From positions 57,943,812-58,007,811 of the forward strand of contig CM047426.1 in the NCBI GenBank assembly GCA_026168455.1: a stretch of DNA of 64,000 nt, given 5' to 3'. The notes beneath the pieces were generated by a model that saw only the letters and a program-made list of their open reading frames with translations, was not told the origin of the DNA and did no database searches. A program made the position numbers and the translations under genes. Positions 1 through 64,000 of the stretch are shown piece after piece. The DNA comes from Theocolax elegans. Taxonomy: Eukaryota; Arthropoda; Insecta; Hymenoptera; Cerocephalidae. Numbering within the stretch: position 1 is the first letter of the stretch; each line of letters starts with the position of its first letter.

Positions 1-250
1 TTTTAGAATTATCTCTTTTCTTCTATAATATATTATTGCCTTTATTTTAAATTAAACATCGTGTTTTCACTCTTGTTATTTGCCCTTTATTTTTCTTTCG
101 CGTTCGCTAAGTAAAGGATACCTCTGCCTCCGCCTATACGTGTCTTATAGACTCGTATTATTACTGAGCGGCTCATTGCATAATGAGACTATTGTTTTAA
201 CGGCAGTTAATTGTTATTATTTTATTTATTATTATTAAGAATAGCAAATT
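1..250. other. AT-rich sequence, nothing recognised
   Basis: No coding, structural RNA or repeat signal is recognisable here. It precedes a LINE endonuclease relic and may be unannotated 5' sequence of that element. Confidence 0.4.
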
Positions 251-271
251 CGTTACAGTATGTACTGAAAC

Positions 272-720
272 TTGGGCCTAGAATACTATAATTATTTCTC
301 CTTAAAAGGTAACAAAATATATTATAATAGCAGCTCAATAAACAAATGTGATGGTGTTGTAGTGTATATATCTGATGCTTTATGTGAATACACAGAAATC
401 ATACAAATTGGAAAATTGAAAATTTTACATACCATAGTGCAAATTGATAATCATAGTAATTTTCAAATGTCTACACTAAACCAATCACATCATTTACTCT
501 CAATTTAAAAAAGTTTTTAAAAGAAAAACAAAGCGGCAAAAATCATTTCATTATAGGCAATTTCAATATAGATAGACTAAAATTAGATCAGATAGGACAG
601 GAATACTTAGACAGTTTTATGGAAAAAGGTTTTATTCCTGATTTTCAAACGATAACTAGACCGGGCAACGATATAGATAATGGCTCATGCATTGACAACA
701 TTTTTATTAAAACCTCATGA
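272..720 (+). pseudogene. Non-LTR retrotransposon endonuclease relic
   Basis: Two frames carry pieces of an apurinic-like (EEP) endonuclease. The first frame (272-508) reads DGVVVYISDALCEYTE, typical of the middle of a LINE endonuclease. The second, shifted frame (about 510-720) reads IIGNFNIDRL followed by SCIDNIFIKTS, matching the GDFNID and SxIDxIF blocks of the family. The metal-site aspartate of GDFN is an asparagine here (GNFN), and a frameshift near 500-515 separates the two halves. No reverse transcriptase follows on this strand, so this is a fragment. It lies on the opposite strand to the LINE at 851-4695 and is not part of it. The clade could be Jockey, CR1 or another EEP-bearing LINE. 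Confidence 0.65.
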
Positions 721-765
721 GTAAGCAATAACACTATTAAGTCAGAGATCAAAACAAGAAAGCTT

Positions 766-777
766 GTACTCACCGAG
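766..777. repeat. Candidate target-site duplication, left copy
   Basis: GTACTCACCGAG occurs here and again at 4696-4707. In both places it stands directly before a (GA)n tract, and the bases before it are also similar (AACAAG..CTT). The pair brackets the minus-strand LINE at 851-4695. It could be a target duplication that includes the microsatellite, or a chance similarity of two (GA)n-linked repeats. Confidence 0.4.
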
Positions 778-780
778 TTA

Positions 781-850
781 GAGAGACAGAGAGGTAGTGA
801 GAGAGGAAGAGAGAGAGAGGGAGAGAGAGAGAGAGAGCGAGAGAGAGAGA
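781..850. repeat. (GA)n microsatellite at LINE 3' end
   Basis: An imperfect (GA)n tract runs directly into the (GATT)n tail of the adjoining minus-strand LINE. The same arrangement is seen at four other LINE 3' ends or flanks in the window. Confidence 0.85.
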
Positions 851-1179
851 GATTGATTGATTGATTGATTGAGTTGTTTATTCGGCCATGAGGGATTAGA
901 AACCCCATAGGCACCATATGCAAACTATTACAGCGAATATATTCTTAAAACTAGATAACAACAAAATAAGTTTCAATATCACGCAGAAATAACAAAATAA
1001 AATAAAATCAATGTAAAATAACAATAACAATAAAATAAAATATATGTACAATTTGATAAATGGATAATGCATTAAAATACAAAATAAAATAAAATATATA
1101 ATAAATATCACCGATCGCAGGAAAGAGCGTAAAATACAAATAAAAGATAAAAATAAAAGATTAACGGTTTTAACTAGAT

Positions 1180-3994
1180 CTACACCAGGTGAGGGATGGA
1201 CCGCAAAGCTATGCCTTCATTCGTGACTCGCAAAGTCCAGGCTGCCTGATCAAGCCCAAACAGATGATTGAATAGCATGATTTTGAATTTATCTATACAT
1301 GAAGGATCAAAGGTGAGTGATGGAAAATGATTTAGAATACGAGTGGATGTAATGACAAATGATCTATTTAGAGCTTCGGTGCGTGCAGGAAGATACATAA
1401 GTGACCTAGGTGGATGACGGGAGGAGAAACGAGGAACATGACCAGGGGTATTGAGTTGGGTGAAGTGATCTGCCAGGTATGAAGGTGACTTATGAGCAAT
1501 AATGCTGAACGCCAGAAAACCAATGAGGTATGAGCGTCTGGACTCATCGACAGCCATCTCAACCCCAGTCTATACGGGGTTACATGGTCACGTGTCGCTA
1601 TATTGCCCCATACAAATCTCACGCATGCATTTAATAACCTCTGTAATTTTAAATTTCTAGTCTGGTCTACATCATTATAGACCGCACACGCATAATCAAA
1701 GTGGGGAGAAATGAGTGATTCCACAAGAATCCTACGAAGTTTCATTGAAAGTGACTTGTAATAATAGCGTAATGAGTGCAGAACTCCATGAACGCGCCTA
1801 GAGATTGTCATGACTTGTTTTGACCAGTCGAGGGTGGGTGTAATTAATAGACCCAACGATTTTACCACATTTTCATATTCCAGATAGTTTTCAAACAGTT
1901 TAACTCTCGGAGCAGTGTTCAGGTTACCCTACTACCCAGGATCATAACCTTCGTTTTTTTTACATTCAATGAAAGGCCGTTTTCCAGTGCCCATCTAGCT
2001 ATCGCGTTCGCATCGTGAGATACCCGTTGAACTCCACTGGCAATATCGGCTGGAAAAAACGAATGATAGACCTGGGCGTCATCGGCAAATAACATATAGT
2101 TACTATGTTTGAGAACCTTAGGTAGGTCATTAATAAAGATGGAAAATAAGACCGGATCTAGAACACTGTCCTGAGGCACACCCGCATTCACCTCGAGCCA
2201 GTCAGACAACATGCCAACCTCATCCACAACGGCATGCGTGCGACCCACAAGATATCTGTAGAACCAATTGAGTACAATATCTGAGCAACCGATGTCACCC
2301 AATTTTCGGATGAGTTGATCATGAGGAACCGTGTCGAAGGCCTTGGAGAAATCAAATAAGACTAAGATGGTGATCATTCTCGAGTCAATAGCTCTTCTTA
2401 CGTCGTCCAATACCCCCAGAAGAGCTGATTGAGTACTATGGCCCCTTATAAAACCCGCTTGTCTGGCCGATAATAAATTATTGAATTCAAGATACTCAAC
2501 CAGCTGATCATGCACCAATCTCTCCAACACCTTCGACACCTCACAGAGTTTGGCAATCGGTCTCGTGTCAGAGCACGTCACCAACCTACTCGATTTCGCC
2601 AACGGGAACAGTATAACCCTCTTCCAGCAATCAGGGAACCATCCAGATGAGAGCATACCATTGAAAAGTTCTGTTAACGGTTGAGTAATTTGAGGTTCTA
2701 ACAATTTTAATATTCTAATTGAAATACCATCAACACCCGAAGTCTTGGAAGAGGATCTTACAATTGCCCGCTGTACTTTTTTGGCTAACACCGGCAGGAA
2801 AGCGAAGGAGGGTGATGAAGGGAGATGACCAAGGTTAGCTAGGATAGATGCAAAAGAATGAATAGTGAGTGGTGGCGTGTGATAAGAAATGGATGCGTAA
2901 TGAGTGTTGAGTTGATGTGCTGAGAAATGTTTTAATGGCGATGAATTATGTTTTGAGCCTAGACCCATGCTTCTGAGAAATTTCCAAACTTCAGTAGGAT
3001 TATCACCATTATTGAGCTTAGATTGCAGATAATGAAATTTGCTTGAATTAATAGCGTTATTAACCTGTTTCCTCAGTACTTTGTATGCATTATAATCGAT
3101 GGGTGAGCTCGAGCTGCGAAAGAGCCTAAAAGCAGCATTTCTGGCTTTAATGTCAGATCTAATCTCCTGCGTAACCCAAGGCTTATGTTTATTTATTACT
3201 GCTATAAATTTAGCAGGTGCAACGGCATTAAATGTTGAAATAATAGAGCTGCACAGAAGAGATAATGAGGATGAGAGTATGTCAAAATGGTTGAATGATA
3301 GTGAAACCATACGGAGAGGCTGGTCAGGCCATGCAGGTGAAAGTGAATCAGTGATGGATGAAAATACTGGTAATGAAAGATGTGTTGGTCTGTCCATAAA
3401 TGAGGAGAATGTGGTGGCAAGGTGATAAAGGTTGATCTTCTCCCAGTCTCTTTTCCAGAATTTTTTGACACCCCCCTGCGGTTTATTGATCTTAAGGGAA
3501 ATGATAATTGCATCATGACCCGCCGCAAAGGGTGCACTAGACTTATTATAGATAAATTCAGGTACTGGCTCACGAATTAGGAAAAGATCCAACCAAGTAT
3601 GAGATGAACCCGTCGACGTCACTGCATGGTGTGTCGGCTCAGATGGGATAAGGAAGAGACCTAATGCTTCCAAACTCCCTTTCAGCATGTTCGCTGCAGC
3701 ACTGGAAGATTTCATGTCAATATTGAGGTCACCCGTTATAATGACATGAATAAAATTAGGGAGTATGGCAGCTGTAGTATCAAAAAATTCCGTTGGATAT
3801 GCGGCAGAAGGCCTGCGATAAACCACTGCCAACGCCAACGCCACCGTCTTATTTACTAACCTTAGAACAATGAACTCGGGGGCGTTCGAGTAGACAGGGT
3901 CGGAGTGAGCTAAGATGGTAACTGCAAACTCATCGCGTACATAAGCCGCTACACTGCCACCCTTTGAAGGTTCCGCGCAAAACTCTCCATCCAC
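1180..3994 (-). pseudogene. LINE ORF2: endonuclease and reverse transcriptase, broken
   Basis: ORF2 of a non-LTR element would nick target DNA and copy the element RNA at that nick. The frame 3994-1919 carries the C-terminal half of an EEP endonuclease (GDLNID, HTWLDLFLI, and GHDAI with the catalytic H) and then RT blocks: TRPIAKLCEVSKVLERL, the QAGFIRGHSTQSAL block, LFDFSKAFDTVPH with the first catalytic D, GVPQ-S-L-P, and LFADDAQVY with the DD pair near residue 635. The endonuclease N-terminus is absent. In the GVPQGSxLGP block both glycines after Q and L are D (GVPQDSVLDP), probably inactivating. A frameshift at about 1919 moves the frame (SLGLLITPTLDW at 1868), and a second near 1550 is needed to reach the C-terminal end at 1180 (LRVTNEGIALRSIPHLV). 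Confidence 0.88.
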
Positions 3995-4407
3995 GGTGGT
4001 GGAGCGCCCGCCATCGCGTCGGTATCGGTGGAGATATCGCGCGACGCGTGGTTGGGCGGTAGAGGCGTGTTGCCACGAGGTTGCTTGGCAACCTGTGACG
4101 TCGATGGCGAAGGAGGCGAGGCAACGCGCTTGGAAACGGAGGAGGGCGGAGTAGGCTTGGTTGACGGCGCGGTACAGCAGATCGCGCTAGCTTGCCGCGG
4201 CAACCCAGGCGGTGGCGCCCTCACTTCAGTGGGAGCCGCGGTTAGCACTTTAGATTTCGCCAGTACACAACAACGTCGCTCCGAAGTGCCCGGCGCGACC
4301 TCAAAACAATGTGTGTGTGTAATATTATTACAAGCGATACAGACCTCTGTGTAGTCCTTCCGTGTCAAGCGAACGCCACACACGAAGCAGCTGCGCGATG
4401 TTGCCAT
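3949..4407 (-). pseudogene. LINE ORF1 fragment with PHD-type zinc finger
   Basis: The frame starts with MATSRSCFVCG and shows a cysteine pattern CxxC, then CIACNN, then HTHCFE, then CC. This fits the PHD-like zinc finger found in ORF1 proteins of CR1/Jockey-type LINEs. A proline-rich, low-complexity stretch follows. At its 3' end the frame runs directly into ORF2 sequence (the overlapping ORF2 frame opens at 3994), although a normal element has a longer ORF1 and a complete endonuclease N-terminus between the two. I therefore infer an internal deletion that removed the ORF1 C-terminus and the start of ORF2. ORF1 proteins of this kind bind the element RNA. Confidence 0.7.
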
Positions 4408-4695
4408 TTAGCCGACCTTGTAGTGTGCAAAACTGCTAACATGCAAATGTTGGAGTCCCTGCTCACAGAATACCAGATATGCCGCCTTCTCTCCACAATC
4501 TCGCAGCTAATCTCCAAACTTTAGATGTAATAAATGTCGAAACTTGGAGACAACTGACCGCAGAATTAACGATTTTTTATAAAAAATAATCACTGCAATC
4601 AGTATCCGTCCCCACGATGTTGGCTGTAAAAATCTCGAGGCAACTGGGTGAGTATTTAAGAGGATATAAAGCGGAACGAAACAACAAGCGACTTC

Positions 4696-4700
4696 GTACT

Positions 4701-4707
<7 letters not shown>
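4696..4707. repeat. Candidate target-site duplication, right copy
   Basis: Second copy of GTACTCACCGAG (first at 766-777), again directly followed by (GA)n. See the left copy for interpretation. Confidence 0.4.

Positions 4708-4761
<54 letters not shown>
4703..4761. repeat. (GA)n microsatellite upstream of LINE copy 1
   Basis: A nearly pure (GA)n tract of about 58 bp borders the 5' end of the minus-strand LINE. With the tract at 781-850 it suggests that the LINE entered a (GA)n/(TC)n array. Confidence 0.9.
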
Positions 4762-4763
<2 letters not shown>

Positions 4764-4917
4764 TGGAAAAGAGAAAAGAAAGAGTTATAGCAGAAGATTA
4801 AGAAAAGTGGAAGAATTTTTATATATTAAAATCGTTTGCTCTCTGTGTTTTACAAGGTTGAAACTGTTGTTATAATTAAAATAATATTTTAAAAATATCA
4901 TGCACATTACGAAATGT

Positions 4918-6532
4918 TATACATGGTGATCCATATCTCAATACCCCCCCCCATTACTCTGAAACTACGAACTATACAGGGAAATGACCTCTACAAAAGT
5001 TGTAGCGTTTTCGACACCAAACTTGTTTGAGACCTTGAACTTGACCTTAAACTTGATCCTGAAGGTCATTTTGTAGAAGTCAAATTTTGTTCTGAGCTCA
5101 TTCTAAAGGTCATTAGAAAATCAGATATTTCGGTAACTCCCTCTTTCCTTATCTCCGAAACTGCGAACTTTATGGAGAAATGACGTTGATAAAAGTTGTA
5201 GGATTTTCGTCGGCGAACTTGACCGCGATTTTGATCTTGATCTTGAACTTGGTTATGGCAAGGTGTTTGAACAGAGGTGTTTGAAAAAAAACTTAAACTT
5301 TAAACGATACTAAACCATCAAAAATTACTCTCCTTGTAGTTTTTTTTGTTAATGGAGTCCCCTATTTAAGAGTTAAAACCACCCTTACTAAAAATTGATT
5401 AAGATATTATTAACCCATTAAAAACGAGACAAACCCTGGCATAGGTATCGAGAAACGAACTGTCACATCCTTCGCATAACCAAAAATAAAAGTACCCATG
5501 TTTTTTCTTCTATTGATTACAATTGTTTATATCAAATTATTTAAACAAATAACCCAAAATATCGAAATTTTGCAAAACTAAACGGGGATATCGATTCTAC
5601 GGGCAAAAACACGACAAAACTTATGTAACGTTTTTTTTGTCAGAATTCAATTTGTTAGTGTAAAATAGGGATAAACAAACGTGCGCAAAATTAAAAGTTT
5701 CAATAACTTTCTGAGTTGTGAACCCAATTGTTGCTCATTGCCATGATCTTTGTGTTTTTTGCAAGTAGGTTTGCAACATTTCGTATATAACCATTCAGTT
5801 CTCGTCAAACACGTATCTATACCGCATTTTTTCATAATTCCTTGTTTCATGATATGATTTGAAGAATTTTCAGTCTTCCGCATTCAGTTTTGCAGAATTA
5901 CGAAAATTTGGGTTATTTTTTAAATAATTTGTTATAAACAATTATAATCAACAGAAGAAAAAACACGAGTACTTTTATTTTTAGTTGAGCACTGCCACGC
6001 ACATTTAAAGAAGAATTTAATTTTTTCTACAAGAAAATGGTGCTACCAAATTTCTTAGTTTACCCACAAGAAATAAATTATTTTGATTAACAAATTCAAG
6101 GTCAATTTTAAGGACAATTTGAAGGACCACTGTAAGGTCAATTTCGAGGTCATCAGTAGTTGAATTCCTTTGAACTTAACAACTGTTAATGAATAAATTT
6201 TTGCATATCTTTCTTAGCTTACGCAATATTCCCACGGTTTAACCTTAAACTTAGTGTTGACCTTAGAATGACCTTAGGTTCATTTTGATCCATGAACAAA
6301 AGATACTATGTGGGCGTAAAATTTCCCGCTCTTTCCGAATCCGGGGTAAGAAATAGGGGTTCCCATTGAAAAAACAGAGTTAACATCAAGGTCAAGTCCA
6401 AAGTCAATTTCAAGGTTATCATCAGACGTCCCCCTCCAAAACCAATAACTTTCGTCTGAAACATTTTGAAACAAAGTCAAATTCAAAAATTATCTTCGTG
6501 TATTTTTTAAAGTGGGACACCTTGTATATTAT
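4918..6532. mobile_element. Foldback element with TATACA..GGTG ends
   Basis: The left end reads TATACATGGTGATCC and the right end, read on the other strand, TATACAAGGTGTCCC. The outer arms are divergent and rich in a TTGACCTTGA-like motif. A better preserved inner inverted repeat occupies 5475-5985. There is no coding capacity. This is probably a non-autonomous DNA transposon or foldback; the superfamily cannot be told. Confidence 0.5.
5475..5985. repeat. Inner inverted repeat of the 4918-6532 foldback
   Basis: Sequence around 5475-5585 (AAAATAAAAGTACCCATG then TTTTTTCTTCT) recurs inverted around 5880-5985 (AGAAGAAAAAACACGAG then TACTTTTATTTTTAG). The loop of about 295 bp has no recognisable gene. 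Confidence 0.6.
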
Positions 6533-6554
6533 ATATTCATTATCACTTTATATG

Positions 6555-6941
6555 AAAAGAAGGAAATGTCGATCTTTGAGGGTCAATCCAAGTTAAACAA
6601 GAAATAAAAAATTTTTTTTTTTTTATTCTCAATTTAAAATATGGTGCAACGTTTCGTCCACTGGTTTGCGGACTTCTTCAGGCACTGTTTATTAACAAAA
6701 AAACAAAAAACAGAATTTACATAAGAATAATATATAAATGAACAAAACTTCAACCACACACTTTACAGCACAAAATAAAATTAAATACCTTCGTAAAAAC
6801 GATGTATACGTTTCAATTTTACATTGTAAGATAACCAGTGGACGAAACGTTGCACGATATTTTAAATTGAGAATAAAAAAAAAAATTTTTATTCCTTGTT
6901 TAACTTGGATTGACCCTCAAAGATCGACATTTCCTTCTTTT
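6555..6941. mobile_element. Palindromic Penelope-type terminal relic
   Basis: A near-perfect palindrome centred at about 6748. Both arms carry GTGGACGAAACGTTGCA (plus strand near 6836, minus strand near 6645). The minus-strand arm also has CTGAAGA before a GTCC/GGAC stem, which is the CTGANGA-stem-GAAAC layout of hammerhead-like motifs in Penelope-like terminal repeats. The intact Penelope element at 54814-57608 has the same layout in inverted termini. I infer a deletion derivative in which two inverted termini were joined and the ORF lost. It abuts the 3' end of a Helitron fragment. Confidence 0.6.
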
Positions 6942-7019
6942 CTTAACCTACAATGGAGGGTGTACAAAATTTACTATCATTATATATTTACAAAAATTGT
7001 ATAACATGATAATGATTTG

Positions 7020-8690
7020 AATTAACTTTCAAATATTTCAGGATAAACTATATTTTTTGTATAAAATTTTGTGTTTTCACTAAGTATTTGTTTTTTATTT
7101 TTTTAATTAATATATTATTCTTTTTATTAATAATTTTATTATTTAGAAATATTTTTAAATTATCTTTTGATGTTGCTCTTGATAAAGCTACATATTATTG
7201 ATCATGGCTAAATACAAGTGTATTTAAATTCAAACCAACTTTGTCAAAGGATTGACCTTGAGTTTTATTTGTAGTCATAGCAAAGCTAAGTCTTCTTGGA
7301 AATTGCCTTCGCATCATATGAAAAGCAGTTCCTTCTAATGATGGATATAAATCAATACGTGGTAATAAAACTATTTTACCAGCGTATTTACCTGTAATTA
7401 TTTCTACTGTTATAATCTATTGTTTTACATATTTGATTATCATTCTTGTGCCATTACTAAGTATTACACCCTTATTTAATATTAATTTTTGTGGAGGTAA
7501 TCCATTAGGTCTTAATGAATTGAAAAGTTCTGTTGGGATTGATTCTCTTAATATAGCATTAACATCACTTTTAATTCCATCATCGCTATAAAATATATAA
7601 CTATGTTCATCAATTTTTTCGACTATATATTCATTACTTTTTAATACATCACAGTTCAAAGGAGATAATATTACTTTATTTTTTAACGCCGGGTCATTAG
7701 GATTAATCTTTAGCCCTAAGATTTCTGTTATTAAATATTTATTACAAGTGAATTGTATTGGTATTTCTTGAACATTGTTTTGTAATTCATATTTTTAATT
7801 CATATTTTTAGTCTTAAATTTTCATTTAATGATAAATTTGAGAAATATGACCATAATCTACTCCTTTTCACACAAGTTTCAATAATTTTAATTCTATTCC
7901 CATGTGGAACTATTGGTAATGTTTATCTAAAGTCATTTACAGTTCGTGTATCTGCAAACGATTTAACACCTCGAACATGCAATAATAGTAAATAGTCGTA
8001 AGTAACAAGTTTATTAATTTTTTTTCTTTTAATCCACGCTTTTTGTTTTTTGTCAAAACCATAATAATAAGGAAATTAAGTATATAAATATTACCTTGCA
8101 TTCTCGTCATCTTTATTCGATTTAAACCATGATGTTAATGTTGTATTTATATTTTTATCAATTAATGTATTTTCTTGTCCTTTTTGAATATATATCGTTC
8201 ATTTTCTTCATGAACAGGTAATCTTATAATAACACAAGATTGTTCATGTAATTTAAATTCTAAAATATGGTACGCAGCCTCCGATGCACATACATATTTA
8301 GTGGATAAATGTTGTGATATTTCATCATAATTGTTTGTATTTTCATCAGTTTCTTTCATATCAACATTAGTATTTCCAATGTAAATATTAGTAAAGCAGT
8401 GTCAAAGCCCTTATTAAAATATTTAATAAATATTTGATAGATTTTTTTGTATTACATATTTCGAAGTTAATGTGACTTTCCAATAATAATAATAATAATA
8501 ACGGATTATATGGCCCGACGAAACTATTATCTTCAATTCTATGTTTTGAATATATTATTTTGTTACCATTATTTCTTCGGCGATAAAACGGGTAACTGTC
8601 TGGATTAAATATGTTTGATTAACATATGGTTTAGGAAAATTTTTTATACAGCGTGTTTTATTCTCATTCAAACATATGCGATTGTTATTA
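7020..8690 (-). pseudogene. Helitron transposase fragment (Helitron 3), deleted and frameshifted
   Basis: On the minus strand several frames together read like the Helitron at 52918-60562. At 8162-8359 the Rep-C part is NYDEISQHLSTKYVCASEA and IIRLPVHEENERYIF. At 7417-7659 the helicase part is VEKIDEHSYIFYSDDGIKSD and NGLPPQKLILNKGV. Around 7200-7330 lies the helicase motif V/VI area. Compared with the related 883-aa frame, the Walker A and Walker B part is missing between about 7930 and 7990, so an internal deletion is inferred. The 3' end of the coding region lies near 7030, close to the Penelope relic. The upstream end is cut at about 8690, next to a (GA)n tract and LINE copy 2. Confidence 0.8.
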
Positions 8691-8742
8691 TCAAATTGTA
8701 TTATTAAGTGTATATACATTGGTAATATTTTGCATACAAAGA

Positions 8743-8760
8743 AGAGTGAGAGAGAGAGAG
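8743..8760. repeat. (GA)n tract at 3' end of LINE copy 2
   Basis: A short (GA)n tract passes directly into (TGAT)n, the 3' tail of the minus-strand LINE starting at 8761. Confidence 0.8.
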
Positions 8761-10228
8761 TGATTGATTGATTGATTGATTGATTTATTAGGTATATTAA
8801 GGGGTAAACCCCATTTACACTTGGTGAATACAGTTTGAATAAAATTTACATTCAAATGAAAATAGAATAAACGCAATAAAAATGAAATAAATAAAGTGGT
8901 GTTAAAAACAATATTAATATAACAATATAACTTAACAAATAACATAATGTAACGCGCAAATAAAACGAAAAATCAAATCTAATAAATAAATAAATAAACA
9001 AATAGATTGATATTAAAAGAATATAAAAGATGAGCGTATACATAGCTGAACAATATAATATTAAATATATAACAATAAAACAATAAGCCTGTGCACACCT
9101 CAGAGCACACGTTCCAACGAATATAAAATTAGTAGAAATCCATTATAGATATATAAATAAACAGATAAATAAGTAATTATATGAATGAATAAATAAATAA
9201 ATAAATAAGTGAATATGTTGGATATGTTGGAGCCCGTGCTCGGAGGACTTAGAAGGCCTGTAAGGGAGGGTAGCTAAGACCCTCACGACAGACCCTCAGC
9301 TCCCATGACTGCCGGTCAAGCTCGGACAGATAGCGAAGAAGAGTGGATTTGAATGATATGAAAGATAGCGGATTAAAATCGGTGAGGGGCAGCTGATTGA
9401 TGAGATGTGATGCTGTGATTAAAAATGAATTGTTTAGTGATTCTGTTCTTGGTGGTTAGTAAGTGAGCGAGACAGGTGGAAGACGCGAGAATAAACGAAC
9501 CGATGATGATGAGTAGTCACGTACGGTGAAATGTTCGGCGAGATATGGAGTGTTTTTATGGGCGATGATATTATAGGCACAGGATCCAATGAAGAGAGAT
9601 CTCCTAAGCTCGACCGACAGTCAGCCCAACTCCAAGTGGTATGGAGTTACATGACCTCTCCATGGAATATTGCCCCATACAAATCTTACACAGGCGTTTA
9701 GGAGACGTTGCAATTTAAGGTTTTTAGTTCCATCTAAGTTATCATACACCGCGCACGCATAATCGAAATAAGGTATAATTAACGCGTCAACTAGATTTTT
9801 CCTTGTCTGTCGTGAGAGGGCAAGCCTCAGAAGGCGCAGAGAGTACAGTACTTCATGCACACGCTGGGAGATAGAAGACACCTGCCTCGACCACTCCAGG
9901 GTAGGCGAAATCCATACTCCTAATGACTTAACTTCTAATGAATAATGAATAGATTCATTGTTAATCGTCACCCTCGGAGCAGTGTCTAGGTCAATGCGGG
10001 AAATGAAAGCTTAGCTACCAAGGATCATCACCTTGGTTTTCGGTACATTCAATTTAGCCCATTTAAAGCTGCCTATTCGTTAATAGCATTTGCGTCCTCT
10101 GAAATGTGATTTATACCTTGAGAAAATTCAGAGGGATAAAAGGAGTAGTAAATCTGTGTGTCGTCGGCAAAGATCATATACTGTGAGTAATGCAGGACCT
10201 GTGGTAAATCGTTGATAAAAATCGAGAA
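8761..10228 (-). mobile_element. 5'-truncated LINE copy 2
   Basis: The minus-strand element runs from an RT fragment at its upstream end to a (GATT)n-type tail at 8761. The 3' UTR (about 8790-9255) is AT-rich with AATA repeats. Its 5' end is truncated inside the RT at 10228, where the sequence becomes (GA)n and then the tail of LINE copy 3. Its C-terminal coding region is clearly related to LINE copy 1 (NLKLQRLLNACVRFVWGNI in both). Confidence 0.85.
9257..10228 (-). pseudogene. LINE copy 2 ORF2, C-terminal half
   Basis: Reading the minus strand from 10228, the frame begins in RT (FSIFINDLPQ, then YMIFADDTQIYYS with the catalytic DD at 10160-10171). An open stretch at 9971-9621 follows (VKSLGVWISPTLEWSRQV, then FDYACAVYDNLDGTKNLKL). 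Further frames end in LSELDRQSWELRVCREGL with a stop near 9257. Stops and frameshifts separate the pieces (for example around 9980-10080). The gene is 5'-truncated before the GVPQ block, so no complete RT is present. Confidence 0.85.
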
Positions 10229-10248
10229 AAGAGAGAGAGAGAGAGAGA
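10229..10248. repeat. (GA)n tract between LINE copies 2 and 3
   Basis: About 20 bp of (GA)n sits exactly between the truncated 5' end of LINE copy 2 and the (TTTGA)n tail of LINE copy 3. Confidence 0.9.
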
Positions 10249-10705
10249 TTTGATTTGATTTGATTTGATTAGTTTAAGCGCACAATTCCTGAGATTATAA
10301 AATTAAAACAAAAGTATTTACATAACAAAAGTTATTTACAAAATAAAATAATATAATAATATAATAAACAACTAAATACAACAAATAACAAATAAAAATT
10401 AATAAATAATAAGCTTTAACAAAATATAGGTAACGTAGCAGTATAAAGCGTCGTGCAGCGCCAAGATCAAAGCATATAAAATATAAAATAAATACTTACA
10501 AGACATCAATTTAGACGCAAGAAATAAAATACAATAGGAAGAAATCGGCGGAATATAAAAGGTAATCCATTAATTAATACAAAATAAATAAATTAAATAA
10601 GCGCTCAGAAGTCCGGCAAGGAAGGGCAGACGATTCCCTCATTTCTTATCCTCACGTCCCAAGCCTGTCGATCGAGCTCAGATAGATACGATGAAAGGGA
10701 TGATT
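10249..10705 (-). mobile_element. 5'-truncated LINE copy 3 (3' end only)
   Basis: The tail is (GATTT)n on the plus strand, followed by an AT-rich 3' UTR and the last codons of ORF2. On the minus strand from about 10705 it reads SSYLSELDRQAWDVRIRNEGI and stops near 10610. This matches the C-terminal end of LINE copy 2 (LSELDRQSWELRVCREGL), so copies 2 and 3 belong to one family. The 5' end is cut at the next (GA)n tract. Confidence 0.8.
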
Positions 10706-10720
10706 TGAGAGAGAGAGAGA
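10706..10720. repeat. (GA)n tract between LINE copies 3 and 4
   Basis: A short (GA)n tract lies between the truncated end of LINE copy 3 and the GATTGATTG tail of LINE copy 4. Confidence 0.85.
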
Positions 10721-12720
10721 GATTGATTGAAAACTTTTAGTATGCCTAAGTTACAAGTAACCTTAAGGCAACAGAAAATTACATTATAGTTATATCATTA
10801 CTGTAACAATATAAAATTAAATATAAAATTATAAAATATTTATATCAACGGAAATATAATTAATAGTAAAACATTTATAAATTAACGGCGCAACCAATAG
10901 ATAACAATAATTGATATAAAACAATAATTAATGATAGTAATAATGAGTATCGCAAAATAATCCCATAGAACGTAAAATTACATAATATCATTCGCCCTCA
11001 AATGCTCAAATAAACGATTCTTAATATATGAACACTAGTGCTAAGTCTAATAGTAGGTGGCAGTGAATCCCAAACATCCATCGCTTGGATTGTAAAAGAC
11101 TTTTGATAGACACTACTGCTAGCTTGAGGTCGCTGAAAGGATGAGTAAATTAAACGTTCGGAGCGACGTATATCACTATTGGGTGGAGGGAATAAAACCT
11201 GGAGATAATCAGGTCTTTTATTTGTTAGAATTTGGTAAGTAGATAACCCTAAAAAATATTGACGCCTCGTAGCAGCCGATAACCAATTTAGTTTAGTATA
11301 GTACGGATCTAACTTCGCGTCCTTTCTAAGGCGGAAAATATAACGTACACACATATTGAGAAGACGCTGAAGCTTCAAATTCAGGTAATCTGGTAAGTCG
11401 CCAAATACTAGACAGACATAATCAAAGTGAGGCATAATTAACATCATAACCAATCGCTTGCGCATAGTGACAGACAGGAAATTACCCCTATTTCGCAATT
11501 TATGTAGAACACCATGCACAGATGAAAATTTTCGGTAATAATAAGACTTAAATTCTTAACAGTACTCAATTCGATGTAACAGTACTCAACGTATTCAATT
11601 CGATGACCAACAACAATTGGTGATAAAAAATTCCTATCTATCAACCTATGCTGCTGGGAAGATCCAATGATAATTGCCTTAGTTTTATTAAAATTAATAT
11701 CCAGTCCATGAGATCTAGCCTACTCTGACACCCTACCACAATCATAATTTAAATTCAAAATGCAATTATTAATATTAGATGGAGTACAATGAATATAAAG
11801 CTGTAAGTCGTCAGCAAACAGCATTCCCTTACAATAAGTTAACACCTTCATAATGGAGTTAATAAAAGCAAGGAACAACACTGGACCAGGGGTAGATCCT
11901 TGGGGAACACCCGAAGAGGTATTCATAAACAAAGAAACTACATTACTAAGATCAACAACAGCCTGTGAACGCCCATTGAGATACGAGTAGAACCAATCAA
12001 TCACCTCGTTATGAAAATTTAAACTTTTTAAGCTTTTCAATAGTTCAAAATGACTAATCGTATCAAAGGCTTTTTTAAAATCGAACAGGATTAATATTGT
12101 CATCATTCCATTTTCCATACCAAACCGTATATCCTCAGTAACCTTTAATAAAGCTGTCTGTGTACTATATAAGCTTCGAAATCCAGATTGGTAAGGAAAA
12201 AAGAAATTATTACTCTCTATAAACGAAGTGATTTGTAGGGTTATCAATCTGTCAAACACCTTGGCAAAATGGGGTAAATTGGCTATTGGTCGAGTATCCG
12301 AGGGCGACCTAGGATTGGCTATCTTGCTAAGAGGAACAATTGCAGCACGTTTCCACATAGTAGGATACTTTTCTGTCGAAATTGAGAGATTAAATAAATC
12401 TGCGAGATATGGTGCGAGAATTGGTAAAGAATCTTTAAAATATAGTAAAGATAGGCCATCTAAACTGCGACTCTTAGCCTTCGGCAAGCAGAAAGACAAA
12501 GCAGCGCTAACCTGATGTACTGCCACACACTGAAAAGAGAAAACAGGGTAATCCAACGAATATGGTGTCTCATGAATCTCACTCAATTGATCCAATGTGC
12601 AAGGTGGGTGGTGATTTGTTACTACGGTATAATGCTGGAACAACTCTTCAGCGTCAAAGAACTTCAAGGGAGAAGTAAACGAATTACTGACTAGTCCAAT
12701 TTTATGTAAAAGGCGCCAGC
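10721..12720 (-). mobile_element. 5'-truncated LINE copy 4
   Basis: A minus-strand LINE with a short GATTGATTG tail, a 3' UTR (10730-10985) and an ORF2 that is recognisable up to about 12715 (WRLLHKIGL, the counterpart of VWKFLRSMGL in LINE copy 1). Upstream of that the sequence changes to a degenerate tandem repeat. It is more diverged from copies 1-3 than they are from each other, yet its 3' end is also attached to (GA)n. Confidence 0.85.
10985..12715 (-). pseudogene. LINE copy 4 ORF2, reverse transcriptase to C-terminus
   Basis: The frame 12667-11720 covers most of the RT: RSLDGLSLLYFKDSLP, the WKRAAIVPLSK block, DTRPIANLPHFAKVFDRL, QSGFRSLYSTQTALL, LILFDFKKAFDTISHFE, SSGVPQGSTPGPVLF and GMLFADDLQLYIH with the catalytic DD. 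It stops at 11720. The C-terminal region continues in another frame at 11519-10998 (MPHFDYVCLVFGDL, NLKLQRLLNMCVRYIF) after a disrupted stretch at 11520-11720, and a last frameshift near 11010 alters the end. The L of the usual GSxLGP block is P (GSTPGP). The endonuclease and ORF1 are absent because of 5' truncation. Confidence 0.88.
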
Positions 12721-12730
12721 CACGCGATTA

Positions 12731-13160
12731 AGCGCGAAAGATTCGCAACATAAACTCCGTATGACCGTACCGAACGCTATAATTAGGTTATTAACAGACT
12801 CTATTAAGCACAAAAAAAATCGCAACACACACTCCAGATGACCGTACCGCACCAGGTGTCGTTAATAATACTATTAAGTTATAAATTAATTAAATATTAG
12901 AAAAAATCAAAAACTTAACAAAATAAATACATAAATTAGAGCATTAATATCGAAAAATTCGCTTCGTGCGACCATACCACATGCTACAGTGAGTCTAACA
13001 ATAGACACAAATAAGCGCGAAAGCTTCACAACAAAGATTTCGCAAGACCGTACCACGTGCTACAATTAGGATATAAATATAGTATATTAAGCGCCAGAGA
13101 ATCACAACACACACTTCGCATAACTGTACCACGTGTCGTCAATTATACAAATAAGATATA
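12731..13160. repeat. Degenerate tandem repeat of about 75 bp
   Basis: Around five diverged units share AAGCGCGAAAG at the start, then ACACACACTTCGCA and TGACCGTACC, and end in an AT-rich piece with AATTAGG. Units begin near 12731, 12806, 12950, 13010 and 13088. It stands directly upstream of the truncated LINE copy 4 and may be a LINE 5' UTR repeat array or an unrelated minisatellite. Confidence 0.6.
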
Positions 13161-13521
13161 ATAATACAGTAATAAATCGAAGTGTGAAAGAGCAAGACGC
13201 ACTACAATAACACTAAAATCAATAATAAGTACTAGCACGTATGAGCGAACGAAAATTTACGCAATTAGTGTTATTAATAATAAACAATAATAAACTCTCA
13301 CTACACATCACTCAGTACTGTCATTGACTGGTAATATGACAAATCAAATTCGCCAAAGTACAAAAAGACAAAGCCGCGCAGTACAGATGACAATCGATAT
13401 GACCAGTCTCTTGACTCATGAAGACGTTGAATTCGTTGGCCGGTCGAGTAACTTGAAATAATGAAAGTAGGTTAGGCCATTATACGGACTCCCAAGCTCA
13501 TAAAATAAAGCATTGAAGTAT
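13161..13521. other. No recognisable feature
   Basis: AT-rich sequence without a supported reading frame, lying between the tandem repeat and the solo LTR. Confidence 0.4.
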
Positions 13522-13525
13522 ACTT
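13522..13525. repeat. 4-bp target duplication ACTT, left copy
   Basis: ACTT here and ACTT at 14548-14551 bracket the solo LTR. Confidence 0.65.
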
Positions 13526-14547
13526 TGTGACGTGGTATTCGCGTACCCGGAATGATTAATTTTTTTAATAATTAAATTAACCGTTAGGCCGCGTTGCCTA
13601 ATACCACGCACACAATTATTTATTTTGTTATCGCGAACTGCGGGCTGTCGCCAGGAACACGAGTTCGCTGGGACGATCGGTGTGGAGGATTCGGGCAATC
13701 CTTCTTGCCTCGACACGATATAAAAATAATTAGGATGTCGGCGGGAGCGGGGAGAACGAAATAAACACAATTAATTAAAATAAAATGAATAAAACATTTA
13801 TTTTAATATATTAATTAACAAGATGGCCATCCAGGCCTCGTGCCGCGACAATGTTCTTTCGCGCGGGCGGAAGTATCGGGAGTCAACCGGATCGAGATAC
13901 TCGCCTGCGGTTGACTCCTTCCTGTTCTCCGCTATTCGGGTACCGGCGTACCCGAATACACTCCCGATGTACACACACACATACACTCGGGGTAAAGGGG
14001 GAACGCGCGGTAATATAAGAAGACTTACCGGGATGCGCCCCGTGGATGGCCCAGCCGATCCTTGTCCCAGTGTCCTCCTGGGCAACGGAGGACCGACGTC
14101 GGCTGCGGTGGTGGAAGGCGGCCCTGTGCCGTGGCGAGTGCCTCGCGAACCGCGTCCGCACTCACACACTGACTTCCCGTCCTTATCACACACACCAAAA
14201 ACACTCGCGGCTCACCTCGCGAGGACGTTCCGGGTTGTCGACGGCTTTGCGCCTCACGCGCCCTTTTCTTAGCCGGAAAAACTATCTCACTCGACACCGG
14301 ATAATTTGTCCGCCTCGAGCGGCGGATCGGGACATACTGATAGGCATTTGCCTAATTTTCGAAGAAGGGATGAGAGTGAGAAACACACACACACTCGCGC
14401 TCTCATCCCTACGTAATTGTACACTTGATCTACGTAAACAAATGTCGTCGGTTGGCCTTGACATACCAAAGGCTCCGTCGACTTACATTTAACATGAGTT
14501 TAAATGCTTTGTTCGCCGCGAATAGTTGTGTGACGATTTCCGTCACA
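13526..14547 (+). mobile_element. Solo LTR, copy 1
   Basis: A 1022-bp element starts TGTGACG and ends CGTCACA, the short inverted TG...CA termini of an LTR, and is flanked by ACTT/ACTT. A second copy of the whole unit lies at 25301-26871. No internal LTR-retrotransposon genes are next to it, so recombination between two LTRs probably removed them. The middle is GC-rich and contains CA-rich stretches. A 4-bp duplication fits Gypsy-type elements, but the superfamily is inference because no coding region is present. Orientation is arbitrary; both copies point the same way. Confidence 0.75.
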
Positions 14548-14648
14548 ACTTCCACACAGATTTAGGAGCCCAAGGAGTCCTGCTCCGTATCTAAAAAATA
14601 TTATATTATATTATAATATTATATTAATTAATCTTCATCTGCTTTCGA

Positions 14649-15015
14649 GTTATAAGCGATCAAATTATAAGTAATTCCAAACTGGGGATCGAGGACGAAA
14701 CGCCTTTAATTTAAGGCCGTTACTCTGGGAAATTCCACCAACCATAGTGGACAAAGGATATAATGGGCCTGCTTTATTCCAAAAATAAAGCATTTAGTTT
14801 GGAAAGACCGATAATTATATATATATTATCACCGAACGTTTAAATTTATTTTGTTTTAATTTTTACTGATATTATTATTAGATATCGAATATTTCCCGTA
14901 AAAGTGGTCATTGCCAAGAGATAATTTGGCTTTCTTCACATTTTTATATTAAAAAAAACATACCAAAGTTAGGATAAGATTAGTTTCCCGGAGGTCAAGT
15001 ACTCCCCTTGTGAGT
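14649..15015. mobile_element. MITE-like repeat, family A copy 1
   Basis: The stretch 14869-15015 ends with GTTTCCCGGAGGTCAAGTAC and CTCCCCTTGTGAG. It recurs inverted at 36462-36660, together with GAGTTATAAGCGATCAAATT (14649-14668). Here the two parts are separated by about 180 bp of other sequence; in the other copy they are contiguous. A related pair of ends forms the foldback at 27665-28375. Confidence 0.55.
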
Positions 15016-15990
15016 TCTCCAATGTGTATGATAATATAATTGTGACATAGAGATCTCATCCGATACTTTCCAGTTAATGACATTCAAACCATTAGCTCTT
15101 GATGAATCGTTATCTCAGTGACTTCTGCCTTTATGGCACTTAGAATAGTAAATAAATTTTTTCTGTTCAAGAAGTCCATGCTTGTAGCACATAAAAATTC
15201 AAAAACTTTTGCTTCTCTACTGTTTCAGTTAGTACTGCCCCATGCTGTGTGATGTGAATTTGCGTCACATTCCACTATCAATTTTATGCCTTTATCTTTG
15301 CATTCTCAAATTACAGATACCACTTCATCTGATGGATATGCCGTCATGTCATAAGGAAAGTATGCAGCCACCACCATGATTATTGTCTCTGAACATTCTA
15401 CCGACTTGTAGGTGAGACGCACTGTACTCAAATCTCTTGAGCAGTCACCGACTGCCTGCAAACCTCTGCCTGCATAATGCATGTTCTTGCAAAGTCAGAA
15501 TTTTCACGTATCAGGGTATCTACATTATTCACACAAACAATTCTTCCTTTATATAGCCAGGATTTTTAAATTATGCATATGACTGTGTGCACCCTAATCA
15601 TCCGGCTGGTTAGAACCGCCGAGGCACTTATGCTGTAGTTTTAGATTCATTTTTGTGAACTTAATTTTGTTATTGAGATATACCTCACGCGTCTTCTGAT
15701 TAGGCGTCACGTGAACACTCTCTTTAGATGCCCCGTTTTTTACCCCTGTCAAAAGGGCTCAGATCAACGTCCATGGTCGTGGATGTCTTGTTATTCGATT
15801 TCTTCTCTGCTTTTTCTTTAAAGAAAACGACGTCTGTTCTACTAACACCGCAGGTTCCTGTATTACCTAAAGGCCTGGAAGCGCCAGCCAATCCAGTTTT
15901 TCTGTACCCTTTGGCCGTCGCCCCCGTGCCTCAAGCCGAGCAAAACCCGCAGAACAGAGCATGCAGTAATCCATAGTGTGCGTGTCTGTG
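15010..15990 (-). pseudogene. R1/I-like LINE relic: endonuclease and probable ORF1 end
   Basis: Minus-strand translation in several frames gives LYKGRIVCVNNVDTLIRENS, then AAYFPYDMTAYPSDEVVSV, then LIVECDANSHHTAWGSTN, then VTEITI and INWKVSDEISMS. This is the order of blocks in the endonuclease of R1/I-group LINEs (YFPYD, DANSHHxxWGS, DxT, WxVSDExSxSDH). The metal-site GCDAN block reads ECDAN here. Frameshifts and stops interrupt it. Upstream on the minus strand (about 15980-15720) a lysine-rich frame VFFKEKAEKKSNNKTSTTM, then DVDLSPFDRGKKRG, may be the end of ORF1. No RT is present. The plus-strand frame at 15728-15976 is judged a shadow. Confidence 0.65.
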
Positions 15991-16539
15991 ACTATCGTGT
16001 CCCTCTGTGTGTGTGTCTGTGTGAGTGTTAACATCAAAGTGTGTTTATTCAGTGTGTACTGTTACTGTGTGCATACCTATTGGTACCACCGCTCTCGCCG
16101 AGTTGGGGAAATAGCTCTTAGTCTCTAAACGAGCTGCGGAACTATTCTTGTTTCCCTACACCTCTAAAGTAAGTGAGCTTTAATTCTGTAAAAAGCTATG
16201 ATAATTTAAAGAAACAAAAAAAAATTTTAAATCAACAGTAATTTCCATTTGAATTTCTAAAAAAATTTAAGTTTTTTAAAATTCTTATAACTTTTTACCG
16301 ACTCGACTTTAATACAGGAATAATTAGCAACCAATGTTATATCTAATGTTATGTAACAAAAGTTGATTTGTATTTGAGATAAATAGCCGTAAAGTCTGCT
16401 TGTGTCGAAAAACTAGAAAAGTTCAACGTTTTTAGGTTGGTTAAAATAACTTTTAATCAAATAAATTCCAGTAATTAAAAAAATTTTCTGTTTTCTGGAA
16501 AACATAAGTATATACGTAAATATATATATATATATATTT
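15991..16539. other. No gene; TG-rich then AT-rich sequence
   Basis: 15970-16075 is rich in GTGTGTGT and CTGTGTG. The rest is AT-rich with no supported frame. 16220-16480 resembles the poorly conserved inner part of the foldback family at 60575-62253. Confidence 0.35.
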
Positions 16540-16715
16540 CCCCACCGGGTGTTATGCAGCCCGACGTGTTACTGTCCAATAACCTTATCTCCCTTACACC
16601 CATTGGGGGTATGGCAGGTTTATGCAGCCCGGGCTGCATAATCCCGAAGGTCTCTCTCGCACGTGCTAAAGTAAGCATCTTCCCTCTCTTTCTTGGGCTG
16701 CATAAACCCCTATTG
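16540..16715. mobile_element. MITE family M, copy 1
   Basis: About 170 bp with ends GGTGTTATGCAGCCCG and, inverted, GGGCTGCATAAACCCC, and a CTCTCTCGCACGTGCTAAAG core. It belongs to the same family as 21036-21135, 21185-21345 and 29446-29543. It lies in a (TA)n context. Confidence 0.6.
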
Positions 16716-16717
16716 GG

Positions 16718-16765
<48 letters not shown>

Positions 16766-17689
16766 CAGGGTGTTCTGAAATTCATTCCGTTAATTTCGCA
16801 CACATATAAAGCACGAGATTCTAAACAACTTTTCTATCTGACAAATTTCGATTTGAAGCTTATTTATTAAGTTATTGTTAGTTAAACATTATTAATTCGA
16901 GCCAATCAGAGCGCGCCAGTCGGCGATGGGCGGTGCAGAGAGACCGAAAGTGGTGCGTGGAGGGAGCGCCCGGAGAGGGGAAGCATATTGGTTGTTTCAT
17001 TTGTTATTCAACACGTTAATATGCGACAAAATTAAGAGAATCGGGAGATTAAAAAATGGCCGAAAAGGAAATATCAAGCCTTATTATTTCATTATTTAAT
17101 AATTTAATTGCTTTACGCATTTTAAATAAATTTATTATTTAATAAATTAATACCAAGGATATCTTAGAAACCACTACATCGAATAAACTGACATTTTAAC
17201 AATAATGATTTTAAGCCAATTGAATGAAACAGAATTTTGTAATTAAATTCGAAATGTTAATGTTAATTATTATATTAAAAAACAAATTATTTAGCTGTTT
17301 ATTAAACAATTTTTTAATTTTTCTGAATAACTTGACAAGAATAATTTTTTTACTATATTATAACACAGTCTAATTCATTTAAGTGGATTAAAAATGTTGA
17401 AAAGTTGGGTATCATATCTATTATGGCAAAAAAACTCAGGGTATAGAGTCTCTTATAATTAATTAAAATAGTACCCTAGTAGAAATCTGACAATAAATGT
17501 AACAATTGTAAGTCAGAAAATGGCCAATTATCATAAAATACCCAATAAATGCCCAATTAATCGCAACATTAGAGTTTTTTTAACCTTAAATGTTACATTT
17601 TTACTAGGGTTATGCTACATATAAATTGGTCAAAAAAATGAAATTAAAAGTTAATAATAAGTAAATTGGCTTAAAAAATTAAGAAATGC

Positions 17690-19020
17690 TTTCACTTGTT
17701 ATGAAAACAATTATTAGTTAATAATATTGAATTGTTTTTCCAATTTTAACCCAGGCTTATCCCCTTAATCAAATAGATATTGGTGATTTCACGACGAGTG
17801 TACATAAATTTTAAAATGGCTCATGTTTTTTAGATAGACTAAAAATATAATCCATAATCTGCAAGAATTTTAATTCAAAATATTAATTTGTATCAGATTT
17901 ATGCATGTTTTTTCCTTTTTTCCAATTTTCACCATATTGGAAGTATATCTTAAAATACCTCAAAATAGGTCAACTGTTTGTATTACATAAGGTAAAAGTA
18001 TCAGCGCCGGAACGGTTTTTTACTAGGTATGTAAATTTTAATTATTTTTAAGCAAAACAAAGAGCTATACCATTACTGTTTGTTAGCTTATGATAAATTA
18101 TTAGCGTTCAATTCATATTTTTTCGGAGTTAATAATTAATAATTTTTCATATTAATTCTATTTTTTTATGCTTATGTTGACTCTATTTATTAAATATGAG
18201 ATAAAAAACTGTCAATATGAATTTGTACATAAGTTGGAACATTCAACATAATTTTGTTGATTAGAATTGTGTTTTTTAAATAATTTATTTACTACATATA
18301 GTTGACTTATCGAAGATGATGTAAAATATTAAAATAGTTATTAGTTAACGATTGCTAACAATTAGACATTTAAAAAATGTAAATAAATATTCAATATCTT
18401 AATGTTAAAAGTGTTCCACGAAGCGGACGAAATATATAGAATTAAGTAAAAACTATGAAACATTTTTTCTTGCTGTTCCAATACTTATGGACATGAGAAA
18501 ATGATGTACTTATTTTGCAACAGTATAATTTATGAAGCAATTAGATATAAATTTGAATTTTAGTGTACATCATATGAAAGTATAGCTTCTATACGTAATA
18601 TTATGTTTGTAAAGCATAATGAATTATGTTTAAATAGCTCCAAACAAGGCATCGGAAATCAGCACTATTTGTCATCATAACCTTCCAAATTATTTGACTT
18701 TTGAACCTTTTATATTTTTTTTTCTTGATTACATATATTTTATGTTCTTATATTTATAAATCTACATTTCTTAACTTATTTGAAATATGATTTATTTTTT
18801 CCATTTATAAAAGACTCGAAGTTTTGTTAAAATATAGTAATTCAATACTATATGTTCCACAATACGGCACTGTTTCGCAATTGGTACTTTCACCTTATTA
18901 AATGGGAAAAAGTTTAACGCGCTCAATATAATTGTTTACCATTTTTACAAATACCTAATTTGCAGTAATAAAATTGGCTATCAAGTAGTTTTGATTTTGG
19001 ACTGTACGACAGCAACAATA
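17690..19020. other. Unpaired segment within the left arm of element Q
   Basis: This 1.3-kb AT-rich stretch has no counterpart in the right arm of the palindrome. It is either an insertion in the left arm or a segment deleted from the right arm. AAGGTAAAAGTATC near 17990 is answered by inverted GGTACTTTCACCTT near 18883, so a degenerate foldback may lie inside. No coding signal. Confidence 0.4.
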
Positions 19021-19847
19021 TGGCTCTGATTGAATAACAGGTTATTCTTTGAAACAATAGGTTTTCAACAAAATTTGTTTTAATATGGGATTTTGATGCA
19101 AACCAAAAATATAATAAATCAATGATATTGTACTAGTGAAAAATTGAAAATAGACAGTTTTAGCACTCGGGTACCCATGTCATACTATCCAACAGTTCTA
19201 TTCAACAATTATTATCCTGGATAACACTTTTTTCGTCTAATTATTTGGATACTACTATGTTTATTTAATAATATTAATTTATTGAACTTATATTAAATGT
19301 GTATGAATATGTAGCCAATGAAACTTGTGAATTGGATTTTTATAATTTTTTCACCAAATAGTGTTTTTTAGGATTTTATTAATTATGACAGATCTGAGAA
19401 TATCTAAATTTAATTAATTATAGTTAATATTACTTATCAATAATACTAAAAAAGACAATTTAGTGAAAAAGATATTAAAACCCAATTAACAAGTTATATC
19501 AGTTACATTAAACTTATCTTCAATTAATAATATTTACTTAAATTTTCTTAAAATTAATTTTTGTTAGGTATATGATAGTTTTGTAAAATTTCATTAATGA
19601 CATTAAATAAACATTGTATAATTCAATTAGTTAGGTTTAATAAAAAGTTTATACAGGACAATAAGTTTTGAATAAAAAATGTTTGTTCTATGAAATGGGT
19701 ACTCGAGTACTAAAACTGTCTATTTTCAATTTTTTCATTTAATATACAATATTAATACAATATCTTTACTTTATTATATCTTTGGTTTGAATCAAGATCC
19801 CATATTTAATCAAATTTTGTTGATAAGCTATTGTTTCAAAGAATAAC

Positions 19848-20054
19848 CTATTTTTTTATTTTAACGGCGCTCTTTTTATGCTCCCAATGGTGCTAATCAG
19901 CGACGGAGGTTATACGATGTCTTTGTTAAGAAAGCACTTTAAAAATACATTCCCCAGTGTGGTGTTTGTATCAATCGGCCGGGGCTGGGAATCAAACCTG
20001 GGACCTACAGATTACGAGCCCGACGCCCTACCAAGCGAGCCATCGCAAGCCTCA
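19848..20054 (-). mobile_element. tRNA-derived SINE, copy 1
   Basis: On the minus strand the head reads like a tRNA: an A-box-like GGCTCGCTTGGTAGGGCG and a B-box GGTTTGATTCC. It is followed by a tRNA-unrelated body (GCTGATTAGCACCATTGGGA, then AGAGCGCCGTTAAAATAA). CAAAGAATAAC flanks both sides (19837-19847 and 20055-20065). The same element occurs at 39810-40016. The B box here has one change (T for C) from the consensus. Confidence 0.8.
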
Positions 20055-21035
20055 CAAAGAATAACATTTTTTAATTTTTAAACCAATTTACTTATTATTA
20101 ACTTTTAATTTCATTTTTTTGGCCAATTTATATGTAGCATAACCCTAGTAAAAATGTAACATTTAAGGTTAAAAAAACTCTAATGTTGCGATTAATTGGG
20201 CATTTATTGGGTATTTTATGATAATTGGCCATTTTCTGACTTAAAATTGTTACATTTATTGTCAGATTTCTACTAGGGTACTATTTTAATTAATTATAAG
20301 AGACTCTATACCCTGAGTTTTTTTTCCACAATAGATATGATATCCCAGGAACAATTTCATCGAATAGACTAACATTTTAACAGTAACTTTTCAACATTTT
20401 TAATCCTCTTAAATGAAATAGACTGTGTTATAATATAGTAAAAAAAATTATTCTTGTCAAGTTATTCAGAAAAATTAAAAAATTGTTTAATAAACAGCTA
20501 AATAATTTGTTTTTTAATATAATAATTAACATTAACATTTCGAATTTAATTACAAAATTCTGTTTCATTCAATTGGATTAAAATCATTATTGTTAAAATG
20601 TCAGTTTATTCGATGTAGTGGTTTCTAAGATATCCTTGGTATTAATTTATTAAAAAATAAATTTATTTAAAATGCGTAAAGCAATTAAATAATTAAATAA
20701 TGAAATAATAAGGCTTGATATTTCCTTTTCGGCCATTTTTTAATCTCCCGATTCTCTTAATTTTGTCGCATATTAACGTGTTGAATAACAAATGAAACAA
20801 CCAATATGCTTCCTCTCTCCGGGCGCTCCCTCCACGCACCGCTTTCGGTCTCTCTGCACCGCCCATCGCCGACTGGCGCGCTCTGATTGGCTCGAATTAA
20901 TAATGTTTAACTAACAATAACTTAATAAATAAGCTTCAAATCGAAATTTGTCAGATAGAAAAGTTGCTTAGGATTTCGTGCTTTATATGTGTGCGAAATT
21001 AACGGAATGAATTTCAGAACACCCTGTATAATTCC

Positions 21036-21135
21036 CTTCGAGGGTTTATGCAGCCCGGGTTGCTTAATCCGAACTTCTCTTTTGCACTTTCTAAACTACG
21101 CATCTTCCGTCTCTTTCATGAGCTTTATAAATTCC
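21036..21135. mobile_element. MITE family M, copy 2 (partial)
   Basis: GAGGGTTTATGCAGCCCGGG near 21040, followed by a CTCTTTTGCACTTTCTAAAC core, matches the right half of copy 1 at 16540-16715. It directly abuts the end of element Q. Confidence 0.5.
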
Positions 21136-21184
21136 AATTAATAGGAATAACATATATATATATATATATATAAACTTCCCAATA

Positions 21185-21345
21185 GGGGTTTATGACGCCC
21201 GACATGTTAAATTTGGATCTTCTCTCTGCTTCCCACCACTGGTTGGGGGTGGGCGGGTTATGGAGCCCTGGCGTCATAACCCGAAGCTCTCTCTTCCTCG
21301 TACTAAAGGACGTATCTTCTCTCTCTGTCATGGGCGCCATAAACC
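21185..21345. mobile_element. MITE family M, copy 3
   Basis: About 160 bp between AGGGGTTTATGACGCCCG and the inverted GGGCGCCATAAACCCC, with a second inner pair (GGGTTATGGAGCCC and GGCGTCATAACCC). It sits between two (TA)n tracts. Confidence 0.65.
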
Positions 21346-21404
21346 CCGAAATTAAAAATTATATATATATATCTCTATGTGTGTGTGTGTGTATAAATTG
21401 ATCA

Positions 21405-21757
21405 ATCGGTACTTATGCCGACAAATTCTTACGGGAAATGGGAATTGTGCTTACTTTGGGGTAATTATGCCGACGTCAGCATAATTACACCGAAAATTCA
21501 ACCATGTATCCGTACTTATGTCGACACATAAAAAATCGGAAAATTATCTTTGTGAGCCCCGCTTTGACGTTATAATATTAATATTATAAGGTGAAAGTGT
21601 GCTTTTTTACCCGTGAGGGGTATTTAGGTATTTGGGTTATTGGTTTTTTATGCATTATTCTATCAATTAATATTCTCCCCCTTATATCTGAGTCGTTACA
21701 TATGATTTATAACCTCAAAACACCAAGATAACACGTAGTGTCACCATAAGTACCGAT
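21405..21757. mobile_element. Short MITE with ATCGGTACTTATG ends
   Basis: A perfect 13-bp inverted pair, ATCGGTACTTATG at 21405 and CATAAGTACCGAT ending at 21757, bounds about 350 bp. The interior repeats TATGCCGACGTCAGCATAAT-like short palindromes. A similar interior (GGTTATAATATTAAT context) is seen near 51900-52050. Confidence 0.5.
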
Positions 21758-21782
21758 ACTGGTGTTTATATATATATATATA

Positions 21783-22285
21783 TATGCGATATTCTACGTG
21801 AAGTGGTCCGATCTAAATTTTAAAATGCACCGAATTTTGGGTGCACATTGCAAATGTTTTTCAGAATATAGAAGAAAATTTTTAGGTACTGGAATCGATT
21901 TACTCAAAAGTTATTCTAACATCAAAAAGTGAATTTTTCCAAGTTTTTTTCAACACCATCTGGGTTCACCGCTATTTAACTCAAAATCTATCAACTTTTA
22001 CTATAGAACATTGTATGTAACTTACGTTGCTAATTATGTCTAGAATTTATCCTTCTGGGTTAGAATTTCTAATCTCAAGGTCAATATTACATAAACTACA
22101 TGTCAATAATCAACTTAAAAAAAGTGTAAGTGCGCCACAATTGATTTTTTTATCCAAATGTCTAAAATAAAGCTTGGATCAATACCTTTCAAATAGTCTG
22201 TAGCATTTTTGTGGCCTCCAATTTTGTAAAAAGTTATGATAATTGAAATAAACACGAAATTTTTTTAAAAATTTGCCTGGAATAC

Positions 22286-22290
<5 letters not shown>
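21783..22290. mobile_element. Foldback family S, single-arm copy
   Basis: Begins ATTCTACGTGAAGTGGTCCG and follows the same sequence as 60575-61070 (TTTACTATAGAACATT, then GTAAGTGCGCCAC). Only one arm is present, ending at GAATACGCCATATATA in a (TA)n tract. Non-coding. Confidence 0.65.
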
Positions 22291-22320
<30 letters not shown>

Positions 22321-22322
<2 letters not shown>

Positions 22323-23973
22323 GTGGTTCTCTGTGACATCGAAGATGAAAAAAATAAATATTGCTATAACTGTGGGAATATGTTTTAGAGGTATCCAGTA
22401 GTTCTCCTGAATTTTTTCAGATTTTTTCTGGGCCATTATTTTAAGTTACAGAGAGTCAAAGTTGACATTTTAGCACTTTTTTGCATTATATGTCCATTTT
22501 CATGAATTTTTTGCTCCCAGGGGATGCATTTTTCACTAAAAACATAAGTATAACTTTTTTTTTTAAATTTTCCGAACTTTTCATTAAAAATACTTTTAAA
22601 GACATATATGTATGCTGTCACACTCTTGTAAGCCATTTAAACCTTAAATAGTGAAAATCAGTAATTCTGCTCCGGACTCTGCTAACCTAACACTGTCTAA
22701 AAGTTGGCTTTTTATAGTCAGAAACTGCCTAAAAATTTCCAGAGTGGGTCTAAATCATTAAGATCACTTATGGTCAAAATATCCGGGAAAAGTGCCCGAA
22801 ATATTAATAGAAATGTATATTTGTTGCCTTATAACGATGAATCTAGTAGCATGATCATTGCAAAAAAATTTATGCACTTACCTTGGAATGGTAGAAAAGT
22901 ATCTTCACTTATTTCAGTATCCATCTAATCCCCTGTAAGCTGCTAAAAATATAAATATTATTATACAAATGTAAAAAATTATTTTTTAAACATTTATAAT
23001 GCTGAATTTTCAGTTTTACATCCCTTACAAGAAGTATAATACTAATCTGAAGGATTACTATAAATATATAAACATCATTATTACAATAACTGAATATACG
23101 TATTTAATACAAAAGATATATAAATAAATCGGATATATAATTATAATGAATAATATGATAACGTGACAGTGACAAGTTTGAGAAATCTAAACAATGTATT
23201 GCTGAATAATAATAATAATAATGTTGATACTTTTATAGTAATCCTTCAGATTAGTATTATAATTCTTGTAAGGGATGTAAAACTAAAAATCCAGCATTAT
23301 AAATGATTAAATAATAATTTTTTATAATTTTATAATAATATTTGTATTTTTAGCACCTTACAGGGGATTAGATGGATACTGAAACAAGTGGAGATACTTT
23401 TCTACCATTCCAAGGTAAGTGCATAAATTTTTTTGCAATGATCATGCTACTAGATTCATCGTTATAAGGCAACAAATATACATTTCTATTAATATTTCGG
23501 GCACTTTTCCCGGATATTTTGACCATAAGTGATCTTAATGATTTAGACCCACTCTGGAAATTTTTAGGCAGTTTCTGACTATAAAAAGCCAACTTTTAGA
23601 CAGTGTTAGGTTAGCAGAGTCCGGAGCAGAATTACTGATTTTCACTATGTAAGGTTTAAATGGCTTACAAGAGTGTGACAGCATACATATATGTCTTTGA
23701 AAGTATTTTTAATGAAAAGTTCGGAAAATTTTACAAAAAAAGTCATACTTATGTTTTTAGTGAAAAATGCATCCCCTGGGAGCAAAAAATTCATGAAAAT
23801 GGACATATAATGCAAAAAAGTGCTAAAATGTCAACTTTGACTCTCTGTAACTTAAAATAATGGCCCAGAAAAAATCTGAAAAAATTCAGGAGAACTACTG
23901 GATACCTCTAAAACATATTCCCACAGTTATAGCAATATTTATTTTTTTCATCTTCGATGTCACAGAGAACCAC

Positions 23974-23975
<2 letters not shown>
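22321..23975. mobile_element. Palindromic element R with near-identical arms
   Basis: GGGTGGTTCTCTGTGACATC starts at 22321 and its complement ends at 23975. The arms match in register (positions sum to 46296) from the ends to about 22935/23361, with only scattered differences. Mirrored open frames of 74-75 codons arise from the symmetry and are not taken as genes. Both sides are (TA)n. A decayed one-arm relative is at 38335-38470. Non-autonomous; superfamily unknown. Confidence 0.75.
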
Positions 23976-24010
<35 letters not shown>

Positions 24011-24016
<6 letters not shown>

Positions 24017-24586
24017 CTGATTCCATTTAGATTCGACCAGGCTGTCACTTTTGGAATTTTATTCTGTAAATCTAAAACTTAATGTGCATCAAGTTTTACG
24101 ACCCAAAACTAAGCCCTAATTACTTTGAAGGGGGCGAAAATGGGGCCAAAAATGATGAAATTGATCAAATAGTTTAATGTAAATGGACTTTTAAGATTAA
24201 GGAGACGAAGTACTCTAAGTTTCAGCACCTAAACTGACCCTTTGGTATTTTGAACAGGGTGAAAAGGGGGTGAAAATCGCTAAAAACGGTCTACAATTAT
24301 TCTTACTCCAAATTGGCAAACCTTAAACCCAAGTATGCCACAATCAGAAATCCAACAATCCTAATCACTTCATTAACATGAGTCCCATTGCCTCTTACAA
24401 AATGTAATAACCTTACTTTTAGCGCTACCCAGAAACAACGACGTGGACGTAGTAAGGATTGTTTCTTTGGAGTGCTTGATTAAAATGAGTCGCCTTGCCT
24501 TGCACGAACCGGAGTGCTTGGTTAATGTGAATTCCCTCGCCTCTCACGAACCGAGTTGCTAATCTATTAAACCACGTGAAAATATG
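24011..24586. other. Unrecognised repeat-like sequence
   Basis: Contains GTTTTACGACCCAAAACTAA and two similar GGGTGAAAAGGGGG/GGGGCGAAAATGGGG pieces, then two diverged repeats around CCTCGCCTCTCACGAACC and CCTTGCCTTGCACGAACC (about 24495-24560). No reading frame is supported. Confidence 0.35.
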
Positions 24587-25296
24587 TAAGATTGTAAGAA
24601 ATGAGCGACAATATCCCCAGTAACGCTCAAATCAAACTTCTGATAATCAGTATCTGCGCCAGACATTAGTTAACCGAAAATTGGAGTATAAAGCAGAGGA
24701 TCTTTGGACCAATAGACGTCTTTCAAGTTGGCAGGACTACATCTATTAAATTAAAACATAAACCTTGGATAATTTGCCGTCAACTATCCGTAAATTATCC
24801 GTGAAAGCCAAAACTTTGCCGGACGTTTTTTTAAAAAAACTGATATGGTCTGCCAAAATAATATCAAGTTGGCAGGACCAACTGTAAAAAACCATGAAGG
24901 AGTAGCACCAGGATAACGTAACTAGGCTCAAAATTTGCCGTTTTTTTGCCGTAAACTAATGGTACGGTTTAAAATATGGAAAAATCATTATATTTTTTTA
25001 AAAAACGACATTAAACGTTAGGAAACGCGAAGTCGAAAGACAATGTATTTGGACGTTTAATACCATAAACTTACATTTAGATAATCATGGACGAGTAATT
25101 AATAATTCGTAAAGAAATAAAGGTTGTGACGGACATCTTTTTACAAATACGAGCTGATCTGTAAAAATATTATTAACTTTTTGTTTTTGGCAGATTTTGT
25201 ATGTTATTTAATATAATTATGAAACAGACATGCTCAATTTTTCTTTCTTTTTTCACGTTATGCGCGTATAAACCGAATTATTTATTTTTTAAATTT

Positions 25297-25300
25297 AATT
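25297..25300. repeat. 4-bp target duplication AATT, left copy
   Basis: AATT here and AATT at 26872-26875 bracket solo LTR copy 2. Confidence 0.65.
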
Positions 25301-26871
25301 TGCGACGTGGTATTCGCGTACCCGGTACACTTAATTATTTTTTATAATTAATACGAACCGTTGGACCGCGTTGCCCACACACAAGTAATTAATTTTGTTA
25401 TCGCGAACTGCAGGCTGTCGCTAGGAACGCGAGTTCGCTAGGACGAACGGTGTGGAGGATTCGGGCGATCCTCCTTGCCTCGACACGATATAAAAATTAA
25501 AGGAATAGTCGGCGGAAGCGGGGAGAACAATAATTAAACACAAATAATTAAAATTAAAACAAAAGAAACATTTATTTTACTGTATTTAACATTTGGCCAT
25601 CCAGGCCTCGTGCTGAGACAATATTACTTTCGCACGGGCGAAAGTATCGGGAGTCAACCGGATCGAGATCCTCGCTTACGGTTGACTCGGCCCCGATCTC
25701 CGCTATTCGGGTACCGGCGTACCCGAATACACTCCCGAGTTCACACACTCATACACTCGGGGTAGGGGGGGGGGACGCGCAGTAGTATAAACAAAACTTA
25801 CCGAGATGTGCCCCGTGGATGGCCCAGCCGATCCGTGTCCATGTGTCCTTCTGAGCAACGGAGGACCGACGTCGGCTGCGGTGTTGAAAGGCGTTCCTGT
25901 GCCACGGCGAGTGCCTCATGAACCGCGTTGAGACTCACACACTCACTTCCCGTCCTTATCACACACCAAAAACTCACTCGCGGCTCACTCGCAAAGACGA
26001 TCCAGGTTCCGACGGCTTTGCGCCTCACGCGCCTTTTCTTAGCCGTGAACAATGCACTCGATCGGCACCGGATAGATTCGTCCGCCTCGAGCGGCGGATC
26101 GGGACGTACTGATTAAGGGGATGTCGGAGCTATAGCCTCCATCAAAAGCCGCTCGATCTCACGGCTTCGAATGGCGCTGTAGTCAGGTGTCGATTTCTAC
26201 GATAAACGTACTTAAAACATAAATTATAAATATTACAGCTACATAGAGCTGTTGAAAGATACTTTCCCCTCTAGCTATGACTAAACTTAAGGTAATTATA
26301 ATATTACTCTTGGCAGCAACTGTTTATTTTTTTAAAGAAATGTGAAATACGTCTCATATTCAATGAATCTATATCTGCCGTAATGCTACACGCAACGTAT
26401 TTCACATTTCTTTACAAAAATAAACATTTGCTGCCAAGAGTAATATTATAATTACCTTAAGTTTAGTCATAGCTAGGGGGGAAAGTATCTTTCAACAGCT
26501 CTATGTAGCTGTAAAATTTATAATTTATGTTTGTAGTACGTTTATCGTAGAAATCGACACCTGACTACAGCGCCATTCGAAGCCGTGAGATCGAGCGGCT
26601 TTTGATGGAGGCTATAGCTCCGACATCCCCTTAAGCAATCGCCTAATTTTCCGGAAAAAGGGATGAGAGGGGGAAACACACACACACTCTCGCGCTCTCA
26701 TCCCTACGTACTATTGCGCGTACATAAGGCGCGTACGTAATTGTACACTTGTATAAAAACAAACAAGTGTCGTCGGTTGGCCTTGACATACGAAAGGCTC
26801 CGACGACTTACAATTCGCGAATTTAAATATTCTATTCGTCGTGAATAGATTGTGTGACGATTTCCGTCACA
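25301..26871 (+). mobile_element. Solo LTR, copy 2, with a nested foldback
   Basis: Starts TGCGACG (one change from TGTGACG in copy 1) and ends CGTCACA. It is the same sequence as 13526-14547 throughout (GTGGTATTCGCGTACCCGG at the start, GTGTGACGATTTCCGTCACA at the end). Its length is 1571 bp because a 514-bp foldback plus a TTAA duplication sits at 26113-26634. Without that insert it is about 1050 bp. No internal retrotransposon genes flank it. Confidence 0.78.
26117..26630. mobile_element. TTAA-flanked foldback MITE inside the LTR
   Basis: GGGGATGTCGGAGCTATAGC begins at 26117 and its complement ends at 26630. Arms of about 235 bp enclose a loop of about 40 bp. TTAA stands on both sides (26113-26116 and 26631-26634). 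LTR copy 1 provides the uninterrupted version of the site (ACTGATAGGCATTTGCC, against ACTGA-TTAA...TTAA-GCAATCGCC here). A TTAA target is the signature of piggyBac-type transposases, so this is probably a piggyBac-mobilised non-autonomous element. Confidence 0.8.
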
Positions 26872-27660
26872 AATTAACTAATAAGATCAAATAACACGTT
26901 AATTCAATAATAAATAACACTATGTCTGAGTTGAGAAACAAAGTAAATTAAGTATACTGTTTTGACTAAAAATTGCTGGTCAAATGTTGTTTCATAAGCT
27001 TTTCTCAAATAATCAATGAATCAGGCTCTCTCTTACGATTTGAACTATCGTTATGATTTTTTCAAGTTTTAGTTCAGTATATTCAGTATAATTTTTGGAT
27101 TAAAATCTGTAGATCCCTTTACTTTTTTTTAAAAGTAATTTTCTTAATGATGTAAATATTGTTAAAAAAATATTAATTAATAATATTATTATTATTAATA
27201 TTGTTAATTTTATTAATAGTAAAATAATCAGCAATTGACGTACAAAACAGTAAAAAGAATTGATTAAACAGGGAAACGGCGTATCCAATTACGACCTGGT
27301 CAAATGAAGTCTTTTATACTTATTATTAAACATTTGCTATGTTTAAATAGCTGACAAGGTGTAAAACTATTACAATAAGATATAAGGATAATACTAAAAC
27401 TAACAAATAAGATGGGCAATGTCATATACAGACGATATTTTTTAAATGTTAAGGTATATCGCATGATTTTTGTATGAGTAAATCAATATTTGTTTACAGG
27501 TAAGTATCATTTGAATCAGTCCTTAACAGTTAAGCTTCCATTCTATTCTATTTACCTAAAATCTGAATAGTTACGAACTAAGCGTTAACGTGGAAAAAAT
27601 ATAATTTTATTACAAGTCAATATTACAATTTTTAATAACAAATGCACGACATCTTTGTCA
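26872..27660. other. AT-rich interior of composite P, no gene
   Basis: Nothing beyond AT-rich low-complexity sequence is recognised. The minus-strand frame at 27100-27288 is a hydrophobic artefact of AT richness. Confidence 0.35.
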
Positions 27661-27664
27661 CAAA

Positions 27665-28375
27665 TACTTCTGTCTCTAACAAGAAGAGTGTCACACCTTC
27701 GGGAAACGGATCTTTACCAATCTTTAGAATACGTTTTCTAGTATAAAAACATAAACAAAGCCGGAGTTTTAGACTCTAACACTTTTTTTACGATAGATAT
27801 AAGCAAATAACGAAAAATGTCGCAAAAGATAATCTTGACTTTGGTCGCTTATAACTCGAAAACAAATAGATATATACATTCAAACTCAAATTCAGAAGAA
27901 AGCTGAGATCGAGTAGATTGGATTTAAAGAAAGCTCAACTATTTTTAATTGGCCAAAAGTTTTTAAAAAAAAAAAAAAAATTAACAACATTTTGATGACA
28001 ATTTTCTATTAAAAAATGTATTGATTTTTAAAGCCTAATTATGTTGTTAATCTTATTTCTTTCCTAACTTTTGGCCAAATCAAAACATTTGAGCTTCTTA
28101 TGTTTTAAATCCAATCGACTTGATCCCAGGTTTTTTGTGAATTTGAATTTGATTGTATATCTTTATTTGTTTTCAAGTTATTAAGCGATCAAAGTCCAGG
28201 ATATTTTGGGGAAATTTATTGTTATTTGCTTATATTTATCGTGAAAAAGGGCATGAGAGTCTACTCTTACTTACAACTCCGGCATTCTTTATATTTTTTT
28301 CGCAGAAAACATATCCTAGAGTTTGGTAAAGATTCGTTTCCCGCAGTTGAAACACTCTCCTTGTAAGTGTACACC
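27665..28375. mobile_element. Foldback element, family A copy 2
   Basis: The left end AAGAGTGTCACACCTTCGGG and AAACGGATCTTTACCAATCT are answered inverted at 28320-28375 (TTTGGTAAAGATTCG, TTTCCCGCAGTTGAAACACT). Inner pairs include TGGTCGCTTATAACTCGAAA near 27842 against TTCAAGTTATTAAGCGATCA near 28173. The outer motif matches the repeats at 14869-15015 and 36462-36660. Confidence 0.65.
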
Positions 28376-28786
28376 ACACTAACAAGTATCAATTGTTTTT
28401 CAACTTGAAAAAGAAGTGATTATATGAAATCAGAGACAATTAAACTTAATGGATCTACAGCATCTAATAAAAAATGGGTTTAAAATATTAAACTAAGAAT
28501 GAATAAAATTTTTCATTAATTTTTATAAAAAAATGATATATTTTGTTGTTTAAAATAAAGACAAAGACGATTTTCAAAAAAGTATTCCACTTAGGTTTTA
28601 ATTTTGGCAGACCATATCAGTTTTTTTTTAAAAAACGTCCACGACAATTTTATTTTATTCAAAAATAATTCATTTTTCGCCCATTATTAAATAAATCTAT
28701 GTTTATTTTTATGGTTCGAAACGTCTAAGTGCATTATCTTTCAATTTCGCGTTTCCTAACTTTTAATTTCTCTCAATTAAAAAATA

Positions 28787-29935
28787 GTACATTACGATAC
28801 AAGTGACGAAAGTTGAAGTTTCGCCACGGCGTGAAGTTGGCGCCTGAGGCGAAGCCGAGGGTGTCATATCACGTAGTGGCGGGCCTTCAACATTCGTCCC
28901 GTGTACCGTATACTATTTTTCTAGATGCCCGGTCGAAAGAACGTTTTTAGTTTAGACCAATATTGATAAGTAGATAAAAATTGCGCTAAGCTTCTCGTAC
29001 ATTATCCCGACCTTTAAAATATCGTAATCTTGATTTGTACGATGATCTCAAGTGGTTAGTTTCGATGCCCGCCGCGACATTTGCGGCACGAGCAAAGCGA
29101 GTGTTGCTGGTCGTGGTGGTGAGCATCGAAAATATCATGGGCATTATTTTAACTGACAAAGTAAAATATAAAAAAGAATAAGTATAAGACTGTCAAAGTG
29201 AATTGTTATGCTACGTATAGTTTTAATAAAAGTCATGATCATGATTTTTTAAGTTGCGTTATTTCAGTAAAATTCATTTATTATATCGAGAAAAGCTTTT
29301 TTGAATTTTTAGGTGATAATATAAATAACATTGAAAGTTTATGGAAATGAAGATTCTATTATTGGTACATATCGCTCTTATATTTTTAATTACAAATTAA
29401 ACCAATATTAAGATATTAATGATAAGAACTAATAATTTTAAATATCGGGGTTTATGACGCCCATGACAGAGAGGGAAGATACGTACTTTAGTACGATAAA
29501 AAGAGACAGAAAAGATTTAACACATGAGGCTCCATAACCCCCTATTTAGAAATGTATTTAAATCTCAATAATAAATCTCATTCGGTAATTTGCTCGCATA
29601 GTAAATTTTCACTTTGACGTACAGTATGGACGATTTTTATAAATTGTCATTGGTGTTTTCTGAGAGCATAAACTTGCATTGATATACATTTAATACTTAT
29701 CTTCAAATTCATGAGATCAGGATAAGTTAATTTTATTTAATAATTTTTTATTTATTTCGAAATTTGAGCGTTATTACATTTGAATGAGATGTCAAGTGCA
29801 TTAAAAGTGTGTGCAGTTGCTTAGTTACCAGCTAATAGCACGCGTAGCGAAAAAAAATACCAGTGGCTAAAGGTAATTCTTTCGCCATCGAAAAAAGTGG
29901 CGAAACAACGTACTTTCGACTAGGGCATCAAGAAA
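28787..29935. mobile_element. Insertion in the right arm of composite P
   Basis: This segment has no partner in the left arm of P, so it entered afterwards. Its inner ends are inverted: TATTTTTCTAGATGCCCGG near 28912 against TAGGGCATCAAGAAAAGTAT near 29920. A GC-rich piece (GGCGTGAAGTTGGCGCCTGA) lies near the left boundary, and a family-M MITE lies inside at 29446-29543. Confidence 0.5.
29446..29543. mobile_element. MITE family M, copy 4
   Basis: CGGGGTTTATGACGCCCATG begins the copy and GGCTCCATAACCCCC ends it, with the GTACTTTAGTACGA core of the family. Shorter than copy 3. Confidence 0.55.
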
Positions 29936-30348
29936 AGTATAATGATTTTTCCATCTTTTAATCCCTACCATTAGTTTAGGGCAGAAAAACGGCAAATTTT
30001 GAGCCTGGTTACGTTATCCTAGTGCTACTCTTTTATCATTTTTTACAGTTGGTCCTGCCAACTTGATATCATTTTGGCAGTCCGTATCAGATTTTTTAAA
30101 AAAACGTACGCGGCAAATTTTTGGCTTTCACGGATAATTTACGGATAATTTACGGAAAATTATTCATGGTTTATTTTTTAATTTAAAAGATGTTGTCCTG
30201 CCAACTTGAAAGACGTCTATTGGTCCAAAGATCCTCTGCTTTATACTCCAATTTTCGGTTAACTAATGTCCGGCGCTGATACGGATTATCAGAAGTTTGA
30301 TTTGAGCGTTACTGGGGATATTGTCGCTCATTTCTTACAATCTTATTT

Positions 30349-31082
30349 TTACAAGGGTCATGTCATATACATAGATAACTGGTACATCTCCCATATTGGC
30401 AGAATTTTTGCATGATTGCGATACAGGAATGTGTGGCACGGTAAGAATAAATAGAAAAGGAATGCTAAAATTAAAAAATAAATTAAAGCGAGGTGAAGTT
30501 CAAGTTGCTTATAATAATTTGTGGATGACAATCAGGTGGCAAGATAAGCGTAGTGTTTGCATGCTTACAACTGTGCACGAACCTGAATTCTGTACCACTG
30601 GCAAAAAACACTATCAAATCAATGAGGATATTATAAAACCACAATGCATCCATGAATACAACCAAAATATGGGTGGTGTTGACAATGTAGATAGACAATT
30701 GTCTATAACCGAAACAGTTAGAAAAACAATGAAGTGGTATCGCAAGTTATTTTTCCATCTTATTGATCTAAATTTATCTAATGCTCATTCTTTATATAAA
30801 ATGAAAAATGAAGGACCAATGCCCTTTTCTTCATTCCGAATATCGGTTGTTAGATCATTATTGAAATTGGATAATACTAATGATAGCATTTCTCGTTTAG
30901 TTAGCTCTCCTACTCGATTAGTTGGTCGTCATTTTCCAAGGTTTGCTACAAGTCGAAGGTGTCACTTGTGTGCTTTACGTAAAATTACTAGTCGAACAAA
31001 ATACATGTGCTCTGATTGTGATATTTCTTTATGCGTAGCTCCATGTTTTGAAGAATATCACCCAAAAGAGACATTCTCATAA
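30349..31082 (+). pseudogene. piggyBac-type transposase, 5'-truncated
   Basis: Transposases of this family (DDE_Tnp_1_7) cut and paste DNA at TTAA. The part kept is roughly the C-terminal 40 percent of a usual 550-600 aa protein. It begins GHVIYIDNWY at 30352, and a one-base frameshift near 30385 leads into the open frame 30396-31082 (SPILAEFLHDCDTGMCGTV). Within it are the conserved NMGGVDNVDRQLS block with the third catalytic Asp, KWYRKLFFHLIDLNLSNAH, and a C-terminal cysteine-rich finger (RRCHLCALRK, then YMCSDCDISLCVAPCF) ending at 31082. The N-terminal half with the first two catalytic Asp residues is missing because sequence upstream of 30346 is composite P. It cannot encode active enzyme but shows the family was present. 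Confidence 0.88.
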
Positions 31083-31098
31083 AGTCAGATATTTAGAG

Positions 31099-31178
31099 GT
31101 GAGAGGCAAGGGAACTCACGGAAATAAAGGACCTCAACGTGATAGGCAAGGTGACTCACGGAAATAAAGCACCCCAAA
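31099..31178. repeat. Two 40-bp direct repeats
   Basis: GAGAGGCAAGGGAACTCACG and GATAGGCAAGGTGACTCACG start units 40 bp apart; both continue GAAATAAAG. They follow the piggyBac stop codon and may belong to the element's 3' region. Confidence 0.6.
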
Positions 31179-31767
31179 GGGATCAAATTTTCGCCACATC
31201 CACGCTGTTGATTCTGGGTCATGCTAAGAGCGAAAATTAATATATTTTTTCCTAATACATCAGTGATAAAAATGCATGTAATGCATATCATTTTTGGATA
31301 TCATTTTTTAACACTCAGGACGCAAAATGAGTATTTTGCGGCGTAAAAGAGGCCGCAAAATAACGCTTTCGCGACCCGGGACGAGAAAGTCACGTGATCG
31401 AATATTCTTGGCCTGCATACTATGTAAGCTGCGCGCACCGCGTCTCCGATTGCCATATATCCGACTCACTCTTTCTCTGTCTCTCTCTCTCTCTCTCTTT
31501 GTCTCTTACACGCGTATAGGTGTCGAGTGCTCGGCACAGCCGAATGAGAATCAAAACAAAAACACGGTTAATTCTTGATATTTTAAACTTATTTGTCGCG
31601 CGTCGAGACACGTTTTCTTCGCGGTATTAACAGGAGAGTACTGCTTTCCTTTCAGTCTGCTTTTGTTATGAGCAGCATACACACGCATAAATAAGTTTCG
31701 TTTGAGATTTGTTTTTACATTTATTAAGTAAAATTGCTATATAATTGTTAATAACTATTTCATCAAA

Positions 31768-32401
31768 ATGGAACGTACCAGTGAAACAGTGCAAAGTGAA
31801 ACTGACTTTGATGATTCGTTGCCGCCAGACATACTTCGCAAAGCAAAAGAGATCACAATGAATCTCCTTCCATCTAAATCAAAAAAAGAGTATGTGAAAG
31901 AGTATAATGCATTTAAAGAGTGGCGTAAGAAGCAAAAAACAACATCGTTTGCAGAACCACTTATGCAAGTGTATTTTGAAAGTTTATCGAAAAAGTTCAA
32001 GCCTCCTACGTTGTGGTCTAAGTACTCAAAAATAGCGTCGGTGGCAAGGGCGTATGATAATGTCGATATGACGAATTACACGAAGCTGAAAGCATTTTTG
32101 AAAGGATTAAATTCAACGCATGTTCCGAAGCAAGCAATGGTTTTCACGCCCGAGGATATCACAAAATTTTGTAACGAAGCACAAGATAATAGCTATTTCA
32201 GAGTCAGTAGATCTTCGACCTATAAATTTTGGAGGTAATCCGAGAAATACTGACTTAATCATTCCAGATAATTTTTTTGATGAGGATGTGGATTTCAAGG
32301 CAATGAACGTTAAGTCCAACAACCCGGCACAAACAAATAAAAATCCTATTTTCCAAATTCAAAACTGTAATGTCACTATTAACATAGATAATGCTAATTA
32401 A
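31768..32401 (+). pseudogene. Crypton-like tyrosine recombinase remnant, catalytic part deleted
   Basis: The frame 31768-32238 reads LPPDILRKAKEITMNLLPSK, then YVKEYNAFKEWRKKQ, then MQVYFESLSKKFKPPTLWSK and VFTPEDITKFCNEA. This is the N-terminal, SAM-like DNA-binding domain typical of insect Crypton-type tyrosine recombinases. It loses register near residue 143. A second frame (about 32190-32401) gives the usual C-terminal tail (VDLRPINFGGNPRNTDLII, then QNCNVTINIDNAN). The R...HxxR...Y catalytic domain that should lie between is absent, so the remnant cannot recombine DNA. A CT-rich tract and GC-rich leader (31310-31520) precede it; these may be element sequence. An alternative is a domesticated DNA-binding gene, but the frameshift argues against it. 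Confidence 0.6.
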
Positions 32402-33049
32402 TTACGTTTTTCTTATATTATTAAATATGTAATAAACGATTATACTAGTCTATAATCTTTATATGTATCTTTACATAAATGTTTAAGCACGTAATAAAAT
32501 TTAAAATAAAAAAATAACGACTTTGTTTAATAACATTTATAATAATATTGTATTATTTATAATAATTGTGTATCGTCCTTCGTGTTAAAAAATAGTGTAT
32601 GCACCGCGGGCGGAAAATGCCGCGTCCAGGCGAGTTCTTTTCGCTGCGCTCGTGCCCGAAAACTCGAACTCGCCGTGAACGCGTCATTTTGCGCACTTGG
32701 TGCATAAGATACTAATCTTTTATTGTTAATAAATTATTTTGTTTTAAAATTTCAAAAAAATTTTATTTATTTAACTATTATGTGTTTTGAGTTTTCTTGG
32801 GATTTCTTGAACATTATCTATTTCAAAATTTGATACATTTTTTTTCTTCAATGCTTAATAATCATATGTTAAACGTACTATTAGAATCTTTTAATCTCAA
32901 GTTTTGATGTAATGCAAATCTTTTAAAAGATTGCTATTATAATACATTCATTGTAATTGCATATCATTACTTTTACGCGTTTTCGAGCGCTAAGCCCCTT
33001 ATTCAGTATTTGGTTGGAATAACGAGACTACTTGTTGTGGTGATAAGCA
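32402..33049. other. AT-rich sequence with a GC-rich block at 32600-32700
   Basis: The GC-rich block (GGCGGAAAATGCCGC, then GCGTCATTTTGCGC) partly mirrors GACGCAAAATGAGTATTTTG at 31319 before the Crypton-like remnant, so the two may be the element's ends. No gene. Confidence 0.35.
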
Positions 33050-33560
33050 TGCAATATATTTATTTGCTGATACGTTGCAGAAAAAATCTCTTAAGATATG
33101 CAGTCTAATCGAATTACTTGTAGCTGGCAAATCAGTAAGTGAAGCAACGTTTCCACAATGATAAATTTGATATCAAAGTTCATTCAAATGATAATGAATT
33201 ATTACTCTTTTTTAAAACACGTTTGCGATATTTTTCAGCTAAAGGAGTAGAATTTACAATTTCTAATTCTGCATATTTTAAAAAATATAATGTCACGTCC
33301 ACACTGAAAAAAAAATTAAGCAGAATTAACTTGAGAGCCAAGCAATATCTACCGTGGTGACTCCGATAAATTAGACAAAGTTGTTACTCCTTTAGAAGCC
33401 AAACAGTTTCTGCTTGGGCCTATTAAGCAATACATACTCGACATTAAGAAAGAGATAGACCTAGAATATATATGTATTTTGAAATTGTTAAAAAAGAAAA
33501 AGAGGGTAAACATTTTAAGATAGTTGAAAGTAAAGGCAATTATTATATGTTTAATTATTG
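33050..33560 (+). pseudogene. Unrecognised broken frame
   Basis: Short frames follow one another: FADTLQKKSLKICSLIELLV (about 33060-33130), the open stretch 33139-33360 (KVHSNDNELLLFFKTRLRYF, AKGVEFTISNSAYFKK), and KVVTPLEAKQFLLGPIKQYI (about 33375-33435). The residue mix looks like eroded protein rather than random AT-rich DNA, but I do not recognise a family. It lies between the Crypton-like remnant and non-coding DNA. It could be part of another transposon. Confidence 0.25.
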
Positions 33561-34344
33561 AAATTAACTTTTTCAAGTATATAGTCAATAATATATACGA
33601 AAAACGTACAGTTAAAAAGTAAGGTTATGTCTTACTCGGAAGCAAAATGCGAATATACCGGAAACCCAAGCAGAAACTGCTTTGTAGCCTAGCACAAATT
33701 ACTTTTGTTATCGAAAGTAGAAGTCTCTTCGCTGTTTATGGCGGATTCTGCTATATTTTTTTAAGTGCAGACTTGCACCAACTATTATAAAAATATTATA
33801 AGAAGGCAAATGGTTAATAAACCATTCGCGTTCCTTTCGCTCTTGTTTGACTAGGACTAGCCTTACGTCTCCGGGAGTAGCGAGCGAAGTTATTTTGAGA
33901 GTAGGGATGCAGGATATAATGTGGGATAATAAAATAATATATTTATTTATTCGGATTGATCATGCATTATTTATTAATATTTGTTACCATAATTATATAA
34001 TGACTTCTTTTTAAATGAACATATATAACTAAATTCTTCTAACTTTTTGATGGACAAAAACACACATAAAATATTTCATAAACAATTGTATAAAATTATT
34101 TAAGTTTAATAAGAATTTTAATTTTGATTATATAAACAATTGCACGGCGAACACGTTAACAAATTATCTTATTTAGCTAATAAAATATACGTAATGATAT
34201 TTTATTACAAACATTACTAATTAATAATCACAATAAGAATTATATAAATAAATGCAGTTTAAATTAAGGGGGTACTATACTGGATTATTACCGACTGAGT
34301 AAGATAGATGCATTATTGCATTTAACGGACATATTTTGGTTTTA

Positions 34345-34567
34345 TTTGCAAAACGCAAATACAGAAGCACTAGATAATAACATAAAACATATTTATACAA
34401 AGTTTGAAGTCAATATGTAAAGGACATCCTAAAAAAAGTTTGCACGGAAAAAATAGTCATTTTTCCGTACAGAAATTTTTTAGGGTGTCCTTGTTGTATT
34501 GACCTGAAATTTTGTAGAAAGACATATTATACAATTATCTAGTGCTTCTGTATATGCTTTTTACATA
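34345..34567. mobile_element. Small foldback
   Basis: ACAGAAGCACTAGATAAT at 34361 is answered inverted by ATTATCTAGTGCTTCTGT ending at 34551. GGACATCCTAAAAAAAGTTT and GGAAAAA are likewise mirrored near 34468-34495. The centre is near 34456. Confidence 0.6.
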
Positions 34568-34620
34568 ATATTAACAAAAAATAAATAGTTTATATTACTA
34601 ATAAAGTTTTCTTAGTACCA

Positions 34621-35455
34621 ATTTCGTCGCTAGGGAGCGCGACGCGCTTAGTCCGTTGTATTATACTTAGAGTGGAAGTACTTTCGCAAATGGTTGCTGC
34701 AAGATGGTGCTAAATATCATAATTAATATACCAAACTTATGTCAATAAGCAGAATTATAATAAATGTCGTGTTTATGTATTGTAGAAAGATTAATTTGTT
34801 TTGCCAGTGCATCCATTATTGTACATATATATATCAAGATTAATGCTTGATATCATCATGTACTGCTACGTGTGTCTTGGCACGTCATTGTGACGTCGCT
34901 ATAAAGGGAATTCTTTATGCAACTAATACCGATTACGTAAAGAACAAATATATCAAATATAACAAAATAAAGTATAATTAACATATTTATTCGGGGAAAC
35001 ATGGACATGTGACATGGGATGGGGAAACCATGAAAACAATGAAATGGTACGCATGTTTGCTCTCTCCCTCTCTCCCTCTCTCTCAACAAGACTAAACACG
35101 CGCTTGCGCATTCGCACCGTTTGCGTCACCACTGACGAAGTTCACGTGGATCGATTCCCGTTACAGGTTTACCAATGTCTCAGTAAAAAGAGACTTGTAA
35201 ACATTACCTCAAATAACTACTTGCTATCTAACGAGTTTTATTTTCAAAATATATCACACTTACATGTTCATTTTATCTTTATTCTAAATATGAGGGTTTG
35301 TTTAAATTATTATACAAATATTAATATAGTCGTGAATATAACTACCAACTGCATACGTATCTTATATCGAGTATACGCGTGTAACCAAGTATAAATTATA
35401 ATCAGAATTATAATCAGTACCATCAAACACATGTGCTTATTGGCCCGTTTCATTT
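34621..35455. other. No gene recognised; CT-rich tract at 35055-35090
   Basis: A (CT)n-like stretch (CTCTCTCCCTCTCTCC) lies at about 35059-35085 without a LINE end attached. The frame across 35014-35394 has no recognisable domain and includes this low-complexity tract, so it is not called. Confidence 0.35.
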
Positions 35456-36191
35456 ATATAAAATATTTTATTTTTACCGTAGAAAATATAATCGACACCG
35501 CGCGGCACGCTCCCGCGAATGAGCAAACGCAAGAGCGTGCCCCGTAGTGTTCTGGTTGTGAATTTCGACTGAATCGGCAACTGCAAATGGTCTAAAAATT
35601 GTTTAAAATGCTAGGAAGTAAATCTTGAATAGTTAGGACAAGAATATATTTTCTCTCGCTCATTGTCGTAGCTCAAATATTTTATTTTTACTGTAGAAAA
35701 TATATACGACACTGCGCGGCACGCTCCCGCGAATGAGCAAATGCGGGAGCGTGCCTCGTAGTGTGCTGGCCGTTGATTTCAGCTGTATCAGAATTATAAA
35801 AAATTTATAAATTTTTTCTTTGGCTTGGAAGCGATATGAGTGTAATGCCATCATATACATAAGTTTATTTGCCCATTGTATTTATTAAATGTATTTTATT
35901 TAACATATATTACACATATGTTTATTTGCCCATTTTATTTTTAAATGTATTTTATTGAATATATATTACACATATGTTTATTTGCTCATTTTATTTTTAA
36001 AATGCATTTTAATTATACCATAGAAAATTCGAATGTAAATTAAACTGCCTATGCAATAATATGTATATTATATTTGCAATACTCACGTGTTCCCCCACTA
36101 AACGCATTCCGGATTCCCTATACTCGATATACGTAGCGTGCCGATCCGTGCACGGACCGCGTGTATTCTGTGTGCACGTGCTTGAATCTAG

Positions 36192-36230
36192 TTAGATTCA
36201 AGATGGCGGCAACTGAGCGCGGGCCAGCAC
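36192..36230 (+). promoter_or_regulatory. AAGATGGCGGC motif, left duplicate
   Basis: AAGATGGCGGC resembles the YY1-type initiator element (AANATGGCGGC) seen at transcription or translation starts in animals. It is preceded by a short inverted pair (TTGAATCTAGTTAGATTCAA) and followed at 36248 by GAGTAAGT. A first exon is possible, but the reading frame from the ATG is not conserved between the two duplicates, so only the motif is called. Confidence 0.3.
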
Positions 36231-36461
36231 GTAAACAATGTGCTTCGAGTAAGTTTCACCACGTTCGCGCGATCCTTACCGGCGGGGACATCAGCCGGGC
36301 ACTGGCGCGGAATGGTGTGTTTACGAATGTGTTCGTATACGCAAGTAGACGGCCCCCCAGGTAACGCAGTCCACTACGTGCACTGGACCTCGACGCGGTC
36401 AACAACGCAGCCGGTCCCGGTAAAATTTTAAACGTTCATAATTTTATAAAGTATACACTAT

Positions 36462-36690
36462 CTTACAAGGGGAGTAATTGACCTCTGGGAAACGAATCTT
36501 ATCCTAATTTTGGTATGTCTTTTATAATATAAAAATGTGAAGAAAGCCAAGTTATCTCTTGCCAATTACCACTTATACCGGAGTTATTCGATATCTAATA
36601 ATAATATCAGTAAAAATTACTTGTAATTAGATCGCTTACAACTCGGAAACAAATAGAGATAGGCACTCAAACAAAAACCAGAATGAGCCA
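36462..36690. mobile_element. MITE-like repeat, family A copy 3
   Basis: Starts TTACAAGGGGAGTAATTGAC and CTCTGGGAAACGAATC and runs to ATCGCTTACAACTCGG. It is the inverted, contiguous version of 14649-15015 and separates the two tandem duplicates described at 35460-37740. Confidence 0.6.
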
Positions 36691-37740
36691 AACGCAAGGC
36701 GTGCCCCGTAGTGTTCTGGTTGTGAATTTCGACTGAATCGGCAACTGCAAATGGTCTAAAAATTGTTTAAAATGCTAGGAAGTAAATCTTGAATAGTTAG
36801 GACAAGAATATATTTTCTCTCGCTCATTGTCGTAGCTCAAAATATTTCCTTTTTACCGTATAAAATATAATTGATACCGCGCGCTCATTCGCGGGAGCGT
36901 GCCTCGTAGTGTTCTGGTCATCAATTTCAGCTGAATCAATACTAATGCCATCGTATACTCATGTTTATTTGCCCAATTTATTTATTAAATGTATTTTATA
37001 TTTACTGTAAAAAATATATTCGACACTACGCGGCACGCTCCCGCGAATGAGTAATCGCGGGAGCGTGCCTCGTAGTGTGCTGGTCGTCGATTTCAGCTGC
37101 ATCTGAATTATAAACGATTTACAATTTTTTTCCTTGCCTTAGAAGTGATATGAGAGTAATGCCAACATATACATAAGTTTATTTGCCCATTGTATTTATT
37201 AAATGTATTTTATTTAACATATATTACACATATGTTTATTTGCCCATTTTATTTTTAAAATGCATTTTAATTATACCATAGAAAATTCGAATGTAGATTA
37301 AACTCCCTATACAATAACATTTATTATATTTGCAATAAACATAGTATTATATTTGCAATACTCACGTGTTCCCACACTACACGCGTTCCGAATTCCCTAT
37401 ACTCGATATACGCAATCACCGTACCGATACGAGCACGGACCGCGTGTATTCAGTGTGCGCGCGCTTGAATCTACTTAGATTCAAGATGGCGGCCACTGAG
37501 CGCGGGCCAGCATGTAAACAATGTACTTCAAGTAAGTTGCACCACGTTCGCGCGATCCTTACCGTCGGGAACATTTGCCGGGCACTGACGCGGAATGGTG
37601 TGTTTACGAATGTGTTCGTATACCCAAGTAGGGCCCCCCAGGGTGACGCAGTCCAGTACGTACACAGGACCTCGACGCGGTCAACAACGCAGCCGATCCC
37701 GGTGAAATTTTAAACGTGCATCATTTATAAAGTATATATT

Positions 37741-38334
37741 ATCTTAGTGCACTTGTAAGTACACTTTAATTTTTTTCATATTTACTTATTTAACCATTTG
37801 TACTCCTGAATATCCCTTTCCCTTTATATTTTAATCTCTCTTAATAATTATCAAGTCCTTACACTGTTTATGTATTAATTTATATTAATTATATCAGTTA
37901 ATCCATCTTCCTCCTATTAAATTTTATTCACTATTTAATCCCTTTTGCTTCCTTATAAAGAAAGTTTTGCAACCGTATAATTATTCGACTCGCTAGAAAC
38001 ATGTTATAAATATGTTTATTTACTTTTTTCAATTATTTATCCCCCAAATAGTTTTTTTAAAGACAATTTTCGATTTTTGAATTATTAATTTTTGGGTTGA
38101 CTAATTATATCTATTAGTTTTTTTGTTAGTTAAAAAAAAAGATTTTTTTTAATGATTTTGTTTTTTGGAAATTAATCAGATAAATGAGCTAACAAAATTT
38201 ATGATGAAGGAGCCTTAGAAAAGTCATAAAGTATAAAAATTTCAAGTAATTATATCGATTAGTTTTGATTTAAAAAATTAAAATGTGAATAAATTTGGGT
38301 TTTTATGTCAAAGGTTTTCGTGAAAATAGAATAT
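37741..38334. other. AT-rich, no feature recognised
   Basis: No supported reading frame or repeat relation. Confidence 0.35.
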
Positions 38335-38470
38335 ATTAATAGCATTATGGCTCCGAAAAAATCTGAAAAAATTCAGGAGAACTATTGGACACCTCTAAAA
38401 CCTATTGCCGCAGTTATAGCAATATGCATTTTTTTCATCTTCGATGTCACAGAGAACCACCCATATATAT
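38335..38470. mobile_element. Fragment of element R
   Basis: CCGAAAAAATCTGAAAAAAT through CATCTTCGATGTCACAGAGA and ACCACCCATATATATAT matches the right end of the palindrome at 22321-23975 with several substitutions. Confidence 0.7.
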
Positions 38471-38672
38471 ATGCATATTCCACGTGAAGTGCTCAGATCA
38501 AAATTTTAAAATGCATCAAATTTTTGGTACACGTTGGAAATGTTTTTCAGAATACAGAAAAGTAAATTTTAGATACTGGAATCTATTTGCTCAAAAGTTA
38601 TTCTAACCTCAAAAGTGAATTTTTTCAAGTTTTATTCAACACTAGTTGGGTTTACCGCTATTTAATCAAGTG
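38471..38672. mobile_element. Fragment of foldback family S
   Basis: ATTCCACGTGAAGTGCTCAG onward follows the family-S arm (as at 60575) to GGGTTTACCGCTATTTAA, with changes. It joins element R's end through a short TA tract. Confidence 0.7.
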
Positions 38673-39795
38673 AATGCCTTATCATTCTTTATCCTGATTA
38701 TAGCTACTTTAAAACAATTTTTTATTATTTTCTATATAAACACAACACATGTGTTTGATTTATTGACAAATGGGAAAGTCATTTAGTAATTTTGTAACTT
38801 TTGTAACTTTTATAGTGGTCACTCTATAATTCTCCATCCGTATTAAAATTACTGAATAACCATATTTATTTTCTATCAAGGCAATATATTTGTTTAATTC
38901 TTTGGCAACTGTATAATATTTAATAATTATATGAACTGTAATGGGTATAGGATTTTTTTTTATTTCAAGGTTAGGTGAAATGAATGTTTTATAATTATAC
39001 ATTTACTTAAATAATGTATAAAAACCATGTTTATTATGTTGGTAAGTTATTATTCTCTTTACTTATACTTATTGAATACCTCCTTTAACATTTCAATAAA
39101 AATAATGTGTCAGTAGTTTGGCAAATGAATAAGTTATTTAGACATTTTGTAAATTTGATATGTATAGAATTATTTTTCTTTCAACGCTGAGTAAGATAAA
39201 TGTTTGATAGTCACATTGTTCGAAATAATTAAAAATGAAACACAATGTTATATTTAAGTGGATCTATAAGTGGATATATAATTTTTAACCCTGCTATGTC
39301 TTACAGCAATAAATAAACAATAGTATTTATAATATGCATTTATGCGAAATTAATTTCTTCAAATGTAATAAAACAGAAATTTCTCTTTTTTATTGTTTTT
39401 AAATAAAGTAATACTTGCACTACCGTTGGTTATGTGTTTTGGCAGTTCATTCTGATTAACTAGTTATGTACGATTTTTAATTGATTGTATCTATTCATAT
39501 CACATGGAATAATAAATAAGTTTTGGAATTTGATATAATTGCACAGAAACAAATATTATTATTAACTACTGTAACGATGTACAGGTTTCATGAGAAATAT
39601 TAAAAATTATATAACATATACCTTTTGTCTTCAGAAACCTTAAAATATTTATAAATTCTTGCTAATATAAATATTCCTATGAGAAGTGAGAGTGCAAACC
39701 AACGCGTGGTACAAGTATTACTTTATTTAAAAACAATAAAAAAGAGAAATTTCTGTTTTATTACATTTGAAGAAATTAAATTCGCATAAATGAAT

Positions 39796-39809
39796 ATTAT
39801 AAATACTAT
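39796..39809. repeat. 14-bp target duplication of SINE copy 2, left
   Basis: ATTATAAATACTAT here recurs exactly at 40017-40030 on the other side of the SINE. Confidence 0.85.
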
Positions 39810-40016
39810 GAGGCCTGTGCTGACTCGGTCGGTAGGGCGTCGGGCTCGTAATCTGGAGGTCCCAGGTTCGATTCCCGGCCCGGCCGATTGATACAAGCAC
39901 CACTGGCGAATGTATTTTTACCAAGTGCTTTCTTCACCAAGACATCGTATGACCTCCGTCGCTGATTAGCACCGGTTTGGGAGCATAAAAAGAGCGACGT
40001 TAAAATAATAAAAAAA
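39810..40016 (+). mobile_element. tRNA-derived SINE, copy 2
   Basis: A 207-bp element. The tRNA-like head has GACTCGGTCGGTAGGGCG (A-box region) and an exact B box GGTTCGATTCC at 39865-39875. If folded as a tRNA, the anticodon loop CTCGTAA gives CGT. The body contains TGGCGAATGTATTTTTACC and CTCCGTCGCTGATTAGCACC, and the tail is AAAGAGCGACGTTAAAATAA followed by an A-rich end. Exact 14-bp duplications flank it. Copies are moved by a LINE in trans. Not a functional tRNA gene, because there is no matching acceptor stem. Confidence 0.88.
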
Positions 40017-41089
40017 ATTATAAATACTATTGTTTATTTATTGCTGTAAGACATGGAAGGGTTAAAAATTATAAAATAAATTATGTGTAATATACACATT
40101 TCTGAAAAAATGTGTCATTTATCAACAGATACTTGTCGACTCTATTTTGATTTAAGTACTTTCTATTGCAAAAACTATAAGAATCGAAAAAGGTAAAATG
40201 TTAAATATTGTTTTAAGCATTTAATATCAATTGCAAAAGTGTGATTGAAATTAAACCATACTTGCAAATGTTTACACCTTGGCAGAAGGTGTTTTTTGAT
40301 ATTTAACGTTTGGATTATGTATTAGATAAGTTTTGTTCGAATAAAAGAAGAAATATAGTAAGCCAAATAATTGCAGGACTTGTCTGAAATAAATTTGTTA
40401 TTTTTCTACGGAAATACTTGTCGATTCCATTTTGATATTATATACTTACCCAAGAATCGAACTCATATATATTGGCTTTATAGAAGAAAAATAATTTTAG
40501 CAGCTATAATATAAGAATGGAGAACGATAGAGATCCACTTAAATATAACATTGTGTTTCATTTTTAATTATTTGGAACAATGTGACTATCAAACATTTAG
40601 CTTACTCAGCGTTGAAAGAAAAATAATTCTATATATATCAAATTTACAAAATTTCTAAGTAACTTATACATTTGCCAAAGATAAATACATATACATGTAA
40701 CCTTTGTTTTTTTAAGTTAGAAATTATAATATCTTAAATGTAAAATCTTAATTTTATTATCTTTTTTAAAATCAAATTTTTAGAGTTTTTACGTAGAATT
40801 ATATATAGAATAATTATATATAGAATAAAACTAATTACACAGAGTGATTGTTGTCTTGCAATTCAGCGAATTGCTCCGAGCTGGTGTATGGCAAAGTACA
40901 CGCGGTCGTCTCTATCATCTGTGTTTCCTTCTGAATATTCTCGAATCTTTTGGTTCGTACAAACAACGATCCACTATAACCTAATCCACAAAAGTCTTTT
41001 ATATTAAACGCAGCAGCCCAACTAAACTATTGAGATACTAGCCGCCGTTATGAAAACAACCACAGCTCCGACTGTTTCTATGGTATTTT

Positions 41090-41700
41090 TGGGCTTAGAA
41101 GTTCTTCGTTCTCTAGTGCTTTGAGAACCCATTTTTTCATAACCTCTTGATCGCAGGACCACAAGACGCAGGAGTAGCTAGAGCTTTGTCGGACATAATG
41201 TCCAATATCGAGGGTCCAAGCAGCGACATCGGGCCCTCTTAGCACAGATGTAAGCTCTATAATTTTTTATGGAGCTCCAATATGGCAAATGCCCTAAGGA
41301 GCAGTATAAGCTTTGGTACGTCCTGTCGATGCGCTTACAGAGTAGTCGCGTTGAGGGTGGCTCTGCTTATAGAGTCGTGTGAGATATAGCTCTCTTGGAG
41401 ATCGTGGGAATCCCTCCCATCGATATTTCGGCATGATACGTACAGAAACGGTCGGTGGTCAACCACACAAACCAGTGGCGTAGCAACACGTGTCTGTAAC
41501 ATTTGGTGATCAATTAGGACCGCCGAACAGTGACAGCAGAAATGGGATTCATCCCCACGGCGTCATCCCGGATGTCGCGAAATGGATGAGTAGGAAGCAC
41601 AGAATCGTCACCTTTTATCTGACCCAGGAGCGTATGGGTGATTTCGCAAATACCTGCACTGCTTCTCAAGTCCTATAAGAGCATTTTTACTTCCTCCATA
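41090..41700 (+). pseudogene. R1-like LINE ORF2 C-terminal relic
   Basis: Three-frame reading gives, in order, LSTDVSSIIFYGAPIW (about 41235-41285), SAYRVV-type sequence (CRCAYRVVALRVA), CDIALLEIVGIPPIDISA-like residues, and then the open frame 41490-41678 with VIPDVAKWMSRKHRIVTFYL. These are the blocks that follow the RT in R1/I-group LINEs: LLYGAPIWA, LRVxxAYRTVSxxA, IPPI, and the late WxxRxHGxxxFxLTQ-like region. Frameshifts and stops are frequent. Strand and position differ from the endonuclease relic at 15010-15990, though both may derive from one family. Confidence 0.6.
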
Positions 41701-42474
41701 AAAAAACTCATGCACACGTATACAAACACGAGCAGATACTTATTTCCGTATAGAAGTACCACATTCCGCGGTCTCTTAGAGCAAAAAGTATGTTTCAAAG
41801 GAAATTGTAGCTATGAGAATTTTTGTTGAGGATTAAATACACGACATTTTTTCAATATTTCAAAAAAATCCGCAAAGACCCCGCACCCATAAATTTTATA
41901 CTATTGTAGATAATATAGGTTTTGGGTAGATTAGAAACATTCAACGAAATCATTGCAACTACGAATATCAAGAAGGTGTATATTTAAGAGACTGTTGATC
42001 TATCGACCATTTATTGAGATCGGAAAAAATACTTTCGCTCAGTGAAGTAGATTTATTCTTCAAATATTGCAATATTTCCTTTTATTTAATGTAGTTTTTA
42101 AAAAATTATCGCATTATAATATTTATTTTGATAATTCCTTTACTAGTTTGAATTTGTTACTTCATATATCAAAAATTAGTCTTAACCCTTAGAGTACTGG
42201 CAGCATGCACATATCATGCTCCGACTCGCAAACATTTAGTCTTAGCATGGGTTAAAATTGGGGATCTATGATTATTTTTTCATACAAACAATACGCATTG
42301 AAAATTTCTAAATTCCCGATACTCTAAAGGTAAAGCAACTGGTAAGCTTAGAAGTGAAGGTAATCAAAATGGAATCGTCAAGTATTTCAGTTGACAAATT
42401 TTTTTCAGAAAAGTGACCTACATTATTTGGCTTATATTTTTTGCTTATTTTCGCTGAACTTTTGTAATACATAA
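41701..42474. other. AT-rich; outer sequence of a family-T repeat
   Basis: No gene. ATCAAAATGGAATCGTCAAG near 42369 is the family-T boundary motif in inverted orientation. Confidence 0.35.
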
Positions 42475-43390
42475 TCCATTCGTTAAATATCGAAAGACTC
42501 CTTCTGCGAAGGTGTAAAACTTCGCAAGTAAGGATGTAATTTCAATCATACTTTAGTAATTGTTATCTTACTTTATAAAAACTTACTGCAATAAAAAGTA
42601 CTGAAATCAAAATGGAATCGACAAGTATTCTGTTGAAAAATATAGTACATTAATTCAGAAAAACATACTACTCAAAATTAATTTTATAATTGTTAGCCCT
42701 GACGTATCTTACGTCAATAAATAAACAATATAATATTTATAATAATATTCATTTGTGCGATAATAATTTCTCCATATTTATTCGAACAGAAATTTCTCTT
42801 TTTTATTAGTTTAAAAAAAATTATACTTACACCACCGTTGGTTAACTGATTTCGCAGATAATTCTGATTTACTAATGTTTCTCCTCTGTACGATTTTGGA
42901 TCGACAAATTACGGAAACAAATTTTAATTTCAACCGCTGTAACGATATACAGGCCTCATGAGAAGCATTCAAAGTCATCTATATAGCTTACCTACTGTCT
43001 TTTAAAATATTCATAAGCCCTTATACAATTGGAATTATGACATATTATTCAAAAGTGAGAAGACAAACCAACGCGTGGTGGAAGTATTATTTTTTTTAAA
43101 ACCGTTAAAAAAGAGAAATTTCTGTTCGAATAAATATGGAGGAACAGATATGTCAAGGCTAACAATTATAAAATTAATTTTGAGTAGTATGTTTTTCTGA
43201 ATTAATGTACTATATTTTTCAACAGAATACTTGTCGATTCCATTTTGATTTCAGTACTTTTTATTGCAGTAAGTTTTTATAAAGTAAGATAACAATTACT
43301 AAAGTATGATTGAAATTACATCCTTACTTGCGAATTTTCACATCTTCGTAGAATATTTTTAATATTTAACAATTGGATTAATGAAATATG
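42475..43390. mobile_element. Foldback family T, copy 2
   Basis: Centre near 42955. ATCAAAATGGAATCGACAAG at 42608 is mirrored by CTTGTCGATTCCATTTTGAT ending near 43250. The core ACAGAAATTTCTCTTTTTTA near 42786 is mirrored near 43107. CCAACGCGTGGTGGAAGTAT matches CCAACGCGTGGTACAAGTAT of copy 1. No SINE is present here, so it shows the uninterrupted arrangement. Confidence 0.7.
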
Positions 43391-44973
43391 TGTACTTAAA
43401 ATTTTAAATAATATAATCTTAAGTAGATTAAGATTAAGATGTTATTACTTCCATACTGATTTTAGTATTTTCTATTGCATACACTAACTTATTTAATACA
43501 ATTGTTAATAAAATTTAATACAATAGCGAATTAAATAACGAAATAATATAAATTGATAGTTTTACGAAAAAGGAGATTCCAGATACTGTTCAGAATAAAA
43601 AGATTTAAGAAGGAAAAGTAATAAATATATTGAAAATAATTTAAAATTGTAATCAGATAGAAAATCCTTGACAATTTATTATGATTTCAGAACACTTCTA
43701 TTGATGCTAATTAGTTATTTATTATAGTTATATTAATAAACACAAAAGATTTTTTCAAAAAAAGTAATAATGGTTTTTAATAAATAAACTAAACAATAGC
43801 AGTGTTATTTTTGTGTATGAAAAGTATTTGAAGATGGTTTTTTATTTATAGTCAAAATTTTTTACTACGACTAAAAAACTTAACATGATATTATTTAATT
43901 AATGAAGTAACTGTTTAACTGAAAAAGTGGAGCAATGTATATTAATATCTTTAACTAGCAACAGATACCTCGCTCGCTAACGCTCACTCGGGTGTATTTT
44001 GATTGTGCTTTATTCAGATGAGTGCATTTAAAATAGATGCATTTAGTTTATTCGATCATTAAATTTTGAATTTTATTTAATTTTATTAAAATAGTCGTTA
44101 CTCCAAACCGGAGAACCGCAGAACCGGAGAACGTCCGAAACGGGATCCTCCTTAATTTAATAAATAGAGGATATAGGATTAATTGTATATAATATTTGTA
44201 AGATATTTTTATTGCTCGAATTTCTTGTTTCGACGGAAGTTTTATGAAAGAAGTTTTTGAAACAAAACTTTTTCTAGGACTCTTTTTTAAAAACTTTTTC
44301 GAAAACTTTTTTTCAAAAACCGAATAACACAAATACCCAGGTACCCCTCATGTGAAAAACACTTTGACATTATTATATTAAAGAAGGATTAATTTCGTAA
44401 CGTCTTTTGAAGGGTCAGAAACCGGAGGCCTAATAGTATAATATTATCATTATATTATTATATATTTCAGACAAATCGACCTATATGTATCGAGAAAACT
44501 TTAATCTACCATTTTATCAAAATATCGGTAACATAGGTCATTTTGGCCTGACCTTAATAGAATTTATACGGGAATTATCTTTACAAAACTGTGTGTCATG
44601 TAAACTAACTATTTTGCAGCTGGGATGGGGGAAGGGATTCTATTTGAATGATAGTATTGGCAAAATAATGTATATATGGTACACATAGATACAATTTTAA
44701 TTGTAAAATTTTAACAAATTTAAGTATTTAAATAATAATTTTAAATACCTATTTGTACGACATTGGATGCTAAAATTAGGTGCATGATCGGTGTATTTGA
44801 TGAAAACTTGATATCCTTTTCTGTAGTCCAAATCCTGTTAAGCTGGGGGTTATTGTGATTGTTCTTGTACAGTTGATGGTACTGGTTCTGTAAAGTATAT
44901 TTTTCCTTCCAGCGTTAGCCAACATATTAATGTTGTTATCCGACTCTTACGGCGAGGACGGACTGGTAAGGTA
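43391..44973. other. No gene; minor short repeats
   Basis: 44110-44135 holds a small direct repeat (AACCGGAGAACCGCAG, AACCGGAGAACG). No supported coding frame; the frames at 44048-44332 and 44485-44688 have no recognisable domain. Confidence 0.35.
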
Positions 44974-45679
44974 TACACTCTAAACTCCAAATAGTAAAAA
45001 TCGACGTTAGAAGAGGTAAAAAATAGGTTTTTCTCTTTTAATAAAGAGTAGATATTGCGATTTGCTATTTACGAAAAGATATTTATTTAAATGCCTAATC
45101 TTAAAATCGTTCGCTAAATGCGCCCGGAAAACTATGCAATGTTACCAAAGAAACTCTGGCAAATATTTTATGTTTAAGTTTTAAGAATCATCATAGTAAG
45201 TTTCTCGTTTTTATATTTATACCAATTGAAGTCTGTTAGATTAGACACCCGAAATTTTATAGCTTTCCAAAGAGTAATTATCTTATTTTATTCTTTGCAA
45301 AAGCGAGTTATATGCATTATTTGTTCTTTTAGATTATGTGCACAAAATTTGTTACTTTTTAAATAGTAAATATCTTTTACTCTTGTTTTACTTCTTTCCA
45401 ATTAGTAATTTGTACTTTTTACTAGTTTAGATTTTGTTTCCAAAATTTTATACTTTTCAAAGTAGTAAATATCTCATTTTAGTATTTTCTAAATAGCAAA
45501 TATTTGCGTTTACTCTTTCTAAAAGACAATTTTTGCATTTTGCTCTTTACAATGAGTAAACTTAACGTTTTATCTTTTCGTATATAGCAAATCGTAATAT
45601 CTACTCTTTATCAAAAGAGAAAAACTTATTTTTTACCACTTCTAACGTCGATTTTTACCATTTGGGGTTTACCGTGTAC
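44974..45679. mobile_element. Foldback element with GTAAAAATCGACGTTAGAAG arms
   Basis: The stretch starting GTATACACTCTAAACTCC at 44974 is mirrored by GGGGTTTACCGTGTAC ending at 45679. Inside, AGTAGATATTGCGATTTGCT near 45047 is mirrored by AGCAAATCGTAATATCTACT near 45586. Non-coding. Confidence 0.7.
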
Positions 45680-45869
45680 ATTTCAAGAGTCATATTTTTT
45701 GTAGCAAATCCGATTTTTTAACACTATAGTTCATTACATAGCGCAATATACGTCTTACCCGACTTATAGTAATTTGTTGATGACCTTCAGTGCAAACATT
45801 TATTATGTTACGGCAATTTATGATATCAGATTTGTCATTCAGATTTTCAGCGCATGCTTATCTAATGAT

Positions 45870-46545
45870 GCTGCAGCCGTTTTTAGCTTTTTGATTTGAT
45901 TTTTAGAATTTTGTTACTTTCAGTGTTTCAAAAGTTTTATTATATATTAATTTTTTAAATAATTCATTTTTTAAATAATTCATATAATGAGTGTATATTT
46001 GTTGTATTTATTTACAATTTTTTAAGTTGCTGCCGGTTTACAACCATAATTAAACGATCTTCAGCGCAAACATTTATTAATTATTTTGTATATTTACTTT
46101 AATGTTTCAGTAGTTGTAATATTTCAATGTTTTTTCTCATATTTCCATTTTTTAATTTTTTCTTATATTTCATGTAATGAATACACATTTTTTTACTTAT
46201 TCACAATGTGATATGTTGCAGCCGATTTTCAATCATATTTTAACGACTTTCAGCGCAAACATATATTAATTATTTTGTATATTTACTTTAATGATTCAAT
46301 AGTAGTAATATTTCAATGTTTTTTTTCATATTTACATTTTTTAATTTTTTTTTATACTTGATGTAATGAATACACATTTTCTTACTTATTCACAATGTGA
46401 TACGTTGCAGCCGGTTTTCAATCATATTTTAACGATTTTCAGCGCAAACATATATTAATTATTTTGTATATTTACTTTAATGATACAGTAGTAGTAATAT
46501 TTCATTTTTTTCTCGTATTTCCACTCTTTTTATTTAATCACATAA
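45870..46545. repeat. 189-bp tandem repeat next to Helitron 1
   Basis: Units start TGCTGCCGG at 46028, TGCAGCCG at 46217 and TGCAGCCGG at 46406, an exact 189-bp spacing. A diverged unit begins near 45870. Each unit carries CAGCGCAAACAT and TTTACTTTAATG. The array ends about 40 bp from the end of the Helitron 1 coding region. Confidence 0.8.
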
Positions 46546-46581
46546 TTGATATAAAGTAAGTATAAATTATTTTGTAGTCAT

Positions 46582-47900
46582 TTACAATATTTCTTTAAAC
46601 ACTATATTTTTAGTGTAATTTTTATTTTCGTCCTTTAGTTTATCACTTGCTATTTTTGCATTGTTTAGTAATAATATTTTCAAATTTTTTCTATTTCTAG
46701 CTCTTGAAAGTGCTACGTATAATTGACCATGGCTAAAAACTGGGGTTGGTAAATAGATACCAACGTGTTTATATGACTGTCCTTGTGATTTATTAATAGT
46801 CATTGCGAAACCTAATCGTATGGGAAATTGTTTTCGGCGCATATTGAATGGTATTTCTTCCTTAGATGGTGACAAAGTGATTCTTGGTATTAAAACTAAT
46901 TTTCCAATTTTTTTTCCGCTTATAATTTCTGCTTTAATTAAATGTTTCATAAGTTTTTTTACTAATAACCTTGTTCCATTATAAAGACCTTCATTTACAT
47001 TTAAATTTCTCAGAAGAATTACTATTGCACCTACTTTTAATTGTAATTTATGCAGAGGAAGTCCATTAGGCGTAAGCGTATTGAGAAATTCAGTAGGTAA
47101 CATGACATCTAAGTTTTCTCCATTATCATCTTCCGCTGTATCTACACTTAAATATTCAATAGTTTGCCCTTCCATTATATCTAAAATTTTATTATTAATT
47201 TCAATTGCATCATTGTTTGTGGGGGCCAGTATCACCTTATCATTTAAATCTACATCATTCATTTTTATTTCATTTCCAAAAGTTTCTGCAATTATATCAT
47301 TTTCTTTTGTTATTAAATCAACAGGGATTTCGAGCAGTTCATTTTCTTCTTCATATATATTTAAACGTTTACCTTCACCTTCGTTCAATAACCATTGTCT
47401 AAAATGATTGTCATTATCTGTCACTCGAAGATTTTCATTTAGTGTCATGCGTATAAAATTTGGCCATAAGTAGCTGTTTTTAACTGAATTTTTGATTACT
47501 TCAGTACGACTACCATGTCGGATAATTGGTAATGTTTGTCTAAAATCGCCAGAAACAACTAACATTTTATTACCAAATATTTTTTTATTATTACATATAT
47601 CTTGAAGTAGACGATTGACTGCTTCAAAGGCATGTTTTGATGTCAGATATTTCATCCCATATTATAATTTGAACCTCCTTTAAATTTTTAACATCTATTG
47701 AATTTGATTTAATGTTACATGTAGTACTTTCTGTGATATTAAATGGTAATTTAAATGTTGTTTGTACTGTTTTTCCGTTATGTAATAAATTTGCTGCAAT
47801 TCCTGTCCAGGTAACACATAAAAATGAAATACTTGAGAATTTTAGGTAGTCTATTAGAACGTTAAGTAAATAACTTTTTCCATTTCCTCCTGGTCCATCA
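46582..47900 (-). pseudogene. Helitron 1 helicase domain
   Basis: This PIF1-like superfamily 1 helicase would unwind the donor strand during rolling-circle transposition. The open frame 47655-46582 contains LVVSGDFRQTLPIIRHGSRT (motif III region), NLRVTDNDNHFRQWLLNEG, FAMTINKSQGQSYKHVGIYL (motif V) and YVALSRARNRKNLKILL (motif VI, with the arginine finger). The Walker A block GPGGNGKSYLLN and TWTGIAANLLHNGKT lie at 47890-47790 in another frame, and the WDEIS Walker B at about 47670. Two frameshifts therefore split the helicase, one in an A-run at about 47893 and one at about 47655. Confidence 0.88.
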
Positions 47901-49722
47901 ATAAAAATGTTTTTTTTTCTTCAATTTTTAAATGTTGCACAACAGTATTGAAAATATCTTTTTGATGATTTTTTAAAGAATTTACTTTGACTTCTAATTC
48001 AGTAAGTGTGCAACTTTTGTTATATGATATCGAAGTATCATCACTTTCTTCTATGTGTGTAGAAATAACGGGTAATTTGAAATCATTTAAAGAATATCCA
48101 TGTAATTGTAAATTTTTATCAATAATGTTTAATGCAAGATTTTCACCTACATTTTGATCGTATTTTGGGTGGTAAAAAATGTGTTTGTATTTTTCGAATA
48201 AATCTTTTGCATTAATGGGATTGTGAAAAATACAAATATATGCAAATAATTCACAAAGAGCAGTAGGAAATTGTAATTGTGATGCTTCTTCCAAACATCT
48301 ATCCCACTCTTTATCTTCATTCACCAAATGTCTAGCTACAGAAGCTTCATAAAATGTAGAATAAATTATACCATCCACAGTACGTAAATCCTGAAATGAG
48401 GATGCTCCTTTGACATGTAAAAGTAATAATCTTATAAAATATCGTTCACGATCTTTTGGATTCACCAAATACATTCTGCTTAATATAGGTTTATTTGTTT
48501 TTTTTCTTTCATTCCATGTTTTTGAATTATTATCAAACACATAATGTAATGGTATTTCAGAATATAAATAATTTCGTGCTTTAAAATTGATTTTATTTAA
48601 TTCAAAGTATGCTGTTAATGTAGTTTCTACATTTTTTTTTAATATTTCTTTTTCTTTCCCTTCTTTAAAATATACTTCTTGTTCATCTTGATTGTGAATA
48701 GCTAATCTTATTATGGTATGTGAAAGTTCATGTAAAGGGTATTCTAACAGTCTGTGCATAGCTTCTGGTGGACATAAATATCTTGTATTAATATACTGCT
48801 TAATTTCATCATATTCGTATTCATTGTTTTCGTTGTCTTCATTATTAGTTAAATTAGAATTGTCTTTTAATTTGATGCCTGCATTACGTATTTCAATATA
48901 CGCACAGTCATGTCCTTTATAACAATATTTGAATAAGTATTTTATGCATTGTACTGTAGAACATACTTCGACATTAATGTGACAATTAAATTGTAACAGT
49001 AAATAAGGATTATATGGAACAACAAAACAATTATCAGCTACTCTATTGTAATATTTACCTTTATAATTGATTTTTTTGCCATCATTTCTTCGCATATACG
49101 ATGGATATCCTGATGAATTAAAAGTTGTTTTATTATTATATCTTTTTGGAAAATTCTTCTTACATTTTTTTGTCACTTTTTCCATGCAAGGTGAACTTAT
49201 GTTTTGTTCTCCACAAGGTCCGTGAATCATAAACTGTTTAACAATATTATACAACCGTGGATAGATATCTTCATTTGGAATTTCTGCATTTATGAGTGCA
49301 TCAACTTTTTCTGGAGTATTGATTTTATAATTCTTATCTAAGAATAATAGCATATGCATGTGAGGAAATCCACGTTTTTGAAATTCGATAACATAGGTGT
49401 AAGCGATACAGTTTCCTAAAACACCTTGTTTAACTACCAATTCTTTAAATTCTTTTACTTTTTGATGAAACACTTTAACTACTAAATCTGGTCTATCAAT
49501 TGCATTTTCATATTTTTCTAAATTTTCAGTTATTTCTTTCCAATTTGGATTACATGTCATAGTAATAAATAAGTCAGGTTTTCCGTAACGATTTACTAGA
49601 CTCATTGAGTCAATATAATTTTGTTTTAAAAATCTTGAACTCCCAACAAAATTTGATGGCAAAATAAACATTTTTCCAATCTTTACATTTTCAGATTCTT
49701 TTTTTCTATGTAAATAATCCAT
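47854..49722 (-). pseudogene. Helitron 1 Rep (HUH nuclease) domain
   Basis: Rep nicks and joins single DNA strands. The frame has NRYGKPDLFITMTCNPNWKE, the HUH block QKRGFPHMHMLLFL, the MIHGPCGEQN block and the tyrosine motif YLFKYCYKGHDCAYIEI with two Tyr. Then come NTRYLCPPEAMHRLLEYPLH, RMYLVNPKDRERYFIRLLLL and VKGASSFQDLRTVDG. The frame then loses register just before Walker A (FLLMDQEEMEKV instead of FIDGPGGNGK). At the upstream end, MDYLHRKKESENVK continues the sequence of the next frame across a one-base shift at 49727. Confidence 0.88.
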
Positions 49723-49731
49723 TACGCCTTT

Positions 49732-51106
49732 TTAATAATCGCTTCTTAAAATATCTTGGTTTTCCTTTATAAAATATAATCTTGATTGTTCAACTTTTAC
49801 AAATGCATCAATTGTAAACTGTTGAGAAACTTTTCCCATATTAAGGTATGGATTAAATCCATTTCTCATAGAAAGTCTGTAATTATAAAATTGCAAACAT
49901 GAAATATTGTTTTTCTTATATTTGCATTTCATATTAGGCATCCATCCATATCCTCCATTTGGATAAATAAGTGGGTATGTCATTGGATCAGTGTGTTTAC
50001 TTATTAAAGGAATACTAATTGGATTGTCATATTTTGAATATATAACTATATCCCGCTCTGAAGTAGGCAGTCCATTTTTTCCTACAAATACCATTGCAAC
50101 TTCATTACAAGTAGCTTCATTATATATATTTTTATCTAATTTTTCATTTCGTTTTATACACATGGTAACTGTTTGCGTTATAGTACCACTTTTAGCACAC
50201 CGTTCTAATTCTTCTTTTTCTACCTCATACATCATTTTATAAGCTTTAGCATAAGGATTAACATTTCTAATTAAGCTGTCTAATTTACTTAACAATTCTA
50301 ATTTTGTATCTAAATTATTTTTAAAACTTTTTCTTTCAGCTGTAGCTAATTCATTATCTAGAACATATAATTGTCCATATTTCCGAGCCTCACTTTCATT
50401 TGGATGTAAAGCAAAAACATTGTGGTATATTTGACCACAAATTCTTATAATTTGATAACTTGTCATAATTAGCTCCAAAGCTTGCAAAAGCTAAAGCATT
50501 ATTATATATTCGAATATTTTTGCGAAAATTAAGACTATCTTCTGATGTACCTGTAGCTAATTGCTTTAATTTTTCTGGATAAGCAGGAATTGTTGGCAAC
50601 TCTACGTTTCCCTTGTGACAACAATTAGAAAATTCTTTACCTTTTGTATATTCAAAAGCAAAATGCTTAGCATTGCAATGTTTACAAGTTTGAGACATAT
50701 AACCCAAATTGTTTTCGATAATTATTTTCTCATCAAAATCTATATTTGCTATTCCACCTATTATTTTGGATTTACTGAATAATTTTAGATTTTGTTCATT
50801 TTTAATCAAGATACGATCTTTTAATACTTTCAAACTAGCTATGAACGCTCGCTTCGCTCGCGATTTACATATACTGATGGTATGACAAATATGAAAAATT
50901 TTTACATAATTGTGCACAACCGTATAACGGAAGTGTCTTATATTTTTGTCATCGAAAAAAGTGTTGTTCCTCAAATATCTCAAAAAGTTGTCCATCAATT
51001 TGATTGAAATTTTAAGGTTATATTCTTTATCATTTGGGAACTTTATAGTCCTATTTCCAGTTATAATGATATTTACAGGTTCATAAATACAGTTATTCTT
51101 CAACAA
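49732..51106 (-). pseudogene. Helitron 1 N-terminal domain
   Basis: Two overlapping frames, 51106-50396 and 50487-49732, join at a frameshift near 50440. The first has the cysteine-rich Helitron-like N-terminal pattern (TCKHCNAKHFAFE, then FSNCCHKGNVELP) and YNNALAFASFGANYDKL. The second continues IIRICGQIYHNVFALHPNES, YGQLYVLDNELATAER, NPYAKAYKMMYEVEKEE and HTDPMTYPLIYPNGGYGWMP. The true start was not determined; residues before the first ATG at 51106 are not clearly coding. Confidence 0.8.
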
Positions 51107-51109
51107 CTC

Positions 51110-51400
51110 AAAAACTTGAGGTTCTACAAAAAAATTTAAATGGACGAAATATTCGTTTCAAAATTACAAAACATTTTCTATGAAATACTTTGCAATTGGA
51201 AACGAATTTCTTTAGATAAACATATAGAAACGCTTAAAAAAATGCTAAATGATCAATAATACACGTATTTTTGTAATAAATGAAAAACTTCAAATTCTAC
51301 ATAAAAACTTTATATAGACGAAGTGTTTGTTTTAAAATTCCAAAACTTTTTTCTATTGAACATTTTGCAGTTCGAAAAAAAATTTGATTAAATATCAAGT
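51110..51400. repeat. Two diverged 173-bp direct repeats
   Basis: AAAACTTGAGGTTCTACA at 51111 and AAAACTTCAAATTCTACA at 51284 start units that continue with GACGAA, TTCGTTTCAAAATT or TTGTTTTAAAATT, and then a TTTGCA-containing end. They sit directly upstream of Helitron 1. Confidence 0.6.
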
Positions 51401-52185
51401 ATAATTAATATAATATATATATCATATTAATATAACATAATATAATTAATATAACATATATATCAGTTATATGTTACTTAAATTCCATAATCAGTTTCAG
51501 CAATTGAAAGTTCTGAAATCAAAACAGACTAATCGATAAGTATTTTCTACTATCCCACAAATGTGTATTTTAATTAAATATTTTTATATATTAGGTACTT
51601 TATATATTTTTATATATGAGATCACTACATAACCGCAAAATATCGACAAAACAATTTGAGTCCGCATAAGTTCACACATATGTTTATATATTTATATATT
51701 ATAGTTTATAAATTATATAAATAGTCAATATAATAAATTAATTATGAAGTAAAAATTAAAACAGTTGACAATATTATAAATCTAATCATGTAAATTTGAA
51801 TAAGGTTATTATATTTTAGGTTATTCGATAGAATAACGTATATAAAACCAATAACCCTATATCCAATAACCGAATATCCGGGCTAACCTCTCTACGGGGA
51901 TAAATTCACTCTTACGTTATAATATTAATGAGGGATGAATCATTCTAAGATCATTCAAAGGACCGGAGGTCAATTAATATTATAACCTAAAAGTGTGATT
52001 TACAATTCTTGGCCAAATACAATTTTTGTCATTTGTACGCATAAGTACCTTATAAATTATTAAATTAAATAATCAATATAATAAATTAATCATTGAGTAC
52101 AAATTAAAACAGTTGACAGTATCATAAATTGTAATTTTTTTTAATTTAATAAAATGATAAAAATGTTATATGTAATATATTTAAA
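51401..52185. other. AT-rich, no gene
   Basis: Contains short palindromic AT stretches and a segment at 51890-52045 (ACGTTATAATATTAAT, GACCGGAGGTCAATTAATAT) that resembles parts of 21580-21760 and 44390-44440. Confidence 0.35.
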
Positions 52186-52285
52186 AAAAATGAAGGTCTC
52201 GAACAGCTTCTAACCCGAGACCTTTTGAATAACAGTTGCATATAGCGTGCGCCTTAGCGCTCACGGTTACCGCATCTATACGCTG
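52186..52285 (-). other. tRNA-like sequence, uncertain
   Basis: On the minus strand GTGAGCGCTAAGGCGCACGC resembles an A box of a Ser/Leu-type tRNA, and CTCGGGTTAGAAGCTG vaguely resembles a B box (GGTTCGANNCC). It lacks a good B box and no acceptor stem was found. It could be the head of an old SINE or a tRNA pseudogene. Confidence 0.2.
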
Positions 52286-52917
52286 TTAAAATATCAGAAC
52301 TTGTATTTAAGTTGTGCCTCCTGGTGTGGGGCTTACGGTTAAGGATTTATTTTTTTTAATGTTACTCATTTGAATTTTGGCTTATTTATTAATTTAGAAT
52401 TTTAATTAATTTTTTTATAATTTATAAATAAAACAGAATTTGTCAGATGTTTTGAATGTAGTCATATACTTATTGTCGAGTTCGTACTTCCCGCCGGAGT
52501 AGGAACTAACCTGAAGATAGTCGAAAGATTTCGCGCATGCTTCGTATGCCAATAATACATAGTCCATTTCTCATAAATGTTTTTTTAATCTTTTAAATAA
52601 ATTTATGATTTTTTAAACATTTTAACGTTGGTTCAATTAAAAATAGAAAAGGTTCAATTAAAAATTTCAAAAATATATTTAGAAATACGTTGATTAGTAT
52701 TTTTTTATTGCATATAATTAATATTTGCAGGCTGGCGTAAGGGATGTCCGACAATATTTTATTATTTAACTAACTATTTATTAATTTTTCAATGCATTTA
52801 ATGCTTGAGCAAATTAAACAAAGTCTTGATTTATCTTTTGCCAGCTTGAGCTAATTAAAATACGTATTAATTTCTTTTTCTTATTTATTATGATAAATAC
52901 AATAAGAACTTAAATAT
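52286..52917. other. No gene recognised
   Basis: AT-rich sequence upstream of the first recognisable codons of Helitron 2; it may contain that element's 5' end. Confidence 0.35.
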
Positions 52918-53911
52918 TCCTAAAACTTTTTTAGGACTTGTTGATTTAACAGCTGATAATAATACCAATGAAAAAGAACTTGACGAATTAAAACATATTA
53001 AAATATTATCAAATTTAAAGGAATCAGAAAGAAAAAGAGCGTATAAAGAAAAAATGACAGATGAAATGAAAATAAAGGAAGCTGTAACAAAAAGAGAGGA
53101 TAAGGTAAAAATGACCAGTGAAATGAAAATAAAGGAAGCTAAAAGAAAAAGAGCGTATAGAGCAGAAAGGACATATGAAATGAAAATAAAGGAAGCTGAA
53201 AGAAAATGAGCGAATAGAGGTAAAATGACGAATGAAATGAAAGTAAAGGAAGCTGAAAGAAAAAGAGCGGATAGAGCTGACATAACGAATAAAATGAAAA
53301 TAAAGGAAGCTGAAAGAAAAAAAGCACATAGAGCAGAAATGACGAACGAAATGAAAATAAAGGAAACTGAAAGAAAAAGAATGAAAAGAGCAGAAATGAC
53401 AAATGAAATGAAAATAAAGGACGCTGATAGAAAAAGAGCGGATAGAATAGAAACGACGAACGAAATGAAAATAAAGGAAGCTGAAAGAAAAAGAGCACAT
53501 ACAGCAGAAATGACGAATGAAATGAAAATAAAGGAAGCTGAAAGAAAAAGAGCGGATAGAGCTGAAATGACGAATGAAATGGAAATAAAGAAAGCTGAAA
53601 GAAAAAAAGCACATAGAGCAGAAATGACGAACGAAATGAAAATAAAGGAAGCTGAAAGAAAAAGAATGAAAAGAGCAAAAATGACGAATGAAATGAAAAT
53701 AAAGGAAGCTGAAAGAAAAAAAGCACATAGCGCAGAAATGACGCACGAAATGAAAATAGAATTGACAATTGAAATGAAAATAAAGGAATCTGATAGAAAA
53801 CTGAAAGAAAAAAAAACGAAAAAAACAGAAATGACGAATGACATAAAGGTAAATGAAGTAAAGAAAAGTAAAATGTATTATAATAGTATGACAATACAAC
53901 TAAAAACATAA
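52918..53911 (+). pseudogene. Helitron 2 N-terminal charged repeat region
   Basis: After GLVDLTADNNTNEKELDELK comes a tandem repeat of 19 codons (57 bp), consensus MTNEMKIKEAERKRADRAE, about 13 units from about 53030 to 53765. It is nearly all charged and should form a long coiled coil or single alpha-helix. Units differ mainly at ADRAE, AHRAE or MKRAE. A stop codon at 53208 splits the region (the open frame restarts at 53225), and the frame stops at 53911. Similar R/K/E-rich repeats stand at the N-terminus of some Helitron proteins. Helitron 1 shows no such array. Long antisense frames here (52888-54035) are mirror artefacts. Confidence 0.75.
53030..53765 (+). repeat. 57-bp in-frame minisatellite
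   Basis: Around 13 units of 57 bp, each with GAAATGAAAATAAAGGAAGC. The unit length is a multiple of three, so changes in copy number keep the reading frame. Confidence 0.9.
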
Positions 53912-54048
53912 CAAAATGAACATAAGAAATTAAAACAAAATAAAAGAAAAGCAAACACAGAATTAGAATATGATACGAAAGATATAAATTCAAAAATAGG
54001 TTTAATTGCAAATATAGCTTTTTTGAAAACACCATCGAATTAAATTTT

Positions 54049-54822
54049 TTAGGAAGTTTAAATAATCATTGTATTTTCTGTAAAGCAATACACTTCAAGA
54101 ATGAAATCTCACATGATAAAAAATATACTAACTGTTGTCATAAAAATAAAATATTTTTAAATAATGATAACTCATATCCAAAAGAATTAAAAAATTTATT
54201 ATTTCAAAATACTTCAATAAGTACAAATTATGAAAAAATATACGGGGATACAATAATTCTTTTGCATTTGCTAGTTTTGGGTCAAAATTAGTAACTTTTA
54301 ATACTCCTGGGCCACAAGTATTAAAGATATGTGGTCAAGTATACCATAATTCATATGCATTACATCCAAATAAAAATGAATTTCCAAAATATGGACAATT
54401 ATATATAATCAACAATGAAATAGCAAATAAATATAGAGCGAAAGATTATAAAATAGATAAACCTGATATAAATTTATTAAATGAATTATGTAAGTTTCTA
54501 ACAACACATAATCCTTATGCAAAAGCATACAAAATGATGTATCAAATAGAAAAAGAAGAGATTAACAGAGCACAAAATAATAACATTACACCACGTGAAG
54601 TAGTTATTGACAATTGTGCAACAAATAAGTCATATTTTGCTTCATGCAATGAAGTTGCTGCAGTATATGTAGGAATTGACGGAGAACCACCAATTGACCG
54701 TGATATTCGTATTTATCCTAAATCTGATAAACCACAGATAATAAATATTCTCAGTAAACATCTCGACCCAATGTTATATGTAATCCTACATGGAACGAAA
54801 TTCAAGAAAATTTCATGTTGAA
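54049..54822 (+). pseudogene. Helitron 2 N domain and first residues of Rep
   Basis: The frame from about 54049 reads CIFCKAIHFKNE, then NCCHKNKIFL and YPKELKNLL, the cysteine pattern also seen in Helitron 1. A frameshift near 54260 leads to FAFASFGSKLVTFNTPGPQ, LKICGQVYHNSYALHPNKNE, NPYAKAYKMMYQIEKEEI, and (frame 54534-54821) NEVAAVYVGIDGEPPIDRDI and SKHLDPM. Directly after LDPM the sequence jumps to CNPTWNEIQEN in another frame. Helitron 1 has about 140 residues between these two blocks, so an internal deletion is inferred near 54775. The coding sequence is then split by the Penelope element at 54814. Confidence 0.8.
54800..54813. repeat. 14-bp target duplication of the Penelope insertion, left
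   Basis: ATTCAAGAAAATTT here recurs exactly at 57609-57622. One copy encodes the Helitron Rep residues IQEN before the insertion; the other repeats them after it. Confidence 0.92.
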
Positions 54823-54855
54823 ATTTTGATTTTATCACTTGGTATTTTTTAATAT

Positions 54856-55406
54856 CAGTTGAATAGAATTTATCGATCTTCCCAAGTCAGAGGTGAAGGT
54901 AAAAAAGAAATTTTAATACATTTTTCTTTTTTCGTAACGTTTCGGTAGACAATGCTACCCTCTTCAGACTGTATAAAATTTATTAATTTCGATTAGTACA
55001 TCTCAGAATATATATAATGTAAAAAGGGAACGTAAATGAAAAAATTAAAAAATATACCTTCTAATATCAATATCGTACAATGTTTACAATATTATTTCGC
55101 CGCAAGTCGATTTAAATTTTCGCTTCTTTTTCCTCATTCTAAACACGAGGAAACGTCAAACAGATGTATACACGACGAAAATTTCTGCTGTATATGAAAC
55201 AATACTAGATTCGCGCTTTCTTATATAGGTATAATTAGTAAGTTTGTGTTTATATTTTTTCTATTTATGACGCATGATCAAGGTTGTGTACAGTACGTTT
55301 GATTTCAGATAAATTTAAATTTAAAGGCTTTTCATTCTATATATAATTTGCGAATACTGTTTATTTAATTTAATTGAGTCTTCTTGTTTGTTTATTGAAT
55401 GTTTTT
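54856..55406 (-). repeat. Left inverted terminal repeat of the Penelope element
   Basis: Positions pair with 57056-57606 with a constant sum (112462), so there is no net length change. I saw one mismatch in the roughly 300 bp compared by eye (near 55130). It includes the reverse complement of the last ORF codons. Confidence 0.92.
54939..54967 (-). ncRNA. Hammerhead-like motif in the left terminal repeat
   Basis: Reverse-complement copy of the motif at 57495-57523 (CTGAAGA, GGTAG/CTACC stem, GAAAC), because it lies in the inverted repeat. Confidence 0.45.
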
Positions 55407-57141
55407 TCGATCAAAAACGATCAAAAATACCATTTTACTACAAAAACATAAAGCAACGCAAGATTTTATAAAAAAACACAAAGATATTATTATAACTAAC
55501 GCCGACAAAGGAAACACTACCGTTGTTATGAATAAGAAAGAATATATTGACAAAATGGAATTATTACTATCAGATAACAATTCATACCAAACTATACAAA
55601 AAAATCCATTAAAATCTCTACAAAAATGCTCTTATAATTTTCTCAAAAAATGGAATGATAACGGATTCTTAGATAAAAAATACAATTCTACTCGTTTAAC
55701 ACAAACTAACACTTCACTGCCAAAATGTTACGGTTTGCCAAAAATACATAAAGAAAATGTACCTTTGAGACCAATAGTATCTACAATAGGATCACCAACT
55801 GAATTTTTATCCAAACAGTTATATAAAATCCTTTCTAACTGCATATCGAAACCGAAATCATATATAAAAAATAGCATTGAATTTATACATAAAATTAAAG
55901 ACATAAATATACCGAGCGAATATTCTCTTGTTAGCCTAGACGCTCAATCTTTGTTTACAAACATAAGTTGTTCATTAATAAGAAAAAGCATAGAAAGAAG
56001 GTGTAGTCAAATTATACAAAAGACAGAAATACCAATAAGAGAAATAATAAATGCATCTGACTACCTAATTAACAATACTTATTTTCAATTTAACAATAAA
56101 TACTTTAAACAAACAGATGGCACACCTATGGGCGCAGCAACATCAGGTTTATTCGCTGATATAGTTATGGAAGATCTCGAGACTGAATGTTTAAACAAAT
56201 TAAGTTTTAAACCCATTTTTTATTATAGATATGTAGACGACATAATAACCTGCATTCCTACAGATAAAATTAATGAAATGTTACACATTTTCAACTCCTA
56301 CGACCCAAAACTAAAATTTACCTATGAAATTGAACAGAACAATAAAATCAGCTTTTTAGATACATTACTAATAAAAAACGACAATAAAATTATAACAAAC
56401 TGGTATACAAAACCCACTTTCTCGGCACGGTTTTTAAATTTCAACTCAGCTCATCCAATTTCACAAAAGATTGCGATGGTTTACAACTTAGTAGATAGAG
56501 CAACTAAACTTTCTGATAAAAATTACCACAAACAAAATATCAATAAAATAAAAGAGTATTTAATAAAAAATAGCTATCCAAAAAAATTTATAAATAGATA
56601 CGTTAAAAAACGACTTGCAGTGTTAAATCAACAGACAACTAACCACTATAGAAATGAAAACAATAACCACAAAACAACAATAACACTACCTTACTTAAAT
56701 GGTTTTTATGAAAAAGTATCATCAGAATTTAAAAAACACGGAATAAAAACAATTCCAATTATTGAAAACAAATTAAGTAATATCATAATTAAAGGAAAAG
56801 ATAAAACTGATAGAAAAACTCAAAATAACATAGTATATAAATTAAATTGCAACAATTGTGATGCTTCGTATGTAGGACAAACAAAAAGACAAATAATTAC
56901 CCGAATAAATGAACATAAAACTAACAAAACTTCTATGATCTTTCAACACGTACAAAATAATCAACACGATTTTGATTGGCAAAATTTTAAGATTTTAGAT
57001 AAAGAACCGAATTACGGAAAAAGAATTGCATCTGAAATGGTACACATAAATTTACAAAAACATTCAATAAACAAACAAGAAGACTCAATTAAATTAAATA
57101 AACAGTATTCGCAAATTATATATAGAATGAAAAGCCTTTAA
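55399..57141 (+). CDS. Penelope-like reverse transcriptase with GIY-YIG endonuclease
   Basis: The 580-aa frame has no internal stop. The N-terminal part shows NADKGNTTVVMNKKEY and PKCYGLPKIHK, then RPIVSTIGSPTE. RT motif A is SLVSLDAQSLFTNI, motif B is QTDGTPMGAATSG and motif C is FYYRYVDDI (YVDD catalytic pair near residue 278). Next comes ISFLDTLLIKNDNKI and a linker of about 130 residues. The C-terminus (from about residue 472) is a GIY-YIG nuclease: VYKLNCNNCDASYVGQTKRQ, then RINEHK. Such enzymes prime reverse transcription at a nick made by their own nuclease. The first ATG at 55399 overlaps the inner edge of the left inverted repeat; a downstream start is possible. All catalytic residues I can recognise are present, so it may be functional or recently so. 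Confidence 0.93.
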   Translation: MFFRSKTIKNTILLQKHKATQDFIKKHKDIIITNADKGNTTVVMNKKEYIDKMELLLSDNNSYQTIQKNPLKSLQKCSYNFLKKWNDNGFLDKKYNSTRLTQTNTSLPKCYGLPKIHKENVPLRPIVSTIGSPTEFLSKQLYKILSNCISKPKSYIKNSIEFIHKIKDINIPSEYSLVSLDAQSLFTNISCSLIRKSIERRCSQIIQKTEIPIREIINASDYLINNTYFQFNNKYFKQTDGTPMGAATSGLFADIVMEDLETECLNKLSFKPIFYYRYVDDIITCIPTDKINEMLHIFNSYDPKLKFTYEIEQNNKISFLDTLLIKNDNKIITNWYTKPTFSARFLNFNSAHPISQKIAMVYNLVDRATKLSDKNYHKQNINKIKEYLIKNSYPKKFINRYVKKRLAVLNQQTTNHYRNENNNHKTTITLPYLNGFYEKVSSEFKKHGIKTIPIIENKLSNIIIKGKDKTDRKTQNNIVYKLNCNNCDASYVGQTKRQIITRINEHKTNKTSMIFQHVQNNQHDFDWQNFKILDKEPNYGKRIASEMVHINLQKHSINKQEDSIKLNKQYSQIIYRMKSL

Positions 57142-57606
57142 ATTTAAATTTATCTGAAATCAAACGTACTGTACACAACCTTGATCATGCGTCATAAATA
57201 GAAAAAATATAAACACAAACTTACTAATTATACCTATATAAGAAAGCGCGAATCTAGTATTGTTTCATATACAGCAGAAATTTTCGTCGTGTATACATCT
57301 GTTTGACGTTTCCTCGTGTTTAGAATGAGGAAAAAGAAACGAAAATTTAAATCGACTTGCGGCGAAATAATATTGTAAACATTGTACGATATTGATATTA
57401 GAAGGTATATTTTTTAATTTTTTCATTTACGTTCCCTTTTTACATTATATATATTCTGAGATGTACTAATCGAAATTAATAAATTTTATACAGTCTGAAG
57501 AGGGTAGCATTGTCTACCGAAACGTTACGAAAAAAGAAAAATGTATTAAAATTTCTTTTTTACCTTCACCTCTGACTTGGGAAGATCGATAAATTCTATT
57601 CAACTG
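57056..57606 (+). repeat. Right inverted terminal repeat of the Penelope element
   Basis: Partner of 54856-55406. It includes the last codons of the ORF (to 57141), the 3' untranslated part and the hammerhead-like motif. Confidence 0.92.
57480..57553 (+). ncRNA. Hammerhead-ribozyme-like motif in the right terminal repeat
   Basis: CTGAAGA (57495-57501) fits the CUGANGA core. GGTAG (57503-57507) and CTACC (57514-57518) form a perfect stem II with a short loop, directly followed by GAAAC (57519-57523). Flanking AAATTTTATAC and GTATTAAAATTT can pair as an outer stem. Hammerheads have been reported in terminal repeats of Penelope-like elements, where they may process the RNA. The third stem and the cleavage triplet are not clear to me, so activity is not claimed. 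Confidence 0.5.
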
Positions 57607-57914
57607 TTATTCAAGAAAATTTGTTACCATATGAAACAGCTATAGATCGTCCGGATTTAATATTACGCGTTTTTAATCAAAAAGTTAAAATTTTAAAAAA
57701 TGAACTTTTAAAAAAAAGTATTTTTGGAGAAGTTAAAGGTTATGTTTATGTGATAGAATTTCAAAAAAGAGGATTACCACATATGCACATGTTAATTTGG
57801 TTGCATAATGATGATAAATTACGAGATGTTGATCAAATTGATTCTCTTATAAGTGCTGAAATACCTGATGAAATTAAATATCCTAGATTATACAATATAG
57901 AAAAAATAATATGA
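57607..57914 (+). pseudogene. Helitron 2 Rep, HUH part, after the Penelope insertion
   Basis: Continues from the target duplication as QENLLPYETAIDRPDLIL and then the HUH block VIEFQKRGLPHMHMLIWL, ending IPDEIKYPRLYNIEKII with a stop at 57914. A one- or two-base shift is needed to enter the next frame, which opens with MIHGPCGMQN at 57911. In Helitron 1 the same two blocks are contiguous (YNIVKQFMIHGPCG), so the break is a local frameshift. Confidence 0.85.
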
Positions 57915-60562
57915 TACATGGTCCTTGTGGAATGCAAAACAAAAATAGTGTATGTATGAATGAAGATAAAACACGCTGTACAAAAAAGTTTCCTAAACCA
58001 TATGTTGAACAAACAAATTTTAATTCAGATGGTTATCCTTCTTATCGCCGAAGAAATAATGATAATAAAATTATATATTCAAAACATAGAATTGCAGATA
58101 ATAGTTTTGTCGTGCCATATAATCCATATTTATTATTATTGTTAGAATGTCATATTAACATAGAAATATGTAATACAATAAAAGCTATAAAATATTTATT
58201 TAAATATTTTCATAAGGGTCCTGATACTGCTTTTGTAAAATTCACAATGGAAGTCATTAATGATGATATGGATAAAAATAATGAAGAGGTATATAATTAT
58301 GATGAAATATCACAACATTTATCTACTAGATATGTATGTGCACCGGAGGCTATGTATCGTATCTTGGAATTTAAATTACATCAACAATCTTATGCTATTA
58401 TAAGATTACCTGTTCATAATGAAAATGAACAATATATATTTTTTCAAGGACAACAAAATACATTCATTGATAAAAATATAGATACAACATTAACATCATG
58501 GTTTAAATTAAATAAAGATGACGAGAATGCAAAACAATATCTATATACTAAAATTCCTTATCATTATGTTTTTAATAAAAAAATTAAAACATGGACTAAA
58601 AGAAAACAATTTAATAAACCTATTATAAGTAGAATGTATTTCGTAAATCCAAATAAACGTGAAACATTTTTCTTACGACTATTATTATTACATGTACGAG
58701 GTGCAAAATCATTTGAAGATATCCGAACTGTAAATGGTATAGTTTACGATACGTATGAAACTGCTTGTTTATCGAGAGGTATTATTAGTACTAATGATGA
58801 GTGGGATAAATGTTTAGCAGAAGCTGCAGTATTCAAATTTCCTAAATCTATGTGCAAACTATTTGCATTTATTCTTGTATTTCAAACAGCAATTAATGCT
58901 TTGGATTTATATAATAAATATAAGATTCATTTTATGGATCCAAATTTATCAGAATTTGAGGGTGAAAAAAAAGCTTTGTATAATATTGAAAAAATCTTAT
59001 TGTTACATGTAATGAAATTAAATGATTTTCATTTACCTAATATGGATAATTATGAAGTAAATAAAGAGTATGATGATGAATTAGATATACATGATCATAT
59101 TAATACCTTAGAAACTTTAATAAATTCTTTAACATTTAATCAAAAGAAAATATATGATTTAATCATCAATGCAACAATTAATAATATTGGAAATAAGTAT
59201 TATTTCATTGATGGTCCTGGTGGTAGTGGAAAAAGTTATTTACATAATGTAATTATTACTTATTTAATATCAATGAATATTTCTTTTCTTACAATGGCTT
59301 GGACTGGTATTGCTGCTAATTTATTAATTAATGGAAAAACTGTTCATAGTGCATTTAAATTACCATTAAATATAAATGAACAATCAACATGTAATATTAG
59401 TCCTAATTCAGAATATGGTACTTACTTAAAAAATATTAAAATTATAATTTGGGATGAAATTTCAATGGTATCTAGATATGCTTTTGAAACAATTGATAAA
59501 TTTTTCCGAGATGCGTGTAAAAATGATCTTCCTTTTGGAGATAAAATTATTGTAACTTCTGGAGACTTTAGACAAACACTACCAATAGTACCACATGGAA
59601 ATAGAACTAAAATTATTGAAACTTGCGTCACAAGAAGTTGTTTATGGTCATATTTTTCAAGGTTATCATTGACTGAAAATTTAAGATTGCAAAAGCCAGA
59701 TACTAGTTTCAAAAAGTGGTTACTTGATATAGGAGAAAATAAAAATTTAACAAAATATGAATTAAAAAACAATGTCAAAGAAATACCAACACAATTCATT
59801 TGTGATAACAATTTAATAACAGAAATCTTTGGAGATAAGATATATCCTAATGATCCAACATTAAAAAATAAAGTAATATTATCGCCTTTAAATTCTAATG
59901 TATTAAAACTTAATGAAGATATAGTAGAAAAAATTGATGGATGTAGTTATACATTTTATAGTGATGATAGAGTAGAAAGTGATGATAATGATACATTACA
60001 AGAATCAATCCCAACAGAATTTTTAAATTCATTAACACCCAATGGATTACCTCCACATAAATTAATATTAAAAAAGGGTGCAATAGTTAGTTCTTTGCGA
60101 AATCTAGATATCAATGGTGGACTATGTAATGGAACAAGAATGATAATCAAGGATATAAAACAGTATGTTATAACAGTAGAAATAATTACAGGTAAAAATG
60201 CTGGCAAGATAATATTATTACCACGTATTGATTTATATCCATCATCAGAAGAAATTCCGTTTCATATGATAAGAAGACAATTTTCAATAAGACTTAGCTT
60301 TGCTATGACTATAAACAAAGCTCAAGGTCAATCCTTTGACAAAGTTGGTTTATATTTAAATACTCCTGTTTTTAGTCATGGTCAATTATACGTAGTTTTA
60401 TCAAGAACAACATCAAAGGATAATTTAAAAGTATTTATAGATAATAAATCTATTAATAAAAATGATAATATAATAAAATATAGAAATAAAAAACTTATCC
60501 TCAGTGAAAACGCAAAAATTTATACAAAAAATGTAGTTTATTCAGAAATATTTGAATATTAA
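57911..60562 (+). CDS. Helitron 2 Rep C-terminal part and PIF1-type helicase
   Basis: An 883-codon frame without stops. The Rep end has MIHGPCGMQN, NSFVVPYNPYLLLLLECHIN and the tyrosine block KYLFKYFHKGPDTAF (about residues 92-106). It then shows STRYVCAPEAMYRILEFKLH and RMYFVNPNKRETFFLRLLLL. The helicase follows: Walker A FIDGPGGSGKSYLHN (about residue 433), IIIWDEISMVSRYAFE (Walker B, about 515), IVTSGDFRQTLPIVPHGNRT (about 547), FAMTINKAQGQSFDKVGLYL (about 796) and YVVLSRTTSKDNLKVFI (about 822). The second Tyr of the YxxxKYxYKG pattern is replaced (FHKG rather than YYKG). It is the C-terminal part of a normally longer single protein and has no start codon of its own in context; 57911 is simply the first ATG after the frameshift. 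Confidence 0.9.
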   Translation: MIHGPCGMQNKNSVCMNEDKTRCTKKFPKPYVEQTNFNSDGYPSYRRRNNDNKIIYSKHRIADNSFVVPYNPYLLLLLECHINIEICNTIKAIKYLFKYFHKGPDTAFVKFTMEVINDDMDKNNEEVYNYDEISQHLSTRYVCAPEAMYRILEFKLHQQSYAIIRLPVHNENEQYIFFQGQQNTFIDKNIDTTLTSWFKLNKDDENAKQYLYTKIPYHYVFNKKIKTWTKRKQFNKPIISRMYFVNPNKRETFFLRLLLLHVRGAKSFEDIRTVNGIVYDTYETACLSRGIISTNDEWDKCLAEAAVFKFPKSMCKLFAFILVFQTAINALDLYNKYKIHFMDPNLSEFEGEKKALYNIEKILLLHVMKLNDFHLPNMDNYEVNKEYDDELDIHDHINTLETLINSLTFNQKKIYDLIINATINNIGNKYYFIDGPGGSGKSYLHNVIITYLISMNISFLTMAWTGIAANLLINGKTVHSAFKLPLNINEQSTCNISPNSEYGTYLKNIKIIIWDEISMVSRYAFETIDKFFRDACKNDLPFGDKIIVTSGDFRQTLPIVPHGNRTKIIETCVTRSCLWSYFSRLSLTENLRLQKPDTSFKKWLLDIGENKNLTKYELKNNVKEIPTQFICDNNLITEIFGDKIYPNDPTLKNKVILSPLNSNVLKLNEDIVEKIDGCSYTFYSDDRVESDDNDTLQESIPTEFLNSLTPNGLPPHKLILKKGAIVSSLRNLDINGGLCNGTRMIIKDIKQYVITVEIITGKNAGKIILLPRIDLYPSSEEIPFHMIRRQFSIRLSFAMTINKAQGQSFDKVGLYLNTPVFSHGQLYVVLSRTTSKDNLKVFIDNKSINKNDNIIKYRNKKLILSENAKIYTKNVVYSEIFEY

Positions 60563-61249
60563 TTTTATATATATGGGGTATTCCACGTGAAGTGGTCCGA
60601 TCAAAATTTTAAAATGCACCAAATTTTGGGTACACTTTGCAAATGTTTTTCAGAATACAGAAAAAAATTTTTAGGTCCTGGAATCTATTTGCTCAAAAGT
60701 TATTCTAACCTCAAAAAGTGAATTTTTCCATATTTTTTTCAACACCAGCTGGGTTTACCGCTATATAACTCAAAATCTATCAACTTTTACTATAGAACAT
60801 TATATGTAACATTCGTTGCTAATTATATCTAGAATTTATTCTTCTGGGTTAGAATTTCTAATCTCAAGGTCAATGTTACATAAACTACATGTCAATATTC
60901 AACTTGAAAAAAGTGCAAGTGCGCCACCTTTGATTTTTTCATCCAAAAGTCTAAAAGAAAGCTTGGAGCAATACCTTTCAAATGGTCTGTAGCATTTTTA
61001 TGGCCTCCAATTCTGTAAAAAGTTATGACAATTTAAAGAAACACGAAATTTTTTTAAAAATTTAAATGGGAATTACCATGTTAATTTTTGTGAATTTTTT
61101 GTCTTTCTTTAAATTGTCATGACTTTTTACAGAATTGGAGGCCATAAAAATGCTACAGACCATTTGAAAGGTATTGCTCCAAGCTTTCTTTTAGACTTTT
61201 GGATGAAAAAATCAAAGGTGGCGCACTTGCACATTTTTCAAGTTGAATA
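60481..61249 (+). repeat. 769-bp tandem duplication including the Helitron 3' coding end
   Basis: TAGAAATAAAAAACTTATCC at 60481 recurs at 61250, and the copy continues through the last Helitron codons (to about 61331) and into a second foldback. The junction lies at GAATAT|AGAAAT, where the foldback arm and the Helitron sequence share AATAT. Confidence 0.85.
60575..61240. mobile_element. Foldback family S, copy with truncated right arm
   Basis: Starts GGGGTATTCCACGTGAAGTG. The left arm runs to about 61070 and the inverted right arm stops at about 61248 (CAAGTTGAATAT), where the duplicated Helitron end begins. Non-coding. Confidence 0.8.
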
Positions 61250-61331
61250 TAGAAATAAAAAACTTATCCTCAGTGAAAACGCAAAAATTTATACAAAAAA
61301 TGTAGTTTATTCAGAAATATTTGAATATTAA
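61250..61331 (+). pseudogene. Duplicated Helitron 3' coding end
   Basis: Exact repeat of the last 27 codons and stop of the Helitron 2 helicase frame (KLILSENAKIYTKNVVYSEI, then FEY). It is joined to foldback sequence upstream, so the frame around it has no function. Confidence 0.85.
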
Positions 61332-61341
61332 TTTTATATAT

Positions 61342-62253
61342 GGGGTATTCCACGTGAAGTGGTCCGATCAAAATTTTAAAATGCACCAAATTTTGGGTAC
61401 ACTTTGCAAATGTTTTTCAGATTTTTCAACACCAGCTGGGTTTACCGCTATATAACTCAAAATCTATCAACTTTTACTATAGAACATTATATGTAACATT
61501 CGTTGCTAATTATATCTAGAATTTATTCTTCTGGGTTAGAATTTCTAATCTCAAGGTCAATGTTACATAAACTACATGTCAATATTCAACTTGAAAAAAG
61601 TGCAAGTGCGCCACCTTTGATTTTTTCATCCAAAAGTCTAAAAGAAAGCTTGGAGCAATACCTTTCAAATGGTCTGTAGCATTTTATGGCCTCCAATTCT
61701 GTAAAAAGTTATGACAATTTAAAGAAACACGAAATTTTTTTAAAAATTTAATGGGAATTACCATGTTAATTTTGTGAATTTTTTGTCTTCTTTAATTGTC
61801 ATGACTTTTTTACAGAATTGGAGGCCATAAAAATGCTACAGACCATTTGAAAGGTATTGCTCCAAGCTTTCTTTTAGACTTTTGGATGAAAAAATCAAAG
61901 GTGGCGCACTTGCACATTTTTCAAGTTGAATATTGACATGTAGTTTATGTAACATTGACCTTGAGATTAGAAATTCTAACCCAGAGGAATAAATTCTAGA
62001 TATAATTAGCAACGAATGTTACATATAATGTTCTATAGTAAAAGTTGATAGATTTTGAGTTATATAGCGGTAAACCCAGCTGGTGTTGAAAAAAATATGG
62101 AAAAATTCACTTTTTGAGGTTAGAATAACTTTTGAGCAAATAGAGTCCAGTACCTAAAAATTTTTTTCTGTATTCTGAAAAACATTTGCACAGTGTACCC
62201 AAAATTTAGTGCATTTTAAAATTTTGATCGGACCACTTCACGTGGAATACCCC
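61342..62253. mobile_element. Foldback family S, complete palindrome
   Basis: GGGGTATTCCACGTGAAGTG starts at 61342 and its complement ends at 62253, in a (TA)n tract. Relative to the other copy the left arm lacks about 90 bp after GCAAATGTTTTTCAG (about 61421). Related single-arm copies are at 21783-22290 and 38471-38672. Confidence 0.8.
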
Positions 62254-62339
62254 ATATATATATATATATATATATTATTTTTTTCATTGTCTAAATACAT
62301 ACATATATATAAATGTAATAAGAATTATAAATATACTTA

Positions 62340-64000
62340 TAAATATGTTATTGACTGAATATTGGCTGAGAAATCGCCATCTTGATTTATTCAAAGTTAT
62401 TATTACATATAAATAATTAATAAATAACTTTAGTATTAATTATTATAAATTGACTGAATATTGGCTGAGAAATCGCCATCATAATTAAATAATTAAAAAA
62501 TAAACTTATTATTAATTGTTATGAATTAACTGAATATGAGTTGTTACGAAATAATTAAATATTGGCTGAGAAATCGCCATCATGATTTATTTAAACTTAT
62601 TATATATTAGATGAATAATTAAAAAAAAAAAAACTTATTATTAATTGTTATGTATTGACTGAATATTGGCTGAGAAATCGCCAACATAATTTATTCAAAC
62701 TTATTTTTTGAAATAAATAATTCAAAAATAAACTTATTATTAATTGTTCTAAATTGACTAAATATTGGCTAAGTAATCGCCATCATAATGAAATAATAAA
62801 CATATGATTTATTGTTATGAATTGACTAATTATGAGTTGTTACGAAATGATTAAATATTGGCTAAGAAATCGCCAACATAATTAAATAATTAAAAAATAA
62901 ACTTATTATTAATTGTTATAAATTGACTAATTATGAGTTGTTACGAAATGATTAAATATTGGCTGAGAAATCGCCATCATAATTAAATAATTAAAAAATA
63001 AACTTATTATTAATTGTTATAAATTGACTGAATATGAGTTGTTACGAAATGATTAAATATTGGCTGAGAAATCGCCATCATAATTAAATAATAAACTTAT
63101 GATTTATTGTTATGAATTGACTAATTATGAGTTGTTACGAAATGATTAAATATTGGCTGAGAAATCGCCATCGTAATTAAATAATTAAAAAATAAACTTA
63201 TTATTAATTGTTATAAATTGAGTGAATATGAGTTGTTTCGAAATTATTAAATATTGGCTGAGAAATCGCCATCATTATTTATTTAAACTTATTATATATT
63301 AGATGAATAATTAAAAAAAAATAAACTTATTATTAATTGTTATGTATTGACTGAATATTGGCTGAGAAATCGCCAACATAATTTATTCAAACTTATTTTT
63401 AGATATAAATAAATCAAAAATAAACTTAACATTAATTGTTCTAAATTGACTAAATATTGGCTAAGTAATCGCCATCATAATGAAATAATAAACTTATGAT
63501 TTATTGTTATGAATTGACTAATTATGAGTTGTTACGAAATGATTAAATATTGGCTAAGAAATCGCCATCATAATTAAATAATTAAAAAATAAACTTATTA
63601 TTAATTGTTATAAATTGACTAATTATGAGTTGTTACGAAATGATTAAATATTGGCTGAGAAATCGCCATCATAATTAAATAATTAAAAAATAAACTTATC
63701 ATTATATAACTTATGAAATCACCAACATGTTTATTCAAACTTATTATTAGATATATAAATAATTAATAAATAAACTTATTATTAATTGTTCTAAATTGAC
63801 TGAATATCGGCTGAGAAATCGCCATCATAATTAAATAATTAAAAAATAAACTTATTATTTATTAGTTTATTATTAATTAGAGACATAACAATATTGTATA
63901 TTATATATATGAATTAACTAAATGTGACTAAAAATCGTCATAATATTTTATTCAAACTTATTATTAGATTTAAATAATTAAAAAATATAATTATAAACTT
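62340..64000. repeat. About 99-bp satellite with 692-bp higher-order period
   Basis: The motif TTGGCTGAGAAATCGCCA (or variants CTAAG, TAATCG, CCAAC) starts at 62362, 62461, 62562, 62666, 62765, 62858, 62959, 63060, 63153, 63254, 63358, 63457, 63550, 63651 and 63807, with degenerate copies near 63713 and 63920. Spacings of 104, 99, 93, 101, 101, 93 and 101 repeat exactly, so units seven apart are always 692 bp apart and share the same variants. TGGC and GCCA in each motif can form a short hairpin. The array continues past the window end. Confidence 0.9.

What the first reader, a model, noticed from the sequence alone, without database searches (positions are those of the whole stretch)
8743..12720. 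Stack of three 5'-truncated LINEs, each with its 3' end on a (GA)n/(TC)n tract
On the minus strand the order is LINE 4 - (TC)n - LINE 3 - (TC)n - LINE 2 - (TC)n. Each 3' tail ((AATC)n or (AAATC)n) meets the microsatellite directly, and the truncated 5' ends of copies 2 and 3 also meet it. LINE copy 1 (851-4695) is likewise bounded by (GA)n on both sides. Four of four copies with visible 3' ends do this, which points to preferential target-primed insertion into (TC)n with repeated use of one array. Microsatellite- or repeat-targeting LINEs are known (for example Waldo, and the fish Kibi and Koshi elements). A (TC)n-targeting Jockey/CR1-like family in this lineage would be notable.
Basis: partly seen in the sequence, partly recalled or inferred. 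Interest (0 to 1): 0.8.

Follow-up and report, generated by a model that had tools for sequence, protein, structure and literature searches.

The report
LINEs that insert into TC repeats
Several related jumping genes in this probably insect genome land mostly inside TC-repeat tracts, in one direction, and pile up there head to tail.

Summary
The pattern is real and is not confined to this window. Four different LINE families here end in a short tail, (AATC)n or (AAATC)n, that runs into (TC)n. In copies elsewhere a TCTCTC/CTCTCT run lies within 25 bases of the tail in 31 of 33 LINE4-family ends, 23 of 24 LINE2-like ends and 13 of 20 LINE1-family ends. Background: 0.5% of window positions. Two other LINE families of the same genome: 1 of 21. 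The (TC)n is target, not cargo: 8 of 12 truncated copies also start at it, and the window holds an uninterrupted TC tract into which a copy has inserted elsewhere. No LINE4-family end lies at GA; 14 of 44 downstream flanks hold another clade member, all in the same direction. Best reading: target-primed insertion with the nick in the GA strand and reuse of arrays. ORF1 finger, lack of RNase H and tails suggest a CR1/L2-like clade; no named references were available. Corrections: LINE 4 is not 5'-truncated at 12720, and the LINE1 family is less strict than the others.

The parts
780..852 (.). (GA)n/(TC)n tract at the 3' end of LINE 1, followed by a second 5'-end-like sequence (766-777)
851..4704 (-). 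LINE 1: 5' end after (TC)n, ORF1 with PHD-like finger (3949-4407), EN-RT ORF2 in two pieces (1919-4186 and 1368-1928), tail (AATC)5 into (TC)n
4705..4760 (.). (GA)28/(TC)28 tract at the 5' end of LINE 1
8748..8759 (.). (GA)6/(TC)6 tract at the 3' end of LINE 2
8761..10229 (-). LINE 2: 5'-truncated inside the RT, tail (AATC)n; relatives L022/L037, L028/L038 and 25 more distant loci
10230..10247 (.). (GA)9/(TC)9 tract between LINE 3 (3' end) and LINE 2 (5' end)
10248..10706 (-). LINE 3: 5'-truncated 3' fragment, tail (AAATC)n; relatives L034, L035 (95%)
10707..10722 (.). (GA)8/(TC)8 tract between LINE 4 (3' end) and LINE 3 (5' end)
10723..14603 (-). LINE 4: internally deleted copy (joint 12729/12731), interrupted by a 1-kb insertion at 13526-14547; tail (AATC)2
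34906..35259 (+). repeat copy with an uninterrupted TC-rich tract (35060-35084): paralogous empty site of the LINE4-family insertion in L001

Best explanation
A clade of non-LTR retrotransposons in this genome (at least four families, three tail types) inserts by target-primed reverse transcription into (GA)n/(TC)n DNA. Inferred steps: the element's APE-type endonuclease nicks the GA strand; the 3' end ...GAGA-OH pairs with the ...UC that ends the tail unit of the RNA ((AAUC)n, (AAAUC)n or (AUUC)n) and primes the cDNA; so copies lie with their sense strand on the TC strand and TC remains on both sides. Because the target survives each insertion, the same array is used again and copies accumulate head to tail. 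Shown here: junctions, strand bias, TC at both ends, one empty site, stacking. Inferred: the nick, the pairing, and the protein responsible.
For: 3' ends with TCTCTC/CTCTCT within 25 bases, counted from the tail's last C: 31 of 33 (LINE4 family), 23 of 24 (LINE2-like), 13 of 20 (LINE1 family). GA in that place 0 of 33 in the LINE4 set, the only set tested for it. Background 0.5% of window positions; control families 1 of 21. 5' ends: 8 of 12 truncated copies, and all 8 full-length copies, of the 20 long LINE4-family loci. Empty site: flanks of L001 match window 34906-35259, where the TC-rich tract is uninterrupted. Stacks: 14 of 44 downstream flanks hold another member, 14 of 14 in the same direction. 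Tail units differ but end in TC. Recent activity: L003 and L005 are 99% alike over 5.5 kb, and 4 of the 10 loci read have an open 964-aa ORF2.
Against: A stricter count is lower: uninterrupted TC directly behind the tail of 4 or more bases in 24 of 33 LINE4-family ends and of 6 or more in 18 of 33 (its script missed the window's own (TC)8); the rest have irregular TC-rich DNA or none. LINE1 family: 7 of 20 fail; L078 has no TC, L067, L068, L072, L077, L079 and L084 have at most short or irregular TC, and L076 passes without a recognisable tail. L015 and L040 end in unrelated sequence, L032 in a short TCTCTTTC. LINE3 family: L034 has only a short TC, L035 none. 4 of 12 truncated 5' ends are not at TC (L002, L010, L011, and L013 about 70 bases off). 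Only one empty site was found. One genome, no biochemistry, and samples of capped searches. Some flanks are copies of one TC-rich repeat, so not all sites are independent.
Confidence: 0.86

Rival explanations
1. The (TC)n belongs to the element (3' tail or 5' leader) and travels with it.
For: All 8 full-length LINE4-family copies start behind (TC)n, so TC at that end alone could be carried; RTE elements of Lepidoptera often carry simple repeats in their short 3' UTR (PMC2887409, passages).
Against: Truncated copies have TC at the truncation point in 8 of 12; the empty site has the TC tract without the element; uninterrupted TC behind the tail varies from 2 to 74 bases, and from 2 to 22 among copies over 92% alike.
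Confidence: 0.04
2. The target is a DNA structure or open chromatin at (GA)n/(TC)n (H-DNA triplex, GAGA-factor sites), not a base-specific nick; the tail's TC only fine-tunes the joint.
For: Irregular TC-rich arrays are used as well as perfect (TC)n; ORF1 has a PHD-like pattern, and PHD fingers, known histone readers, have been proposed to help general targeting (PMC4120745, passages).
Against: Tail end and target share TC in all three tail types; two other LINE families do not use these sites (1 of 21).
Confidence: 0.15
3. Survival bias: the LINEs insert widely but only copies in harmless TC arrays persist.
For: TC arrays are likely neutral (inference, not tested).
Against: Copies that are 92-99% alike are already at TC; the control families, exposed to the same selection, are not; the one-way stacks are not explained.
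Confidence: 0.03
4. The stacks arose by duplication of a few TC arrays with LINE pieces, not by separate insertions.
For: L004 is a local duplication; L041 and L043 share a truncation point and array type; a TC-rich repeat recurs in many flanks.
Against: Most copies have different outer flanks and truncation points; stack members mostly belong to different families.
Confidence: 0.05

Closest known systems
Kibi / Koshi (fish, Tx1 clade; recalled, Kojima and Fujiwara 2004 not read)
   Same: APE-endonuclease LINEs that target simple repeats; Kibi is recalled as (TC)n-specific
   Different: Tx1 clade, vertebrate; here an apparently CR1/L2-like clade with PHD-like ORF1 and (AATC)n-type tails
Mino and Waldo (R1 clade)
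   Same: LINEs in short repeats (Mino in AC repeats: PMC3124438 passage; Waldo recalled)
   Different: R1 clade; two R1-like families of this genome (label recalled) do not use (TC)n (1 of 21) and fall apart from the clade in the RT tree
Togen (fish, related to NeSL), HERO families and Dong (silkworm)
   Same: Microsatellite targets: Togen (TG)n, some HERO families (PMC4640811 passages), Dong (TAA)n (PMC2887409 passage)
   Different: By established knowledge they carry a restriction-like, not an APE-like endonuclease; other targets for Togen and Dong
CR1/L2 lineages of the Jockey superfamily
   Same: PHD in ORF1 occurs in these two lineages (PMC4120745); no RNase H; short tandem-repeat tails (recalled)
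   Different: Most APE LINEs are described there as relaxed in target; microsatellite targeting in this group was not seen in the passages and listings looked at

Membership tests
Non-LTR retrotransposon with APE-type endonuclease | RT domain | tested here: met
   PF00078 at 2.4e-28 (LINE 1) and 4.1e-22 (LINE 4); 8.7e-27 (L007)
Non-LTR retrotransposon with APE-type endonuclease | APE-type endonuclease N-terminal to RT | tested here: met
   PF03372 and PF14529 at E 2.2e-4 and 2.9e-5 in L007, both a little below the curated cut-offs; many homologues carry the same domains; no PDB match by sequence
Target-specific LINE | Most copies share one insertion sequence | tested here: met
   31 of 33, 23 of 24, 13 of 20 against 1 of 21 control
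Target-specific LINE | Target present before insertion | tested here: met
   one paralogous empty site; truncated 5' ends 8 of 12
Target-specific LINE | Endonuclease prefers the target in vitro | not testable with these tools
   needs protein
CR1/L2 lineage | RT phylogeny with named references | tested here: inconclusive
   25-row clade (100/99) with hymenopteran elements, apart from the R1-like rows and RNase-H-bearing rows; no named CR1/L2 reference available
CR1/L2 lineage | PHD-type finger in ORF1 | tested here: inconclusive
   C-x2-C..C-x2-C-x4-H-x2-C in ORF1 of both families by pattern; Pfam gives only a weak C1 match and the FP domain, no PHD
R1 clade (Waldo, Mino) | C-terminal zinc knuckle in ORF2 and CCHC knuckles in ORF1 (recalled) | tested here: not met
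   no C-x2-C-x4-H-x4-C pattern in ORF1 or ORF2; no cysteine in the last 120 residues of the L007 ORF2; separate from the R1-like rows in the RT tree
Tx1 clade (Kibi) | RT in L1/Tx1 group | not tested
   no Tx1 reference sequence held

The most novel reading that the evidence does not exclude
The (TC)n target is also the element's promoter: full-length copies of divergent families begin right at the TC boundary with a shared GTRAG motif, so insertion into GAGA-type DNA would give each new copy a ready upstream promoter, as R1/R2 borrow rDNA transcription, and would explain why several families of the clade keep this target.
Probability: 0.15. Interest if true: 0.75.

Novelty: new variant of a known kind. 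Interest (0 to 1): 0.6.

Why it matters
Target-specific LINEs with an APE-type endonuclease are placed in the R1 and Tx1 clades (PMC4640811, passage). An apparently CR1/L2-like clade with several families, some recently active, that use (TC)n in one direction would be an independent origin of microsatellite targeting, in a group whose ORF1 finger has been proposed to help targeting (PMC4120745, passage). The several families and the R1-like controls in one genome make a natural comparison for what sets target choice, and the stacks may keep a record of the order of insertions.

Tried and rejected
Considered: TC as part of the element (rejected: truncated 5' ends, empty site); chance (background 0.5%); duplication of arrays (accounts for a few loci only); retention bias (control families). 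A PDB match for the endonuclease by sequence: none. Named reference RTs for clade placement: the protein searches gave mostly unnamed rows, so the clade rests on domains and recall. Paper searches for a printed (TC)n-targeting CR1/L2 or hymenopteran LINE: (listings only, except the papers named in the report) showed none; the library lacks most subscription journals and the Repbase reports were not searched, so this is weak evidence. Not achieved: a genome search for the LINE3 family, one for the 3' part of LINE 4 alone, and a count of the AATCAATC(TC)n pattern (the machine did not complete these).
Full report
What was checked. The window lies at G000:C2:57943812-58007811 of a 658-Mb assembly. 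It has 8 perfect GA/TC runs of 10 bases or more, 7 of them at LINE ends. The four LINEs are four different families that share only short alignable stretches. Each 3' end reads tail-(TC)n on the minus strand: LINE 1 (AATC)5(TC)n, LINE 2 (AATC)nACTCTCTC, LINE 3 (AAATC)4(TC)n, LINE 4 (AATC)2(TC)8. LINE 2 and LINE 3 are truncated at their 5' ends directly at a TC tract. LINE 4 is not truncated at 12720: compared with the full-length copy L005 it has an internal deletion, a 1-kb insertion and a 5' part up to 14603, where no TC lies.

3' ends elsewhere in the genome. A search with the stack (2340 candidates, 40 scored, 50 places) gave 35 fetched loci; the other 15 places are the window itself, pieces that do not reach the family's 3' end, or second pieces of loci already fetched. 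For the LINE4 family 33 ends could be read (31 loci, one of them with two copies in a local duplication, and the window). Under a fixed test, TCTCTC or CTCTCT within 25 bases counted from the tail's last C, 31 of 33 pass; L015 (unrelated sequence) and L032 (TCTCTTTC) fail; none has GA there. Counted more strictly, 24 of 33 have at least 4 and 18 of 33 at least 6 uninterrupted bases of TC directly behind the tail (the script missed the window's own (TC)8); others have irregular TC-rich DNA. A search with the 3' part of LINE 2 (158 candidates, 40 scored, 46 places, 30 loci) brought mainly other families of 66-73% identity. Of the 30 loci, 24 have a readable 3' end (L063 read by hand) and 23 pass; L040 fails; L049, L052, L056 and L057 have lost the 3' end and L064 and L065 match elsewhere in the query. 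For the LINE1 family (2084 candidates, 40 scored, 55 places) the 20 best places outside the window whose match reached the query's end were fetched; 13 of 20 pass (one of these, L076, without a recognisable tail), six of the other seven have at most short or irregular TC, one has none. LINE3 family: the window copy has TC, L034 a short TC only, L035 none. The same test passes at 0.5% of window positions outside the LINE ends.

Control. The RT family search (21834 candidates, 150 scored) showed two related LINE families with many copies of equal score; the two pairs compared are 99% alike. Their C-terminal zinc-finger-like motif and RT motifs look R1-like (recalled, not tested with references). 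Of 22 copies fetched, 21 have a readable poly(T) 3' end and 1 of 21 (L099) lies at TC, although GA was also allowed. Ten of these 21 share a CCCGTGTAAC-like flank and two more pairs share theirs, so fewer than 21 sites are independent.

Target, not cargo. In the 20 long LINE4-family loci 8 of 12 truncated copies have TC within 25 bases of their 5' end (boundaries from sequence matches; in L006 with 13 other bases between). All 8 full-length copies start behind TC, but there the boundary was set by eye at the end of the TC. TC at a truncation point cannot come from the 5' end of the RNA. One direct case exists: the flanks of L001 match window 34906-35259, where the corresponding TC-rich tract (25 bases, 35060-35084) is uninterrupted; in L001 a truncated copy of about 2.4 kb sits inside it. 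Whether a target-site duplication was made cannot be read inside a simple repeat.

Stacks. Of 44 downstream flanks (43 of 0.97-2 kb and one of 14 bases, L063), 14 hold coding sequence of another member of the clade, all 14 in the same direction; one of them (L004) is a local duplication, and one (L040) has no TC at the joint. L022 shows the same pattern on both sides. One-way stacking is what strand-specific use of (TC)n predicts.

What the elements are. Full-length LINE4-family copies are about 5.5 kb: ORF1 of 360 aa with a PHD-like cysteine-histidine pattern and an FP domain at its end, ORF2 of 964 aa with APE-like endonuclease and RT, no RNase H match and no CCHC knuckle. L003, L005, L007 and L020, 4 of the 10 loci read, have ORF2 open from end to end, and L003 and L005 are 99% alike, so activity was recent. 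Closest proteins: unnamed rows at 46-48% and elements of Trichogramma, Cotesia, Bracon and Temnothorax at about 35-44%, which suggests a hymenopteran host (inference). In the RT trees LINE 1 and the LINE4 family fall in one clade of 25 rows (100/99) with these elements, apart from the R1-like control families and the rows with RNase H (nine long-branched rows were dropped from the second tree). No named CR1, L2, Jockey-lineage or Tx1 reference could be included, so the CR1/L2 placement is inference from domains (PMC4120745, abstract and passages) and recall.

Mechanism. Shown: strand bias (LINE4 family), TC on both sides, one empty site, reuse of arrays. Inferred: a nick in the GA strand and priming by ...GAGA-OH on the ...UC end of the tail. 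It fits that three different tail units, AATC, AAATC and ATTC, all end in TC, and that the number of units varies.

Comparison with print. Passages read name microsatellite targets for Mino (AC; R1 clade), Togen (TG)n, some HERO families and Dong (TAA)n, and call the Tx1 and R1 clades target-specific; Kibi's (TC)n target and Waldo are recalled. The kind of system is therefore known; the new points are the clade, the use of (TC)n by several of its families, the direction-locked stacks and the controls within one genome. Papers were seen as passages only (PMC4640811, PMC3747384, PMC4120745 with its abstract, PMC2887409, PMC3124438); other papers as listings.

Noticed in passing
L003, L008, L016, L017, L020, L046, L048, L061, L066, L070, L083 and window 4705 (minus strand): A GTRAG motif (often CGGTGAGTAC or TGTAAGT) lies within 14 bases after the TC tract at known or presumed 5' ends of divergent families: 12 of 132 distinct TC runs in the held loci against 4 of 121 GA runs; it resembles a 5' splice site.
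   Followed up: partly
L086, L088, L091, L097, L101-L105, L107: Two R1-like families end in a long poly(T) and 10 of 21 copies are followed by the same CCCGTGTAAC-type sequence, perhaps another stacking or target preference.
   Followed up: no
L002, L003, L008, L016, L017, L046, L084: A dispersed repeat with a long irregular TC-rich array, ending in CGCCAAGATGATGTTTGTCGGACGGACGG in several loci, is hit by several LINE families.
   Followed up: partly
window 13526-14547: 1-kb insertion in the 5' part of LINE 4 with the same four bases, ACTT, on both sides; part of it is 87% alike to the flank of L002.
   Followed up: partly
window 46582-51157 (minus) and 54234-60562 (plus): Two Helitron-like gene sets (helicase reading from the translations, recalled) and, at 55399-57141, an RT with a GIY-YIG-like end that looks Penelope-like (recalled; translations).
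   Followed up: no
window 8063-8690 and 57938-58565: The flank beyond LINE 2 is 84% alike to part of the second Helitron-like set, so the stack may sit beside an older Helitron copy.
   Followed up: no
window 53016-53758: 57-base tandem repeat, 13 copies, open in several frames.
   Followed up: no
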